Shown in pieces: positions 1-64,000 of a stretch of DNA of 64,000 nucleotides. The notes beneath the pieces are model-generated. The model made no database searches. It saw only the letters and a list, made by a program, of their open reading frames with translations, and had not been told where the DNA came from. The stretch is from Agelaius tricolor. Lineage: Eukaryota > Chordata > Aves > Passeriformes > Icteridae. How positions within the stretch are numbered: position 1 is the stretch's first letter; each line of letters starts with the position of its first letter. The translations under genes and the position numbers were made by a program. The stretch lies in the NCBI GenBank assembly GCA_023055355.1, contig JALJCS010000050.1:1302001-1366000 (forward strand). The letters are read 5' to 3'.

Positions 1-969
1 GAGAGAAAGCAGAAAGTGCCCCTCAGCTGAGGGCTCCTGTGCCCTTGTGCCAAGGCCTGCGGGGCCCAGGCCATGCTGGCTGTGCCCAGAGCTGTGCCCA
101 GAGCTGCCCATCCCTGCTGCCTTTGGCAGCAGAGCAGGAGGGCAGGACATGTGCCCAGCCTGCAGCCAGCCACGGCACATCCAGCCCTCAGCAGCTGCCC
201 AGAGCAGGATGCTCCTGTGCTCGCTGCCATCTCCCAAAAGCTCTGATCCCACCCTGCCAAGCACACAGGGACCCACCTCACGCCAGCCACGGCTGCAAGA
301 AAAGCTGCTCCCAAACCACGTCCTCAGCCTTCTCCAAGGCCACCGCCCATCCATGCCACAGCTGCTCCCAAGCACTTCCCCATCCGCACTGGACCACCTG
401 GAACGCTTCCTCTGGAAAAACAAACAACACATTCTTGAAAAGAGATTAGAGACAAAAAGGGAAAACAAGAAAAACAGGAAAAACTCTTATCTCTCTCAGG
501 GCCTTGAGGAAGGCCCAACTCCTACATGGTAGGGAAAAACCCAGCCATGGGTGAGGGAAGCCCACACTTTCTCACTTCCACCCTGCACTGCCCCCCAAAA
601 TCACGGTCATCCCAAAGCAAACAAGGGCAGTGCAGCAGCCCAGCCCTTCCTTGCCTGCAGAGCAAAGCAGCCCCTGCACAGCTTCTGGAGTCCCACCTCT
701 GCTCCCACCATGGGGCTTTGCTTGTGTCGGGCTGGCTGCCCCAGCCCCAGCCCCAGCCCAGGCCACGGTGGCTGCTGGGGGCTGTTGGCAGGGCCAGGAG
801 CCCACTCCCATTTTGTACCCAGCCCAGCCCATGCCCCAGCCCTGCCAGAAGCAGCTGGGCAGCGACTGAAGGATGAGTTGCATCTGCCCCAGCACAGGGG
901 GAACCTTTGCTTCACAGCCAGGCTGGGCCATGCCCAAATCTGGCAGCATTTCCCCGGGTGGGGACTCAC

Positions 970-1085
970 CTGCAAATTCCCTGTGGAGTCTGGCTTTGAA
1001 GAAGGTGCCAGAATCAAAGTCCATCACCTTCAGCCTCCAGTGGCCAAGCTGAGGAAGAGCTTCTCATCCTTGGTGCCATCCTGGC
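970..1085 (-). pseudogene. Decayed PIM-like kinase exon 3, 3' part (copy 1)
   Basis: Read on the minus strand, this piece resembles the end of PIM exon 3: an LATG motif, then MDFDSGTFF where the intact gene has IDFGCGTYL, ending in EFAG followed by a GT donor (gtgagt) just as the intact exon ends HFAG plus gtgag. The frame is broken by a stop soon after LATG, the DFG magnesium-binding triplet reads DFD, and the exon is cut short by a CAG microsatellite. The sequence around 1-60 also resembles the start of the intact gene's exon 4-5 intron near 1563. I take it as the remnant of an older tandem PIM copy. Confidence 0.6.
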
Positions 1086-1089
1086 TGTC

Positions 1090-1091
<2 letters not shown>

Positions 1092-1133
<42 letters not shown>
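1092..1133. repeat. (CAG)14 microsatellite
   Basis: Fourteen uninterrupted CAG units lie next to the decayed PIM exon. The equivalent site in the second duplication copy (61056-61079) holds eight units. Confidence 0.97.
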
Positions 1134-1136
<3 letters not shown>

Positions 1137-1452
1137 CCCCACCCAGTACAGCTTCTCCAGGGGCTCCTGCTCCTTCCCTGGGGGCAGACCAGGCTCTCAG
1201 GGCTCTGCCCAGGGCCCCAGCTGTCAGGGAACCAGCACAAGCAAAACCAGCTTGGATGGCAGCCACCAGTGCTGGGCAGAGCAGCTCAGCTGCAGCACAA
1301 GGGCTGCGTGTGCCCATCCCATGACCCCCATGCAGTGACACAGGCAGCACAAAAAGGTCTGGGTTCCTTTGCTTCTGATTGCCAAGGCATGTGTGGAGCT
1401 GCAACTTACCAGGGCCCTGGATCAAAGTGTGCCTGTGGCTCTCTCCCTTCTT

Positions 1453-3932
1453 CTATGGCCGAGGAATATCCTGCACCCAAGGATCAGAGAACAGGTCTTC
1501 TAATGTGGGTCTTTCCAAGGAGTTCACGGATAAACACCACCTGATCAGATCTTTGCACTCTGGGCAGAGAAAGCAGAAAGTGCCGGTCAGCCAGAGAAGG
1601 CTCCTGTCTGCTTTGCCCCACTATTGCCATGCCCAGGCCATTCTGGATGTGCTCAGGGCTGGGCCTAAACTTTCCCATCAATTCCCTGTTTTGGAGGAGA
1701 GCAGGACATGTGCCACCTCCTCAGCAGCTGCCAGAGCAGGATGCTCACAAGCCCGCTGCTGGCTCCCAGCACTGGGATTCCCCCCGTGCCCAGAGAAGAG
1801 GATCCACCTTGAGAGAGCCCTTGTGGCAGCGGGAACTGGCCCCAGCTGAGGTTCCGGCCCCTCCTGAAAGGGTGCTCCCCGCAGACCATCTGGTGCAGCA
1901 GGATGCCCAGGGACCAGATCGTTGCTGCCTCGCCATGGTACCAGCCAAAGTGGGTCCATTCCGGGGGGCTGTAGGATGGTGTTCCTATGGAATACAGATG
2001 GAGTTCAGCAGGGGGATGCTGCTGCTCCCAGAGCCTGGCCCCAGCATCCCTGGGCCTGCGGGGGCTGCATCAGTGGCACACAGGGTGACCACTGCCCTCT
2101 CGCCAGCACCTGGGACTTGTGCACAAACTAAGGCTTGGAAAAGAAGCCACTGGTGTCAGAAGAGGGCAGAGGAAGCCCCGGCTAAGCCTGACCACGACAA
2201 GCAAAGAAAAACCCTCTCTGTGCTGGGGAAAACATGCCCTTATCCTCCCTGCCTGCATTGCCCCAAAAATATTAGGAAGTAAAGGCAAACAGAGCGAGTG
2301 GAGCAGTGCAAGCCCTTCCTCTCGCCTGCACACCAAACTGGCTGGGGCACAGGTTCTGCCCCCCTCTCTGCTACCCCCACCCACGGGGGTTTTGGGCGGG
2401 TTGGCTGCCCCAGCCCAGCCCCAGTCCTGGGCAGAGTGGCTGGCAAAGGCTGCCAGCAGGGCTGGAAGATGGCTCCCCACCCAGCCCCGCTCTAAAGCAA
2501 CTCAGCTGAAGACTCAGTCCCCTGACTGGCAGCAAAAGGGAGAATCCCCGCTGCCACAGCCAGCTTGGGCTGGGAGATGTTGGGCCATGAGATCCCGGGA
2601 CCAGGAGTACACCCTTACGTGGGCTCACCTGCAAAGTGGGTGTAGGCTGTCTCTTGCAGGTAGGTGCCACAGCCAAAGTCGATCAATTTGGCCTGCCCGG
2701 TGGCCAGGTCAAGCACGATGTTCTGAGGTTTGATGTCGCGGTGCAGGACCCCGCAGCTGGTGCAGTGCCACACGGCCTCCAGCACCTGGCGGAACAGCTC
2801 CCGCGCCACCTCCTCGGGCACGAACCGCCGTGCCCGAATGAAACGCTGCAGGTCCTGACACCGCTCTGGCCGCTCCAGCACCATCACGATGTGGTTGGGC
2901 AGCTCGAGCCACTCCAGCAGCTGCACCACACCAGGGAAGCCAGTGGACACCTTGGCAAGCAGCACGATCTCCAGCGGGGCCCTGCTGCCGTCGGGCTGCG
3001 GGAGGAGCACGATGCCCTCAGTGGGGCCGATGCCGTGCCAGGCCTGGGGAAGCCCTGAGCCAGCCCGGGATGCTCTGCACCCTGCGCTGCGCCCACGCCC
3101 GCTCCCCCTCGAGGCGTCCTGGCGGCTTCCACCGTGCCGGGCCTCGGCTCATCCCCGCCCGGCAGCCCCGGCTGCTGCCGCTGGCCCCGCTCACTCACCA
3201 GCTCGCCCCAGTGCCGCACGCGGTTCCGTGGTACCCTCTTGATGGCCACCTGCAAGCCAAGGACAGCAGCGGGCTCAGCTCGCCGCCCGCCCTGCCCAGC
3301 CCCATCCTCCTCCTCGTCCTCCTCCGCCCCCTCGTCCTGCGCCCGCCGCCGGCCCCGCCGCTCACCGGGGCGCCGTCCGAGAGCCGCGTGGCCGCGAAGA
3401 CGCTGCCGAATCCTCCGCGCCCCAGCAGCGAACCCAGGCGGTAGCGCTCCTGCAGGGCGTCGTGCGCCGTCCCTGCGGGCGGGACGCGGCTGTCAGCGCT
3501 CGGCCCGGGGCCAGCAACGGCCCCCGAGCGCCCCTCAGCCGCCCCGGGCCGGCCATGCCCAGGCCTTCGCTCCTCGCAACGCGGCACGGGAGGCTCGGGG
3601 CCGGCGGCCGCGCTGCCGAGCGGCGGAGCTCGGGCCGGGGAAGCCGCAGCGGAGGCGGCGGCAGCGGCCGCGCCGCCTGTGTCCTCCGCGGGCCCCGGGA
3701 GGGGCCGGGGCCGGGGCCGGGCTCGGGGCTGGAGCCTGCCTCGGGGCCGGGGCCGGGCTCGGGCCAGGCGGAGGCGAAGGGCGGCGATGCCGCCCCCGCA
3801 CACGGCACTGATGCCCGCCCAGCAGCGCCACCGCCAGTAGGGCCAGAGCCGGGCGGAGGCGAGACCGCGGCGGGACGGGCGGGGCCGGGCACGGGGCAGC
3901 CCCGCCCGGGGCCGGGGGCGGGCCGGGGGCAT
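1453..3932 (-). CDS. PIM-like serine/threonine kinase, copy 1
   Basis: Five coding exons on the minus strand: 3366-3932, 3199-3249, 2629-2995, 1808-1984 and 1453-1559, all with GT/AG borders, total 1269 nt (422 residues). Exon 1 has a long Arg/Pro/Ala-rich N-terminal extension starting MPPARPRP, then the glycine loop GRGGFGSVFA. Exon 2 has the ATP-anchoring lysine (VAIK). Exon 3 has the hinge with the PIM-type proline (LERPERCQD), the catalytic loop HRDIKPQN (usual HRDIKPEN has Glu for Gln) and DFG. Exon 4 has HFAGTPSYSPPEW and the WSLGILL helix. Exon 5 ends with a TAG stop. PIM kinases are constitutively active cytosolic/nuclear kinases promoting survival and growth, and PIM-like genes are greatly expanded in songbirds (recalled knowledge). 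The alternative is a recent non-expressed copy, though no disabling change is visible. The exact start Met and whether exon 1 is continuous are the least certain points. Confidence 0.85.
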
Positions 3933-4300
3933 GGCCCGGCCCTGCAGGGGGAGAGGGAGGCGGGGACACGAGAGGGAGGCGGGGAGAGGAGAGGGACGCC
4001 GGGCAAGGGACCCCGGGAGAAGGGTGCCCGACGGCGGGAAAGGGAGACTCAGAGACAGAAAGAGAGAAAGACCAAGAAAGAGAGAAGGAGAAAGAGTTAT
4101 AGAGTTATCTGCTTTGCTGCTTCTGCCGCTGCTGCCGCCGCTGCTGCTGCCGCTGCTGCCGCCGCTGCAACTGAAGCACCGGGGCCGTTCGTCCCCGTGT
4201 CCGTTCCCCGCTCGCCCCACGAGCCCCACGTTCGAGCCCCGCGCGCCCCGGGCACAGCCCCTGAGTCTGTCCAAACACGGGAACTTTGCAGCCTTGAGCC
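3933..4300 (-). promoter_or_regulatory. CpG-rich 5' flank of PIM-like copy 1
   Basis: The stretch upstream of the PIM start codon is very rich in CpG and continues the GC-rich first exon. It holds a purine-rich run (about 4045-4092, GAGA/GAAA type) and a run of CTG/CCG triplets at about 4118-4168. No clear TATA box was seen, as expected for a CpG-island promoter. In copy 2 this region falls beyond the window end. Confidence 0.5.
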
Positions 4301-4913
4301 CAGGTGCAGAGCCCTGACTCCTGCACACTGGCACAGCAATCCCCTCGCTTGCTGCTCTGCATTGGCCTGGCTGAGGGGCAAACACTGGCGGGACACCTTC
4401 CCTTGGGCTAGGATTCCTACCTGAGCCCAGCACTGCACTTACATCTCCAGTGTTGCCTTCCAGTAAAAACAGGGGAAGGAAAACTCTGTGTGCCTCATGG
4501 TATTTTAGAGTGTCTAAAAATCACTAAGCCACCGATCTTAGAGGTGCAGTGCATCTGGAATTCCTGGGATGGAGAAGTAGTGCAACCTGGAAAAGGGGAG
4601 CATAGAAATAAATAGAGGAATACATCTTGGATTGTTTCTTTCATTTTCATTTCACTTCTGGAAAGCTGTTCCAGTTTTCCAGGAATCTTCTCCTGTCTGC
4701 TCTTGCCAAGAATCTCTCCTGGAGAACAAGGTCAAGCTTCTGTCCCAAGATTTGCCACCAGCTGCAGCTTCTCTTGGCTTTCCACACTGCACAGTGTCTG
4801 CAGCAGGACTTTTGCAGCAAAGCAGGACAAATGTTTGGAGAACTTTACATGTCCTTTCTTTTCCTGGTGGGCTGGGGTGTTGTGCCACTGGTGAAGTTTC
4901 CATTGTGACTGTT
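4301..4913. other. Intergenic stretch, nothing recognised
   Basis: AT content rises sharply after the CpG island. Only short chance reading frames are present, and I see no repeat or gene. Confidence 0.5.
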
Positions 4914-5384
4914 TGTGCTGGTTTAGGGCAAATTTTGGGAGGAAACCTCCAAAAGGGGTCCGTCTAGAAAGCAACTTCAAGCGGCTCCTCCCCCTACTAG
5001 TTTCGGAAAAAACTTCCCTGGAGAAAAGTGGACAAAACCAGTTTATTTAACAAGTAAAGTATTCCCAAGCATGAAAAATGAATAATATTAAATAAAACCT
5101 CTGACAGTGCTGAAGAGATGTCAAATTCAGAAAGTCCTTTTTGTGGGTTGTAGTTTGCTCACTCGGTCTCTTCTAAGTCCCTCTGGTGCTGGAATGCAGC
5201 GTCCCAGACCTCGGTGGGCCACAGGTGTGAGCTGCAGGTGTTTTTCTGGGTTTTCAGTCCAGAGCAGGTTTCAACAGTTCCAAGAAAAAGGAAAGTCCCA
5301 GTCCCAGGAACTTCTCTGCCTAAGCTAGCTAAAACCAAATTGCTGGACCTGGGCTGTGAAGGCACTGGGAAATTTCCATATCTG

Positions 5385-6610
5385 GGCACTGGTGGTCCCA
5401 GCAAACACCAGATCTGGATGGTGCTGGAGCCAGAACCTGGAAATTTCCAACTTTTGGCTTTCTGTGTTAGCAAATCACTGCACTTGGGCTGTGCTGGCAC
5501 CAGGAAGTTTTCAGATCTGGGCGCTGGCGCTGCCAGCAAACACCAGATCTGGGTGGTGTCGTTGGCAGCAACAGAAATCTGCCGGATTTGGGCTCTGCTG
5601 GCACCGGGAAATTTCCAAATCTGGGCGCTGGCACAGCAAACACAAGATGTGGGCGGTGCCAGAGCCAGTAGCAGCAAGTTGCCGGGTTTTGGATTTCTGT
5701 GCCAGCAAATTGCTGCATTTGGGCTGTGTCAGAATAGGGAAATTTCCAGATCTGGGCACTGGCGGTGCCAGCAAACACCAGTGAAACCTTCTGGTCCTCG
5801 TCCGGACCATTGGCCAGTGGTTTCCCTGAGAACCAGCTCTGGCCACTTTACAGACAGAGACTGCTTTCATCTGCTTGTCTGGAAACAGAACTTTAATGCA
5901 GGCAAACACAACAAACAGGACGGCGTGCACAGTACACAGAGCAAAGCAGAAAAAAGCCTGGGTCCAGGGTCCTGCAGGGATATTTATACATTTATATATG
6001 GGGAGGGGTTAAGGTGGGATCTGAGGGAAGGATCCAAGAGGAAGGAAGGATTATGAATATTACAATTTTTGCAGTAAAATGTAACCAATGGTAGCAAAGA
6101 GAACTCAGAACTTTCTAGTAACAATCTGCATAACTGAACAAGAGGATTATGGGCGGGAGCTCCTGCTGACCCCAACTAAAGAGGGTTTTCCCACGGCCTT
6201 AAGCCAAGGTCTCCTTCTTCTTTTAACCAACCCCAACACACCAGATCTGGGTGGAGCCTGGTTTTGGCTTTCTTTGCCAGAACATTGCTGCATTTGGGTT
6301 GTGCTGGCACCAGGAAATTGCCAGATGTGGGCACTGGCGGTGCCAGCACACACCAGATCTGGGTGGGGAACGTGCAGGCACCAGGAAATTGCCAAATGTG
6401 ATCTTTCTGTGCCAGAATTGTGCTGTGCAGGCATCTGAAAAATTCTGGATATGGGCACTGGCAGTGTCAGCAAACACGAGATTGGGTTGCTGTAGGTACC
6501 AGGTATTTGCCTGGTTTTGGCTTTCTGTGCCAGCAAATTGCTGGACTTGGGCTGTGCTAGAATAGGGAAATATCAAGATCTGGGAACTGGCAATGCCAGC
6601 AAACACCACA
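5385..6610. repeat. Minisatellite, about 104-134 bp units
   Basis: Units recur around AGCAAACACCAGATCTGG at about 5400, 5533, 5637, 5771 and, after an interrupting LTR, at about 6234, 6346, 6469 and 6599. Spacing varies from about 104 to 134 bp because the unit is itself built of related halves (TTGGGCTGTGCTGGCACCAG and similar). Open frames crossing it are a by-product of the repetition. Confidence 0.85.
5782..6238 (-). mobile_element. Solo LTR inserted in the minisatellite
   Basis: 457-bp LTR, minus orientation, with TG/CA ends (minus strand begins TGTTGGGG and ends GGTTTCA). It is flanked by a perfect 6-bp target duplication CACCAG at 5776-5781 and 6239-6244. Without the LTR and one CACCAG, the broken minisatellite unit reads through normally. 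Minus-strand TATATAAA-like promoter and ATTAAA poly(A) motifs lie near the middle and right part. A 6-bp duplication is typical of alpha/betaretroviral integrases. Confidence 0.9.
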
Positions 6611-6654
6611 TTTCCGTAAGGATTGGATCTGGACCCGTTCCCCTCCCTTCCCTT

Positions 6655-7114
6655 TTCTCCCTCAACAAGGTGCCAGAGGGGCTGGACAGCAGCCAGGCAG
6701 AAAGGGACCTGCAGGGACTGGTGGACAGCAGGCTGGACATGAGCCAGCAGTGTGCCCAGGTGGCCAAGAAGGCCAATGGCTCCTGGCCTGGATCAGGAAT
6801 GGTGTGGCCAGCAGGAGCAGGGCAGGGATTCTTCCCCTGTGTTCAGCACTGCTTGGGCAGCGCCTCGAGTGCTGTGTCCAGTTCCTGGCCCCCAGTTTAG
6901 GAAGGCCATGGAGGGGCTGGAGCGTGTCCAGAGAAGGGCAACAAGGCTGGGGAGGGGTCTGGAGCACAAGAGCTGTGAGGAGCAGCTGAGGGAGCTGGGG
7001 TTGTTTATCCTGGAGAAGAGGAGGCCCAGGGGAGACAAGGTGGTGTCAGGGCACAGGTTGGACTTGATGATCTCCATGGCCTGTTGCACCCTTGCTGATT
7101 CTGTGATTCTCTGA
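6655..7114 (+). mobile_element. CR1 LINE 3' fragment
   Basis: The plus strand encodes the tail of CR1 ORF2 (motif LDMSQQCAQVAKKANG) followed by the familiar CR1 3' block (GGAGCGTGTCCAGAGAAGGG, GAGGAGCAGCTGAGGGAGCT) and ends in TGATTCTGTGATTCT, the octamer-like CR1 terminus. An internal deletion shortens the 3' block, and frameshifts make it dead. 5' truncation is normal for CR1. Confidence 0.92.
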
Positions 7115-8198
7115 AAGCACCCTTGGAGCAGTTGCAGGATGAGCCCTGGGCCTCCTCTTCAGGAGCTCCAGCAGCCCAGGTCCCTCAGCTTCTCCTGCCA
7201 GCCCCAAAGCCCATCCTGTCAGTCCTGCAGAGCCTCTGCAGCTCCTCCTCACTGCCCAGAACAGGGAGCCCCAGAGGCAGACACAGCAGCCCAGATGTGC
7301 CCCCCTGGCCTGGGGTGCCTCTGGCAAGGGAGCAGCAGCAGGCACTGCAGGAGCCTGCAGACGATTCCTGCAGCACTTGTAGGATGATCCTGCTGCCCAA
7401 GGGACGTTCCCATGGGGCCAAGTCAGGAACTGCAATGGGGAGTGGGACCAGAGAGGGAAGGGCAACCAGGGATGGGCTGTTTGCAGGGGAGGGAGCAGGG
7501 CTGGGCAAGAGGAAGAAATTTGTATCAGGAAGAGGAAAGAAAGCAAAGGTGAAGCCAAGGAAATGCTCAGGGCAGTTTGGGGGTGGCTGCCAGGCAGCCC
7601 TGGCTCTGAGCAACAGCATCTGCAGTGGCACAGGAAACTCCCAGCTGATGGGAACAAACCTTCTGGCTGACTGCAGAGGCCAGAACAAACCTGGGTGGTT
7701 TCCCTGCCATTCCCCAGCCCTTGCTGGCCCCAGGGGCTGATGGCATTTGTGCTCCCTCAGGTTCATGTCCCCACAGCAACAGCATGGGGGTGCTGCCCCT
7801 GCTGTGTGCAATGCAAACAGGGGCTGCTGAGGCAGTGCTGCCATGTCTGTGCCTGCAAGGATGGGGCACCTGTGTGAGCTGGGGGAGAGGCCAGGGCTGC
7901 AGAGGGGGGATGTTGTTGGCAGCTGCATGAGGACGCTCTGGGACGCTGCCCTGGGCTGTGCAGCGCACTGGGGATGGATCAGCCCCTGCTCTGCTGCTCA
8001 TTCCCGTCTGCCCCAGGGCCCTTGCAGGGCACCAGCTGCTGCTGCCCTGGGCTGCCATGGCAACCCTGAGGACAAAGCGGTGCCAGGGCTGTTCCAGGTA
8101 CAATTGCAGTGACACTGGTTGGTGCCAGCAGGCGCCATGGCAACGGCCACGGGGACCCGTTCCTTGGTTTGGTGCCATGGCAAGCAATGCCCGGAGCC
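7115..8198. other. GC-rich non-coding stretch
   Basis: Over 1 kb of GC-rich sequence without a convincing gene. Reading frames on both strands are long but of low complexity and lack domains. CCATGGCAAC-type motifs begin at 8051. Confidence 0.45.
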
Positions 8199-8428
8199 GT
8201 TGTGATGGTTGGTGGGCATGGAAAGCTGGCCTGGGCCCCTTGCTCAGGGCTGGTGTCAGTGCCCAGAGCCAGAGGGGATCCCTTGCTGGGGGCTGTGCCA
8301 TGGCCACCTGCCCTGTGCCGCGCTGGCCGCTCAGGCACCAGGAACCAGCAGCCAAGGGCACTGCCAGGGCCAAAGGCCAGGTCAGCCAGACAGAAAGGGG
8401 CAGGGCTGGGCACTGTTTCCATGGCAAC
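8051..8428. promoter_or_regulatory. Cluster of CCATGGCAAC (X-box-like) motifs
   Basis: Near-palindromic motifs resembling the RFX X-box (GTNRCCATGGYAAC type) occur at 8051-8064, 8132-8144, 8171-8184 (ends CAAG), 8294-8308 (CCATGGCCAC) and 8415-8428. Two more lie in the related segment at 54685-54698 and about 54736-54750. The resemblance is direct; RFX binding is inference. No adjacent first exon is evident. Confidence 0.4.
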
Positions 8429-8431
8429 CGG
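8199..8431. repeat. Duplicated block, copy 1 (partner 54472-54704)
   Basis: This block is almost identical to 54472-54704 in direct orientation. On the right it stops where an ERV LTR begins (8432), whereas copy 2 continues into CACTGGGGGGG. Copy 2 therefore shows the sequence without the ERV. Confidence 0.93.
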
Positions 8432-8844
8432 TGTCGAGAACGGCGGAAGAATTGCAGCACACAATATGCGTGAACAGCAAATCTCAAAGTTTATTGATAA
8501 CTCACACATATTTATATTGGTGTTAATGAAGCTTATACATATTGCAAAAGCTGAGCTCATTATTGGTTAAAACACACATGAATCAACCACACCTACTTCT
8601 ATGCTCTAATGATTATTTTGTTTCTATGTTTACATTCTTGTGGCTATTCTACCTAGGCTATCTTCATTTTTCTGGCAAGCGATTTTCTCCCCCATCTTCA
8701 TGTTGCAGCAAAGGTCACCATGACCCTTGTCAGTGATTGGACACTGATTACTTAATCCCCAGTTTGTTTCCCCTATCCTTATGCAACGGTATCACATCAA
8801 AGTGGCCTTTCTCAGCTAGCCAATTATCCACAAAGCTCTCCACA
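8432..8844 (-). mobile_element. 3' LTR of class II ERV fragment
   Basis: 413-bp LTR, TG/CA ends, same family and almost the same length as the LTRs at 19558-19969, 42674-43086 and 48469-48881. On the minus strand a purine-rich tract (complement of 8845-8860) precedes it, marking it as a 3' LTR. The poly(A) signal AATAAA is present on the minus strand near 8490. Confidence 0.93.
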
Positions 8845-9955
8845 TTTCCCCCGTTTTTCTGTTGAACAAGCATGATTGAATGTGGTAGATATCATCTTTT
8901 GCACCATATTCTGTAAGCATATACAAAAACATGGTAAAATTAATACTAACAACAAAGCTACAATGGCTACTACAATGCCTACCTTAACAATAAAACGTAA
9001 CCATGATCCTAAGCCTAAAGATTTGAGCCATCCATCAATACCCAGGCCTGATTCTACCTGTAAGTTCCCAGTTAACCTTCGCAACTCAGAGAGCTGTGAG
9101 TGAACAGACTGCGCATGATCAGAAAGATTCATGCAACACATGCCCTCAAATTCTTCACAACCATGGCCTTGTGCAAGTAAAAGAAAATCAATTGCAGCTC
9201 TATTTTGAAGTGTCGCATGGCGAATAGAATCAACATCAAGCAAAAGACTCGAAATTGCCAAAGAAGTTGCATTTGTTTGTTTAGCAAGCCAACATCCTAA
9301 CTTGTTTAAAATAGCCTGAGCACCTGCTGCCGATACCCCTGGAGTTAAGAAAGATGCTGCAACTATGACCACTGGAGACCAAAACTTTACATCATCCTGG
9401 CAGTCCACTGCAAATGCATGAGCCATTCGTTTGCTTCTACGATGGTGGCGGCTCATGTTCAGTATCATGGACATGTTGGGTGTAAGTAGAGACAGCCGTC
9501 CAAGTGTACATGGTCCCCCGTGCAGCATTGATGGGATACTGGCCCAAGCACGGTCTCCGCATATCAGGAAATATCCTGCTGGCAATTGAATAGGGTCATT
9601 TGATGAGACTCACCCTCTCTTTGTTGTATAATTGCACCAGGCCAATGCATTACGGTAGACAGCCATGCTGGAAGTTACAACATTAGAATGGTTTTTGACT
9701 GACAGCAGGCTTCTATAGTTAAAATGAATGCATGCATCTGCCATCACTGACCCTAACAGCTCTAACTCTTGGGGTTCCTGCAGTGCTATAGGAAAGTGAG
9801 AAATCCACTGATCCCAATTATCCACACTCGTCCTAGCATTGCTGACCTTACAAGTTGGTATATGTGAAGGGCACGGCCAGGGATCTGCCGCCAATCCAAC
9901 CAAACAGGTTGTGAATGGATTGCCAGGAGAAGATAATGACAGGCAAATAGCCTCC
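8845..9955 (-). pseudogene. env: ERV env fragment (SU end and TM)
   Basis: Minus-strand env remnant. The frame to about 8824 carries the transmembrane subunit: the LQNRAAIDFLLL heptad stretch, the CX6CC motif (C-EEFEGM-CC), and a hydrophobic membrane anchor near the C-terminus. A second frame at 9610-9903 is a surface-subunit piece. A stop/frameshift near 9600 separates them, and everything upstream (gag, pol, 5' LTR) is missing beyond about 9955. The CX6CC type of env is shared by alpha- and gammaretroviruses. It is non-functional as it stands. Confidence 0.85.
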
Positions 9956-10114
9956 TGTTTAGTTAAGGAGCACGGGGCCTGCTGGGCCTGGAGCTGCCCC
10001 TGGGCCAGGTTTCAGGCCAGCGCCTGCGGCAGGGAGATGCACTGGGGGAAGGGGGATGGAGAGCTGCTGGAGAGGCGGACTTGGGGCCAGCAAAGGCCAG
10101 TTAGAGAAACTCAC

Positions 10115-11690
10115 AGCCAGGCCAAAGACACCCGTTTTGTCCCCATCGGCGGTGCACGTGCTGTGCTTGGGCCAGCTCCCCAGCACGTGCAGCAGTATCA
10201 GCAGCGCCGGCTCTGCAGTCCTGGGCGAGCACATGATGCTCTTCCACATGGTGAAAGCAGCTCTGTGGGGTTAGAGCTCTGTCTCAGGGGGGTCTCAGAC
10301 ACAGCAGCGGGGCCTGGGCAGCAGTGGGGAGCTGAGCTGGCTGCCAGCTCTGCCTCTGCCCAATGCCACTGGCCAGCAGCAGCCAGGCAGCCCAGGCCTG
10401 TGGGGACAGGCCCCTGAGGGGCAGCGAGGGAGCATGGCAGCAGGCTCGGGGCCTGACGTGCCAGGGCTGGCAAAGGGAGCAGCCAGAGGGCCCTGGAACT
10501 CTCTTTTGCTCAGGCCAAGCTACAACCTGTCCAACCTGGGCCAGGCTGTACAGGCTGATGGGCTGGGGAGCCCTGAGCCCCTCTGGGCACGTGGGCCCCA
10601 TACCTGTCACAGGACGGGGCCACGCGCAGGAGCGTCACGACTACGTCAGCGGGCTGTGCTTCCGTCAGATCCAGCAGGCTCCTGTTCAGCCTGTGCTCAG
10701 CAAACTGATTGGCCAGGAGCCACTGGTGGATGTACCTGACCATGGCGGGCACCTGGAGAAGGCACGGGGAGACTTGGAAAGCTGCCAGAGGGAGGAATGT
10801 CCCCAGCTTCTCCAGACAAGTGCTCCCCTTGCCACCACGCTGCCATGGCCTCCAAGAGTTCCAGTGAGCAGCAGGCATGGCTTGGGAGAGCAAGCAATTC
10901 CTGGCAGGATCAAAGCCTGGCCACAGGCTGCTTACTTGCTTTGGCTTGGAAAAGCCCTCCTCTACGAGCATATCCAGCAGAGCAGCACTGGTCTTGGTTT
11001 TGAAGATGTGCAAATAGGCTCTGAGCCCAGTGCCCATGGTGCTGGTCTCTTCCGCCCGAATTTTCTTGATGAATTTGCAAACCAGCTGTAGGAGAAGGGC
11101 AAGAAGCCAGGCATGTTGCTGGCAATGCTCCAAGCACGGTGCCAGCAGGCCCAGCCCAGGTGGGGATGGCTGCAGCTACCTGCGCTGTTCTGCGGAAGAG
11201 GCCACGGGCGGGCTCCTGCTCTTGTGTGCGCTCCAGGGCTGCACCTGGCAAAGAGCGAGCACAGCCAGAGCTGAGGGGCTGCGGGAGAGGCCGGAGAACA
11301 CGGCCCAGCCCTGCGCTGCCCAGGCAGGGAGAGCCCCGGGATGCCCCAGGGGATGGAGCACAGCCTCTGCGGGGTGTCTGCCCGGCCCCTTTTTTGTCCT
11401 GTCCATGGGCATGGCCCAGGGGATGGCATGGGATGGGATGGGATGGGATGGGATGGGATGGGATGGGATGGGATGGGATGGGATGGGATGCAAAGGCGCC
11501 AAGCTGGCTGCAGGCACCAAGCCTGTGGCCCAGCTCTGCCACTCACCCTCCTGCAGCTGTTCAATTGGCAGCACCTCTTTGGTCTCCTGTGCTGGGGCAG
11601 CTGCAGGGCCTTCTTCCTCCTCTTCCCCCCAGGCCACCTTGGGCGCTCTCAGGGGTCTCTGCTCCATGTTAGTGCCTGGATTTGTGGCTA
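10115..11690 (-). pseudogene. MROH-like (maestro HEAT-repeat) gene fragment
   Basis: Five minus-strand exons with good splice borders: 11547-11690, 11180-11244, 10936-11085, 10604-10752 and 10115-10262. They read, in order, a Glu-rich segment, a piece with LERTQEQEPARGLF, a helix-rich segment ending MLVEEGFSKPKQ, one with YIHQWLLANQFAEHRL and TEAQPADVVVTLLR, and one with ILLHVLGSWPKHST. I recognise these as the avian-expanded maestro HEAT-like repeat family. No later exon follows because an ERV fragment begins at about 9955, so the HEAT-repeat body is missing. The individual exons are open. I call it a truncated gene; a transcript could still exist. Family assignment is from memory of bird proteins. 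Confidence 0.65.
11428..11490. repeat. (GGGAT)n microsatellite
   Basis: About 12 perfect GGATG/GGGAT pentamers in an intron of the MROH-like fragment. Confidence 0.97.
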
Positions 11691-13031
11691 CTTGCAGGAG
11701 AGATGCCTGGGAAAAGCTCTGAGTCAGCAAGTCCTGCAGTTGTGCCTGGAAGGCACCTTCAAGACAGAAGCCTGGGCAAGGCTACAGGACAGCAAGTCCT
11801 GCACTCTGCTCTCGAGGGCTCCTGCCACAAGCACCGGAGACTCCTGGATTGTGGAGGAGTCACGGATTCAAGGAGTCAAGGATTGTGGTCAGGCCTCGAG
11901 GGCACTGATGGCAGGGATGGGAGATGCCTCTGGGGCACCAAGTCCCATGCTCTGCCCTCAAGAGCACCTGCAGAAGAGAAGTCTCGGCAAGGCCACGCGT
12001 CACCAAGTCCTGTGGCCTGGCCTGGAGCTCAGCTGCAGGAATAAGGCCTCACAAAGGGTCCGGGTCAGACAGGAACGAGTGCGCGGTGCGGGGGCTCCTC
12101 ACGGCACCGCTCTGTCCTGTTCTGCCCCGTTGCGTGCTCCCAGCAGCCGGGCAAGCTTCTATTTCCCACGTGTCACAAAGGGGCCTTGGTCACCGGGTTC
12201 CGTTCCATGGCACGGTGAGCGTGCTGCAGCGTGCCAGCCAGGGCCCTTGCACACACTTCCTTCTGCCCTGGGTCCGCCTCCAGCCCAGCCCAAGTGGCCC
12301 AGCTTGGAAGGAATCCCTGGCACCAGGTGTCTAAGACAGCCCAACAGGGTCTTTAGGACCGGCTGAAACCATCAGGAAACCTGCCCTGCTGTGCGGCCTC
12401 AGGGCAGCAGAAGGAGCCCCAGGGCTGCTGACGCAGCCACGCTGGGAAGGTCACAGGACCTTCCAGAGAAGCTGGCACGGCCTCCTTGGGACGCATCCCA
12501 GCTGGTGGCCATCCTAAACCCGCAGGTGTGGCACGGACAGGGAACGTGTGGGCCAGGGCATGAATCCTGCTCTGACCCCTGGGCCCCAGGGAGTGCTGAC
12601 ATCAGCAGGTGTGGCAGAGTCCCTGCCCAAGCAGAGCTGCCACACCCCCGAGCCCTGGTGCCCATCTCCTGCCCCAGAGACCTGTGCCCCCAGGGGGCTT
12701 CTGTGCCACAGGGAGCCAAAGCCCACGTGCATTGGGGGCTGTGCTCCTTCCTGCAGGGGCTGTTGGCAGCAGCACCTGGAGCAACTGCTGGCAACACCTG
12801 GTCTCTGCCAGAAGGTCTCACTTCCTGCTGAAATTATTTTCTCATTGAAGTATTTTCCTTCAGCACAGAAACATCTTACTGAAGGCACAGAAGAATCGGG
12901 GGTTTAAGATTCCTCAATTCAGAAAAGCTTTACTTTCGATTGCTCAACTCAAGGAGTTCCAAAATGTTGCAAACTTCCCAAATTCATTGGGATGGCCTGA
13001 GAAGGTGGAGAGTTGGAATTTTGCTTCCCAG
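11691..13031. other. Upstream flank of MROH-like fragment
   Basis: Contains loosely repeated phrases such as GCAAGTCCTG with GGGCAAGGC at about 11720-12010, suggesting an old tandem duplication. The rest, to the ERV LTR at 13032, shows no gene. AT content rises after 12830. Confidence 0.4.
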
Positions 13032-13675
13032 TGTTATAAATGATCAAATCGTGAGCCAAAATTATCAAAAATTTAGCAAAGATTCATTAATTTGTCTGCG
13101 AGACCGAATTCCAATGTTCGAAACCACCACAGCCAAAGAGACAGCGTTGAGCCCGAGTTTGGCGCTGGGTGAACCTGGACCTGACCCCTCGAGTGTCAGA
13201 GTCTCCCCCATTCACGCACGCTGCTTCTTGCAGCGAGGTTTTATACAGTTCATTGTGCCCGAGGCAAAGATGACCAAATTTCCTTTGTAACTCTTCACAC
13301 GCATCGCTGTTTCTTTCCATGTGCAGAGCTGGACAAAAGCCGGGTCCAGGTGTGCCATTGGTGTCAATTGGCTCTGGGGAAGCCGTGTATGCAGATGTAT
13401 CAGTTTGGCGCCGCTGACTGTCTTGAGAGATGCAATTGGCAAGGCGATAATCGCTCTTGGGTGGCTGCTGAGGACTCGGGAAACCAGTGATCATCGCCCT
13501 GGACGCTTCTATCCTTACGTTAAGGCATCGATCGTTATCTTAACGTGTGTCCGGGAACTAGTTGAATCTAAATAGACAGCTGCTCCCGGCTGGGATGGTC
13601 AAAGACATGCTTTTGGATTTCATAATATTTTTTACCATACATTAATTGCATGAATTATCCCTACCATATATTACA
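13032..13675 (-). mobile_element. 3' LTR of gammaretrovirus-like ERV
   Basis: About 644 bp with related ends: the minus strand starts TGTAATATA and ends TTTATAACA. A polypurine tract (complement of 13676-13692) sits just before it, and a TATAAAA box lies at about 13233-13245 on the minus strand. No matching LTR was found at the other end of the element. The LTR at 24659 is a different family. Confidence 0.75.
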
Positions 13676-13799
13676 ATCCCTCCCCTTTTATATCACTAAT
13701 TTAATTCATGCTTCTTTTATAGCCCAAATTGCTAAATTCTTTTTATATCTACTTCTATTTGCCACCATTAAGGGTCTTTCACAAAGAGAGTAACCTTTA

Positions 13800-16490
13800 T
13801 TAAACTATTCTGTACTCCCCTTGTGGAATACCCTGATACTCAGTATTGTTTACACTCGTTTTCGCTCGTTTCTTAAATTTTGCCAATACTTCGGCCGCAT
13901 TGCTGGCATACTTCTTTTCTCCCAGGCTCATGATCTTAGGTGTGTTGCTTCCGGAAGCCAACTCCAGGTCCACGGGCACTATTGCTATCTGCATCCCCTG
14001 TACGACGGAGTGGATCAGTCTAATAAAACAAGGAATTACACATGGCAGGAATAGGATTCAGGCTACTGAACACAGCACGAAGAACATAGTTGTATTCCAC
14101 CAGGCCCCATCAAACAATTTGTCCCACCATGAAGATTGCAAAATTGAATTCCATATTTGAACAGGGACATGGGCCACTTTCTTGATTTTGGCTGCCAATC
14201 CTCTCATGGTCTCCCCATAACTGTCAATCTCAATACAGCATTCTGATTCATTGAACTTTCCACACACTCCCCCTTCTTCGGCCAGCAAATAGTCTAAAGT
14301 TATTCGATTTTGGTACACAAATGCCCATACCTGGGTGTGCTGCTGACTAAGTAAATCCAGGGCCTCAGAGGTGTGATTTGATACAATTTCCACCACTGCC
14401 TGCAGCCAAATCAGCCGGCTCAGTAGGTAAATCGGAGTCCTATACCTGTAGCTTCCATCTTGAGCCCACGTGCTCAGTCCATAATAATCAATTATTCTTG
14501 CAGCCGGCCACTCTTCCTCCCGCCAGGTTTGTTTACCACTTGTTACAGGTATCATCTTTTTCAAGCTTCTCCTCTCCCTCCTCAGGGTCTCATACAGAGG
14601 AGCCCCTAGTAGGTTACTTTTCATTCAAGGGAGAGTAAAGAAGACTGGCTGGATCATGCCCAGAGTGCATGATCCCTTCCACCTCGGGGGTAACTCACTG
14701 TATGCCTTTTTCCCGCAAATTCAATCAATTCCATCTGGGGCTTTCCATCTGATATTCGTCCTCCCTGGGTCTCCCCAGTATTCTCTCAGGCCCTCCAAGG
14801 ATTGGAAAGGGTTGGCTCCAGGATTTTTGACTCAGCACAGTCCTATCCTTTTGTTCCATTCGCAATTGGTCTCATTCTTCCAGCTCCAGTACCCCGTAGG
14901 GGTTCTGGTTGCCAGACCTTGCCCTTGTTGTTTGAATCTACCATCAGGGTAGTTACACACGGAGTGTATCCCACCATCTCAGTATATTCCTTTCCTTCCC
15001 GACTGATGCAAATAGTTCCAATTACCCTCTGGTCCAAAATCTACCCCTCAGGCCTCTGTGCCAACTTTGAGACTTTTGGATTGTCCCATTTCAGAAGCTG
15101 TTCCGGAGCCAAACCTTCCCCTTTTCATGGCCATTTCTCTGCTGACTTCAGCCCCTCACAAATCCAGCAATTTGACAATCCCAGTTCAGTTGCAATTTCT
15201 TGCATCAAATCAATCGATTTCTGTCCGGGGAAGGCAATTCCCCATCAGCATATTTTTTCTCAAGTAATTCATACTGTTCTTCCAGAGTTTTTAATCTCTC
15301 TCATTCAATTAGTTTCTTCCTCAATTCTGACTCCCTTCTCTTCAATTCCTGAGTGATCTCTCTCATTCTTCCCTCAGGATCCTCACCATCTTTATTTTTC
15401 ATGAAACAGACAACCCGGTCTTATTGCAGGCACCCCCTATCATCATTCACCTGTGCCAAATCCAATATGATTGGTTCTCTGCTTAAGGTAAACTTGCTAT
15501 CAAATTTAACAATTCTTCCCATCCAATACATTTTCCCGTTCATTGTGCATATCCCCAGCCTTGCATTGTCATAACACAATGGGTTCACATGGTGATACGC
15601 GACAAAGATCGATTCAGTTTTTCCCCCAACCCACATGGTTCGATTGCATTGGTTACAAACGGGGATTGACATTATTTCTGCACTCCGTTTCCGTATCTGA
15701 TGCTTGTGCTCATCTGACTGCCCATTCCTTGACCCTGCCTCAGAACTGATACACCAAATCTCCTTGTCCAATTTACATAATTTGACCCTTGTGCCGCTCA
15801 CCCAACAGTACCTGCCAGGCTCCTTGATGCATTCTTCCGGGGCTTGGTATGCTGAGGGTTTCCCATCCCCTTGCACAGCTGGGACCACCTGAGTGCAACT
15901 TCCGCACTCACCTGCAGAGCTCTCGTTTCCGCCTCTCATCGGGACCTCAATGTGCAGACTGCATCCTGCACGTGGCTAGGCTCAGGCCAATCAGGATTCC
16001 CACCAGGCGTACTCCTCTGCCTTTGCCTCCTCCCCCTGGGGTGCCACCAGCGGTTGGGCAGACCATCTTCGCAGCAGCAGGAGTATTCTTCAGGGAACAC
16101 ATTTTCTGACCTAGCCGCATACCTCCTTTTAAAGGCGCCTCACCGTGAAACCTTGACGGCATCTGAACTGCACGGTACCTTGATTGATTTCCAGCACTCC
16201 ACACCCAGAATCTCTGCCTTTGATCTAAGCTTTCCACGCACGCCGTTCTGAAAAATCTGAAACCACTCCTGTGAATCTAATTCAATGATTCCTAGATTTG
16301 TGGCTAGGGTTAGGATTCGGTCAGGCAGCTCAAGCTCCTCCTCCAGACAGTGAGTGCACAACCCCTTTGGCCTCTGTCCCCTTCTACAGTGTACAACAAA
16401 CACCCCCTGACAGTATTCACATTTGAAATGTACAAACAGATAGCATGCACAGTCAGACAGTCTACAACCTGTCCGATCACTGTTGGTCAT
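13800..16490 (-). pseudogene. env: Env of gammaretrovirus-like ERV, broken
   Basis: Remnants on the minus strand in 5' to 3' order: an N-terminal segment (16140-16490), a cysteine-rich surface-subunit segment (15421-15939, CNQCNRTMW), a transmembrane-subunit segment (14058-14624) with NRITLDYLLAEEGGVC and the CX6CC motif (C-GKFNESE-CC is one residue longer than the usual spacing), and a tail (13800-13994). Frameshifts and stops separate the segments, so no complete product is possible. Env would mediate entry in the ancestral virus. Confidence 0.75.
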
Positions 16491-17583
16491 TTACAAGGAT
16501 GTTGGAGTCTGAGTTTCAAGTCGCCTGGGGAAGAAGTGACCTTCCACTCGGGCACTTCCTCCTGATGTTCGACTTTCTTCACCCTAGATGCGTGTGTCCA
16601 GCCTTTCTCCGCCATCCGAATGGCTGTGTCTGTTGTCAGGAGCACAAGAAAGGGGCCTTCCCAGTGAGGGGAGAGGGGTACATCTTTCCACACTTTCACA
16701 GGCACTCTGTCACCCGGTTGGATTTTGTGGATAGTGAATCCCAGAGAAGCACTCTGAGATATTATCCCTTGTTTCCTGAGTTCTTGCAAATTTTTGTTGA
16801 TTGTAACCAAATATGGTTGAATCTGACAGTCCTCAAGCCTGGGGTGTCCATCCCATGTCTATATGGCATCCCATACAGCATTTCAAACTGTGAGAGTCCC
16901 GTCTCTGAATGAGGCATCATCCTGATATTAAGCAATGCTAGAGGCAGGCATTTCAACCAAGACATCCGAGTTTCTAAAATTAATTTAGACAACTGCACTT
17001 TCCAAGTCGGATTCATCCTTTCCACTTGTCCTGAGCTCTGGGGATGCCACAGAGTGTGGTATTCCCACCGAATGCCTAGCACATCAGCCATCTGCTTAAT
17101 AATCTTTGATGTAAAATGTGTTCTTTGGTCTGAATCAATGCAATTCACCACCCCATATTGGGGTACAATTTCCTCTAGTAATTTCCTGGACACTGTCTGA
17201 GCCGTTGCCCATGGGCTAGGAAAAGCCTCCACCCAATGGGTCAATTTGTCCACGATCACAAGCACAAATTTGAATCTCCCCACTTTTGGCAATTCTGTGA
17301 AATCAACTTGAATTCTTTCAAATGGTCGGTACGCTACAGGGCGATTCTCCAGGATGGCCTGTTTTGCCCTTGTCTTGTTGACTTTCTGGCAGATCAGGCA
17401 TCCTTGTACCTCTTGTTTGGCCAATTCGTAAATTCCCTTGCACCCGAAAAATTTCAAAAATTGCTCTGCCAGGGCCTGTGCCCCCCAGTGTGTTCGCTGG
17501 TGCAGTTTCCACAAAATCCTCCTGGTAAAACCTTTAGAAACTATTTGTCTCCTATCAGGTAATCTCCACTTACCTTCTTTCAA
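16487..17583 (-). pseudogene. pol: Integrase of gammaretrovirus-like ERV, frameshifted
   Basis: The zinc-binding N-terminal region ends with CLICQ. The catalytic core shows the first Asp in QVDFTELP, the second in CIDSDQRTHF and the Glu in SSGQVERMN, in the expected order. The C-terminal domain (16487-16810, PGDRVPVKVW and GPFLVLLTT) is in another frame, so a frameshift falls near 16800. Integrase joins viral DNA to the host genome. Inactive as found. Confidence 0.85.
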
Positions 17584-17650
17584 TTTTCCTCCAATCTTTT
17601 CATAACATTCAATCTCCTCTTGAGAGGGCTGTGGAGGATCATCTGGGACC

Positions 17651-18657
17651 TCAGTCCCTTTGATCTCCGGGGTAAGTCACTGTCATCAGTGCCACGGTCT
17701 TGGCTTCCTGGTCTGCCAAATTGTTTCCCCTGGTTCGGAACTGAATCCCTGCCTGGTGTCCCTTTACCGCAGTTTCCTCCGGCCCCCTTAGAGCTTCTAA
17801 GATTTGCCGGATCAATTCTCCGTGCATCAGTCCCTTCCCCCTTGTGTTGATCAGCCCCCTTTCCTCCCAGATTTTCCCAAAAGTGTGAACCACTCCAAAG
17901 GCATACCTAGAATCTGTAAAAATTGTTCCCTTTCTCCCTTTCAGTCCCTTCAAGGCTCTCAGAACTGCATACAGTTCGCATGCCTGTGCTGACCAACTTG
18001 CACTCAGGGCACCTGCTTTAATCACTTTTCCCGTCTGTCCATCCACAACTGCGTATCCTGATTTCCTTTTCCCATCAACTACCCTGCTTGATCCATCCAC
18101 AAACCACTTCTCTCCTTCATCCAGCTCTTCCTCTTCTAAATCCTCTCTGATCTTTGTTTGTAATTCAACCACCTCCATGCAATCGTGAACAAGCTCCTCT
18201 GAAGCTTCCCTAAACAAAAACTGTGCAGGGTTCTGTGCGGTCGTTGTTCTCAATTCCAAATCCTGCCAGTGAATCAAAATGGCCTCATCCTTCAGCAATC
18301 TAGCATCAGTGAGCCATTTGTCTGCCTTCTGCTGTAGTATGTCCCGCACGTTGTGCGGTGCAAATACCACCAACGGTGCGCCGGAGGTTGCCTTCTTGGC
18401 TTCCTCCACCAGCAATGCTACAGCGACAATCGCCTGCACGCAGGTGGGCCAGCCCTGCTGACCGGATCCAAAAGCCTCGACAAGTAACCCACCGGTGTCC
18501 TGACCCCTGCCCAGTCCTGTGTCAGCACCCCATGTCCTGCGTGACTGCTCACATGCACAAACAACTGAAAGGGTTTCTTCACATCAGGGAGGCTCAGCAC
18601 TGGTGCTGCTGTGAGTGCTTCCTTGACTCCCCTGAATTCTTCTTTGTCTTTCTCCAC
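17651..18657 (-). pseudogene. pol: RT connection and RNase H of gammaretrovirus-like ERV
   Basis: The RNase H frame (17651-18439) has FVDGSSR, CELYAVLRAL, IFTDSRYAF and NLADQEAK, the usual acidic positions. The connection segment (18418-18657) is in a different frame, with a break near 18430. Upstream, stops interrupt the link to the RT palm near 18840. Confidence 0.85.
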
Positions 18658-18842
18658 CCATTTGATTCAATCTGTGGTGAGTTTCTCGTATAGAAACTTC
18701 ACCTTTTCGCTGTACCCTTCAATCCACTGCTGGCAATATCCCAACAACCCCAAAAGCTGTCTGACCTCCCTTTTTGTTTGCAGGGGTGGTAAGGCAATAA
18801 TCCCTGCCACCCTCTCTGGATCCAATTTCTTTTTTCCCCTGG

Positions 18843-19530
18843 TTAACCAGTGTCCAAATACCTGACCTCGGGCTCTGTGAACTGCAACTTCAACACCTTC
18901 AACCCCTTTTCCCCTAAAAAGTTTAAAAGCTCAATGGTGCTCACCCTTACAACCTCCTCCCTTGGACCTGCAACCAACAAATCGTCTACATATTGTAGCA
19001 ATTTTGTCCCCTCTGTTCCCCTGTGTTGGTACAAAATGACTCAACACCTGCTCAAGTGCATGCCTGAATAAATTCAGGGAATCCACAAAGCCCTGAGGCA
19101 ACGATGTCCACCTGAGCTGCTGCTTTCTGTTCGTCTCCGGGTCTTCCCACTGAAATGCAAAATAATCTCTGCTGCCCTCTTCTAAAGGACAGGTCCAAAA
19201 AGCATTCTTCAAGTCAATCACACTGTACCACGGGTCCTCAGGAGAAATGTTATTCAACAAAGTGTAAGGATTCGAGCCCATGGGGAACAAAGTCTTAGTG
19301 CTCTGATTCGCAGCCCTTAATTTTTGCACCAGCCTAATGCTCCCATCTGTCTTTTTCACAGCCAAAATTGGGGTGTTGTGCCGAGACATGCATGGCTCCA
19401 ACATTCCTTTCTTTATCAATTCGTCAATCACTGGTTTCAATCCCTTTCTCCCCTCCATGGCGGTGGGATATTGTTTGACCCATATATTGTTTGACCCGTA
19501 TAGGGTCTTCTGGTCTCCCAATTTCGACAC
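18843..19530 (-). pseudogene. pol: Reverse transcriptase palm/fingers of gammaretrovirus-like ERV
   Basis: Fingers and palm are read from 19530 downward (RLVQKLRAAN, VIDLKNAFW with the first catalytic Asp, LPQGF). A frameshift near 19030 moves the YVDD catalytic box (LLQYVDDLLVAG) to another frame. YVDD is the gammaretroviral form. The frame upstream is interrupted by the nested LTR at 19558. Confidence 0.88.
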
Positions 19531-19557
19531 AAATCCGCTCTATGTCCAACCTCCCAG

Positions 19558-19969
19558 TGTAGAGAGCTTTATAGATAATTGGCTAGCTGAGAAAGGCCAC
19601 TTCGATGTGATACCGTTGGATAAAGATAGGGGAAACAAGCTGGAGATTATGCAACCAGTGTCCAATCACTGACAAAGGTCATAGTGACCTTGGCTGAAAC
19701 AAGAAGATGGGGGAGAAAATCGCTTGCTAGAAAATGAAGATAATCTAAGTAGAGAAGCTAGAAGAATGTAAACATAGAAACAAAATAATCATTAGAGCAT
19801 AGAAGTAAGTGTAGTTGATCTAAGTCTCCTTTAGCCAATAATGAGCTCAGCTTTTGCAATATGTATAAGCTTCATTAACACCAATATAAATATGTGTGAG
19901 CTTTCAATAAACTTTGAGATTTGCTATTCACGCATATTGTGTGAGGCATTTCTTCCACCGTTCACGACA
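19558..19969 (+). mobile_element. Nested solo LTR (class II ERV family)
   Basis: 412-bp LTR with TG/CA ends, plus orientation, flanked by a perfect 6-bp target duplication TCCCAG at 19552-19557 and 19970-19975. It belongs to the family of the ERV at 42674-48881 and splits the gammaretroviral gag-pro frame from the RT frame. The two host frames are in register once the insertion plus one TCCCAG is discounted, so integration hit a reading frame that was open at this point. AATAAA lies at about 19907. Confidence 0.96.
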
Positions 19970-19975
19970 TCCCAG

Positions 19976-21359
19976 CTTCCCCTTCGACATACCACACCTT
20001 CGGGTCTATTTTCTCCTCTTCCTGAACGGTGAGTTTATACATTCTCACCCTGAGCCGGGAATTCTCCACTGCCAAGCCGATTTCTAGGGCTACCATCATG
20101 TCCTGCCCCAGTAAATTAAAATCCGCATCCCGTATCATTAATATATGTCTTGTACATCTTTTGTTTTCCGTTTCTATTTCTACATCTTTTATGATCGGAA
20201 GCTCAAAGGGTTCCCCTTTTGCCCCGATTACCATCAGTGAGTCGTCACTCAGAGAGCACCCTTGTGGCAGCTGCTGCACCGCTGTCTGTTCCGCCCCCGA
20301 GCCTACCATAAACCACATCTCCTGACTGTGGGGTCCTACTTTTAATTTTATCAAGGGCTCCCTCGGTGTTCCGGACCCCAAACTGAGAAACCCCTGACAC
20401 CCCTGAACTTCTTGAAACATTGCCTGGTCCTTGGCTTTGTTGGGACAATTCCTTCGGATGTGTCCCTTTTGCTTGCAGTAATAGCACTCGAAATCTCTCC
20501 TCTGATCATTTGATCCTTTTCCTTGGGAAGAGTTCTGTTTCTTTGCCAGCGCCTTCTTCGCCGTGTCTCTGACCTGCTCCTGTTTTTGTGCTTCCCTTAC
20601 CACAGCTACCAATACCTTAGCCTGGATCTTCTGTTTCTCTTCGTCTCGTCTCATATCGACTTTCTGGGCTTCCTGAAGCAGCTCCTGCAACCCCTTTTCC
20701 TGCCACCCAAGTATCTTTTCTAATTTTTTCCGAATGTCCTCCCAGGATTTTGCTACAAACTGAGTTTTTAGCAAAACCGCCCTGATCGGAGAATCAGGAT
20801 CCATGCCCAAATACATTCTCAAGCCCTTGCGGAGCCTCTCCAACCATTCCGTGGGAGTTTCATCTTTTCCCTGGCACTCTCTGAGTACCTTCCTCATGTT
20901 CTGTCCCTTGGGTACTGCTTCCCTGATACCCTGAATTATCATATTTCTGAAAATTATCATTTTCTGCCTCCCCTCCTCCGTCTGGGCATTCCAGGACAAT
21001 TTTTGGTTTGGCCATCTCTCATCCCCGCTTTCCCTGTTGGGGTTTCTCTTTTCCCAGTCTTTGATCACAGCTAGTCTGATCATGTCCCTCTCCTCATTGT
21101 TGAACAGCAATCTCATGATCCCTTGGAGATCCTCCTTGGTGTAGGTGCTGGTCCCTATAAATTCATCTAGCCTTTCTGCCACCCCCACAGGATCATCCAT
21201 TAATTTTCCCATCTCTTTCTTGAACGCTCGCACATCACTGGTGTCTATCGGGGCGTGTACTAAGCCAATAACTCCAGGAGCCGTCGGCACCTCCCGTAAA
21301 GGGAAGAAACAGGGCTTCTCTTCCTCATCGTCACTGTCTCCCGTGGTTGCCCTCCTCAT
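19976..21359 (-). pseudogene. gag-pro: Gag capsid-nucleocapsid-protease of gammaretrovirus-like ERV
   Basis: Open frame of about 460 codons on the minus strand. Capsid begins around CFFPLREVP with an acidic patch before it. The major homology region is not clear, but the C-terminal coiled, charged segment (QEAQKVDMRRDEEKQK) is gammaretrovirus-like. Nucleocapsid has a single CCHC knuckle, CYYCKQKGHIRRNC. Protease follows in the same frame with no stop, unlike the usual readthrough codon, and its active site reads VGSGAE instead of V-D-T/S-GAE, so the catalytic Asp is lost. The frame ends in the nested LTR. Dead as a protease. Confidence 0.88.
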
Positions 21360-21371
21360 TCGCTGCCTCGT

Positions 21372-21690
21372 TCAATAGGCCATGGGAGATCTGACTTTTG
21401 GGATGGTGATCTGTTTTTCTTCAGTTTTGGGAAGGGTCGGCAGCAGCGGTTGCTCACATGGGAGCGGAGTCATCGCCGCTTGTTCACGTGGAGGGGAAGG
21501 CACCACAGCCTGCTCCGGTGGGAGCCTGGAGGAGTGGGGGGATCGGCCCAGGCTCTGTGCTTGTTCAGGATCCCCGAGTGCAGCAAACGGGAGAGTTCCC
21601 AGCTGGGAGAGGCCCCACTCAGAGGGAGTCGCTGGCCCAGGAGAGCTCCAAGGGCTCCTTTTGGAGCGCTGTTTGCAGGGCCCCAAGAGA
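21372..21690 (-). pseudogene. gag: Gag N-terminal (p12-like) remnant
   Basis: A Pro-rich minus-strand segment (LPPEQAVVPSPPREQAA) runs up to the capsid frame but ends in a stop at 21372. It probably represents the matrix-capsid linker. The matrix domain and 5' LTR were not found, and the sequence beyond about 21700 is unrelated. Confidence 0.5.
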
Positions 21691-21959
21691 GGGGCTTCAG
21701 CCCCAGCAATGGCTCATCCTGGCCGCACTGGGCACCAACAGCTTTCTTTGGCAGGGTGAGAACAGGGATCTTGTGCCACTGAGGGAACAAAACCAGTTCC
21801 CAGGGCTGCTGCTAAAGGAACCAGGAGCTGGTTGGGCAGCAGCAGTGCCTGGAGCAGACAGTGTTTGTGATGAGCTGCAGAGGAGCTGAGCCCAGGGGCT
21901 GTTGGCCAAGGCCGAGGCCCAAGGAGCATTTCTCAGCTGGCAGGGCGGCCTGAGAAGGG

Positions 21960-22700
21960 CAGGGGGGAATGCACCAGCAAAGGGCCATGGAACCAAGGGA
22001 CCATTGTCACACTGTGGGGCCCTGTGAGACCAAGGGACCACTGTGACATTGCTGGGCCTCATGGAACCATGCAAAGACAATTAAGGCACTTTACAGCCTT
22101 ATGGAACCAAGGAGCCATTGGTGACACTGAGAGGCACCATGGAATCACAGAGACCATTGTGCCCCTGGGGGTCCCCACAGAACCAAGAGGACCATTGTGA
22201 TATTGTGGGGCCTCGTGAAACCAAGAGGCCTTTGTGACACTGCAGGGCTGCATGGAACCAAAGCTCCAGGGCGACACAGAGTGGCCTCCTGTCATCAATG
22301 GTCCATTGTGACACTGTGCAGCCAGAGGAGACCATTGTTACACAGCAAAGCCCCAGGGTCCAAAGGTCCATTGTGACATTGCAGGGTTCATGGAACAGAG
22401 GAGTCACGCGACATTGTGGGGCCTGGGGAATCACAGAGACCATGGTGACACTGCAAGGCCTCATGGAATCCTTGGGACCATTGTGACACTGCGGGGCCTT
22501 ATGACACCTGGGGGCCACTGTGACATTGTGGGACCCTGTCGAACCTGGGGGCCGGTGTGACACTGCAGGTCTTCTTGTAATCATGGGGCCATTGTGACAC
22601 TGCTGGAACCCATGGAATCAAGTCACCCTTATGACACTGCGGGGCCCCGTGGATCCAAGGCACCGTTGTGACACTCTGGAGCCCCATAAAACCAAGGGAA
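21960..22700 (+). repeat. Minisatellite, degenerate 40-55 bp units
   Basis: Repeated phrases of the type CCATTGTGACACTG then GGGGCC then CATGGAACCAAGG run through the region with strong unit-to-unit divergence. Related arrays occur at 25300-26150 (same orientation) and 31392-31870 (opposite orientation). Confidence 0.8.
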
Positions 22701-22759
22701 CACAGAACAGCTCTGGCTGGTTTGGCCTCCCATGGGCTGCCTGACTGCTCCAAGGGACC

Positions 22760-22979
22760 TTTGCATGTTGAGGGTCACTTCTCATCTGCTGCTGAAACAC
22801 TGGGGGTCTGTCCTTTCCTTCCCAATGGAAAAGAACTGTCCTTCTGCTCCAGGCATCCTGGCCAGAATTGGGATTTCACCTCCAAATTTCCTTCAGTCCA
22901 GGGATTCTTCCCATAGGAATATTGCCAGGACAAGTTTCACAATGGTCACCTCTCATCTATCCCCAAAACACTGGGGGAG
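22760..22979 (+). repeat. About 165-bp tandem repeat, left part
   Basis: Phrases CCTTCCCAATGGAAAAGAAC and GGGATTTCACCTCCAAA recur in 23602-23870 as two further units. The solo LTR 22980-23601 splits the array. Confidence 0.7.
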
Positions 22980-23601
22980 TGTCGAGGTTTAGGGCAAATT
23001 TGGAGGAGAATTTCCAAATTAGGGCTCCTCCAGTTAGCAAACCCACACAGCCCCTCCCCCCAGCCGGTTCGGGAAGGATTTCTCGGAGAGGAGTGGAAAG
23101 AACCTGTTTATTTAACAAGCACAGCACCCCCCAGCACACAAAATGAACAATACCGGATGACACCACTCTGAAAAAAGATGACAAATTCAGAAAGTCTCTC
23201 TGGGGGTGGTCACTCTGGTCTCAGTCCCTCCGGCGCTGGGCCAGATGCTGCAGGCCAGAAGGTGCAGGATCTTGGTGTTTCTCAGGTCCCAGTCCGGAGC
23301 AGGTTCGAAGTGATCAGAAAAAGGAAAGGAGAAACCGTCCAGGAAGAAATTGGACAGTTTAGCTGAATTAGCTAAAGAGCAAAAGCAAGCAGAAGCAAAG
23401 CGAGCAAGAGCGAGAGAGCAAAAGCAAAAAGCAAAAGCAGCAAAAGCAAAAGCTGCAGTCTCTGTGTCCCGCCAGGCTGATAAGAAAACCAAAACAAAAC
23501 TTTCCCGCTTCAGAGCCGGTCTTCAAGGTACAGAACATAATATCCAACATTAACAGAACACATGAATGGGGATACAAGCATCATAACGTCACCCTAGGAC
23601 A
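22980..23601 (-). mobile_element. Solo LTR with 5-bp target duplication
   Basis: 622-bp LTR, minus orientation: the minus strand begins TGTCCTAGGGTGACG and ends CCTCGACA, so termini are TGTC/GACA. It is flanked by GGGAG at 22975-22979 and 23602-23606, a 5-bp target duplication as expected for ERVL/class III elements. Minus-strand AATAAA lies near 23107. Same family as the fragment at 4914, but here the U3 holds an AGCAAA run, not a minisatellite. Confidence 0.9.
23376..23456. repeat. AGCAAA-type simple repeat within the LTR
   Basis: Irregular run of AGCAAA, AGCAAAAGC and GAGCAAG units. It makes several frames look open with an Ala/Lys/Gln-rich translation. Confidence 0.85.
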
Positions 23602-23870
23602 GGGAGGCTCCATGCTCTCCTTCCCATGGGAAAGAACGGTCCTGCTTCCCCAGGTGCCCATGGCCGAGATTGGGTTTCCACCTCCAAAATTCCCTAAATC
23701 CAAAATCTGCTATTACTGACAAGTCTGGCTGGCCTTGGCCTACTGACACTCTCACCTGCCTTCCAGACCTTGGAGCTCTGTGCTTTCCTTCCTATGGAAA
23801 AGAACTGTCCTTCTCAGCCAGGTGCCCATGGCCCCAATTGGGATTGCACCTCCAACATTGCCTGTTGTGA
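23602..23870 (+). repeat. About 165-bp tandem repeat, right part
   Basis: Two units, each with CTTCC-ATGG-AAAGAAC, CAGGTGCCCATGGCC and a TTTCCACCTCCAAA-like phrase. They continue the array broken by the solo LTR. Confidence 0.7.
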
Positions 23871-23899
23871 CAGACTGGAGGAGATTGTTGGCTCCAAAC

Positions 23900-24637
23900 A
23901 TTTTGTGTGTGGGGGAGGAAGGGGCAGGTCGGGCCTTGCCCTGCCCTGTAAGCCCAGCCCTGCCCTGCCCTGTGACCCCAATGCCCCCAGGGGCCTCCAG
24001 TGGGTTTACGGTTTCTACCTGAACCGCGGCACACTGAACCCCCAGCACCGCCGTCCGAGCCTGGGCACTGGGGCCCTCTTGGCTCTACTCAGTGCTGCTG
24101 CTGTACTCGGGGCACCCCAAACCCCGGTAGGGACCCGTGTCCCCCCACTCCAGGGATTGTGCGCGACTCACACTGCCCCGATCCTCCCCGCACCCGGAGC
24201 TCCGTTCGGGGTTTGCGTGCCAACTCACCAATTCGTCTGCCACCCTCAGTGCGCCCTGAGGGCGCCTACCAAGCCTGAAGGGGGAAGGCCGACCCCTTGC
24301 GTGACACTCACATTTCTATTCCTCCCACGCCCGGAGGGGGGCCCACCTTATCCCCCTGGGAGGCGTCTCACTCACTCAGGCTTCTCCTGCTTCCCTCCGT
24401 TTCTGGCCGGTCCCCTCGCAGGAGTCCGGAACCGCGGTACTCGGAGGCCCACAGCTGCTTCGGGGCTCCGAGCTGCCGGGCCCCGTCTCACACACACTTC
24501 TTTCGCTTGCCTCCTACTCCTGACACCGCCTTTACTTACCCATGCTCCTCCACACTCTTTGCTCCTAGGCTGCTGCCGACCGCTCCAGATAGGGCCAGAT
24601 ATCCCGCAGGCCCTCAGTCCTCTTTGGCTGTGGCCTG
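23900..24637 (-). other. ERV leader-like GC-rich sequence
   Basis: GC-rich sequence following a primer-binding site on the minus strand. It has the position of a retroviral 5' leader, but no gag start or matrix domain could be recognised before it meets the tandem repeat at about 23870. Confidence 0.45.
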
Positions 24638-24655
24638 TCCCGGACCAGTCCCCCA
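24638..24655 (-). promoter_or_regulatory. tRNA-Pro-like primer-binding site
   Basis: Three bases after the LTR end the minus strand reads TGGGGGACTGGTCCGGGA, close to the tRNA-Pro primer site used by many gammaretroviruses, with one inserted base and one change. It marks the LTR at 24659 as a 5' LTR. Confidence 0.7.
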
Positions 24656-24658
24656 GAC

Positions 24659-25148
24659 TGTTATGAATGGCACGTGAGCAGCTCTTTAGTGATTTCAGCT
24701 TTACTGGAAACAGTCTAGGCAGGGCACCCATGGGGTGTGCGCACACCACCGCTCCTCCCCAGACGGCGTGGAGGAGGAGGAGGTCAGCTCCGTCCTCAGC
24801 AGAGCTGGGTCTTCTTTCCTCACAAGAGTCTCTGAGTAGACACCTGTTGGTTTCAGGTTCATAATCTTTATACTGCTCTTCACCCACTCTGGTTAGGGTG
24901 ATGAAGGCAAAAAGTTCTGACCAGGGTCTTTGATATTGTCTTATGTTCTCTTTGTTTAGGGGTGGTATTTTGATTCTTTATTTGCATGGTGGTTTGTTGT
25001 TCTAGAGGTTTTTGTTATGTAATCCTTTTCTGCTAAGTCTTATGGGAGTTTCATATTTGCTTATTAGATGATGAAATCATCCTCTTTATGGTCTCGGGTG
25101 GTTTGCCATTTTAGATGAGAGTGGGAGCAGCGGGGGGAATACCCAACA
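24659..25148 (-). mobile_element. 5' LTR of a gammaretrovirus-like ERV
   Basis: 490 bp. The minus strand starts TGTTGGGTATT and ends CATTCATAACA (TG/CA). TATAAA-like AGTATAAAG and AGTAAA (poly(A)-like) lie in the expected order. It differs in sequence from the LTR at 13032, so the two do not form an obvious pair. Just outside, AAGGGGATTTACAT is repeated in tandem. Confidence 0.8.
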
Positions 25149-25299
25149 GTAAGGGGATTTACATAAGGGGATTTACATAATTATAAAACCTTTAAAAAAA
25201 CAATTAAAACTAACACTGGCACTTTACATAACTATAAAACATTAAACAAACAATCTATACCTATCATTGGAACTTTCTATTAACTCCTTTACAATGTAT

Positions 25300-26150
25300 T
25301 CTCTACAACACTCTGGGAGGTTGTGGAACCAAGGGGATCATTGTGGCACTGTTGGGGCCCATGGAACCAAGGGGCCAGTGTGGAAACAAGAGGCCATTGT
25401 GAGCCTGTGGGGTGTAACAGCCCAGAACACTGAAATGCTGCAGGTAACCAAAGGCTCCTTTACTCGAGTTTGGTGCACAGCAGGAACACCAGCCAGATAT
25501 TCTCAAGAGGTCAAGATGGCACAAAATTTTACTGGCAAAGTACAAAAACACAAGAAACTTTGGAAGAGGATTTCATGCAACATCCAATTACACAGAAAAC
25601 ACTTTTCATAGCAGTAACTTCATTAACTTAGCTCATTTAACCTAGAAATCATTGAACACGTAAGCTGTTGAGGTACCCAAAAATATAAAGAGCATTAGAA
25701 GGAGAAGAAAGAGAGAGAGACAGAAAGACAGAAGCTCTATAGAAAGACATGCATATGACTATCAGTTCCTAGGGTTCCAGTGTGGGTGAGACACAAACCC
25801 CAGGAGAAGGCAGAGTCCATACCAGGGGCTGACCTTGTGCTCCGTGTTTTTAAGCCCCCGGGCCTTTGTGGGCCTGCCCCCAGGTGGGATTTCTGATCGC
25901 TCAGGCAATCAGGGCTGGGTTAGCACTGTCCCCACTGTGTGACTGACTGACAGCTCATCCCACGGTGTCTCAGGACATTGATCTCATCCAGCCTCTGACA
26001 GTGACCATGGTGACACCACGGAACCTCATGGAACCATGGGTCGGTTGTGACCAGGTGGGTCCAAGGACACCACGGTGACACTGGGGAACCTCATGGGAAC
26101 AAGTGGCCATTGTGACGCTGTGGATCCCCATGGAACCAAGGGAACATGGA
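25300..26150 (+). repeat. Minisatellite remnants around a non-coding core
   Basis: Units of the CATTGTGACACTG/CATGGAACCAAGG family lie at 25300-25410 and 25990-26150. The core between them, about 25420-25980, is AT-rich with AGAAAGAGAGAGACAGAAAG; no gene was recognised there. Confidence 0.65.
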
Positions 26151-26156
26151 ACAGGC

Positions 26157-26589
26157 TGATGCCTTCAGTTTTAGCTGTCATATCTCCAGATTCTGTACTG
26201 CATTAGTCTGTAACTCTGGACTTCATACAGAGTGTTAGCAAGTTCTCTTCACAGTGTAGTCAGGCAAAACAATCCTTTTCCAGCCCCAGAACCAGATGCT
26301 GTTGCAGCTTCAGGCCCCAAAAGTGCAAACAACAGCAAATTGAGGAGAGCAAACTTGCAGGATGGGACTGCATCACCTGAGGCTGGAATTGGACATTTAA
26401 CCCCAATATTTAAATGGACCAAACCTTATAAAAGTGTGAAAACTCCTGACCAGTCATCCATTTTGAGTCTAGCCTTGGCTGGGCTCTTGTCCTGCTCAAG
26501 GGGAATCCTTTGAAGGCCTTTTAATAAATCCCTACTTTATTCCTTTAATTCTGCCCAGCCTCTGTTCCAGGGAGCCTCTCCAGGCATCA
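26157..26589 (+). mobile_element. Solo LTR, plus orientation
   Basis: 433 bp bounded by a perfect 7-bp inverted terminus TGATGCC/GGCATCA. CTTATAAAAG (promoter) at about 26425 and TTTTAATAAATCCC (poly(A)) at about 26520 are correctly ordered, followed by a CT-rich U5. No clear target duplication was found. Confidence 0.75.
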
Positions 26590-27658
26590 AGCTGATCAGT
26601 GCCTGGAGAGCAAAGGATTGCTCAGGAAGTCTCCCTCATCCTCGGACAGTCCCATCTGACCAGGGCAAAAATCCAGTGGGGAGGAGAACATTATCTTGGG
26701 CCCTGGAAGGTGTGTTCTGCCTTTGCTTTGCACTTCCTTTCCTTGGGCATTTGTGACATCTCCTTTGAGGAACTGAGGCTCATGGAGTTGCCACAAAATC
26801 TCTCATGGGGCTCCTCAGAGTGCACAAAGCCCAAAGGAGCTGCACCTCAACCAGAATTAGCTTCAAGAATTAATTTTGTCAGGAGTGGAATTAATGAAAA
26901 AGATTTCAATGAGCAATTACCTCAAATGATTTTTTCCCCTCCCATTTTCAAGATTTTCACTCATTAGCTTTCTTTTCATAAGAAGCAATATAACATTATT
27001 TTCTATTTGATATAGAAGCAGGGTGTTCCCTAAGGAAGTCTTGATTGGTAGGAAAGGTCTTCCTTGAGGTCAAGCACTGCCTCTATGGATAAAACTTTGC
27101 TTCTCACATTTCCAATATTGCCATTTCTCTCCTGGACCTCCGGGCACCTGCATCCCTTTTCACCTTCTAGAAGGCACTGGGCTGAGTCTCAGCTGCTTTT
27201 ATTTTTTGGGACAGGAATGATATTTTCTGTGGTGGTGAAACAGCAGCCAAAGGCCGACAAACTGAATCCTGACCTGAGCCAACAGAAGCCATGAGAAATC
27301 TGACAACTCTTTGTGAGAACAGAGTTGTGGAGCAGTGAAAAACAACTTGTTTTTCCTGAGAAAGAGCTCTAGGACTGTGATAAACACTAGCCACCTGCAT
27401 AAACTGTTTTTTCACTCTTAGATAGAAAAATGAAAACTATCTCTCACAAACAACTTTTCCTGCACTTACACACCAGGGGTTTGAGTGACCAATCAATCAC
27501 CTGTGGGTAAACAATCTCCAAACACATTCTGCACATGAGCACAAGACAGGAGAAGCAAATGAGATGAAAATTGTTTTCCTTTTTCTCTGAGGCTTCTCAG
27601 CTTCCCAGGAGAAAAATCCTGGGTGGAGGGATTTTTTCAGAGAATGTGAATGCCCCAG
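26590..27658. other. Intergenic, nothing recognised
   Basis: Mixed-composition sequence over 1 kb. Frames are short and no repeat family was recognised. Confidence 0.5.
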
Positions 27659-28144
27659 TGTTAGAGATGAGTAATGAGATGGTTGGCTCTCCCAGTTAAA
27701 GGGTGAACGTGATCAGTATGTTAAGAGAAGTTGTACAGATGTAGAGTTCTGTTACTGCAATGTGTCCCCCCCGCCCAGCATTGTTATCCCGGGATGATCT
27801 TGGTAGTGCGGGCATTTGGGGAGGGGCAGATTGTTCCTAAGAGGCACGGCTTAGCAACAGCTGAGCTCCAATCCAGTTCCAGGAAAGCAGTCTGCAGCAA
27901 TGGACAGCGACCAAGAGTCAAGAGACAGCCTTTGGGAGGAGCTAGGGCTGCCTGTTGCAACAGCAAGGATATAAAAGGGAGAGCAGCCATTGTGTGGATG
28001 AGCCAGCCACGTGGTTACCAGCCACAAAGAGGGGGAGGCTCCCAGCACTGTCACTTTTTCCTTATTTAGTCCTTTTGTTGTAAGTTTTGTTAAGCTTTTA
28101 ATAGACCTTTCAAAATTTTGAGACGTGAACAGTCATTTCTCACA
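27659..28144 (+). mobile_element. Solo LTR, plus orientation
   Basis: 486 bp starting TGTTAGAGATG and ending TTTCTCACA. GGATATAAAAGGGA (TATA box) lies at about 27966 and AGCTTTTAATAGACC (poly(A)-like) near 28095, followed by a short U5. This is a strong promoter-poly(A) layout. No exact target duplication was seen. Confidence 0.75.
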
Positions 28145-28439
28145 GGGAGAAAAAGTTTTAAAAGAAAGCTTTTTTTTTAATATATCATTTTCTTTAAAAC
28201 CCAGGCCATGCCGACTTCTCTCACAGTGAACCACAGCCTTTCTCCACCTGCACAGCCCCCCCTCCACTCAACCCATTCCCCCTGGACTCTGCACAACTCC
28301 CAACACACCATTTGTCTGGGGGAAAGCACAGACTGTGTCAAGGCAGCAGAGCCCAGACCTGGCCTGACTTCCCCAGACCACTGGAAAGGAGGAAATCCAG
28401 ACCCACGGACACACACATGGACACAGAGCAAAGCTTTGC
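28145..28439. other. Spacer 3' of secreted-peptide pseudogene
   Basis: Short spacer with a CACACACATGGACACAG stretch that is also found beyond the poly(A) site of the intact gene (near 35245-35280), so the duplication starts here. Confidence 0.5.
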
Positions 28440-28447
28440 TCAAAGGG

Positions 28448-28736
28448 TTTATTGACTATTGATTGATTATTCTTCAGGGGAAATGGCCCAGGGCTCAAAG
28501 GGGTCAGGGGGTTCCTGCAGGGATGATCATCTCCTCATGCCACTGGAGAGGAAAAAGGACACTGGTCCTTGCCAGCCTAAAAGACAAAGCCCAGAAGGTG
28601 ACCCCTGGAGCCCACTGGGCCATGGCTGGGCTTTGTCCCCAGCCCTGTCCCTGCAGGCACGGCTCACCTAGGCATCCAGAGAGGCAGCCAGGCGCTTCTG
28701 CCGCAGGAGAGCCCGCAGCTCTTCAGCCACAGGGGG
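28448..28736 (-). pseudogene. 5'-truncated copy of small secreted-peptide gene
   Basis: Only the last coding exon survives (28668-28736): 22 codons plus TAG, with PPVAEELRALLRQKRLAA. It keeps the acceptor (CCCCAG), a GT donor straight after the stop, the downstream 3' UTR exon around TGGCATGAGGAGATGATCA and AATAAA (minus strand, 28448-28453). It matches the intact gene at 35298-37107 at 16 of 22 residues, with RQKR unchanged. Homology to the intact locus runs to about 28915 in intron 3, then jumps to the intact gene's upstream flank (about 37912), so exons 1-3 were removed by one deletion of about 1.8 kb. Without a signal peptide exon it should make no secreted product. Confidence 0.8.
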
Positions 28737-28917
28737 CTGGGGACAAAGGCAGCGTTAGAGACACACTGGGGGCACTGGGCTGCACTGGGAGGCAGGGGAG
28801 AGCAGGGGCGCCTTGGGGAAGGGGCTGTGGGAGCAATGGGGTGCAGGAGCTGCTGTGCTGCTGCCCAGAAGCACTGGGCTCCTGGCCAAGAGGCACAGCT
28901 GGGGCAGGGGCTGCATG

Positions 28918-29420
28918 GGACATGGGGAAGTGGGCACCTGTCCCCAGGCAGCCACTCGGAGCTAATTGGGGTAACAGAGGTGCCCTGTGAGGAGGAGGAG
29001 GGGTGTTGGTGCCCTGCCAGCCTCTCTGACAAGCCCTGTTTACCCAGGCCCTGAGGCACCAGGAGCACATTCAGACACCTTGGGCTTCCAGGAAGGAAAA
29101 TCCACAGTGAAGTGGTTCCTGAGAGCTGTCCATGGCTGGGATTCCTGTTTGACATTCCAGGGCATTAGTGAAGGGTTCTGCACATCTTTTTCCCCAGGGA
29201 CAATGTGCATCCATCAGAGAAGTGTTATAGCCCAGCTGGGAAAACATTTCAGGCCACTGCCTTGATTATTTGCTCTGCAACTCACCCAAGGAAGAGCAGG
29301 GCCCCAGAAGATTTTTCTGTGGAGTGCCCCAGGGCTGAGAGACCAGAGGGTCCCTGTGGGGGATCCTTGACCAGATGGACAAGAGCTGTGATGTCATTGG
29401 CTTGCTAAGGACACCTTGGA
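28918..29420. repeat. Duplicated flank (partner about 37914-38420)
   Basis: Near-identical to the region upstream of the intact secreted-peptide gene, same orientation. It proves that 28.4-29.4 kb and 35.2-38.4 kb derive from one duplicated unit. Confidence 0.9.
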
Positions 29421-29764
29421 ATGGAATTGAGGACATGTCCGCAGGGTTCTAATTGCAGAATAATGGCCAAGGAGAGATCCAGACCTCCTTGGAGATCAGT
29501 GCCAGTCAGGGGGGTGGCGCTGGACAGCACCCTACCACGTGCCAACAGCCCGGGCAGAAGGAGCTGGACGTGCCCAGAGGCTCCCAGTGTGGGCAGATTG
29601 GCCCTGCAGCCTCAGGGACCCCATGGGAATGTCCCTGCCGCCCTCGGGGCTGTGCATGAGCTGTGCAGAATCTCTCCCTCCAGCTCTCAGCAGCATTTCA
29701 GCAATGAGCTATTTCCCCTCTTTGACTGACCGGTGCTTTTGCACAAACAATTTACATCAGGGTC
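29421..29764. other. Intergenic, nothing recognised
   Basis: No gene or repeat seen apart from short chance frames. Confidence 0.45.
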
Positions 29765-30152
29765 CTCGGCACAGGAAAGGCTCAGACTTCATGGAGCAGC
29801 TCCAGAGGAGGCTGAGATGCTCCAAAGTGTTGGAGCACCTCTGTGACAGAGACAGGCTGGGGGCACTGGGGTGGTTCAGCCTAAAGCAGAAAAGGCTGTG
29901 GGGAGACCCCATTGTGACCTTGCAGCACTTCAAGGAACCTCACAGGAAATGTGGGGAGAAATGTTTTAGTAGGCCTGTCTCAATTGGAGAAGGGGAAATG
30001 GTTTTAAAGCAGAAGAGAATAAGTTCAGACTGGAGATAAGGAGGAAATATTTGATGCTGTGGCGGTGAAACCCTGGCATAGGTTTCCTGGACACCTGGTG
30101 GATGCTCCATCTTTGGAAATATTCCTGGTTGGATGGGCTCTGAGCAGCAGGA
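29765..30152 (+). mobile_element. CR1 LINE 3' UTR fragment
   Basis: Typical CR1 3' phrases in order: AGCTCCAGAGGAGGCTGAGA, TGGAGCACCTCTGTGACAGA, TTCAGCCTAAAGCAGAAAAG, GTTTTAAAGCAGAAGAGAAT and GGATGGGCTCTGAGCAGC. Truncated at both ends. Confidence 0.88.
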
Positions 30153-30525
30153 TGGAGGAAAAGATGTCTCTGCTCCCACCCCACAGGAGGCCCTGTGGTG
30201 TCAGCTACCAGAGGGGTCAGTGTCTCTTGCAGGATTCAATTCCCCCAGAGAGCGGAGGAAACACACAGCAGCACAGATGGCAGGAACGTCCTCCCGTGGA
30301 GATGGGAATATTCTGGATCAACAGGCTCAGGCTGCCCAGTTTTGTGTCTTTGGAGATGGACACCAGTGTCAGAAGAGACTGAGAACCAGGAGCCCCCCCC
30401 AGTGTCTCTGAGTGCCCTTGGTTCCAGGAGGCCCCACAGAATCCCAGGGTGTGGCAGTAAGTTCCTTTGTTCTGAAACTGTGGTGCTATAAGCAAAAGTA
30501 GTTTGTTCCAGTTGTCTCCCATGCA
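30153..30525. other. Spacer with minisatellite-like phrase
   Basis: Includes GGTTCCAGGAGGCCCCACAGAATCCCAGG at about 30420-30448, related to the 37-bp repeat at 31133. Otherwise nothing recognised. Confidence 0.45.
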
Positions 30526-30970
30526 TGTTGGTTTGCCCTGGGGATGTACCTTCCCATCCCCCTGTCCATCTACCTCAAGACCTCCTGCTTATTCCAGATC
30601 CTTCCCTGCCACTCAGGGAAACCCTGCCCGCCTCCCTTGTCCATTACAGAAACCCCACCTTTCTCTCTAGAAACTTCTGGGTCCATCTTGTATCCCTCGA
30701 ATACCCATTGGTGTGCTCAGTCCACTCTCCTCCCCTGTTGTTGCCCACTGGTTGCCATAATGTGTGCCCTGCCCTGTGCTCCTCCCCAGGTTTCTGCCAT
30801 TGGTCCTTGTTTGTATCCTCCCCATGTTCCCTGTCCCGTACTGAAGCTGTTGTAACCCTGCATTTGCTGTCACTTGTCCCTGCGCCCTCTTGGAGAGTAA
30901 AACCTGTTGGGAGCATGCAGAAGTGATCCCTCTCTTTGCTTGGCTCTGGATTCCTCATCTCGGGACAACA
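30526..30970 (+). mobile_element. Probable solo LTR, plus orientation
   Basis: 445 bp bounded by TGTTG/CAACA inverted termini. The right part has GAGAGTAAAACC (poly(A)-like) followed by a short CT-rich U5. The opening TGTTGGTTTGCCCTGGGG resembles songbird ERV LTRs from memory. No target duplication found. Confidence 0.6.
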
Positions 30971-31132
30971 TCAGTAGCTGCACAGAGCAGCTTGCTGCTT
31001 CTGGGAGACAAGCAGCCCTGCTTGTACCACCAGCCAAACCGGCCCCAAGGGTGGGCAGGGAGTGGCCACTCCTGGCACGGGCCAGGAGACAGGGCTGGCT
31101 GCAGACATCTGCGAGTGGCCACCGTGTCACCA

Positions 31133-31391
31133 GGGCCCCTTTGGCTCCATGAGGCCCCAGAGAATCCCAGGGCCCCTTTGGCTCCATGAGGCCCCAGAGA
31201 ATCCCAGGGCCCCTTTGGCTCCATGAGGCCCCACAGAATCCCAGGGCCCCTTTGGCTCCAAGAGGCCCCACAGAATCCCAGGGCCCCTTTGGCTCCATGA
31301 GGCCCCACAGAATCCCAGGGCCCCTTTGGCTCCAAGAGGCCCCACAGAATCCCAGGGCCCCTTTGGCTCCAAGAGGCCCCACAATGTCACA
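31133..31391. repeat. 37-bp minisatellite, 7 near-perfect units
   Basis: Units start at 31133, 31170, 31207, 31244, 31281, 31318 and 31355, each beginning GGGCCCCTTTGGCTCCA and ending GAATCCCA. Only a few substitutions (ATGAGG/AAGAGG, CAGAGA/CACAGA) separate them, and they alternate in a higher-order way, so expansion is recent. Confidence 0.97.
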
Positions 31392-31870
31392 AGGACCCCT
31401 GGACACCACAAGGCCCTGAGGTATCCCAATGGATCCTTGGTTCCAACCGGCCGCGCTGTGTCACAAGGGCCTCTGGATTCCCTGAGACCCCCCAGTGTCA
31501 CAGTGTCCCCTTGTTTCCACAAGCCACAGGGTCACAATGGTCCCTGAGCATCTTTAGGCACCAGAGTGTCGCAGCATCCCCTCAGTTCCATGAACTCCAC
31601 AGTGTCACAATATCCCCTTGGCTCCATTTAGTCCTGCAGTGTCACAATGGTTCCTGGGATCCATGAGGCCCTGAGGGATCACAGTGGATGGTTCCATGAA
31701 GCCCCACAGGTTGGCAGTCTCCTCTTGGTTCCATTCTACAAGAACCCAGAGTGTCACAGAGCCCCTGTGATCCCATGAGTCCCTGCAGTGTCACAGTGTC
31801 CCCATGAGTCCCTGCAGTGTCACCATGTCCCCAGGAGGCCCTTGCAGTGTCACAGAGGAGCAGCACTGGA
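31392..31870 (-). repeat. Minisatellite, CATGGAACC/GTGACA family, inverted
   Basis: Degenerate units with GTGTCACAATGGTCCC and TTGGTTCCA, the reverse complement of the array at 21960-22700. Confidence 0.75.
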
Positions 31871-31889
31871 GTGGGCACAGCACCAGGGG

Positions 31890-33260
31890 AGGTTTGGCAG
31901 CGTTCCCTTCTCTGTGACACCACAGCAGTGGCAGCTACAATGTTCCCCTCTCTGGGACACTACAGGTGTGGCAGTACCATGTCCCCTTCTCTGTGACACC
32001 ACAAGGGTGGCAGCCCCAAAATTCCACTCTTTATGACCCCACAGCAATGGCTGCTCCAACGTTCCCTTCTCTGTCACACCAGAGCAATAGCAGCACCAAC
32101 ATTCCCCTCTGTGTGATACCACAGTGGTGGCAATCCTGATCTTCCCCTCTGTGTGACACCACAGTGGTGGCAATCCTGACCTTCCCCTCTGTGTGTCACT
32201 GCAGCTATGGCAGCCCTAAGTCCCTTTTCTGTGACACCACAGCAGTGACAGCCCCAACGTTGCCCTCTCTGTGACACCACAGCTGTGACACCCTAATCTC
32301 CCTCTCTGTGACACCAGAGGTGGCAGCCCCAGCGTTCCCCTCTGTCTGACACCAACACAGTGGCAAACCAAAGATTCCCCTCTCTATGAGGAAACAGTGG
32401 TGGCAGCCCCAGCGTTCCAATCTCTGTGACACTGCAGCAGTGCAGCCCCAACGTTCCCCTCTCTGTGACACCACAGCAATGGCAGCCCCAGTGTCCCACT
32501 GTCTGTGACACCACAGCGTCACAACCTCAACTTTCCCTCCTTGTGACACTGCAGCTGTGGCAGCCCAGAAGTTCTCTCAGTGACACCATTGCTATGGCAG
32601 CCCCAGTGTCCCCCTCTCTGTGGCACCGCAGCAGTGGAAGCCCCAAAGTTCCCCTCTCTCTGTCACTCCAGGGGTGGCTGTCTAAAGTTCTACTCTCTAT
32701 GACAGCAGCACAGTGGCAGTTGCAACATTCCCCTCTCTGTGACACCTCAACATTTGCAGCCCCAGTGTTCCCCTGTCAGTGACACCACAGTGGTTGCAAC
32801 CGCAGTGTTCCCCTCTCTGTGACATGACAGTGGTGGCAAAACCAATGTTCCCTTGTCTATGACACCAAAGCGATTGCAACCCCTGTGTTCCCCTGTCTGT
32901 GACACCACAGAGGTGGCACCCCCAGTGTTCTCCTGTCTATGACAGCATTGCAGGGCCAGCCCCAACATTCCCCTCTCTGTGACCCCTCAGCCCTGGCAGC
33001 CGCTGTGACAGCACAGCTGTGGCAGTCCCATTGTCCTGGTCTCTGTGACGGCACAGCTGTGGCAGCCGCTGTGTTCCCCTCTCTGTGACACCACCGTCCT
33101 GGCATCCCCAGCGTTCCCCTCTCTGTGACAGCACAGCTGTGGCAGCCCCAGTGTTCATCTCTCTGTGACAGCACAGCTGTGGCAGTCCCGTTGTCCTGGT
33201 CTCTGTGACACCACAGTGGTTGCTGCCCGAACGTTCCCCTCTCTGTGACAGCACAGCCCT
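31890..33260. repeat. Minisatellite, about 40-42 bp units
   Basis: About 32 units of the form CTCTGTGACACCACAGC then GTGGCAGCCCCA then TGTTCCC. Because the typical unit is a multiple of three, several frames stay open on both strands; I regard these as artefacts. Confidence 0.92.
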
Positions 33261-33499
33261 GGCAGCAGCACTTGAACAGAAGCAGCAGCTGTGGAACAAC
33301 AGGGGAGCAGGGGAGGAGCAGAGACGGAACTCTGGAAGAGCAGGAGATGAGCAGTGCTGGAGCAGTGTTGGAGCGATGTTGGACAAGCAGAGGAACTGTG
33401 CAGGAGCATCCCCAGAGCAGCAGTGGAGCAGCTTTTGAGCAGCAGTGGAGTAACCATGGAAAAGGTGGAACAGTGGTGGCACAGGAACCACAGCCATGA

Positions 33500-33900
33500 A
33501 CAGTGGTGGCACATTGGTGGCACATTGGAGGCATTTTGGTGGCATGTTGGTGGCACGTTGGTGGCACATTGGTGGCATATTGGTGGCACGTTGGTGGCAT
33601 GTTGGTGGCACATTGGAGGCACGTTGGTGGGACCGTGGTAGCACATAGGTGGCACATTGGTGGCACGTTGGTGGCATGTTGGTGGCACGTTGGTGGAACG
33701 TTAGTGGCACATTGGTGGCACATTGGAGGCACTTTGGTAGCACGTTGCTGGCACATTGGTGGCACATTGGAGGCACGTTGGTGGCACAGTGGTAGCACAT
33801 AGGTGGCATATTGGTGGCATGTTGGTGGCACATTGCTGGCACGTTGGTGGCACATTGGAGGCACATTAGAGGCACGTTGGTGGCACATTGGTGGCACAGG
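33500..33900. repeat. 12-bp minisatellite
   Basis: More than 30 units of TTGGTGGCACAT or TTGGTGGCACGT with single-base variants (ATAT, ATGT, GGAGGC). The period of 12 keeps frames open on both strands, producing long Cys-His-Gln or Trp-His-Gly-rich translations. Confidence 0.95.
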
Positions 33901-35284
33901 CTCCACAGCTGTGGAGCAGCGCCGGAGATGCCGAAGCTGCGGGACACAGAGCGGCTCCGAGCGCTGTGTCCTGCAGGAGCCGGCCCCGCACACCAGAGCG
34001 ATCCCGTCAGGCTGACCCAGAGCAGGGGCAGCAGCAGGAATTGCTGCTGGGCTCTGGAAGGCGCGGATGGAGAACATTTAATGGTGGCCTGGGGGTTTGA
34101 TCCTGCTCATTGTGGTCGCTTCTGGCATGCCGGGACAGTTCCAGTCCATCTGAAGTCATGAACTCAGGAGATACTGAGGGCAACAGCAATCAAATTGCCT
34201 TCTTTACTGCAGGGAAACACAGCTTGGGAGAAGTTTCATGATTTCTGATTTAGGAACCAAACTGGGTCAGTTACTGGCCTGTGCTTTGTTCTAGTCCAAG
34301 AAGAAATTTCCAAAGTGCTGCGGTTTGGAGTTACAAACGAGCAACGTGCCTCATCACCTGGATATTGCACTTGGAGTACAGAGCTATTTGTGGTCGTTAT
34401 GATCAAGAAAACCACTGGAATTCTTTTCCCGATTTCACTCTTTATTCCTCTCTCTGGGATGAAGCCTCCAGGACTCCCTGCAGGTCTGCTTTCCAGAATC
34501 TGCTCCTCTGGAGTTGGGATTGGACAAATGAGCAGTGGGAAGAGGGAGGAAAATGGACTGTTCAAACTACAAACTCTGTTTTTGTAGCCTCTGGATTTCC
34601 AGTGTTTAGAAATTGTCATGTTTTCAACTATCTGCCCAAATCCCACATTTCTCACTTTTGCCCTGGCAGAAAACCTTCCTTGGCCCTATTTAGGAACTGA
34701 CCCTCAGAAACACCTCAGTGCAGATGCTTTTTGGTTGGTTTTGCTAACAGATGACAAGAAAATCAGTGCAAGGGGAGGCATGAGGGAGAGGGCAGAAACA
34801 ATTCCTTTCTTTTGTCTTCCTGGTAGAAAATCTCCTGCAGAGGTTGTGCTGCAGCAGGAGACTTGGTGGGCCAAGGGCTGAGGGAAGCGATTCAGCTGAG
34901 GCAGCTGAGACATCTCCTCCCTGGTTTGCAGCCCTGGGGCTGGCAGGGGACACAGCTGCCCCCCGTGCACCCCACAGCCCCTGGAATGGGGGATTCTTCC
35001 TGCCTCTGCCAGATGCTCCTTCTCCATCCCTGGCCTGGGTGCTCCTGCTCTGAGCTCCCTGCCGTGGTCATTGCTGGCGGTGGGGAGCAGGAGGGAGGAG
35101 TTCAGCGCCAACCTGGGAGGTGCCAGTGGGGCAGAGATGTGTGGAGGTGACAGTGACAGAGCGACAGGATGTGCAGATGGACACAGGGACAAGACAACAC
35201 CTCTGGGGGAAACCTCTTTGAGATTCAGAGACATTTCCTTTGGAACACACACACGGACACAGACACACAGACACAGAGTGTAGC
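33901..35284. other. Intergenic region
   Basis: No gene recognised. A duplicated-unit tail (ACACACGGACACAGACACACAG) lies at about 35248-35275. Confidence 0.45.
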
Positions 35285-35297
35285 TTTGCTGAAAGGG

Positions 35298-37107
35298 TTT
35301 ATTTCTCATTTGAGGAAAAAGGCCCAGGGCTCACAGGGGATCAGGTGATTTCTCCAGAGGTGATCATCTCCTCATGCCACTGGAGGGGGACAGGACATGA
35401 TTTTCACCAAGCGTTCCAGTGCTAAAAGACAGAGCCCAAAATGTGATGCCCTGTGTCCCCTGGACAGGAGAGGGGCCTCGTGCCCACCTCTCTTTCTAGA
35501 GGGTGAAAAGAATTGAGGTTCTGGATAAACCCAGGACAGGATTTGGCCCCTCAGATCCACAGCGTCCCCAAACCCCCTAAGCCCTGGGATGCTCCAAAAC
35601 TGGCCTGAGAACCTCCCTGCCCCCAGGGGGACTGTGGGGTTCCCAGAGCTCCCCAAGTGCAAGGAAAGACTTGGGGCTGCTCTATGCAGCCACCTTGGGA
35701 AACAGATCAGTGAAAGCTCCTTTCTGTCCCTCTGCTGGCCCCAAACTCTGCCCACCCAGAACACCCCAGGCTCCCCCATGAACCTCCCAGCACCACGTCG
35801 GGGTCAGGGGAGCACCAAGTGCTGCTCACCTATCCATGGAGAGCGGCAGCCAGGCGCTTCTGCCGCAGAACAGCCACCAGCTTTTCAGCCACAGGGGGCT
35901 GGGGACAAAGGCAGCGTTAGAGACACACTGGGGGCACTGGGCTGCACTGGGAGGCAGGGGAGAGCAGGGGCGCCCTGGGGAAGGGGCTGTGGGAGCAATG
36001 GGGTGCAGGAGCTGCTGTGCTGCTGCCCAGAAGCACTGGGCTCCTGGCCAAGAGGCACAGCTGGGGCAGGGGCTGTGTCCTGGCTCATCCAGGGGCTCCT
36101 GGGCTGACAGGGATGGGAATGCAGCAGGGCCCTGGGCAAAGGCTTCCCTGGGGAGCAGCCCTGGGGCAGGGCATTGTCTGGGCTGTCAGGAGGGGTGCAC
36201 TGGGCTCTGCTGGGACAGACTGGGATGGCCTGGGCTGTGCTGGCCAGGCAAGGGGAGGCTCTGACAGCGGCAGAACTCGTGGTACCCACCAGAGGCGTCT
36301 CCAGGACCGCGACATTGTCTAAATCCAACTGCAGAGAGACCAGGAGACCTCGCTGGTCACTGGGATGTCCCCGGTGCCAGCAAGGGATGGGGGCACACCA
36401 CTGCCCCCCAGTTCCCTGAGGGGATGCCCTCCCATGCCAGCAGCCCACTCACCTCCCGCAGATCATCTTGGGTTCCTTCCAGGAGTGCCTGGAAAGGAGA
36501 ACAAAGGCTGGGTCTGGACTGGACCTTGTGGGGCTGGGGGGGACACGGGTGCAGGGAGCAGGGCGCAGGCAGAGGGATGGGAATTCAGGGCCTCCAAGGA
36601 GATCTGTTTGAGGTGGGGGGAGACACAAAGACACTGATCTGGGGTCACTTGAGGGCCCAGGGGACAGGGCTGGGGGTGTGGAAGGAGCAGGGTGTGAGGT
36701 ACAGGGGAGGAAAAAGGAATTGAGGTGTAGGGACATGGGAGGGCAAGGGAGGGACTTGGCAGGGACAGAAGAACGAGGACAGGTGGGGACAAAACCAACG
36801 GGACTGGGAGATCATTGGAGTATGGGGAGCGAGTCAGGGAATTCTATAGGAGGACCCTGCTGCAGTGGCCAGGAAGAAAGGCAAAGGATTGAGGGGGGAC
36901 ATGGAAGGAAAGCCCTCAGGAATGGTCAGTGGGAGGGCGTTTGAGGACCCTGAATGGGACACAGAGGAGAGACCAAAAGAGTGGGAAGGGAGGCCAGAAA
37001 GGGCAGGATGTGGGGACAGCGTTTGGCTGGTGCCTCACCTTGGCCTGTGCCGGGGGGCACAGCAGGATGGAGAAGAGCAGGGCCACGCTGAGCACAGCCA
37101 CCTTCAT
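35298..37107 (-). CDS. Small secreted peptide precursor, family not recognised
   Basis: Four coding exons on the minus strand: 37039-37107 (23 codons), 36453-36488 (12), 36290-36328 (13) and 35830-35898 (22 plus TAG), all GT/AG and all phase 0, giving 70 residues. Exon 1 is a signal peptide (MKVAVLSVALLF, hydrophobic core, then CPPAQA-K). Exons 2-3 are acidic (GTQDDLRE, LDLDNVAVLE). Exon 4 is an amphipathic helix-like stretch with RQKR, a furin-type site (R-X-K-R), close to the C-terminus. A GT donor directly follows the stop, so the 3' UTR seems to be on another exon; minus-strand AATAAA lies at 35298-35303. A TATA-like GGATAAAGG lies about 55 bases before the ATG (37159-37167). A degraded duplicate lies at 28448-28736. 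It could be a host-defence peptide, hormone or apolipoprotein-like precursor; I do not recognise it. Confidence 0.7.
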
Positions 37108-37158
37108 CTTCCTCTTGCTCTGGGCAGCGCTGCCTGAGGCTGCAGCAGGTGAGGAGCA

Positions 37159-37167
37159 CCTTTATCC
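37159..37167 (-). promoter_or_regulatory. TATA-like box of secreted-peptide gene
   Basis: Minus-strand GGATAAAGG about 52-60 bases upstream of the ATG would give a 5' UTR of roughly 25 bases. Inferred from position only. Confidence 0.45.
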
Positions 37168-37911
37168 CTGCCGGGACTCCTCCCTGCACCCTCCCTGCCA
37201 GCCCCCAGGCCAAAGCCCGGCTTGGCACAGCCCCCAGCCCCCAGGCCACAAGCCCAGCCCTGGCACAGAGTCCACCCCACCCCACCTGTGGCACGGATCC
37301 AGCCCCCTTGCCCGGCATCCCTCCAGCTTCCTGCACGGGGCAGCTGCCCCTGGAAGGGCCCAGGCACCTGGGGGGCCAAGGGGGGCAGGCAGGGAGCCAA
37401 AGGCACCTGGGGACCCTGTGGGCACAGCCCCCAGTCCAACACAATCCATCCTCCAACAGCCCCCAGTGCCAGATCCCCCATCTCCTGCTGCCCCTGCCCT
37501 CCCAGAGCTTTCCCTGGGGGACACCCCAGAGCTGAGCCCGGCCCCAAACCCAACATGTGGGAGAACAAGGGGAACAAGGGACATGGGATCAGGTGGCTGA
37601 TTGGCATCTCAGCCACTGCAGACACTGGGGAGCACTGGGCAATGCTGAGCACCTGCAGACAAGGCTGAGGCCTGGGGAATGCCTCAGGAGTGACAATTCC
37701 CACATCCACACAACCCGATAGCCCTTTCCCTGCAGATGTCAAACCCCACCAAGCTCCATGCCAACAGCACTGTCCCGAGGGGAATATGCCCTGCCCTGCC
37801 CCTCATCCTGTCACACCTGCAGCCACCGAGCCCTCCCAGAGCACCTGGGTCATGGCCCTGGCTCTGGGCCCAGGCCAGCACTGGCCCTGAGCAGGATGTG
37901 CCCATCCCAGG

Positions 37912-38420
37912 CACATGGGGAAGTGGGCACCTGTCCCCAGGCAGCCACTCGGAGCTAATTGGGGTAACAGAGGTGCCCTGAGAGGAGGAGGAGGGGTGTT
38001 GGTGCCCTGCCAGCCTCTCTGACAAGCCCTGTTTACCCAGGCCCTGAGGCACCAGGAGCACATTCAGACATCTTGGGCTTCCAGGAAGGAAAATCCACAG
38101 TGAAGTGGTTCCTGAGAGCTGTCCATGGCTGGGATTCCTGTTTGACATTCCAGGGCATTAGTGAAGGGTTCTGCACATCTCTTTCCCCAGGGACAATGTG
38201 CATCCATCAGAGAAGCGTTATGGCCCAGCTGGGAAAACATTTCAGGCCACTGCCTTGATTGTTTGCTCTGGAACTCACCCAAGGAGGCGCAGGGCCCAAG
38301 GGGGAAGATTTTCCTCAGGGGTTTTGCTGCTTTGTGCCCTTGGACGAGAGACCAGAGTGTCCTCGTGGGGGATTCTTGACCAGATGGACAAGAGCTGTGA
38401 TGTCATTGGTTTTCTTAGGT
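37912..38420. repeat. Duplicated flank (partner 28918-29420)
   Basis: Upstream flank of the intact peptide gene, almost identical to the segment next to its truncated copy. A GGAGGAGGAGG stretch and CAGGGCATTAGTGAAGGGTT are shared. Confidence 0.9.
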
Positions 38421-38944
38421 CACCTTGGAGAGAAATTGAGGAAGTGCCTGCAGGACCCTAAACAGTGAATGAATGGATGAAGGAGATTCTCACTGTCCTG
38501 ACCCACTATCCAGCAAAACCACAGCCAAGGGAAGAGGCCTGGTGGAATCAGGGGGGGAGGGAGACCTTGTTGAGCCTGGTGCACACTGGGCACTGTGGGG
38601 TGATCCCCTGCTGGTGTCCCAGCTGTCAGTGCAATACCACTGCTCTGGTAAGACTGGGTCCTTAAGAAACAAAAGAAGTGTTCAAGCTCAGGGGAGGAGG
38701 GGATCTGGTCGCACTTCTCTTCTCTGGCAGTTTCTGTCCCAGGGGGGACATTACATGAGAATTGGGATGCGGTAAAGGACAGGGCTGAGGGCAGCTGCTC
38801 CCTCTCTCTCTGGGCTTCGCAGGAGGACGCTGGGAGCTGCTGCCTGGGAAAAGGAATTGGTTGCTGCGGGTGGCCAGAGCAGCTTCCCCAGGCAGGCGCT
38901 GTCAGGCGCCTGCAGCACCGAAAGCGTCTCCACTTGGGGCTGCC
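38421..38944. other. Intergenic, nothing recognised
   Basis: No feature supported; frames are short. Confidence 0.4.
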
Positions 38945-39495
38945 TTGACAACTGCCCCAGCCCAGCAGACGTCTGAGCCCGGATGGTGCAATCAAAGCCT
39001 CACCAGAGGGACGAGAGGACTCCTCGCAGAGCAGATCCAGCCGGGTTTAGTAAGGGAAAATCCAAGGGCCCAGCTGCAGTGAGGGGGAAGAGGGAAACAG
39101 GAGCAAGCAGGAACACAACCTCTGCTGAAGGGAACCAGAGGCAAAGAGCCAGGAGCAGGGCTGGGGCCAGGGTATATAACTGGAGGAAGGCAGGAGGGCT
39201 CAGGGTACAAATTATCCAATGGGGAAGGGAGTCAGGGCTGGAGTTAAGGTGGGGTGACACGGGACGCACCAATGGGGGAGCAGAGTGGGAGGGGTCTCTC
39301 AGAGAAAGCCAATGGAGGAACGGGGAGTACAGAACTTTCTGGAACTGGGGGATGAGCAGCAGTCGATTGACAACAGCACATTCACATTGACAAGCAAAGA
39401 ACCATGGGGAATTGCACCAGTCTCTCACCTTAACTTAAACAGTGGTGTCCTCCAATGGCATTCCAGGTTTGTCCTCTCCATGGCTGTGTCCTGCA
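38945..39495 (-). mobile_element. 3' LTR of second class II ERV (approximate left end)
   Basis: The minus strand shows a polypurine tract (complement of 39496-39510) followed by TGCAGGACACAG, so the right end at 39495 is firm. A minus-strand TATATA box lies at about 39172-39178 and an ACTAAA poly(A)-like site near 39047. The left end is placed at the TG of TGACAACTGCC and is uncertain. Confidence 0.6.
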
Positions 39496-40651
39496 TCTCC
39501 CCCTTTTTTATTTATTAAATAAACATTTCTCAGTGTTTTGTCAATTCTTTTCTTAAAACACATCAGTGCTGCTGAAATGATAACAACTATGAGAAGGACC
39601 CCCAATAAACTTGTAAGAATGGGGGCCACCCACACAGGAAGGCCCCACTGCATGAGAATTTTGTCCATCATGTCCACAACTTTATTTTCAGTAAGAAGAG
39701 TCTTCATTTACTCTGGCATTTGTTTGATGGTGGCCTGGATCGATGTGCTTTTCCATGACAGGTTAAAACAACAAAGTCCTTTGAAATCTTCACAACCATG
39801 GCCATAGGAGAGCAGCAGGAAGTCAATGGCCGCTCTGTTCTGAAGGGTGGCATGTCTGGTGGTTTCCTCGTCCGCTAGAAGGTCTGATAAGGCAGCGGAT
39901 GTAGCCTTGGTCTGCTTACTAAGCCAGCACTCCAGGTGAGAAAGCTCACCAAGGGCCTTCGCAGCTGCAACCCATGGTAGAAAGATGGAAACAGCGACCC
40001 TCTTCATCTTGCCCCAATTATAAATTTGGCCATCACAATTTTGATTGAATTGGGAGTACGATCTTTTCTGGGGCACCAATTGAGTTTCTTGTTTCCAATT
40101 TTTAATTTGGGTAGTGTTTGGGGTGAGGGTAGTAAGCTGACCAAGACTGCAGGGGCCCCCTTTGATCTTCGATGGGATCCCTGCCCACACCCTGTCACCA
40201 CAGATGAGAAACACTCCCTTGGGAAGCACTCTGGGAAACGGAGAGGACTTAGATAATGTTTTGGCAGTATAATTGCACCAGTCAACATCATTGTATCTCT
40301 TATCATTTGGTGATTTATCTTTTCTCACTATCATCTGTGGTTCAGATTTCTCATGCCAATTTTGTTGGGGTGGCTCCTAGAAAAAGTTGACACAAGAAGT
40401 CGCTTTGAGGAGCCCGGTAGGTCTAGTTCTTGGAGCTCCTGTGGTGCATGGGGTAAGATCTTCATCCACTCGTCCCAGGTGTCTACCAGGGTGGGCTTCT
40501 TACCTGCACAGGGATATTCATTTGGTGACAGGGGGATTCCCACCAGACATGTAGACAGCGGGTCTTTTGCACCTCCCATGGCCATGCAAAAGTTATCCTG
40601 CTTGAGAGATTTCCCCAGTGTGACCCATAGGTTTTCCGTTGGTTGTGGCAC
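39496..40651 (-). pseudogene. env: Env of second class II ERV
   Basis: Surface-subunit piece (40331-40651, CLVGIPLSPNEYPC), then a frame 39708-40334 holding the end of SU and the TM ectodomain: LQNRAAIDFLLL and CX6CC (C-EDFKGL-CC). A stop precedes the frame 39435-39707 that holds the membrane anchor (LLGVLLIVVIISAALMCF). Related to the env at 8845-9955 and the TM at 48115. The stop between ectodomain and anchor disables it. Confidence 0.85.
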
Positions 40652-40810
40652 GACCTATCCAACCGCTGTTTGGATGCACAGGAGCACAGTGACGGTGGCA
40701 GCAGCTGTTAAGGTATTTCGGGGTGTCCTGGGAGTGGCCATCTGGTCCTCCAGTGAGTCAGGTATCGACTGTTCAAGCACTGATAGAAACATGAATGGTC
40801 AAGTTAGTTG

Positions 40811-42403
40811 TCACTGTAATTTTCTTCGTTTTGTCCCTATGGAAGGGAGGGCGAGGGATTGGCAATTGGGGCAGGTGGAGACAATTGCCTTGGCTTGGTC
40901 TCTGGAAATCTTAAATTGACCTACTAAAGCTGGAGCATTCTGAGGGAAGAATGCATGGCTTAGACGAGCCTGTTGAAAGACATGTGGTGCAGCGGGGGAA
41001 ATGTGGGTGGCACTTGCTGCCATTGCTAACAAGTCTGCTCTCCGGTTGCCCTCAGTGATGTATCTTGGCAGCTCTGTGTGCGACGGGACGTGCAGGATGT
41101 GATAAGGTTGCTCTCTGTGGGAGATGAACCAAATTAATTCAGAGAGCAAGCTGTAGAATTTTTTATTTTGGACTTCCTTGATCAGGGCATGCTCTGCCCG
41201 CTCTGCTATCCCAGTGACATATGCAGAATCTGTGACTGAATTGAAGGGTGGTTGGAATGTTCGAAACGCCCTCACAGCTGCAGCAAATTCTGCAGTCTGG
41301 GGGGAACCTTCAACAACCTGGATATCAGACTCCCACTTCTGAGTGTCTGGGTCCCTCCAGGTGAACACTGACTGGTGAGATTTGCCTGAACCGTCAGTGA
41401 ACTCCGTGATAGAGTTTTTGAATGGGGTTTTACTTTTATCTGATTTTGGGGCCAAATGCAGTGAATCTTTAAAAAGTCTGTGTTTAGGATAATGAATTGA
41501 AGTTTTTCCGGGATAGCTGTCGAATGAAATTTGCAGATGATCATTTGTTTGTAATAGAGAATCCAGTTGTTCCAAAGTATAAGGGAGGTAAATGCACGCC
41601 GGATCACAAGCTGCGAGGGTCCGGAGGCGATGTCGGCCTTTAATAATAAGTTTGGCTACAAGTTCTGGTGGGGTGGTAACTGTTTGATGTGGTTGGTGCA
41701 GCAGAAAAAGCCACTCGATGATGATGATGAGTGGGGTTTTTGAAGTATCATCCCACTGAAAGAGCAGCGAATGGAAGTTTGGGCACTTACCAGAAATACC
41801 GAGGCTGAGGGGAAGGGACCGGTCTGTCCGATGTGCCTGGCGGTGTTTGATGGCGCTGGCGACTCTCTCCAAAGCCTCCCAGGCTTCTGGCGTTAGCGAG
41901 CGTGGGGAAGCCAGGTCGCCGTCTCCTCGTAGAAGGTCGAAGAGCGGTGCCAGTTCTTCTGTGGTGAGGCCCAGGAGAGGTCGGATCCACGTGATGACGC
42001 CGCACAGCTGTTGCGTGTCTCTTAATGTCTGGGGGTGCTCGTTGATGGACAGAGTTTGAGGCACGATGGTCCTTCCTGTGATTAAAAACCCGAGGTACTT
42101 CCATGGGCTCCATAGCTGGATTTTTTCCTGAGCTTTCTGAAACCCTGCGCTTTCGACAGCTGCGACAGTCTTGGAAAGTGCTGTGTCTGAGTATGACTTG
42201 GTGGAAGCACAGATTGGTACATTGTCCGTGTAATGTAGGTGTGAGACTCTGTCCAAAGTTTCTCTCATCTGCCTCACAATCGTCATTGGGGACCACTGAA
42301 GAAAAGCCCCTTGTCTGAAGTTTCTGGCCCTGTTGGAGAAAGTTACATGCCAAGGGCTCCAAGACCTGAGCACAGCTCCTGGCATTGCTAAGCTATTGTT
42401 CAC
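40811..42403 (-). pseudogene. pol: RT-RNase H of second class II ERV, integrase deleted
   Basis: A 530-codon frame starts inside the RT palm; fingers and everything upstream are missing. The catalytic YMDD box is altered to YTDN (LHYTDNVPIC). The thumb and connection follow (WSPWKYLGFLITG), then RNase H (FTDGSGKSH, QTAEFAAAVRAF, VTDSAYVTG, GNRRADLLA) and the integrase zinc-binding start (SHAFFPQNAPAL, CPNCQ). It then stops, and env begins about 160 bases later, so the integrase core and C-terminus are deleted. The frame stays open despite RT inactivation. Confidence 0.88.
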
Positions 42404-42673
42404 AGGTGTGTTTGCTGTATGCTACACTGAACCCAATGAAAGGAAGAAAGGGGCCCCTTGCCTTTTTGTAACAATAGCCTTGGAAGTTGTCCCACCTCTC
42501 GGCCTGGCTGGACTTCTCCTGAGTTTTGGGTGGTCCCCCACAGAAGACCCCTCACTTGTCTTACAACGGCCGTGACAGACAGACTGAGATGTACAAGGCC
42601 TCTCCATCAAAGACCGAGACATGAAATCCCTATGTGAAAAGGCCCCCCCACACTCTTTCCAAGGACTGGGACT
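42404..42673. other. Short unexplained segment between two ERVs
   Basis: 270 bases that match neither the ERV on its left nor the CR1 flanking the other end of the ERV on its right. Nothing recognised. Confidence 0.4.
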
Positions 42674-43086
42674 TGTAGAGAGCTTTTTGGATAATTGGTT
42701 AGCTGAGAAAGGACATTCCGATGTGATACCGATGGATAAGGGTAAGAGAAACAAGCTGGGAACTGAGCAACCGGTGCCTAATTACTGACGAAGGTCACAG
42801 TGACCTTCTCTAAAACGGGAAGACGGGGGAGAAAATTGCTTGCCAGAAAATGTAGCTATCCCAAGGTAGAGAAATTAGAAGAATGTACACATAGAAGCAA
42901 AATAATTGTTAAGAGATAGAAGTAGGTGTGTTTGATCTAAGTGTGCTTTAACCAATAATGAGCTCGGCTTTTGCAATATGTATAAGCTTCATTAACACTA
43001 ATATAAATATGTGTGGAGTTTCAATAAACTTCGGGATTTGCTATTCATCGCATATGGTGTGTCGCATCTCTCCCGCCGCTACGACA
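42674..43086 (+). mobile_element. 5' LTR of class II (beta-like) ERV
   Basis: 413 bp, TGTAGAGAGC to GCTACGACA. TATAAATATG near 42998 and CAATAAAC near 43023 give U3/R/U5 order. Compared by eye with the 3' LTR (48469-48881) it differs at roughly nine positions, about 2%, indicating a fairly recent insertion. Confidence 0.95.
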
Positions 43087-43088
43087 AA

Positions 43089-43106
43089 TGGTGACCCCGG
43101 ACGCGT
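43089..43106 (+). promoter_or_regulatory. Primer-binding site, tRNA-Trp-like
   Basis: Two bases after the LTR the sequence is TGGTGACCCCGGACGCGT. Its first 11-12 bases match the tRNA-Trp primer site of avian leukosis-type viruses, which then diverges. Confidence 0.75.
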
Positions 43107-43293
43107 TCCTTCGGCACTAGCCACGGTCGGAGGCGTAAAAGTCAAGTGCAGGTCCTTTCGCGGCTGGGGACGGCAAAAAACACCGCTGAAAAAAGAAGGT
43201 GTCAAGTGCCCCGGGTGAGCTCAGAGGAGTGCCCGGCTGCTACGTGCTGCCGGACCTGAATAGAGCCGCAAGAAGCGCGCTATCGTCGTTAAA

Positions 43294-45030
43294 ATGGATA
43301 AAGACAGGCAAGCAGCATATGATTTATTTACTGACTTTTTACGAGGGCGTCAGATTAGAGGAATAGATTTACAGAAAGAACTTCCTGGGTTGTTAGCTTA
43401 TGGGTGTGCACAGGGGTTTTTTCGTAATCCACATACAGTGCATGAATTGTCGGAGTGGCGTATATTCGGGGATAAGCTGTGGCACGCAGTCATAGATGAC
43501 GATAAGACCGCGAAAAGGTGGGGGAAGTTATGGCGAGTCGTTCATGATGAATTGCTAAAATACCAGGCAGAGGAAAGAGCTGCCCGGCAGGCCAGTGCAG
43601 CTCATGAAAGGAACAGGAGTTATGGGGACTGGTTTGGTTCCCCGCTGCCTCCTGTTACGCCCACAGTCAATCTGCCGCCGGCATTGCCTTCTACCTTAAA
43701 CGGCAGTTTCCCACCCCCATCGGTGCCTGCTCTAAGCAGCACGGCCCCGCCAGCTTCGGCGCCTGTTTTGACGGGCACCCCCTCACCGATTTCGGTTCCT
43801 GCCTCGGGTGGCGGTCTGCCGCCGGCACCGGCATCTGCAATAAGCGGCGGCTCCCCGCCAACCCCAGCCCCCGCTCCAGACAACGGCTCCCCGCCGCTAC
43901 CAGTTCCTCTTTCGGGCAGCAGCCCCCCCCCGGGTGTCCTCCAGCCGTGCCGTCCGCGCCGCCTGTCCTGGTGTTGAGCCCTACACCTCCTCCGCTTAGC
44001 GGTTCGACCGTCCCCGGGTCGGACGGTGACCTTGCAAGGGCCGTTGCTCAGCAGCGAAGGGAGGCATGGGCGGCGGTAGCTAAAGAATTTATGGACACGG
44101 GGGATGAGGAGGCAAGATCGGCTGCTATGGAAATGGCCTGCCCGGTGGTCTATTCTCCCCAGCCGGGGGGAGGGTCTCAAGCCACAATAACTGCCCTGGA
44201 CTGGAAACTGTTATCGCAGTTACGATCCACAGTTAGTCAATTTGGAGTAACTAGTGAACCCACAAAACAAATGCTGGATTACATGGGGCACTCAGGTTTT
44301 GCTGCCGGCAGATTGCAGGACGGTAACGCGGCTCATTTTTACTCAACACCAACAGCTTTTATTTAATGCCCATTGGCAGGCGATTTGTCAGCAATGTGTC
44401 GCAGTGGTACGGCAACCAGGAGACCCGTTATATGGGGTGACCCTGGAGGAGTTAATGGGGTTCGGGCCGTTTCTTAGAACGGAGGCACAAGCATTGATTG
44501 GGCCCGAAAAGTGCAGGGAGGCTATGCGGTTAGCACGTTTAGCTATCGACAGAATTAAGGACCCAGGAGGAATTCCTTCTTACATGGGAATGAAGCAAGG
44601 TATGGAAGAGTCTTTCGGAGCTTTTATAGACAGGGTAGCCAGCGCTATTGAACGAGCAGGAGTCCCTGAATTCATGAAAGGGTCCATGCTCAAACAATGC
44701 GCACTTCAAAACGGCAATCAGCTTACCAAGAATGTGATAAATACCCTGGGGGCTAATTGGTCTATAGAGGAAGCTTTAGAGCGATTAGCAAATGTTCTGC
44801 TGGGATCACAAGCAATGTTAGTAGATGCTATTAAAGAGCTAGGGGCCGGGTTGCAGAAGCAGGCAGAGTCCTCTCAAAACCAAGTACTGGCAGCCCTCGC
44901 CCCGCTCCAAGCAGCTGCAATAAATGCTCCACGAGCTCCATCGACTGGCCGATTCAAATGCTACCGATGTGGAGGAATGGGACATGCGCGACGGGACTGT
45001 CCCGCCGTCAGTGTTTGGTGTAGCCGTTGA
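43294..45030 (+). pseudogene. gag: Gag of class II ERV, two frameshifts
   Basis: Matrix starts at 43294 (MDKDRQAAYDLF) and runs into a Pro/Ser-rich linker whose frame ends at 43977. The next segment is in another frame (43947-44366), and the capsid returns to the first frame (to 45030), so indels lie near the C-run at 43921-43932 and near 44310-44345. The capsid has a major-homology-like SFGAFIDRVASAIE and the nucleocapsid one clear CCHC knuckle CYRCGGMGHARRDC. The breaks would prevent a full Gag. Confidence 0.88.
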
Positions 45031-45881
45031 CGCCTGGACACCCACAATACCGGAATCTGCAGATGCCGCTCGGGAAACCGCAGAGCCAGCGCGCCCGCCA
45101 GCCGCCACGCCCAGACACAAATAGCAGCTGTCACAACTTCGACTCAACCTGCCTCCAGCCCGCAACTGCCGGGAGCCTTGGACTAGACCTCGAAGCAGCA
45201 GCAGCCGTGACTTTGATGACTACTCGCCCGGAGAAGGTTCCAACTGGGGTAAAAGGGCCACTCATTATTGACGGCTTACCTATGGGGGCTCTGCTTTTAG
45301 GGCGTTCCTCGGCTACAATGATGGGATTATTTGTTTTATCTGGAATAATAGACGCTGATTATACAGGGGAGATTTCTATTATGGTGCATACTCTTTTTCC
45401 ACCGATGCGGATCGAAAAGGGACAAAGGATAGCTCAATTGATTCCTCTGCAGCAGTTGGCTAAGACTGTACCCCCTCGCCAGGCACAGTCCAGAGGAGAG
45501 CATGGATTCGGACCCACGGGGGGCCTTGCCCTTTTGACAATGAACTTAAATGAACGGCCAAAGAGCACTGTTGTTTTGGACTATCAGGGCGAAAGGCGAA
45601 CCTTGGAAGGACTGTTAGACACTGGCGCAGACTCCAGCATTGTGAGTCCGGATTTTTGGCCCCACGATTGGCCATTGCAGTCAACTACTATGCCAGTAAC
45701 CGGAGTTGGAGGCCTGACACTTGCAAGGAAGACACCCATGCTATCTGTGACGGTTGAGGATAAAACTGTACGAGGTGTTTTGTCAGTTGTACCTTTGCCT
45801 CCTACTGTGCAGTGTCTAATCGGTCGGGACATTCTGGCTCAGATGGGTGTGGTTTTGACAAATGAGCACCCTTTAGGCTAA
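45024..45881 (+). CDS. pro: dUTPase-protease (Pro) of class II ERV
   Basis: The frame is -1 relative to the last gag frame. The first half is a dUTPase-like fold (GLDLEAA, GLFVLSGIIDADYTGE, RIEKGQRIAQLIPL), which in betaretroviruses sits upstream of protease. The second half is the aspartic protease: LLDTGADSSIV active site, then IGRDILAQMG near the C-terminus. Both motifs are intact. dUTPase would keep uracil out of viral DNA; protease matures Gag. No convincing gag-pro slip site is visible, as a TAG at 45021 closes the pro frame just upstream. Whether it is expressed is doubtful given the broken gag. Confidence 0.85.
   Translation, partial: PLTPGHPQYRNLQMPLGKPQSQRARQPPRPDTNSSCHNFDSTCLQPATAGSLGLDLEAAAAVTLMTTRPEKVPTGVKGPLIIDGLPMGALLLGRSSATMMGLFVLSGIIDADYTGEISIMVHTLFPPMRIEKGQRIAQLIPLQQLAKTVPPRQAQSRGEHGFGPTGGLALLTMNLNERPKSTVVLDYQGERRTLEGLLDTGADSSIVSPDFWPHDWPLQSTTMPVTGVGGLTLARKTPMLSVTVEDKTVRGVLSVVPLPPTVQCLIGRDILAQMGVVLTNEHPLG
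45869..45875 (+). promoter_or_regulatory. Candidate pro-pol -1 frameshift site CCCTTTA
   Basis: C_CCT_TTA fits X_XXY_YYZ in the pro reading frame, two codons before the pro stop (45879-45881). A slip of -1 leads straight into the long pol frame, which is open from here. A downstream pseudoknot was not modelled. Confidence 0.6.
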
Positions 45882-48583
45882 GGGCCATTGCATGGACTTT
45901 CCCAATCCCATTGACCTGGACCACGAACACTCCGGTATGGGTTAAGCAGTGGCATTTAAAAAGGGAAAGTCTCGAGCAGGTTCACATGCTGGTATACGAA
46001 CAATATAAACAAGGACATTTACAGCTGTCAACAAGTCCATGGAACACGCCCATCTTTGTGATTAAAAAGAAGTCGGGAAAGTATCGCTTAATACATGATT
46101 TGCGAGCTGTGAATGAACAGATGGAGCCTATGGGAGCCTTACAACCCGGATTACCTAACCCAGCTATGCTGCCAAGGGACTGGCCACTTCTGATTATTGA
46201 TCTGAAGGACTGCTTCTTTACTATTGCTCTGCATCCTCGAGATACTCGGAGGTTTGCATTCACTTTGCCTTCTTTAAACAGAGCAGAGCCGGACAAGAGA
46301 TTCGAATGGGTTTCTCTTCCCCAGGGAATGCGGAACAGCGCCACCTTGTGTCAACTTTATGTCGCTGCAGCTCTACAGCCCTTGCGGCATGCCTGGCCTG
46401 ACACAATTATTTATCATTATATGGATGACATTCTATTTGCACAACCAGAACCTTTTGCGCGTCAACAAATTCAGGCAATACATGATGCTCTGAAGCTCCA
46501 TGGACTGACTGTAGCTCCTGAAAAAATTCAGTTGTCTGCACCGTGGAAATATTTGGGGTGGACACTTACTGATCAAATTGTTACCCCTCAAAAATTGCAA
46601 TTAAACATCAAATTACATACATTGCATGATGTTCAGAAATTACTGGGGGATCTACAGTGGCTATGCCCCATTGTTGGTATCCCTAATGACCTCTTGGACA
46701 AGCTTCGACCTTTACTGAAGGGGACTGATCCGGCACAGCCTGTTCGTATAGCCCCTGAACAGGCTGAGACATTGCAGCAGATATTGGACTGTGTTACACA
46801 AGGCAGTGTTCGGAGACGTGATCTCGACCTTCCTATACAGCTGATGGTTTGGTGCGGGCCAAAATTTTTACTGGGTGCACTTACTCAGCATAACAGAAAA
46901 ACGGGGGAGACATGGGCCTTGGAATGGATATCTCCTCCACTTCAACAACATAAAACCCTTCTTCAGAAAATTGAAAGTCTAGCTGATCTGCTTAAAAAGG
47001 GTCGTGAACGGACAATACAGATTATGGGAAAGGAACCTGATCAGATACAGATACCAATGAAAAAGGATACATTGACCTGGTATCTGGCAAACAGTATGGA
47101 GTTACAAGAGGCCCTGTTGGGAGCCGGTAGCATGACTGCCACTGATGATATTCCCAATGTACCATTGAATTGGGTAGGACAATGGGGTTGGATTCAATGC
47201 CCAAAAAGATCACTGAAGTCCTTATCGGATGCTACAACTGCCTACACTGATGCAGGAAGAAAATCTAAAACTGCTGCAGTGACCTGGCGAGAAAAGGGAC
47301 AATGGCATCATCACATACTCCGAGCTACTGAGGTGGACACTTTACAAACGATGGAGCTTTTGGCTGTTGTATGGGCCATGATGCATTTCTCTGGACCTCT
47401 TAACATTGTAACAGATTCTTTGTATGTTGCAGGAGTGTGTGAGAGAATAGAGGATGCCTCCATAAAAGAGGTTCAAAACAGGAGGTTACACGAGCTGTTT
47501 ATGCAACTGCAGAGAGCAATTAGGCTAAGGACGCATTCCTTTTGTGTTATCCATATCAGAAGTCACAAATGGGATATTGGTCTGGGAGAAGGTAACATGC
47601 GAGCAGATAAGTTAGTCTCAGTCACACAAGCAACTCCGATTCCCAAACAGACCATAGCCAGAGAGGCACACTCCATGTTCCACCAGAATGGAAAAGGCCT
47701 TCATAGAGAATTTCAAATATCTATGGAGGAGGCACGGGCAATAGTCAAAGCCTGTCCTATATGCAGTCATCATAATGGAGGCTGTGGTTTAGGTCTGGGA
47801 GTTAACCCAAGAGGGCTGAGCACAAATGAGACCTGGCAAATGGATGTCACACATGTGGCAGAGTTTGGGAGGTTGAAGTATGTACATGTTACCATAGACA
47901 CTTACAGTCATTTTATATGGGCCACAGCGCAGACTGGTGAGAAAGCAGGGCAGGTAGAGAGACATCTCAGCAGTTGTTTTGCAGTAATGGGAGTACCACA
48001 GCGTATCAAGACAGACAATGGGCCTGCTTACAGTAGCAAAAGAATAAAGCAATTTCTGCAAATGTGGGGAATAGAGCACATAACCGGCATCCCCAATTCT
48101 CCTACAGGACAAGCGATTGATTTTCTCTTACTTGCACAAGGCCATGGCTGTGATGAATTTGAGGGCATGTGTTGCATGAATCTCTCTGATCATGCACAAT
48201 CTGTACACTCACAGCTCTCTGAGTTACGGAGGTTAACTGGGAACTTACAGGTGGAATCAGGCCTTGGTATTGATGGATGGCTCAAATCTTTAAACTTAGG
48301 ATCATGGTTACGTTCAATTATTAAGGTTAGCATTCTAGTAGCTATTGTAGTTTTGTTGTTAGTATTAGTTTTGCCTTGTTTTTGTATATGCTTGCAGAAT
48401 ATGGTGCGAAAGATGATAACTACTGCATTTAATCAAACTATGCTTGTTCAACAGAAAAACAGGGGAGATGTAGAGAGCTTTTTGGATAATTGGTTAGCTG
48501 AGAAAGGACATTCTGATGTGATACCGATGGATAAGGGTAAGAGAAACAAGCTGGGAACTGAGCAACCGGTGCCTAATTACTGA
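45875..48583 (+). CDS. pol-env: Pol fused in frame to Env transmembrane domain
   Basis: One open frame of about 900 codons. RT: KYRLIHDLRAVN, LIIDLKDCFF, LPQGM and an intact YHYMDDILFA. RNase H: YTDAGRKSK, MELLAVVWAM, VTDSLYVAG, MRADKL. Integrase: zinc-binding HSMFHQ and CPICSHH, first Asp in WQMDVTH, second in IKTDNGPAYSS. At about 48114, after SPTGQ, the frame passes directly into env TM (AIDFLLLAQGHGC, CX6CC C-DEFEGM-CC), then a membrane anchor rich in Leu/Val, and ends inside the 3' LTR. The third catalytic residue (Glu) and integrase C-terminus, plus all of SU, are deleted. RT and RNase H motifs look intact; integration activity should be lost. Whether the fusion is translated is unknown. 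Confidence 0.93.
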   Translation, partial: RLRAIAWTFPIPLTWTTNTPVWVKQWHLKRESLEQVHMLVYEQYKQGHLQLSTSPWNTPIFVIKKKSGKYRLIHDLRAVNEQMEPMGALQPGLPNPAMLPRDWPLLIIDLKDCFFTIALHPRDTRRFAFTLPSLNRAEPDKRFEWVSLPQGMRNSATLCQLYVAAALQPLRHAWPDTIIYHYMDDILFAQPEPFARQQIQAIHDALKLHGLTVAPEKIQLSAPWKYLGWTLTDQIVTPQKLQLNIKLHTLHDVQKLLGDLQWLCPIVGIPNDLLDKLRPLLKGTDPAQPVRIAPEQAETLQQILDCVTQGSVRRRDLDLPIQLMVWCGPKFLLGALTQHNRKTGETWALEWISPPLQQHKTLLQKIESLADLLKKGRERTIQIMGKEPDQIQIPMKKDTLTWYLANSMELQEALLGAGSMTATDDIPNVPLNWVGQWGWIQCPKRSLKSLSDATTAYTDAGRKSKTAAVTWREKGQWHHHILRATEVDTLQTMELLAVVWAMMHFSGPLNIVTDSLYVAGVCERIEDASIKEVQNRRLHELFMQLQRAIRLRTHSFCVIHIRSHKWDIGLGEGNMRADKLVSVTQATPIPKQTIAREAHSMFHQNGKGLHREFQISMEEARAIVKACPICSHHNGGCGLGLGVNPRGLSTNETWQMDVTHVAEFGRLKYVHVTIDTYSHFIWATAQTGEKAGQVERHLSSCFAVMGVPQRIKTDNGPAYSSKRIKQFLQMWGIEHITGIPNSPTGQAIDFLLLAQGHGCDEFEGMCCMNLSDHAQSVHSQLSELRRLTGNLQVESGLGIDGWLKSLNLGSWLRSIIKVSILVAIVVLLLVLVLPCFCICLQNMVRKMITTAFNQTMLVQQKNRGDVESFLDNWLAEKGHSDVIPMDKGKRNKLGTEQPVPNY
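48452..48468 (+). promoter_or_regulatory. Polypurine tract
   Basis: Purine-rich GAAAAACAGGGGAGA run immediately before the 3' LTR, the plus-strand priming site. Confidence 0.8.
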
Positions 48584-48881
48584 CGAAGGTCACAGTGACC
48601 TTCTCTAAAACGGGAAGACGGGGGAGAAAATTGCTTGCCAGAAAATGTAGCTATCCCAAGGTAGAGAAATTAGAAGAATGTACACATAGAAGCAAAATAA
48701 TTGTTAAAAGATAGAAGTAGGTGTGTTTGATCTAAGTGTGCTTTAACCAATAATGAGCTCGGCTTTTGCAATATGTATAAGCTTCATTAACACTAATATA
48801 AAAATGTGTAAGCTTTCAATAAACTTCGAGATTTGCTATTCATCGCATATGGTGTGTCGCATCTCTCCCGCCGTTACGACA
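48469..48881 (+). mobile_element. 3' LTR of class II ERV
   Basis: 413 bp, TGTAGAGAGC to GTTACGACA, about 98% identical to the 5' LTR. The base pairs next to the two outer ends (GGGACT left, AGCACT right) do not form a clean target duplication. Confidence 0.95.
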
Positions 48882-50155
48882 AGCACTCAAGGTGCAGCCT
48901 CACCAGTGCCCAGCACAGGGGCAGAATGACCTCCCTGCTCCTGCTGCCCACACCATTCCTGATGCAGGCCAGGAGCCATTGGCCTTCTTGGCCACCAGGG
49001 CACATTGCTGGCTCATATTCAACCGGCTGTCAGCAGCACCCCCAGGGCCCTTTCTGCCTCAACACTGTCCAGCCACACTGTCCCCAGCTTGGAACGTTGT
49101 GGGGGATTTCTGTGGCCAAAATGTGGAACTCAGCACTTGGACTTATTGAACTTCATGCTGCTGCACTCTGCCCATCCATCCAACTGATCTAAGCCTTCCT
49201 TCCTTCCTTCCTTCCTTCCTTCCTTCCTTCCTTCCTTCCTTCCTTCCTTCCTTCCTTCCTTCCTTCCTTCCTTCCTTCCTTCCTTCCTTCCTTCCTTCCT
49301 TCCTTCCTTCCTTCCTTCCTTCCTTCCTCATCACAAGCTCCCAGCTTAGTGTCCTCTGCAAATTTACTAATGAAGGACTCGATGCCCTCATCCCCGTCGT
49401 CGATAAAAACATTGAACAGAACTGGTCCCAGTACAGAGCCCTGAGGGACAGCACTGGTGCCTGGCTGCCAGCTGCATGCAGCACCATTCACCATCACTCT
49501 CTGGCCCGGCCATGCAGCCAGTTCTGAGCCCAGCACAGAGTGCTCCTGTCCAAGCCATGGGCTGCAGCTTCTCCAGGAGTGTGCTGGGGGAGACAGTGCC
49601 AAAGGCCCTGCTGGAGTCCAGATACACAACATCCACAGCCTTTCCTGCATGCACCAGGCGGTCACCTGGTCACAGAAGGAGACCAGGTTGGTCAGACATG
49701 ACCCACCCTTCATAGAGCCACGCTGGCTGGGCCTGATAGCCTGGCCATCCTGTGAGTGCTGTGGGATAGCACTCAGTATGAACTGCTCCATTAGCTCACC
49801 TGGCACTGAGGCCAGGCTAACTGGCCTGTGATTACCAGCATCCTCCTTCCTACCTTTTTTGTAAATGGGTGTCACACTGGCCAGTGTCCAATCATCTGCA
49901 ACCTCAGCAGTGAGCCACAACTCTTGATAAATGATGGAGAGAGGCTTGGCAAGCTCATCTGCCAGCTCCCTCCTCACCCTGGCATGGATCCCATCTGCAC
50001 CCAGGGATTTACAAATATCCAAGTGTCCCAGCAGTTCTCTGCTCACACACAGAGCAGGAAGGAAAACCACCACCCTTGTGCCCTTAGAACACCTTGAAAG
50101 TGTCCTACAAGCAGTGCTGGGCCAGTGGTCGAGGCAGGGAGAGCAACACACGAGC
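48882..50155 (-). mobile_element. CR1 LINE, ORF2 fragment
   Basis: Minus-strand CR1 reverse-transcriptase region: [55 protein letters not shown] (the FIDD catalytic box) and [12 protein letters not shown], with several frameshifts. After an interrupting CCTT microsatellite it resumes (48882-49193) with the downstream ORF2 part, and stops abruptly at the ERV LTR. Non-functional. Confidence 0.9.
49194..49328. repeat. (CCTT)n microsatellite, 135 bp
   Basis: About 34 uninterrupted CCTT units inside the CR1 coding region. On the minus strand it reads as an EGRK repeat. Confidence 0.98.
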
Positions 50156-51160
50156 CCAAAGGGCCCTTTGGTTCACTTACAACACCCCCAAACACCATCC
50201 TTGTTTTGGCTGCATCACAGTTTTGTTCCAGTCCTGATGGTACTTTAATAGCTTAGGATTAAAAAAGTCTAAAAAGTTGTCAGGGATATGAAAATCAGCA
50301 GGGAGAGTGCAAGAAATGTGTTTTATTTTGTGGTAGCAAAGAGCGTTTTGTAGCTGCAAAGTACAGAAGCTATTGCAAAAAAATGAGCTGGACTGAGTTG
50401 TGCTAAAGCAGAGATCTGCTGGTAAAGACACTGTCAAAAGAATCCAGTGCTTGAGGAAACCACTGAATTCATTGTTTTACAGATAAAACAAAGCCAGACA
50501 AGGCTGGAAACCACTGAATTCATTGTTTTACAGATAAAACAAAGCCAGACAAGGCAATGGGGATAATCTACTTCAGTTTTCCAAAGAATACTCTGACTTC
50601 AACCCTTCTGCCCCTCAACAGAATATTCAGAACCAGTTCCACAAGGATACTCAAGTGTTTAAATCTTACTCTAATTAAAGCTCATGGACTTCACAGGCAC
50701 TTCAAACAAAGAAAGAACAACAGCAATATTGCAATCACCTTAATTTTTAAAGATTTGTTTCCAGGCATGTTCACTAAATCACAAATATCTCCTCTAAGTG
50801 ATTCAGCTTTAAACAGGAGACAGAAAACATTATTCCCTTTTAACTACTTCCTTTAGCCCTGAAATATCTACTGAATAATGCTTTAGGCACTGTTTGGGAA
50901 CAAATTCAAAAAACCCCAAGGAATTAGATGTGCAGAGTTGATACTTAGCTGACCTCTTCATCTACTTCAGAGCAAAGTTTCACTTGCTGTGAAATTGTAT
51001 CTGAAACATGAAGAGATTTTGATCAATGTCTTTCTAAAAACAGTAACAGTGAAACTGTTTAACAGTTACAGATATGAAACTGTGAGACTACTCATGAAAA
51101 TTAAACCTTGACAAGATATAAAAATCTAAAGAAGGTGCATGGCAAATGTTCCAATCGTAC
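50156..51160. other. Intron-like AT-rich sequence 3' of SYCP1 exon
   Basis: No further SYCP1 exon was found here by reading the minus strand. It holds the 51-bp tandem duplication below. Confidence 0.5.
50461..50562. repeat. 51-bp tandem duplication
   Basis: Two perfect adjacent copies, each starting CACTGAATTCATTG and ending before GG-CTGG/AATGG. Confidence 0.95.
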
Positions 51161-53138
51161 CTGAATCAGTGATTTCGCCACGGTTCGACACATCAAATGG
51201 CAGCTTAAAGTCATCATCTGAGCATCTGTTCAAACCCTGAACAAATTTAAACATTAGTTCCTTATGGGCAGATTTGTAAAGAAAGAATTATAAAATCCAT
51301 AAAAAATCCCTACAGATGATGTGAAAATAGAATTGGTCATTAATAAAACAGCTGCCTACAAATTTCAAAGCCCAAGGTATTGGTAATGGCTTTGGAACTC
51401 ACTTCTTCCTGCCCAGTGGTTGATCAAACTGTTGGTGTCCTGCAGTTTGATTTATAGACTGTGGCCAAAGGGGAGCTTTCAATGCAGGGAACTCAGCAGC
51501 TCCTGCCTGGCTGGGCCCTGGTGCATGGCAAAGGACTCAAGGAGACAAATTACTTTTTTGAAGACCAGTAGTTGACATTTCTTTCTTGCTTTGCTTCCAA
51601 GGGCACTTCTAAACTATATCTGATTATGTTTCAGCATGAAAATACCCTTTTACAAGGTTTTTAAGTCACAGAGGTTCATCCTGTAAACAGCTAACTCATC
51701 TGCTGTCAGAATATCCTGTTGAATCTCAACATATTTCATAAGGAGCTTCAACATGAAAAAATAACTTGTTGAATTCCCATAACTCAGTGTGGGGACAGAA
51801 CATTTTCACTGCACACCTGATCTGGTGAGACCAAGACACCAACACCAGTGCGAGCATCTGAGTGGGGCCTGTGGGAATCCATCAAATCAGAGGGGTTTGG
51901 GAAAGCTGCAAAAGGCAGCCTCAGAGGCAGCAGAACTGTGATTAGAGCCAAGCAGTAGCCATGAGATAGGTCAGCAGAAAAATTATTTAAAAAGTAGAAA
52001 AGTAAGGGCAAATAGAACAATGGTCTGTGTATTAACACTTGTCTAGAATAACTCCCTAAGTTACAGAAAAGTTTATCTAGGGAGATATTAGGAAGTTCTA
52101 AGCTTAATAATGGAGCTCTGTGCATTGTGTTTTAAGGCTTACAAGCAGCAGGTATTGTATTCAAAAAAGGCAAGCATTGTTTGAACCAAAGGTACCTGTG
52201 CTTACAGTGGTACTATAAGAACTACTGTCAATATGCTTTTGCTTTGTGTGATTGGTCAAAAAACTTTGAAAGTAAGTTGTAAAATTAAGTTCTTGGTCTG
52301 CTGCCTGGGATGTGAGCTGCTGGCATCTTCCCATTGTCATCACCATGTAATGAGACTGATGCTGGAAAAGAAAACAGCTCAAGGCAGTTCCTCAGCAGTC
52401 CCGTCCCGTTTGTGATTTGTACACAGAGCCCGGCCGGCGATAGAGCCCTGCTCGCTCTCTGGGCTCAATTACCCACATCAAACACGGACTTACAGCACAG
52501 AGCGGATGCTCAAGAAGATGATTCCCTTCAGTTTTGATAGAAAACAACAACAAAAGTCTTTGAAATTCAAACCGAAGATGTCTGTGCATATGCCAGAAAC
52601 GAGTAGGCAGGAGCCGTCCCGGCCCACGCAGGGGCAGGTGTGTGTGTGCTCCAGCCCGGGGCTGTGCCGGGGCAAGGGGCAGGTGTGTGTGTGCTCCAGG
52701 CCGGGGCTGTGCCGGGGCAAGGGGCAGGTGTGTGTGTGCTCCAGGCCGGGGCTGTGCCGGGGCAAGGGGCAGGTGTGTGCGTGCTCCAGCCCGGGGCTCT
52801 GCCGGGGCAAGGGGCAGGTGTGTGTGTGCTCCAGGCCGGGGCTGTGCCGGGGCAAGGGGCAGGTGTGTGTGTGCTCCAGCCCGGGGCTCTGCCGGCCACT
52901 CCCCGGGCCCAGCACTGTCCCCGTGTCCCCAGGGAAGGGCCCCTGCGCTTTCCCCCCGTCCCCTCCTCAGCCGCGGCCTCCAGAGCAGCACAGCCCGAGG
53001 GGGCGGCCGGGGAGGGGGGCTTTGGGGCCGCCCTCAGCGGCCCCGCGGCCGAGCGCTCACCTGGGATCTGCCCGCAAACACCTGCCCAGCGCTCAGGCGC
53101 GGCGGCATGAACAATTTAAAGTGGTTTTCCTTCTCCAT
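51161..53138 (-). CDS. SYCP1: SYCP1 (synaptonemal complex protein 1), 5' part
   Basis: First coding exon 53061-53138 (26 codons, MEKENHFKLFMPPR, ends in GATCCCAG then gtgagc) matches the human SYCP1 start MEKQKPFALFVPPR. A second exon, 51161-51236 (acceptor TTGTTCAG, donor gtacga), reads NRCSDDDFKLPFD, matching human NKCTEDDFEFPF, and ends one base into the next codon. About ten residues between them in human are not placed, so a short exon is unresolved. SYCP1 forms the transverse filaments that zip homologous chromosomes together in meiosis. Start Met and the GC-rich promoter fit a real 5' end. No later exon (coiled-coil body) was found in the window on this strand; CR1 and ERV sequence begins at 50155, so this may be a truncated copy or have a very long intron. 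Confidence 0.75.
51237..53060. other. SYCP1 intron sequence
   Basis: AT-rich left part, GC-rich right part with the 45-bp minisatellite. No LTR recognised. A stretch at about 51540-51610 could hold a short exon but lacks a pyrimidine tract. Confidence 0.5.
52631..52895. repeat. 45-bp minisatellite in SYCP1 intron 1
   Basis: Six near-perfect units starting at 52631, 52676, 52721, 52766, 52811 and 52856, each GGGGCAGGTGTGTGTGTGCT followed by a CCGGGGCT segment. The period is a multiple of three, so it generates long Cys-rich open frames. Confidence 0.97.
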
Positions 53139-53308
53139 GGCTCCGATAAAAGGGCGGGCGGAGCGGCCCCACCTCCCGGCGGCCGCTGAGGGCGGGCGCG
53201 AAGGGCGGGAAGCGGCAGCGGCCCCTCAGCGCGGGGGCGGGGGCGCCGCCTAGCGGAGCTCGCGGGGCACGGCCCGGGCACGGCCCGGCCGGACAGAGCG
53301 GCGGCCGC
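53139..53308 (-). promoter_or_regulatory. CpG-rich promoter region of SYCP1
   Basis: Dense CpG sequence immediately upstream of the SYCP1 ATG, with a TTTTAT A/T-rich patch 10-15 bases before it and GGGCGG boxes (Sp1-like). Confidence 0.5.
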
Positions 53309-53402
53309 GGGGCCATCGGCGGGGCCATCGGCGGGGCCATCGGCGGGGCCATCGGCGGGGCCATCGGCGGGGCCATCGGCACCATCGGGGCCATCGGCGG
53401 GG
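53309..53402. repeat. 12-bp minisatellite (GGGGCCATCGGC)n
   Basis: About seven to eight units upstream of SYCP1, with one variant ACCATC unit. Confidence 0.95.
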
Positions 53403-53560
53403 TTTGCTCGTCGCCCGTGGACGCCAGAGAGGTCTCGGGGCAGCCCGGGGGCCCGGGCGGGTTGGCGATGTCGCCGTGGTCGCCGGCCGGGGGCAGCACA
53501 GCGGGACTTTGGCCGTCGCGGGGAAGGCGGGAGAGGTCTGAGGGGAAGAGGGATCCCGCC

Positions 53561-54216
53561 TGTACAAGGAATAAATGGGGGAGCCCAGTCCTCCTATGGG
53601 AAAAATGCGTATTTTATGATTGGCTTTTCGCAAATATTCAAATGAATATTATATGTGTTATGTCAGAAAGTTATGCTGTATTAATTTTCTTAAGTACTGT
53701 GTTAAATCTAGTTTCAGGGTATAACGTAATGTCAAAATAGAAACTATGCTATGTGAGATACTTTTTTTTTAAAGAAAGGACTTGCAGCGAGATAGCAGCC
53801 ACAGGACACCTAAATCTTTCAGAGAAAGAGAATTTATTGCTTTCCTATCAGAGGAAACGAACTTCTTCCTGCCTGCTCAGCCCTGAAGATGCCATCAGGA
53901 TTCAGAGGAAGAAGTTGACACTGAACAGACTCCTTGGTTTGAATGGAATTTATGCACCATGTATGAGGTGTATGAATATGCAACAGGTTATTGTTTTTAA
54001 GGGCGAATCCTCTCTTAAAGTGTGTCTTTTTTCAGGCTTCTTTTGCCCAGAAAAAGGTACCCAGATGTCCATATTTCTTTGTTTGTATTGTCTCATATTG
54101 TCCTAATCCAAATTATCCAAGTTATTATTACTCTAATTATATTGCTCTTTTTCTAACTATTTTATTACTATGAAACTTTTAAAAATTCAAAAAACAAGTG
54201 ATTGGCGTTTTTCACA
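53561..54216 (+). mobile_element. LTR, plus orientation
   Basis: About 656 bp, matching a very common songbird LTR (recalled) with GCGTATTTTATGATTGGCTT, GAAACTATGCTATGT and CAACAGGTTATTGTTTTTAAG, ending GATTGGCGTTTTTCACA. The left boundary is approximate. Confidence 0.75.
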
Positions 54217-54290
54217 TCCTGTGACCCCGCGGTGTTCTAAATGGCTCCCCCAGAAACATCAGTACATGGGATGTTGTGTGTTGGGCACTG

Positions 54291-54471
54291 TGTGAAAAAC
54301 ACCAATCACTTGCTTTTAAACTTTTAAAATTTCAATAGTAAGTAAATTGTTATAAAAACAGTAATATAATTAAAGTAATAAAAATTTGGACAATTAGGAT
54401 TTAGGAGAATCCGAGACAATAAGAACAAAGAGTTACGGATGTCCAAGTACCTTTTTCTGGGCAAAAGCATT
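54291..54471 (-). mobile_element. Truncated LTR end, inverted copy
   Basis: Reverse complement of the right end of the LTR at 53561-54216 (TGTGAAAAACACCAATCACTT, then AAGTACCTTTTTCTGGGCAAAAG). Together they form an inverted repeat of about 180 bp with a 74-bp spacer (54217-54290). It ends exactly where the duplicated block 54472 begins. Confidence 0.85.
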
Positions 54472-54704
54472 GTGATGGTTGGTGGGCATGGAAAGCTGGC
54501 CTGGGCCCCTTGCTCAGGGCTGGTGTCAGTGCCCAGAGCCAGAGGGGATCCCTTGCTGGGGGCTGTGCCATGGCCACCTGCCCTGTGCCGCGCTGGCCGC
54601 TCAGGCACCAGGAACCAGCAGCCAAGGGCACTGCCAGGGCCAAAGGCCAGGTCAGCCAGACAGAAAGGGGCAGGGCTGGGCACTGTTTCCATGGCAACCG
54701 GCAC
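54472..54704. repeat. Duplicated block, copy 2 (partner 8199-8431)
   Basis: Nearly identical to 8199-8431. It continues to the right without the ERV found in copy 1. Confidence 0.93.
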
Positions 54705-55320
54705 TGGGGGGGACACCTGGGGCACCTGGCCTGGCAGTTGCCATGGAAAGCCCTGGCAGGCACTGAGGGCACAGCCCCTGGCACTGAGACACTGCTGGGC
54801 CGGGTGCTGAGCACAGCGCTGAGCACGCAGAGATGGTTTTGTTCTTGCTGAGCTGCAGCACAGCCAAGGCCTGTCCTGCCCCTCGTCCAGCCACGCTGGG
54901 GAGGGGCTGGGGCTGCGGGGGAGCTTGGCAGGGGACACAGCCAGGACAGGTGACCCCAGCTGACCCCGGGCACAGCCCAGAGCAGAGCACATCATGCTCA
55001 GGCTATGAAGGGGGGGAACAAGGAGGAAGGGGGGAATTTTGGAGGGAGGCTTTTTGCCTTCCCAGCTAACACTTAGGCAAGAGGGGGCCCTGTTTCACCA
55101 GTGGGCAGGGTCACTACCAAAGACACAGACACCAACTGAAGGAATTGTGGCATTTATATCATGCACAGCTGCAAAGAATTACAAAAGGATAAGCTCAGCA
55201 ATCCATCAGAACTCATCATTACATTTTGATGACTAACCCCTTGGTCAAACACTAGAGGTGTTTGTGGCAGACAAAGATTCTGGCTGACTATCAAGGTACA
55301 CCTTACAGACATCAGCAGTA
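54705..55320. other. GC-rich spacer, nothing recognised
   Basis: Includes a second GTTGCCATGG motif at about 54737. From 55080 it turns into a degraded ERV-like segment. Confidence 0.4.
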
Positions 55321-57415
55321 CTTCAGTGACACCGTTCTTCATTCTTTTTTCTCAATCTCCTTGGAGTTAGGAACAAGAATTCTGTTGTCCATGGAGCTGG
55401 CACCTTTTTAATTCCAGAATAATGCCCCCAGGCCCTTTGCTGTTCAGCTTTACCATGTTGTCTGGGGCTAACAAGGCTTGGGGGGCCCTTTCCCCTCTGG
55501 CTGGAAGGGGCCGGGTCCCAGTCCCTGAGGGGCACCCAGGCTCCTGGATGCAATTCCTGTGCAAGTCCCTCAGTGTCACAGCAGCCTTCCCATGGAGCCC
55601 CGTGGATCAGAGCATTTGCCAAAGGGGCCCTTGGGGCAAACAGGGAGATTTGGTCTGGCAGCATGTGTAAAACAATATCCTGTCAGATCTACCTGTTCTC
55701 ACACACAATCCTTGGCTGCAGGGACACATTCCCATTGTTCCTGCCCAGGTTTCAGGACTCCGAGTTGTCTTTCCCAGGAGCTGCTCCTTCAGCTGCCTCG
55801 GGAGGGCCATTTGGCCTCCGGACCCACACTCTGGCTCCATTATCAGGACTGCTGCATCCAAACCCTTTATCTCCACAAACGGTGGTGATTGGAGCTGGAG
55901 CTCCTTTTTTCACAATTGTTCTCAAAATTGCAATATCAATAATTGTGCTACCCTGTCACGGGGTTGAATAATCCAATCCTGGTCACTATTGTTTCACAGA
56001 ATTACTGTAATTTCTCCTGGATATTCTGCATCAATTCCTCCTGCCATGACACGAACACTTTGCAAGGCCAAGCTCCAAGGGAGCAGTTACCAAAACAAAG
56101 TGTCCTGGAGGAATCTGAATTCCTGTTTCAGTACTGATAGCTCTCATTTGCTTTGAATTCATCCTCATTAATTCCAATGCATGAAGGCCCAGCCCTGCAG
56201 CCTCTGGGCTGGCCCTGCCAGGGGCCATCACAGCCAGAACAATTTCCCAGGCAGTCCAAGTCTCACTGCCCATGGTTGGATTTGCAAATTGGGGGCAGCC
56301 GTGCACAGCCAGGGGGTTTCCATTTCCCCCGCGGGCCATTGTTCAGGGCATGGAGCACATCTGGGAGATGGGTTCTCCATGGGCAAAGGTTCCCATCTCC
56401 TCATTTTTTCAACTGCTCTTTTAACAACCCCTTCACCCGTTCAACCAATCCTGCAGCTTGTGCATAGTCTGGGACATGAAAAACCCTGCAGGCTTCATCC
56501 CTGTATTTTTCACAGCAACAGACAAAGCCCTCTGCATCACAGTATCACCAAACCCTGGGAAAATAGCCAACTTCCTCCCTTCCTCCTTTTTACATTGTAT
56601 ACAATCTCACAAAGTTGACCACTGACAGTAGGGCCCTGGCCAATCCTGTTCTGTAGGGTATTTAGAGTTACATCCCTGAGCAGCCAAAGCTACCAAATTA
56701 CTATTGTCAGCACTATTTCACATTATTATTATTTCATATGTAGATATACATATTAATATACATATAGACAGATAGATACAGACATATATATACAATGTAT
56801 ATATATATATAAATGTACAAATATATATATATATTGAGGTCTTATTATACAATAAATACATATAGTTATTTAGTATATTGATATTTCACTGGCACAAATA
56901 CAGCTGAGCTCAAGATTAAAACCTTCTTCTCTTGCTCCATGTGGGAGCATTCCAACAATAATTGTTCCTTCTAAAGGTGCTGTTTCCAATGGACTCTTAA
57001 CAAATTCATCTTTGTCTGCCCAAACCCACAAGTCCTTTTCCTTTTCCATGTGCAGTTTTTGGATGCATTTGAAGACATCCAGGGCTGCAGCTTCTTTTAC
57101 CCGACTGCCCCACTGCTCCCACGGGGCTCCCACCTCAGCCCACTCCAGAGCCAGGGAACTCCAGGGAAGGGCTTCCCATCTGGGAATTTCTGATGGCACT
57201 GATGCCTCACATTGACATTGAACAAGTGACATTTGGTTGGGATCTGGCCAGACTGGGCCAGTTTGGTTTGACCAGTGGCCAAAGTCAGCACCAAAGAAAC
57301 AGACTCCAGCTGAAGGAATCAGTGTCATTTCCTGCAGTTCAGAGCAGCAAAGAATCACAAAAGGAGCAGCTCAGCAATGCACCCAATCATCCCCACCAAA
57401 GATTGCCTGCAGTGA
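55080..57415 (-). mobile_element. Degraded ERV with dUTPase-like fragment
   Basis: The minus strand at 56339-55900 resembles a dUTPase ([29 protein letters not shown]), broken by stops. The frame 55323-55664 has HPGAWVPLRDW and HYSGIKKVPAPW, like an integrase C-terminal domain. Related segments GVCVFG and [12 protein letters not shown] at 55090-55210 and 57260-57330 suggest an internal duplication. Lineage unclear; all frames are disrupted. Confidence 0.5.
56735..56870. repeat. (AT)n-rich microsatellite
   Basis: Alternating ATAT/ACAT/AGAT runs with little else. Confidence 0.9.
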
Positions 57416-57944
57416 TTAGGAAAGATGCAGCAGCATTTCCCCTCAGCCTTTGCCATCCCCCAGATGCACACAGCAGCTGGGGAAGCTGTCACAGCCAAGG
57501 GCTGCAGAGCCACTCCTGGGCACTGGCAATTCCTGCAGGTGCCTCCAGCCCCAGCTGAGGCTCCAAGCCCGCTGGGAGAGGGCCCAGCTCTGACAGTGCT
57601 GCATGAACAAACTGACAGCACTGCTCGTGTGCCAACATCTGCTTTCATCCTCCTCTTGGCTCCCTCCCAGAGCCTGGCCAGGCCTCAAGGAGGAGCCAAG
57701 GCAGCTGACTTTGATCCTTCAGCCCCACACAAGGCCAGATGTCAGATTTCATGGCCTTCTCTGGCTTCTAAATACACAAAGGTCCATCCATGTTTCACTA
57801 AGGAGTGGCTACATCTATCACAGTGCTAATGACCATGCATATCTCATCAGGGAGCAGATACAAAGGTAACCTTTGCTTGGAAGGTTCCTCCAGAGGCCAC
57901 CTTGGGCTCAGGGCCTGCTGTCCAGGCCTCACTCAGGGCTGCTG
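57416..57944. other. Intergenic, nothing recognised
   Basis: No supported feature. Confidence 0.4.
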
Positions 57945-58068
57945 TGCAGGCCTTGGCACTTCAGGGACGTGCTTTAGTGCTGGGCTTGGCACTGCTGGCT
58001 GAGCGGCTGCACTGGGTGAGCTCAGAGGGCTTTTCCAACAGAAAGGATTCTGTGATTCCATGATGATA
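57945..58068 (+). mobile_element. CR1 LINE 3' end
   Basis: GGACGTGCTTTAGTGCTGGG, GGGCTTTTCCAACAG and terminal GATTCTGTGATTCCATGAT, the CR1 tail. Confidence 0.85.
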
Positions 58069-58728
58069 TCCGCTGCATTCAGCTGGGGCTATTTTAGCAG
58101 CATTACTTTGCTCCAGAAGTTCCCTCTTGCCCAGCTCCTGTGGCCTGAGGCTTCAGCTCCTTCAGCTCCTGGTGCTGAGCTGCTCATGCTGAACAAGACC
58201 ACTCGGAGAGACGAATCCAGTCCATCCAATTCCTTCTGGGACACGCAGAGGGGAGGCTGTGCAAACAGGAGCATTGTTTGCTGTGGCCTCCTCTCTGCCC
58301 TTCACGCCTTCCAGCGCTTTGAAGCAGCCAAGAGCTTTCTCCAAGAGTGCAATGGAGCAGCTGTTCCTGCTTGCGGGCCTGGCTCTTCCCAGTCTCTGCC
58401 CTTGCCTGCTTCTGTCCCTCTTGCTGTGCCCTCTGTTCCCCCAGGGCTGGCTGGCTGCTGCCCAGGACTGTGGCACTGGCACAGATCCAGTGCTCCAGAG
58501 CCTCCTTTCTGTGCCCCTGGAGCTGCCTGGGCACAGCAGCCTTTTCCATCTGGAAGCTCCCCATGGACAGGGAGTGCCCAGCTCCGTTCCTTGCACAGCC
58601 TCCAGGAGCCCAGGGCTGCCATCTCAAGTCCCTGCTGGCTCTGGGGACTCCCAGGTGCCTCAGGCTGCTGTGACACCACTGCACACGGGAGGGAACAGGG
58701 GCAGGGGCTGTGCTGAAAGTCAGCTCCA

Positions 58729-58781
<53 letters not shown>

Positions 58782-59958
58782 GGGGTCATTTGTGCAGCCC
58801 TGGCCCAGAGTCAGGGATCAGATGCTGCCAGTCTCTTCCAGCCCTGGCTGCTCAGAGGTTGGGCCTTGGAGCCTCAGGTGGCCAAAGGCAGCTGCTGCTG
58901 GCCCCTCTGTGTGTGCCCGTGTTCAGCAGTGCTGCTCCATCAGTCTGTGCCCAGCAACGGGGAAAAGCCTCAGCCCTGCAGGGCCAGGAGCTGCCGGGCT
59001 CTGCCTGAGCAGCTCAGCCAGCAGCAAGGGAGCTGCTCCACACAGGAACCAGGAGCAAAGGACACTCCTTTTGTAGGACATGTTTTCTATTTAAAGGAAA
59101 AAAAGGCAAAAGAAAAAAAACTATATAAAATGTGAAAGATGAAAACAAAACCCAAGTGTTAGTGAAAAACTTCTGAAACTTTGCAATAAGAGGTAAATGA
59201 TCTTTTTTAAAAGGGAACTCAGTTATTTACATTGTAAATGTGCTGATGGCGTGGATCTTACTGACGCCAGCAGCCTTTTAAAAGATTTTGGGCTTTGTTT
59301 CCAACATTGCCATTTGAAATTGTGCTCAAAGCAAGAGGAAATTGCTTTGTGCCCTTCCCGCTCCAAGCAGGACTGGGAATGGAAACTCTGTCAAAGCCCA
59401 AATCCTTGAGAAGATGCCCTTCCTTCTCAGCCTGGGAAGGAGCTGCACATTCCCTTTGAAACTGTCAGGGATTTCTTAGAGACACAAAGTCCCACTTAGG
59501 GCTTTTTGCTCTGGTTGGGCAGTGCAGAAGGGCAATTCTCCATCCATCAGCTCCAGACTGCACTGCCTCAGGAACACAGCCCACTCGCCAGCTTTGGCCC
59601 ACTCAGGCACTTCTAGAGGAGGAAGAAAGTGCAATTGCACAATTCCAGGCAATCAAGAAGGAAGAATGGGACAGACAAACACCCTGTGCAGATCCAGGCG
59701 TTCAGCTGGGACTGTGGAGGGTTTGGGTTCTTGCCAATTGGATGTGTGTCCCCAGCTGCAATCTCTGGGCCTGCAGCAGAGTCTCACTCAGCTGCCAAAG
59801 CAGAAAGCTCAGCCGCTGTGCTCGCAAGGGGCTCGTCTGATGCAAAGCTGTCAGAGCAATGGGAGGGCAGAGCCAGCCCAGCTGGGCCCAGGGCTGAGCC
59901 CAGCAGAGCCCTGGCAGAGCCCAGAGCAGCCTCAGCAGCCGCAGAGCCCGGCTGCAAG
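58069..59958. other. Flank between CR1 tail and duplication copy 2
   Basis: GC-rich at first with chance frames across a CTG run, then AT-rich (59080-59220). No gene recognised. Confidence 0.4.
58730..58780. repeat. (CTG)17 microsatellite
   Basis: Seventeen pure CTG units; opposite-strand frames read poly-Gln, others poly-Leu or poly-Cys. Confidence 0.98.
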
Positions 59959-60933
59959 GAGAGAAAGCAGAAAGTGCCCCTCAGCTGAGGGCTCCTGTGC
60001 CCTTGTGCCAAGGCCTGCGGTGCCCAGGCCATGCTGGCTGTGCCCAGAGCTGTGCCCAGAGCTGCCCATCCCTGCTGCCTTTGGCAGCAGAGCAGGAGGG
60101 CAGGACATGTGCCCAGCCTGCAGCCAGCCACGGCACATCCAGCCCTCAGCAGCTGCCCAGAGCAGGATGCTCCTGTGCTCGCTGCCATCTCCCAAAAGCT
60201 CTGATCCCACCCTGCCAAGCACACAGGGACCCACCTCACGCCAGCCACGGCTGCAAGAAAAGCTGCTCCCAAACCACGTCCTCAGCCTTCTCCAAGGCCA
60301 CCGCCCATCCACGCCACAGCTGCTCCCAAGCACTTCCCCATCCACACTGGACCACCTGGAACGCTTCCTCTGGAAAAACAAACAACATATTCTTGAAAAG
60401 AGATTACAGACAAAAAGGGAAAACAAGAAAAACGGGAAAAAATCTTATCCCTGTCAGGGCCTTGAGGAAGGCCCAACTCCTACATGGTAGGGAAAAACCC
60501 ACCCACGGGTGAGGGAAGCCCACACTTTCTCCCTTCCCCCCTGCACTGCCCCCCAAAATCACGGTGATCCCAAAGCAAACAAGGGCAGTGCAGCAGCCCA
60601 GCCCTTCCTTGCCTGCAGAGCAAAGCAGCCCCTGCACAGCTTCTGGAGTCCCACCTCTGCTCCCACCATGGGGCTTTGTTTGTGTCGGGCTGGCTGCCCC
60701 AGCCCCAGCCCCAGCCCCAGCCCAGGCCACGGTGGCTGCTGGGGGCTGTTGGCAGGGCCAGGAGCCCACTCCCATTTCATACCCAGCCCAGCCCATGCCC
60801 CAGCCCTGCCAAAAGCAGCTGGGCAGCGACTGAAGAATGAGTTGCATCTGCCCCAGCAGAGGGGGAACCTTTGCTTCCCAGCCAGGCTGGGCCATGCCCA
60901 AATCTGGCAGCATTTCCCCAGGTGGGGACTCAC

Positions 60934-61050
60934 CTGCAAATTCCCTGTGGAGTTTGGCTTTGAAGAAAGTGCCAGAATCAAAGTCCATCACCTTCAGCCT
61001 CCAGTGGCCAGGCTGAGGAAGAGCTTCTCATCCTTGATGTCATCCTGGCT
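60934..61050 (-). pseudogene. Decayed PIM-like kinase exon 3, 3' part (copy 2)
   Basis: Counterpart of 970-1085 with the same DFD change, MDFDSGTFF and EFAG ending, so it decayed before the segment duplicated. Confidence 0.6.
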
Positions 61051-61055
61051 GTCTC

Positions 61056-61079
61056 CAGCAGCAGCAGCAGCAGCAGCAG
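61056..61079. repeat. (CAG)8 microsatellite
   Basis: Same site as 1092-1133 but eight units against fourteen. Confidence 0.97.
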
Positions 61080-61397
61080 CATCCCCACCCGGTACAGCTT
61101 CTCCAGGGGCTCCTTCTCCTTCCCTGGGGGGAGACCAGGCTCTCAGGGCTCTGCCCAGGGCCCCAGCTGTCAGGGAACCAGCACAAACAAAACCAGCTTG
61201 GATGGCGGCCACCAGTGCTGGGCAGAGCAGCTCAGCTGCAGCACAAGGGCTGAGTGTGCCCATCCCATGACCCTGTGCAGTGACACAGGCAGCACAAAAA
61301 GGTCTGGGTTCCTTTGCTTCTGATTGCCAAGGCATGTGTGGAGCTGCAACTTACCAGGGCCCTGGATCAAAGTGTGCCTGTGGCTCTCTCCCTTCTT

Positions 61398-63895
61398 CTA
61401 CGGCCGAGGAATATCCTGCACCCAAGGATCACAGAACAGGTCTTCTAATGTGGGTCTTTCCAAGGAGTTCACAGATAAACACCACCTGATCAGATCTTTG
61501 CACTCTGGGCAGAGAAAGCAGAAACTGCCGGTCAGCCAGAGAAGGCTCCTGTTGGCTTTGCCCCACTATTCCCATGCCCAGGCCTTGCTGCATGCGCTCA
61601 GGGCTGGGCCTAAACTTTCCCATCCATTCCCTGTTTTGGAGGAGAGCAGGACATGTGCCACCTCCTCAGCAGCTGCCAGAGCGGGATGCTCACGAGCCCG
61701 CTGCTGGCTCCCAGCACTGGGATTCCCCCCGTGCCCAGAGAAGAGGATCCACCTTGAGAGAGCCCTTGTGGCAGCGGGAGCTGGCCCCAGCTGAGGTTCC
61801 GGCCCCTCCTGAAAGGGTGCTCCCCGCAGACCATCTGGTGCAGCAGGATGCCCAGGGACCAGATCGTTGCTGCCTCGCCATGGTACCAGCCAAAGTGGGT
61901 CCATTCCGGGGGGCTGTAGGACAGTGTTCCTATGGAATACAGATGGAGTTCAGCAGGGGGATGCTGCTGCTCCCAGAGCCTGGCCCCACCATCCCTGGGC
62001 CTGCGGGGGCTGCATCAGTGGCACACAGGGTGACCACTGCCCTCTCGCCAGCACCTGGGACTTGTGCACAAACTAAGGCGTGGAAAAGAAGCCACTGGTG
62101 TCAGAAGAGGGCAGAGGAAGCCCTGGCTAAGCCTGACCATGACAAGCAAAGGAAAAACCCTCCTTGTGCTGGGGAAAACATGCCCTTATCCTCCCTGTCT
62201 GCATTGCCCCAAAAATATTAGGAAGCAAAGGCAAACAGGGAGAGTTGAGCAGTGCAAGCCCTTCCTCTTGCCTGCACACCAAACTGGCTGGGGCACAGGT
62301 TCCGCCCCCCTCTCTGCTACCCCCACCCACGGGGGTTTTGGTCGGGCTGGCTGCCCCAGCCCAGCCCCAGTCCTGGGCAGAGTGGCTGGCAAAGGCTGCC
62401 AGCAGGGCTGGAAGATGGCTCCCCACCCAGCCCCGCTCTAAAGCAACTCAGCTGAAGACTCAGTCCCCTGACTGGCAGCAAAAGGGAGAATCCCCACTGC
62501 CACAGCCAGCTTGGGCTGGGAGATGTTGGCCATGAGATCCCAGGACCAGGAGTACACCCTTACGTGGGCTCACCTGCAAAGTGGGTGTAGGCTGTCTCTT
62601 GCAGGTAGGTGCCACAGCCAAAGTCAATCAGTTTGGCCTGCCCGGTGGCCAGGTCAAGCACGATGTTCTGAGGTTTGATGTCGCGGTGCAGGACCCCGCA
62701 GCTGGTGCAGTGCCACACGGCCTCCAGCACCTGGCGGAACAGCTCCCGCGCCACCTCCTCGGGCACGAACCGCCGTGCCCGAATGACACGATGCAGGTCC
62801 TGACACCGCTCTGGCCGCTCCAGCACCATCACGATGTCGTTGGGGAGCTCGAACCACTCCAGGAGCTGCACCACGCCGGGGAAGCCAGTGGACACCTTGG
62901 CCTGCAGCACGATCTCCAGCGGGGCCCTGCTGCCGTCGGGCTGCGGGAGGAGCACGATGCCCTCAGTGGGGCCGATGCCGTGCCAGGCCTGGGGAAGCCC
63001 TGAGCCAGCCCGGGATGCTCTGCGCCCTGCGCTGGACCCACGCCCGCTCCCCCTCGAGGCGTCCTGGCGGCTTCCACCGTGCCGGGCCTCGGCTCATCCC
63101 CGCCCGGCAGCCCCGGCTGCTGCCGCTGGCCCCGCTCACTCACCAGCTCGCCCCAGTGCCGGACGCGGTTCCGTGGCACCCTCTTGATGGCCACCTGCAA
63201 GCCAAGGACAGCAGCGGCCTCAGCTCGCCGCCCGCCCTGCCCAGCCCCATCCTCCTCCTCGTCCTCCTCCTCGTCCTCCTCCGTCCCCTCCTCCTGCGCC
63301 CGCCGCCGGCCCCGCCGCTCACCGGGGCGCCGTCCGAGAGCCGCGTGGCCGCGAAGACGCTGCCGAATCCTCCGCGCCCCAGCAGCGAACCCAGGCGGTA
63401 GCGCTCCTGCAGGGCCTCGTGCGCCGTCCCTGCGGGCGGGACGCGGCTGTCAGCGCTCGGCCCGGGGCCAGCAACGGCCCCCGAGCGCCCCTCAGCCGCC
63501 CCGGGCCGGCCATGCCCAGGCCTTCGCTCCTCGCAACGCGGCACGGGAGGCTCGGGGCCGGCGGCCGCGCTGCCGAGCGGCGGAGCTCGGGCCGGGGAAG
63601 CCGCAGCGGAGGCGGCGGCAGCGGCCGCGCCGCCTGTGTCCTCCGCGGGCCCCGGGAGGAGCCGGGGCCGGGGCCGGGGCCGGGCTCGGGGCTGGAGCCT
63701 GCCTCGGGGCCGGGGCCGGGCTCGGGCCAGGCGGAGGCAAAGGGCGGCAATGCCGCCCCCGCACACGGCACTGATGCCCGCCCAGCAGCGCCACCGCCAG
63801 TAGGGCCAGAGCCGGGCGGAGGCGAGACCGCGGCGGGACGGGCGGGGCCGGGCACGGGGCAGCCCCGCCCGGGGCCGGGGGCGGGCCGGGGGCAT
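61398..63895 (-). CDS. PIM-like serine/threonine kinase, copy 2
   Basis: Five coding exons on the minus strand: 63323-63895, 63144-63194, 62574-62940, 61753-61929 and 61398-61504, total 1275 nt (424 residues, two more than copy 1 in the Arg/Pro-rich extension). All kinase motifs are present: GRGGFGSVFA, VAIK, LERPERCQD hinge, HRDIKPQN, DFG, then HFAGTLSYSPPEW (Leu where copy 1 has Pro) and WSLGILL. Other differences from copy 1 fall mainly in the N-lobe of exon 3: VLQAKV for VLLAKV, EWFELPNDI for EWLELPNHI and CQDLHRVI for CQDLQRFI. The frame is open through every exon and splice sites are conserved, which argues for a functional recent paralogue. The upstream promoter is only partly inside the window. 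Confidence 0.85.
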
Positions 63896-64000
63896 GGCCC
63901 AGCCCGGCAGGGGGAGAGGGAGGCGGGGACACGAGAGGGAGGCGGGGAGAGGAGAGGGACGCCGGGCAAGGGACCCCGGGAGAAGGGTCCCCGACGGCGG

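What the first reader, a model, noticed from the sequence alone, without database searches (positions are those of the whole stretch)
45875..48583. In-frame Pol-Env fusion created by an internal deletion in an ERV
The pol frame keeps intact RT and RNase H motifs, loses the integrase catalytic Glu and C-terminus, and enters the env transmembrane domain without a frame break near 48114. Both parental sequences appear to share GC-ATTG at the join, which suggests microhomology-mediated deletion or template switching. The predicted product is a membrane-anchored RT-RNase H-truncated integrase. A single long open frame over 2.7 kb is surprising if the element were simply decaying.
Basis: partly seen in the sequence, partly recalled or inferred. 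Interest (0 to 1): 0.8.

Follow-up and report, generated by a model that had tools for sequence, protein, structure and literature searches.

The report
Defective bird provirus, Pol-Env fused in-frame
A young, defective bird retrovirus relic lost about 1.9 kb, which happens to join its polymerase frame to the end of its envelope frame; the evidence points to one insertion later copied along with its neighbourhood, so it looks ordinary rather than a new working gene.

Summary
A class II (beta-like pol, avian-type env) provirus lies at 42674-48881. Its pol frame is open into the env transmembrane region, to the stop at 48583. RT, RNase H and the first two integrase acidic residues are present; the third and the integrase C-terminus are gone. 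Against an undeleted relative 1927 bp are missing; the ends share 4-7 nt (GC[G/A]ATTG).

The larger reading fails. The join occurs twice in 1.157 Gb: here and on contig C87. Both copies share one 5' insertion point, found nowhere else, and over 11 kb of upstream flank. C87 keeps the GGGACT target duplication; the window copy has a foreign right flank, probably from LTR-LTR recombination. So: one insertion, duplicated inside a PIM1-like kinase array, not a mobilised deleted form.

The open frame is unremarkable: 6 of 10 close relatives have no stop or deletion over the same 2.2 kb of pol. Changes private to the window copy are 7 amino-acid-changing to 4 silent, near neutral, although the two copies overall show a silent excess. 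Gag is frame-broken in both. A second, independent in-frame Pol-TM fusion exists once. HERV-K type 1 is the known parallel.

The parts
42674..43086 (+). 5' LTR (TGT...ACA), preceded by GGGACT; PBS-like TGGTGACCCC follows 2 nt after it
   Evidence: the C87 5' LTR differs by 1 of 413
43294..45030 (+). gag (p24, zinc knuckle), broken into three overlapping ORFs
45027..45881 (+). pro frame with dUTPase and aspartyl protease
45869..45875 (+). CCCTTTA, a canonical -1 slippery heptamer just before the pro stop (rule recalled; not tested)
   Evidence: sequence
45911..48112 (+). pol part of the fused frame: RT, thumb, RNase H, integrase zinc finger and core without the last catalytic residue and C-terminal domain
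48113..48119 (+). deletion join, GCGATTG shared by pol and env sides (7 nt, or 4 nt exact with the commoner env allele)
48113..48583 (+). env part of the fused frame: TM ectodomain with CX6CC, membrane span, tail; stop inside 3' LTR
48469..48881 (+). 3' LTR; 9 of 413 differ from the 5' LTR, 4 of them in a run; right end probably from another LTR (inferred)
39708..42673 (-). older minus-strand ERV (pol, env pieces) in which the provirus sits; the uninterrupted target site (up to 3 mismatches) occurs 83 times

Best explanation
A replication-defective class II ERV. During reverse transcription (most likely) or later in the chromosome, a jump between short shared sequences removed about 1.9 kb covering the end of integrase and most of env SU. 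By a one-in-three chance the two frames stayed in register, giving a Pol-TM open frame. The provirus sits in a minus-strand ERV within a PIM1-like kinase array; the stretch was then duplicated, giving copies on C50 and C87, and the right end of the C50 copy was exchanged with another LTR. The frame is open because the element is young, not because the fusion is kept by selection. Shown: deletion, join, shared insertion point, two copies, LTR and flank divergence. Inferred: reverse-transcriptase jump, LTR exchange, absence of function.
For: Join with up to 3 mismatches: 2 places in the genome. 5' insertion point: the same 2. C87 copy flanked by GGGACT on both sides; uninterrupted target site present 83 times, 24 exact. 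Flank 34000-39000 differs by 0.76% between the copies (0 to 2.25% per 400-bp bin) and the C87 LTRs by 3 of 413: young, insertion and duplication close in time. Pol free of stops and deletions in 6 of 10 relatives (insertions not counted). Window-private pol changes 7 nonsynonymous, 4 synonymous, against a neutral 0.68 to 0.28. Two other deletions over the same stretch among the 18 env-side loci: C73 (in frame, single copy) and C35 (out of frame), each with at least 4 shared bases at the join. gag broken in both copies.
Against: Over the whole fused frame the copies differ at 33 codons, 19 silent and 14 changed, a significant excess of silent ones (P about 0.0005). Ten of 31 pol differences have both alleles in other ERV copies, which points to gene conversion, but the 21 private ones are also silent-rich (10 changed, 11 silent, P 0.02), driven by C87 (3 to 7). 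Both copies keep the frame open. Whether C87 is a paralogue or the other allele was not settled. The donor of the right flank was not found. Gag of relatives was not examined.
Confidence: 0.87

Rival explanations
1. The deletion form is a mobile, non-autonomous subfamily, like IAP 1-delta-1 or HERV-K type 1.
For: Two copies with identical breakpoints on two contigs; such forms spread in mammals.
Against: Both copies have the same 5' insertion point and share over 11 kb of flank. No third copy at up to 3 mismatches.
Confidence: 0.04
2. The fused frame is a host-kept gene for a membrane-anchored RT-RNase H.
For: Frame open in both copies; fewer amino-acid changes than expected between them.
Against: Window-private changes look neutral (7 to 4); relatives' pol frames are often as open (6 of 10); gag broken; Env's own start deleted. 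Of 120 listed proteins (456 hits) 18 had a match on the env side or across the join; the two env-side ones without listed SU or integrase C-terminal domains and the two with a match across the join were realigned, and none shows this join.
Confidence: 0.03
3. As the best explanation, but the deletion happened in the chromosome after integration and before the duplication.
For: The short shared sequence also fits microhomology end joining; the join is seen at one insertion point only.
Against: No undeleted provirus at the same site, though none would need to survive.
Confidence: 0.3
4. Assembly artefact.
For: Repetitive array, where assembly is hard.
Against: Join seen on two contigs with differences around it.
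Confidence: 0.03

Closest known systems
HERV-K(HML-2) type 1 (292-bp deletion)
   Same: Class II ERV; a deletion at the pol-env boundary removes the pol stop and joins the frames in phase; [quoted passage not shown]
   Different: There 292 bp, near the beginning of env, and present in many proviruses; here about 1.9 kb, integrase core cut, SU gone, one insertion event
Mouse IAP 1-delta-1
   Same: Internal deletion of 1.9 kb giving an in-frame fusion of two retroviral genes (PMC6466679, passages)
   Different: gag-pol rather than pol-env; mobilised in trans and amplified
C73:1309783 copy in the same genome (L019)
   Same: Same ERV family, independent deletion joining pol in frame to env TM, shared bases at the join
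   Different: Other breakpoints; integrase catalytic Glu kept; single copy; frame ends just after the membrane span

Membership tests
Class II (beta-like) avian ERV | p24 gag, dUTPase-protease in a separate frame, pol with RVT_thumb, LTRs TG...CA (defining set recalled) | tested here: met
Class II (beta-like) avian ERV | Avian-type env | tested here: inconclusive
   SU is deleted here and the fused frame has no Pfam env match; a related env in the window (8827-9609, minus) matches Avian_gp85 and TLV_coat, and its TM-LTR stretch resembles this one at 85% DNA identity
Amplified deletion derivative (IAP 1-delta-1, HERV-K type 1 kind) | Same breakpoints in separate insertions | tested here: not met
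Amplified deletion derivative (IAP 1-delta-1, HERV-K type 1 kind) | Deletion fuses two frames in phase | tested here: met
Domesticated retroviral gene | Selection on the frame after integration | tested here: inconclusive
   window-private 7 N to 4 S; C87-private 3 N to 7 S; ten with both alleles elsewhere, 4 N to 6 S
Domesticated retroviral gene | Expression | not testable with these tools
   no RNA reads

The most novel reading that the evidence does not exclude
The fused frame is translated from the duplicated proviruses as a membrane-anchored RT-RNase H and is kept by weak selection.
Probability: 0.03. Interest if true: 0.7.

Novelty: new member of a known kind. Interest (0 to 1): 0.2.

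Why it matters
It is a clean worked example of how identical breakpoints on two contigs can mislead: flank and target-site analysis points to duplication of the host locus rather than spread of the element. It also shows recurrent pol-to-TM deletions in one young avian ERV family: three different ones met here, two of them in frame.

Tried and rejected
Mobilised deleted form: rejected for this assembly. Selection on the fused frame: the raw silent excess first looked like constraint; splitting differences by presence in ten relatives showed the window lineage near neutral and part of the rest mosaic, e.g. the run 46303-46332 in C87, three of its five alleles shared with the C67 copy. Donor of the window's right flank: a provirus with a 5' end at the AGCACT site was sought and not found (0 matches), so the LTR exchange rests on the exact LTR end, the clustered LTR differences, and the 23 other C50/C87 places whose match to the flank stops at or within 4 nt of the LTR end (nine of the 23 read). 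One place elsewhere, C30:812031-812453, aligns across LTR end and flank at 78% and could not be fetched; it might be a related insertion. Fused proteins in other birds: of the 120 listed (456 hits), 16 had an env-side match, 14 of these with a listed SU, TLV_coat or integrase C-terminal domain; P0034, P0049, P0021 and P0040 were realigned: in P0034 and P0049 over 100 residues lie between the pol and env parts, P0021 and P0040 carry the integrase C-terminal domain. The other 336 hits were not listed. Literature: the listings showed no avian pol-env fusion of this kind; that covers only the held open-access library and these terms. Copy number of the C35 (L005) join was never obtained.

Full report
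What is there. The window is C50:1302001-1366000 of a 1.157-Gb genome in 214 contigs. A provirus runs from 42674 to 48881 on the plus strand, with LTRs of 413 bp. gag, pro and pol lie in different frames; pro carries dUTPase and protease, pol carries RT, thumb, RNase H, integrase zinc finger and core. The pol frame has no stop until 48583, and a CCCTTTA heptamer lies just before the pro stop (the slippery-site rule is recalled).

The join. The query 48000-48240 matches relatives in two separate blocks, 1-120 for pol and 114-241 for env. In the undeleted copy on C40 the two sides are 1927 bp further apart. The pol side reads GCGATTG; the env side GCGATTG in 5 and GCAATTG in 13 of the 18 env-side loci examined. 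The exact overlap is therefore 4 to 7 nt. This fits a reverse-transcriptase jump or microhomology end joining; the data do not separate them.

Copies. With up to 3 mismatches the 39-nt join occurs twice. The C87 copy has the same left flank, over 11 kb of which aligns to the window (pieces at 95-97%, with tandem repeats at the far end), and GGGACT on both sides. The 5' insertion point occurs only in these two copies. The target without the insert occurs 83 times at up to 3 mismatches, 24 exact, 22 of those on C50 and C87. So there was one insertion, into a minus-strand ERV of the array. The window copy's right flank begins AGCACT exactly at the LTR end. That flank is found at 23 other places on C50 and C87, and at lower identity on other contigs, among the 40 scored of 3824 candidates; nine of the 23 were read, and none has the LTR there. 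The window 3' LTR differs from its 5' LTR at 9 of 413 sites, against 3 of 413 in C87. An exchange between the 3' LTR and another LTR inserted at AGCACT explains this; no donor 5' end was found, and one 78% match across LTR end and flank on C30 could not be fetched.

Age and constraint. Between the copies the flank 34000-39000 differs by 0.76%, the stretch 39000-42673 (mostly the target ERV) by 2.48% and the provirus by 1.31%, with peaks of 5.5% (target ERV) and 3.5% (provirus interior) in single 400-bp bins and 7.3% in the last 82 bp of the 3' LTR. The ERVs being more different than the flank, in runs, points to gene conversion from other ERVs. In 46240-46720 the window copy is nearer to nine proviruses on other contigs than to C87, yet both share an allele seen in none of the ten others compared, and six such alleles over pol. 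Of 31 pol differences, 11 are private to the window (7 changing, 4 silent), 10 to C87 (3, 7), and 10 have both alleles elsewhere (4, 6). The overall silent excess is real (P 0.002 for these 31; P 0.0005 for the 33 codons of the whole frame), and P is 0.02 for the 21 private ones, but the window lineage alone shows none. The ten relatives are the best ones besides the window and C87 copies among 40 scored of 77 candidates. Six of them have no stop and no deleted base over 45911-48112; the other four have stops, deletions or both (insertions in them were not counted). With 10 to 11 changes per copy a stop-free frame has a chance of about 0.6, indels left aside. Nothing here calls for selection on the fusion.

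Context in the family. Of 18 env-side loci, two more (L005, L019) join pol to the TM region by other deletions, and several others have smaller gaps or shortened similarity to the C40 env. L019 (C73) is in frame through the membrane span, keeps the catalytic Glu, and occurs once. L005 (C35) is out of frame. At the L005 join 5 bases are shared; at the L019 join 4 exactly, 11 of 12 with one mismatch (read). L014 and L015 on C21 share a gap pattern with unlike right flanks, so another deleted form of this family may have spread; not followed.

Would it work? The normal route to Pol needs Gag translation (recalled). Gag is split over three ORFs in the window copy and two in C87; gag of relatives was not examined. 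The fused frame has its only strong hydrophobic stretch near residue 808 and lacks the start of Env. A membrane-anchored enzyme is therefore possible on paper but unlikely to be made.

Known kind. HERV-K type 1 proviruses carry a 292-bp deletion that fuses pol and env in frame (PMC7007669, PMC524368, passages; table passage in PMC3625200). IAP 1-delta-1 elements carry a 1.9-kb deletion with a gag-pol fusion and spread in trans (PMC6466679, passages). The present element is a new, non-amplified member of this kind.

Noticed in passing
1-4037 and 59959-64000: The two ends of the window are 96.6% alike, which suggests a tandem unit of about 60 kb; both hold PIM1-like kinase exons (2618-3148, 62563-63093, minus; PIM-1 is the best solved match for the first). 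C50 and C87 look like parts of a PIM1-like array; a zebra finch expansion is on record (Kong 2010, seen only as a cited reference)..
   Followed up: partly
L019 (C73:1309783): Independent in-frame fusion of pol, with catalytic Glu kept, to env TM; single copy.
   Followed up: yes
L014, L015 (C21): Two proviruses with the same gap pattern in integrase/env but unlike right flanks: a deleted form that may have spread.
   Followed up: no
8432-9609 (minus), 19558-19969: A related ERV end with env, and an LTR for which no body was looked for; 82-85% like this provirus, 90% like each other over the LTR.
   Followed up: no
46129-46270: Six alleles within 142 bp shared by the window and C87 copies and absent from ten relatives, possibly a tract acquired by the founder.
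   Followed up: no
C30:812031-812453: A 78% match running across the window's LTR end and its right flank, perhaps a related LTR at a similar site; could not be fetched.
   Followed up: no
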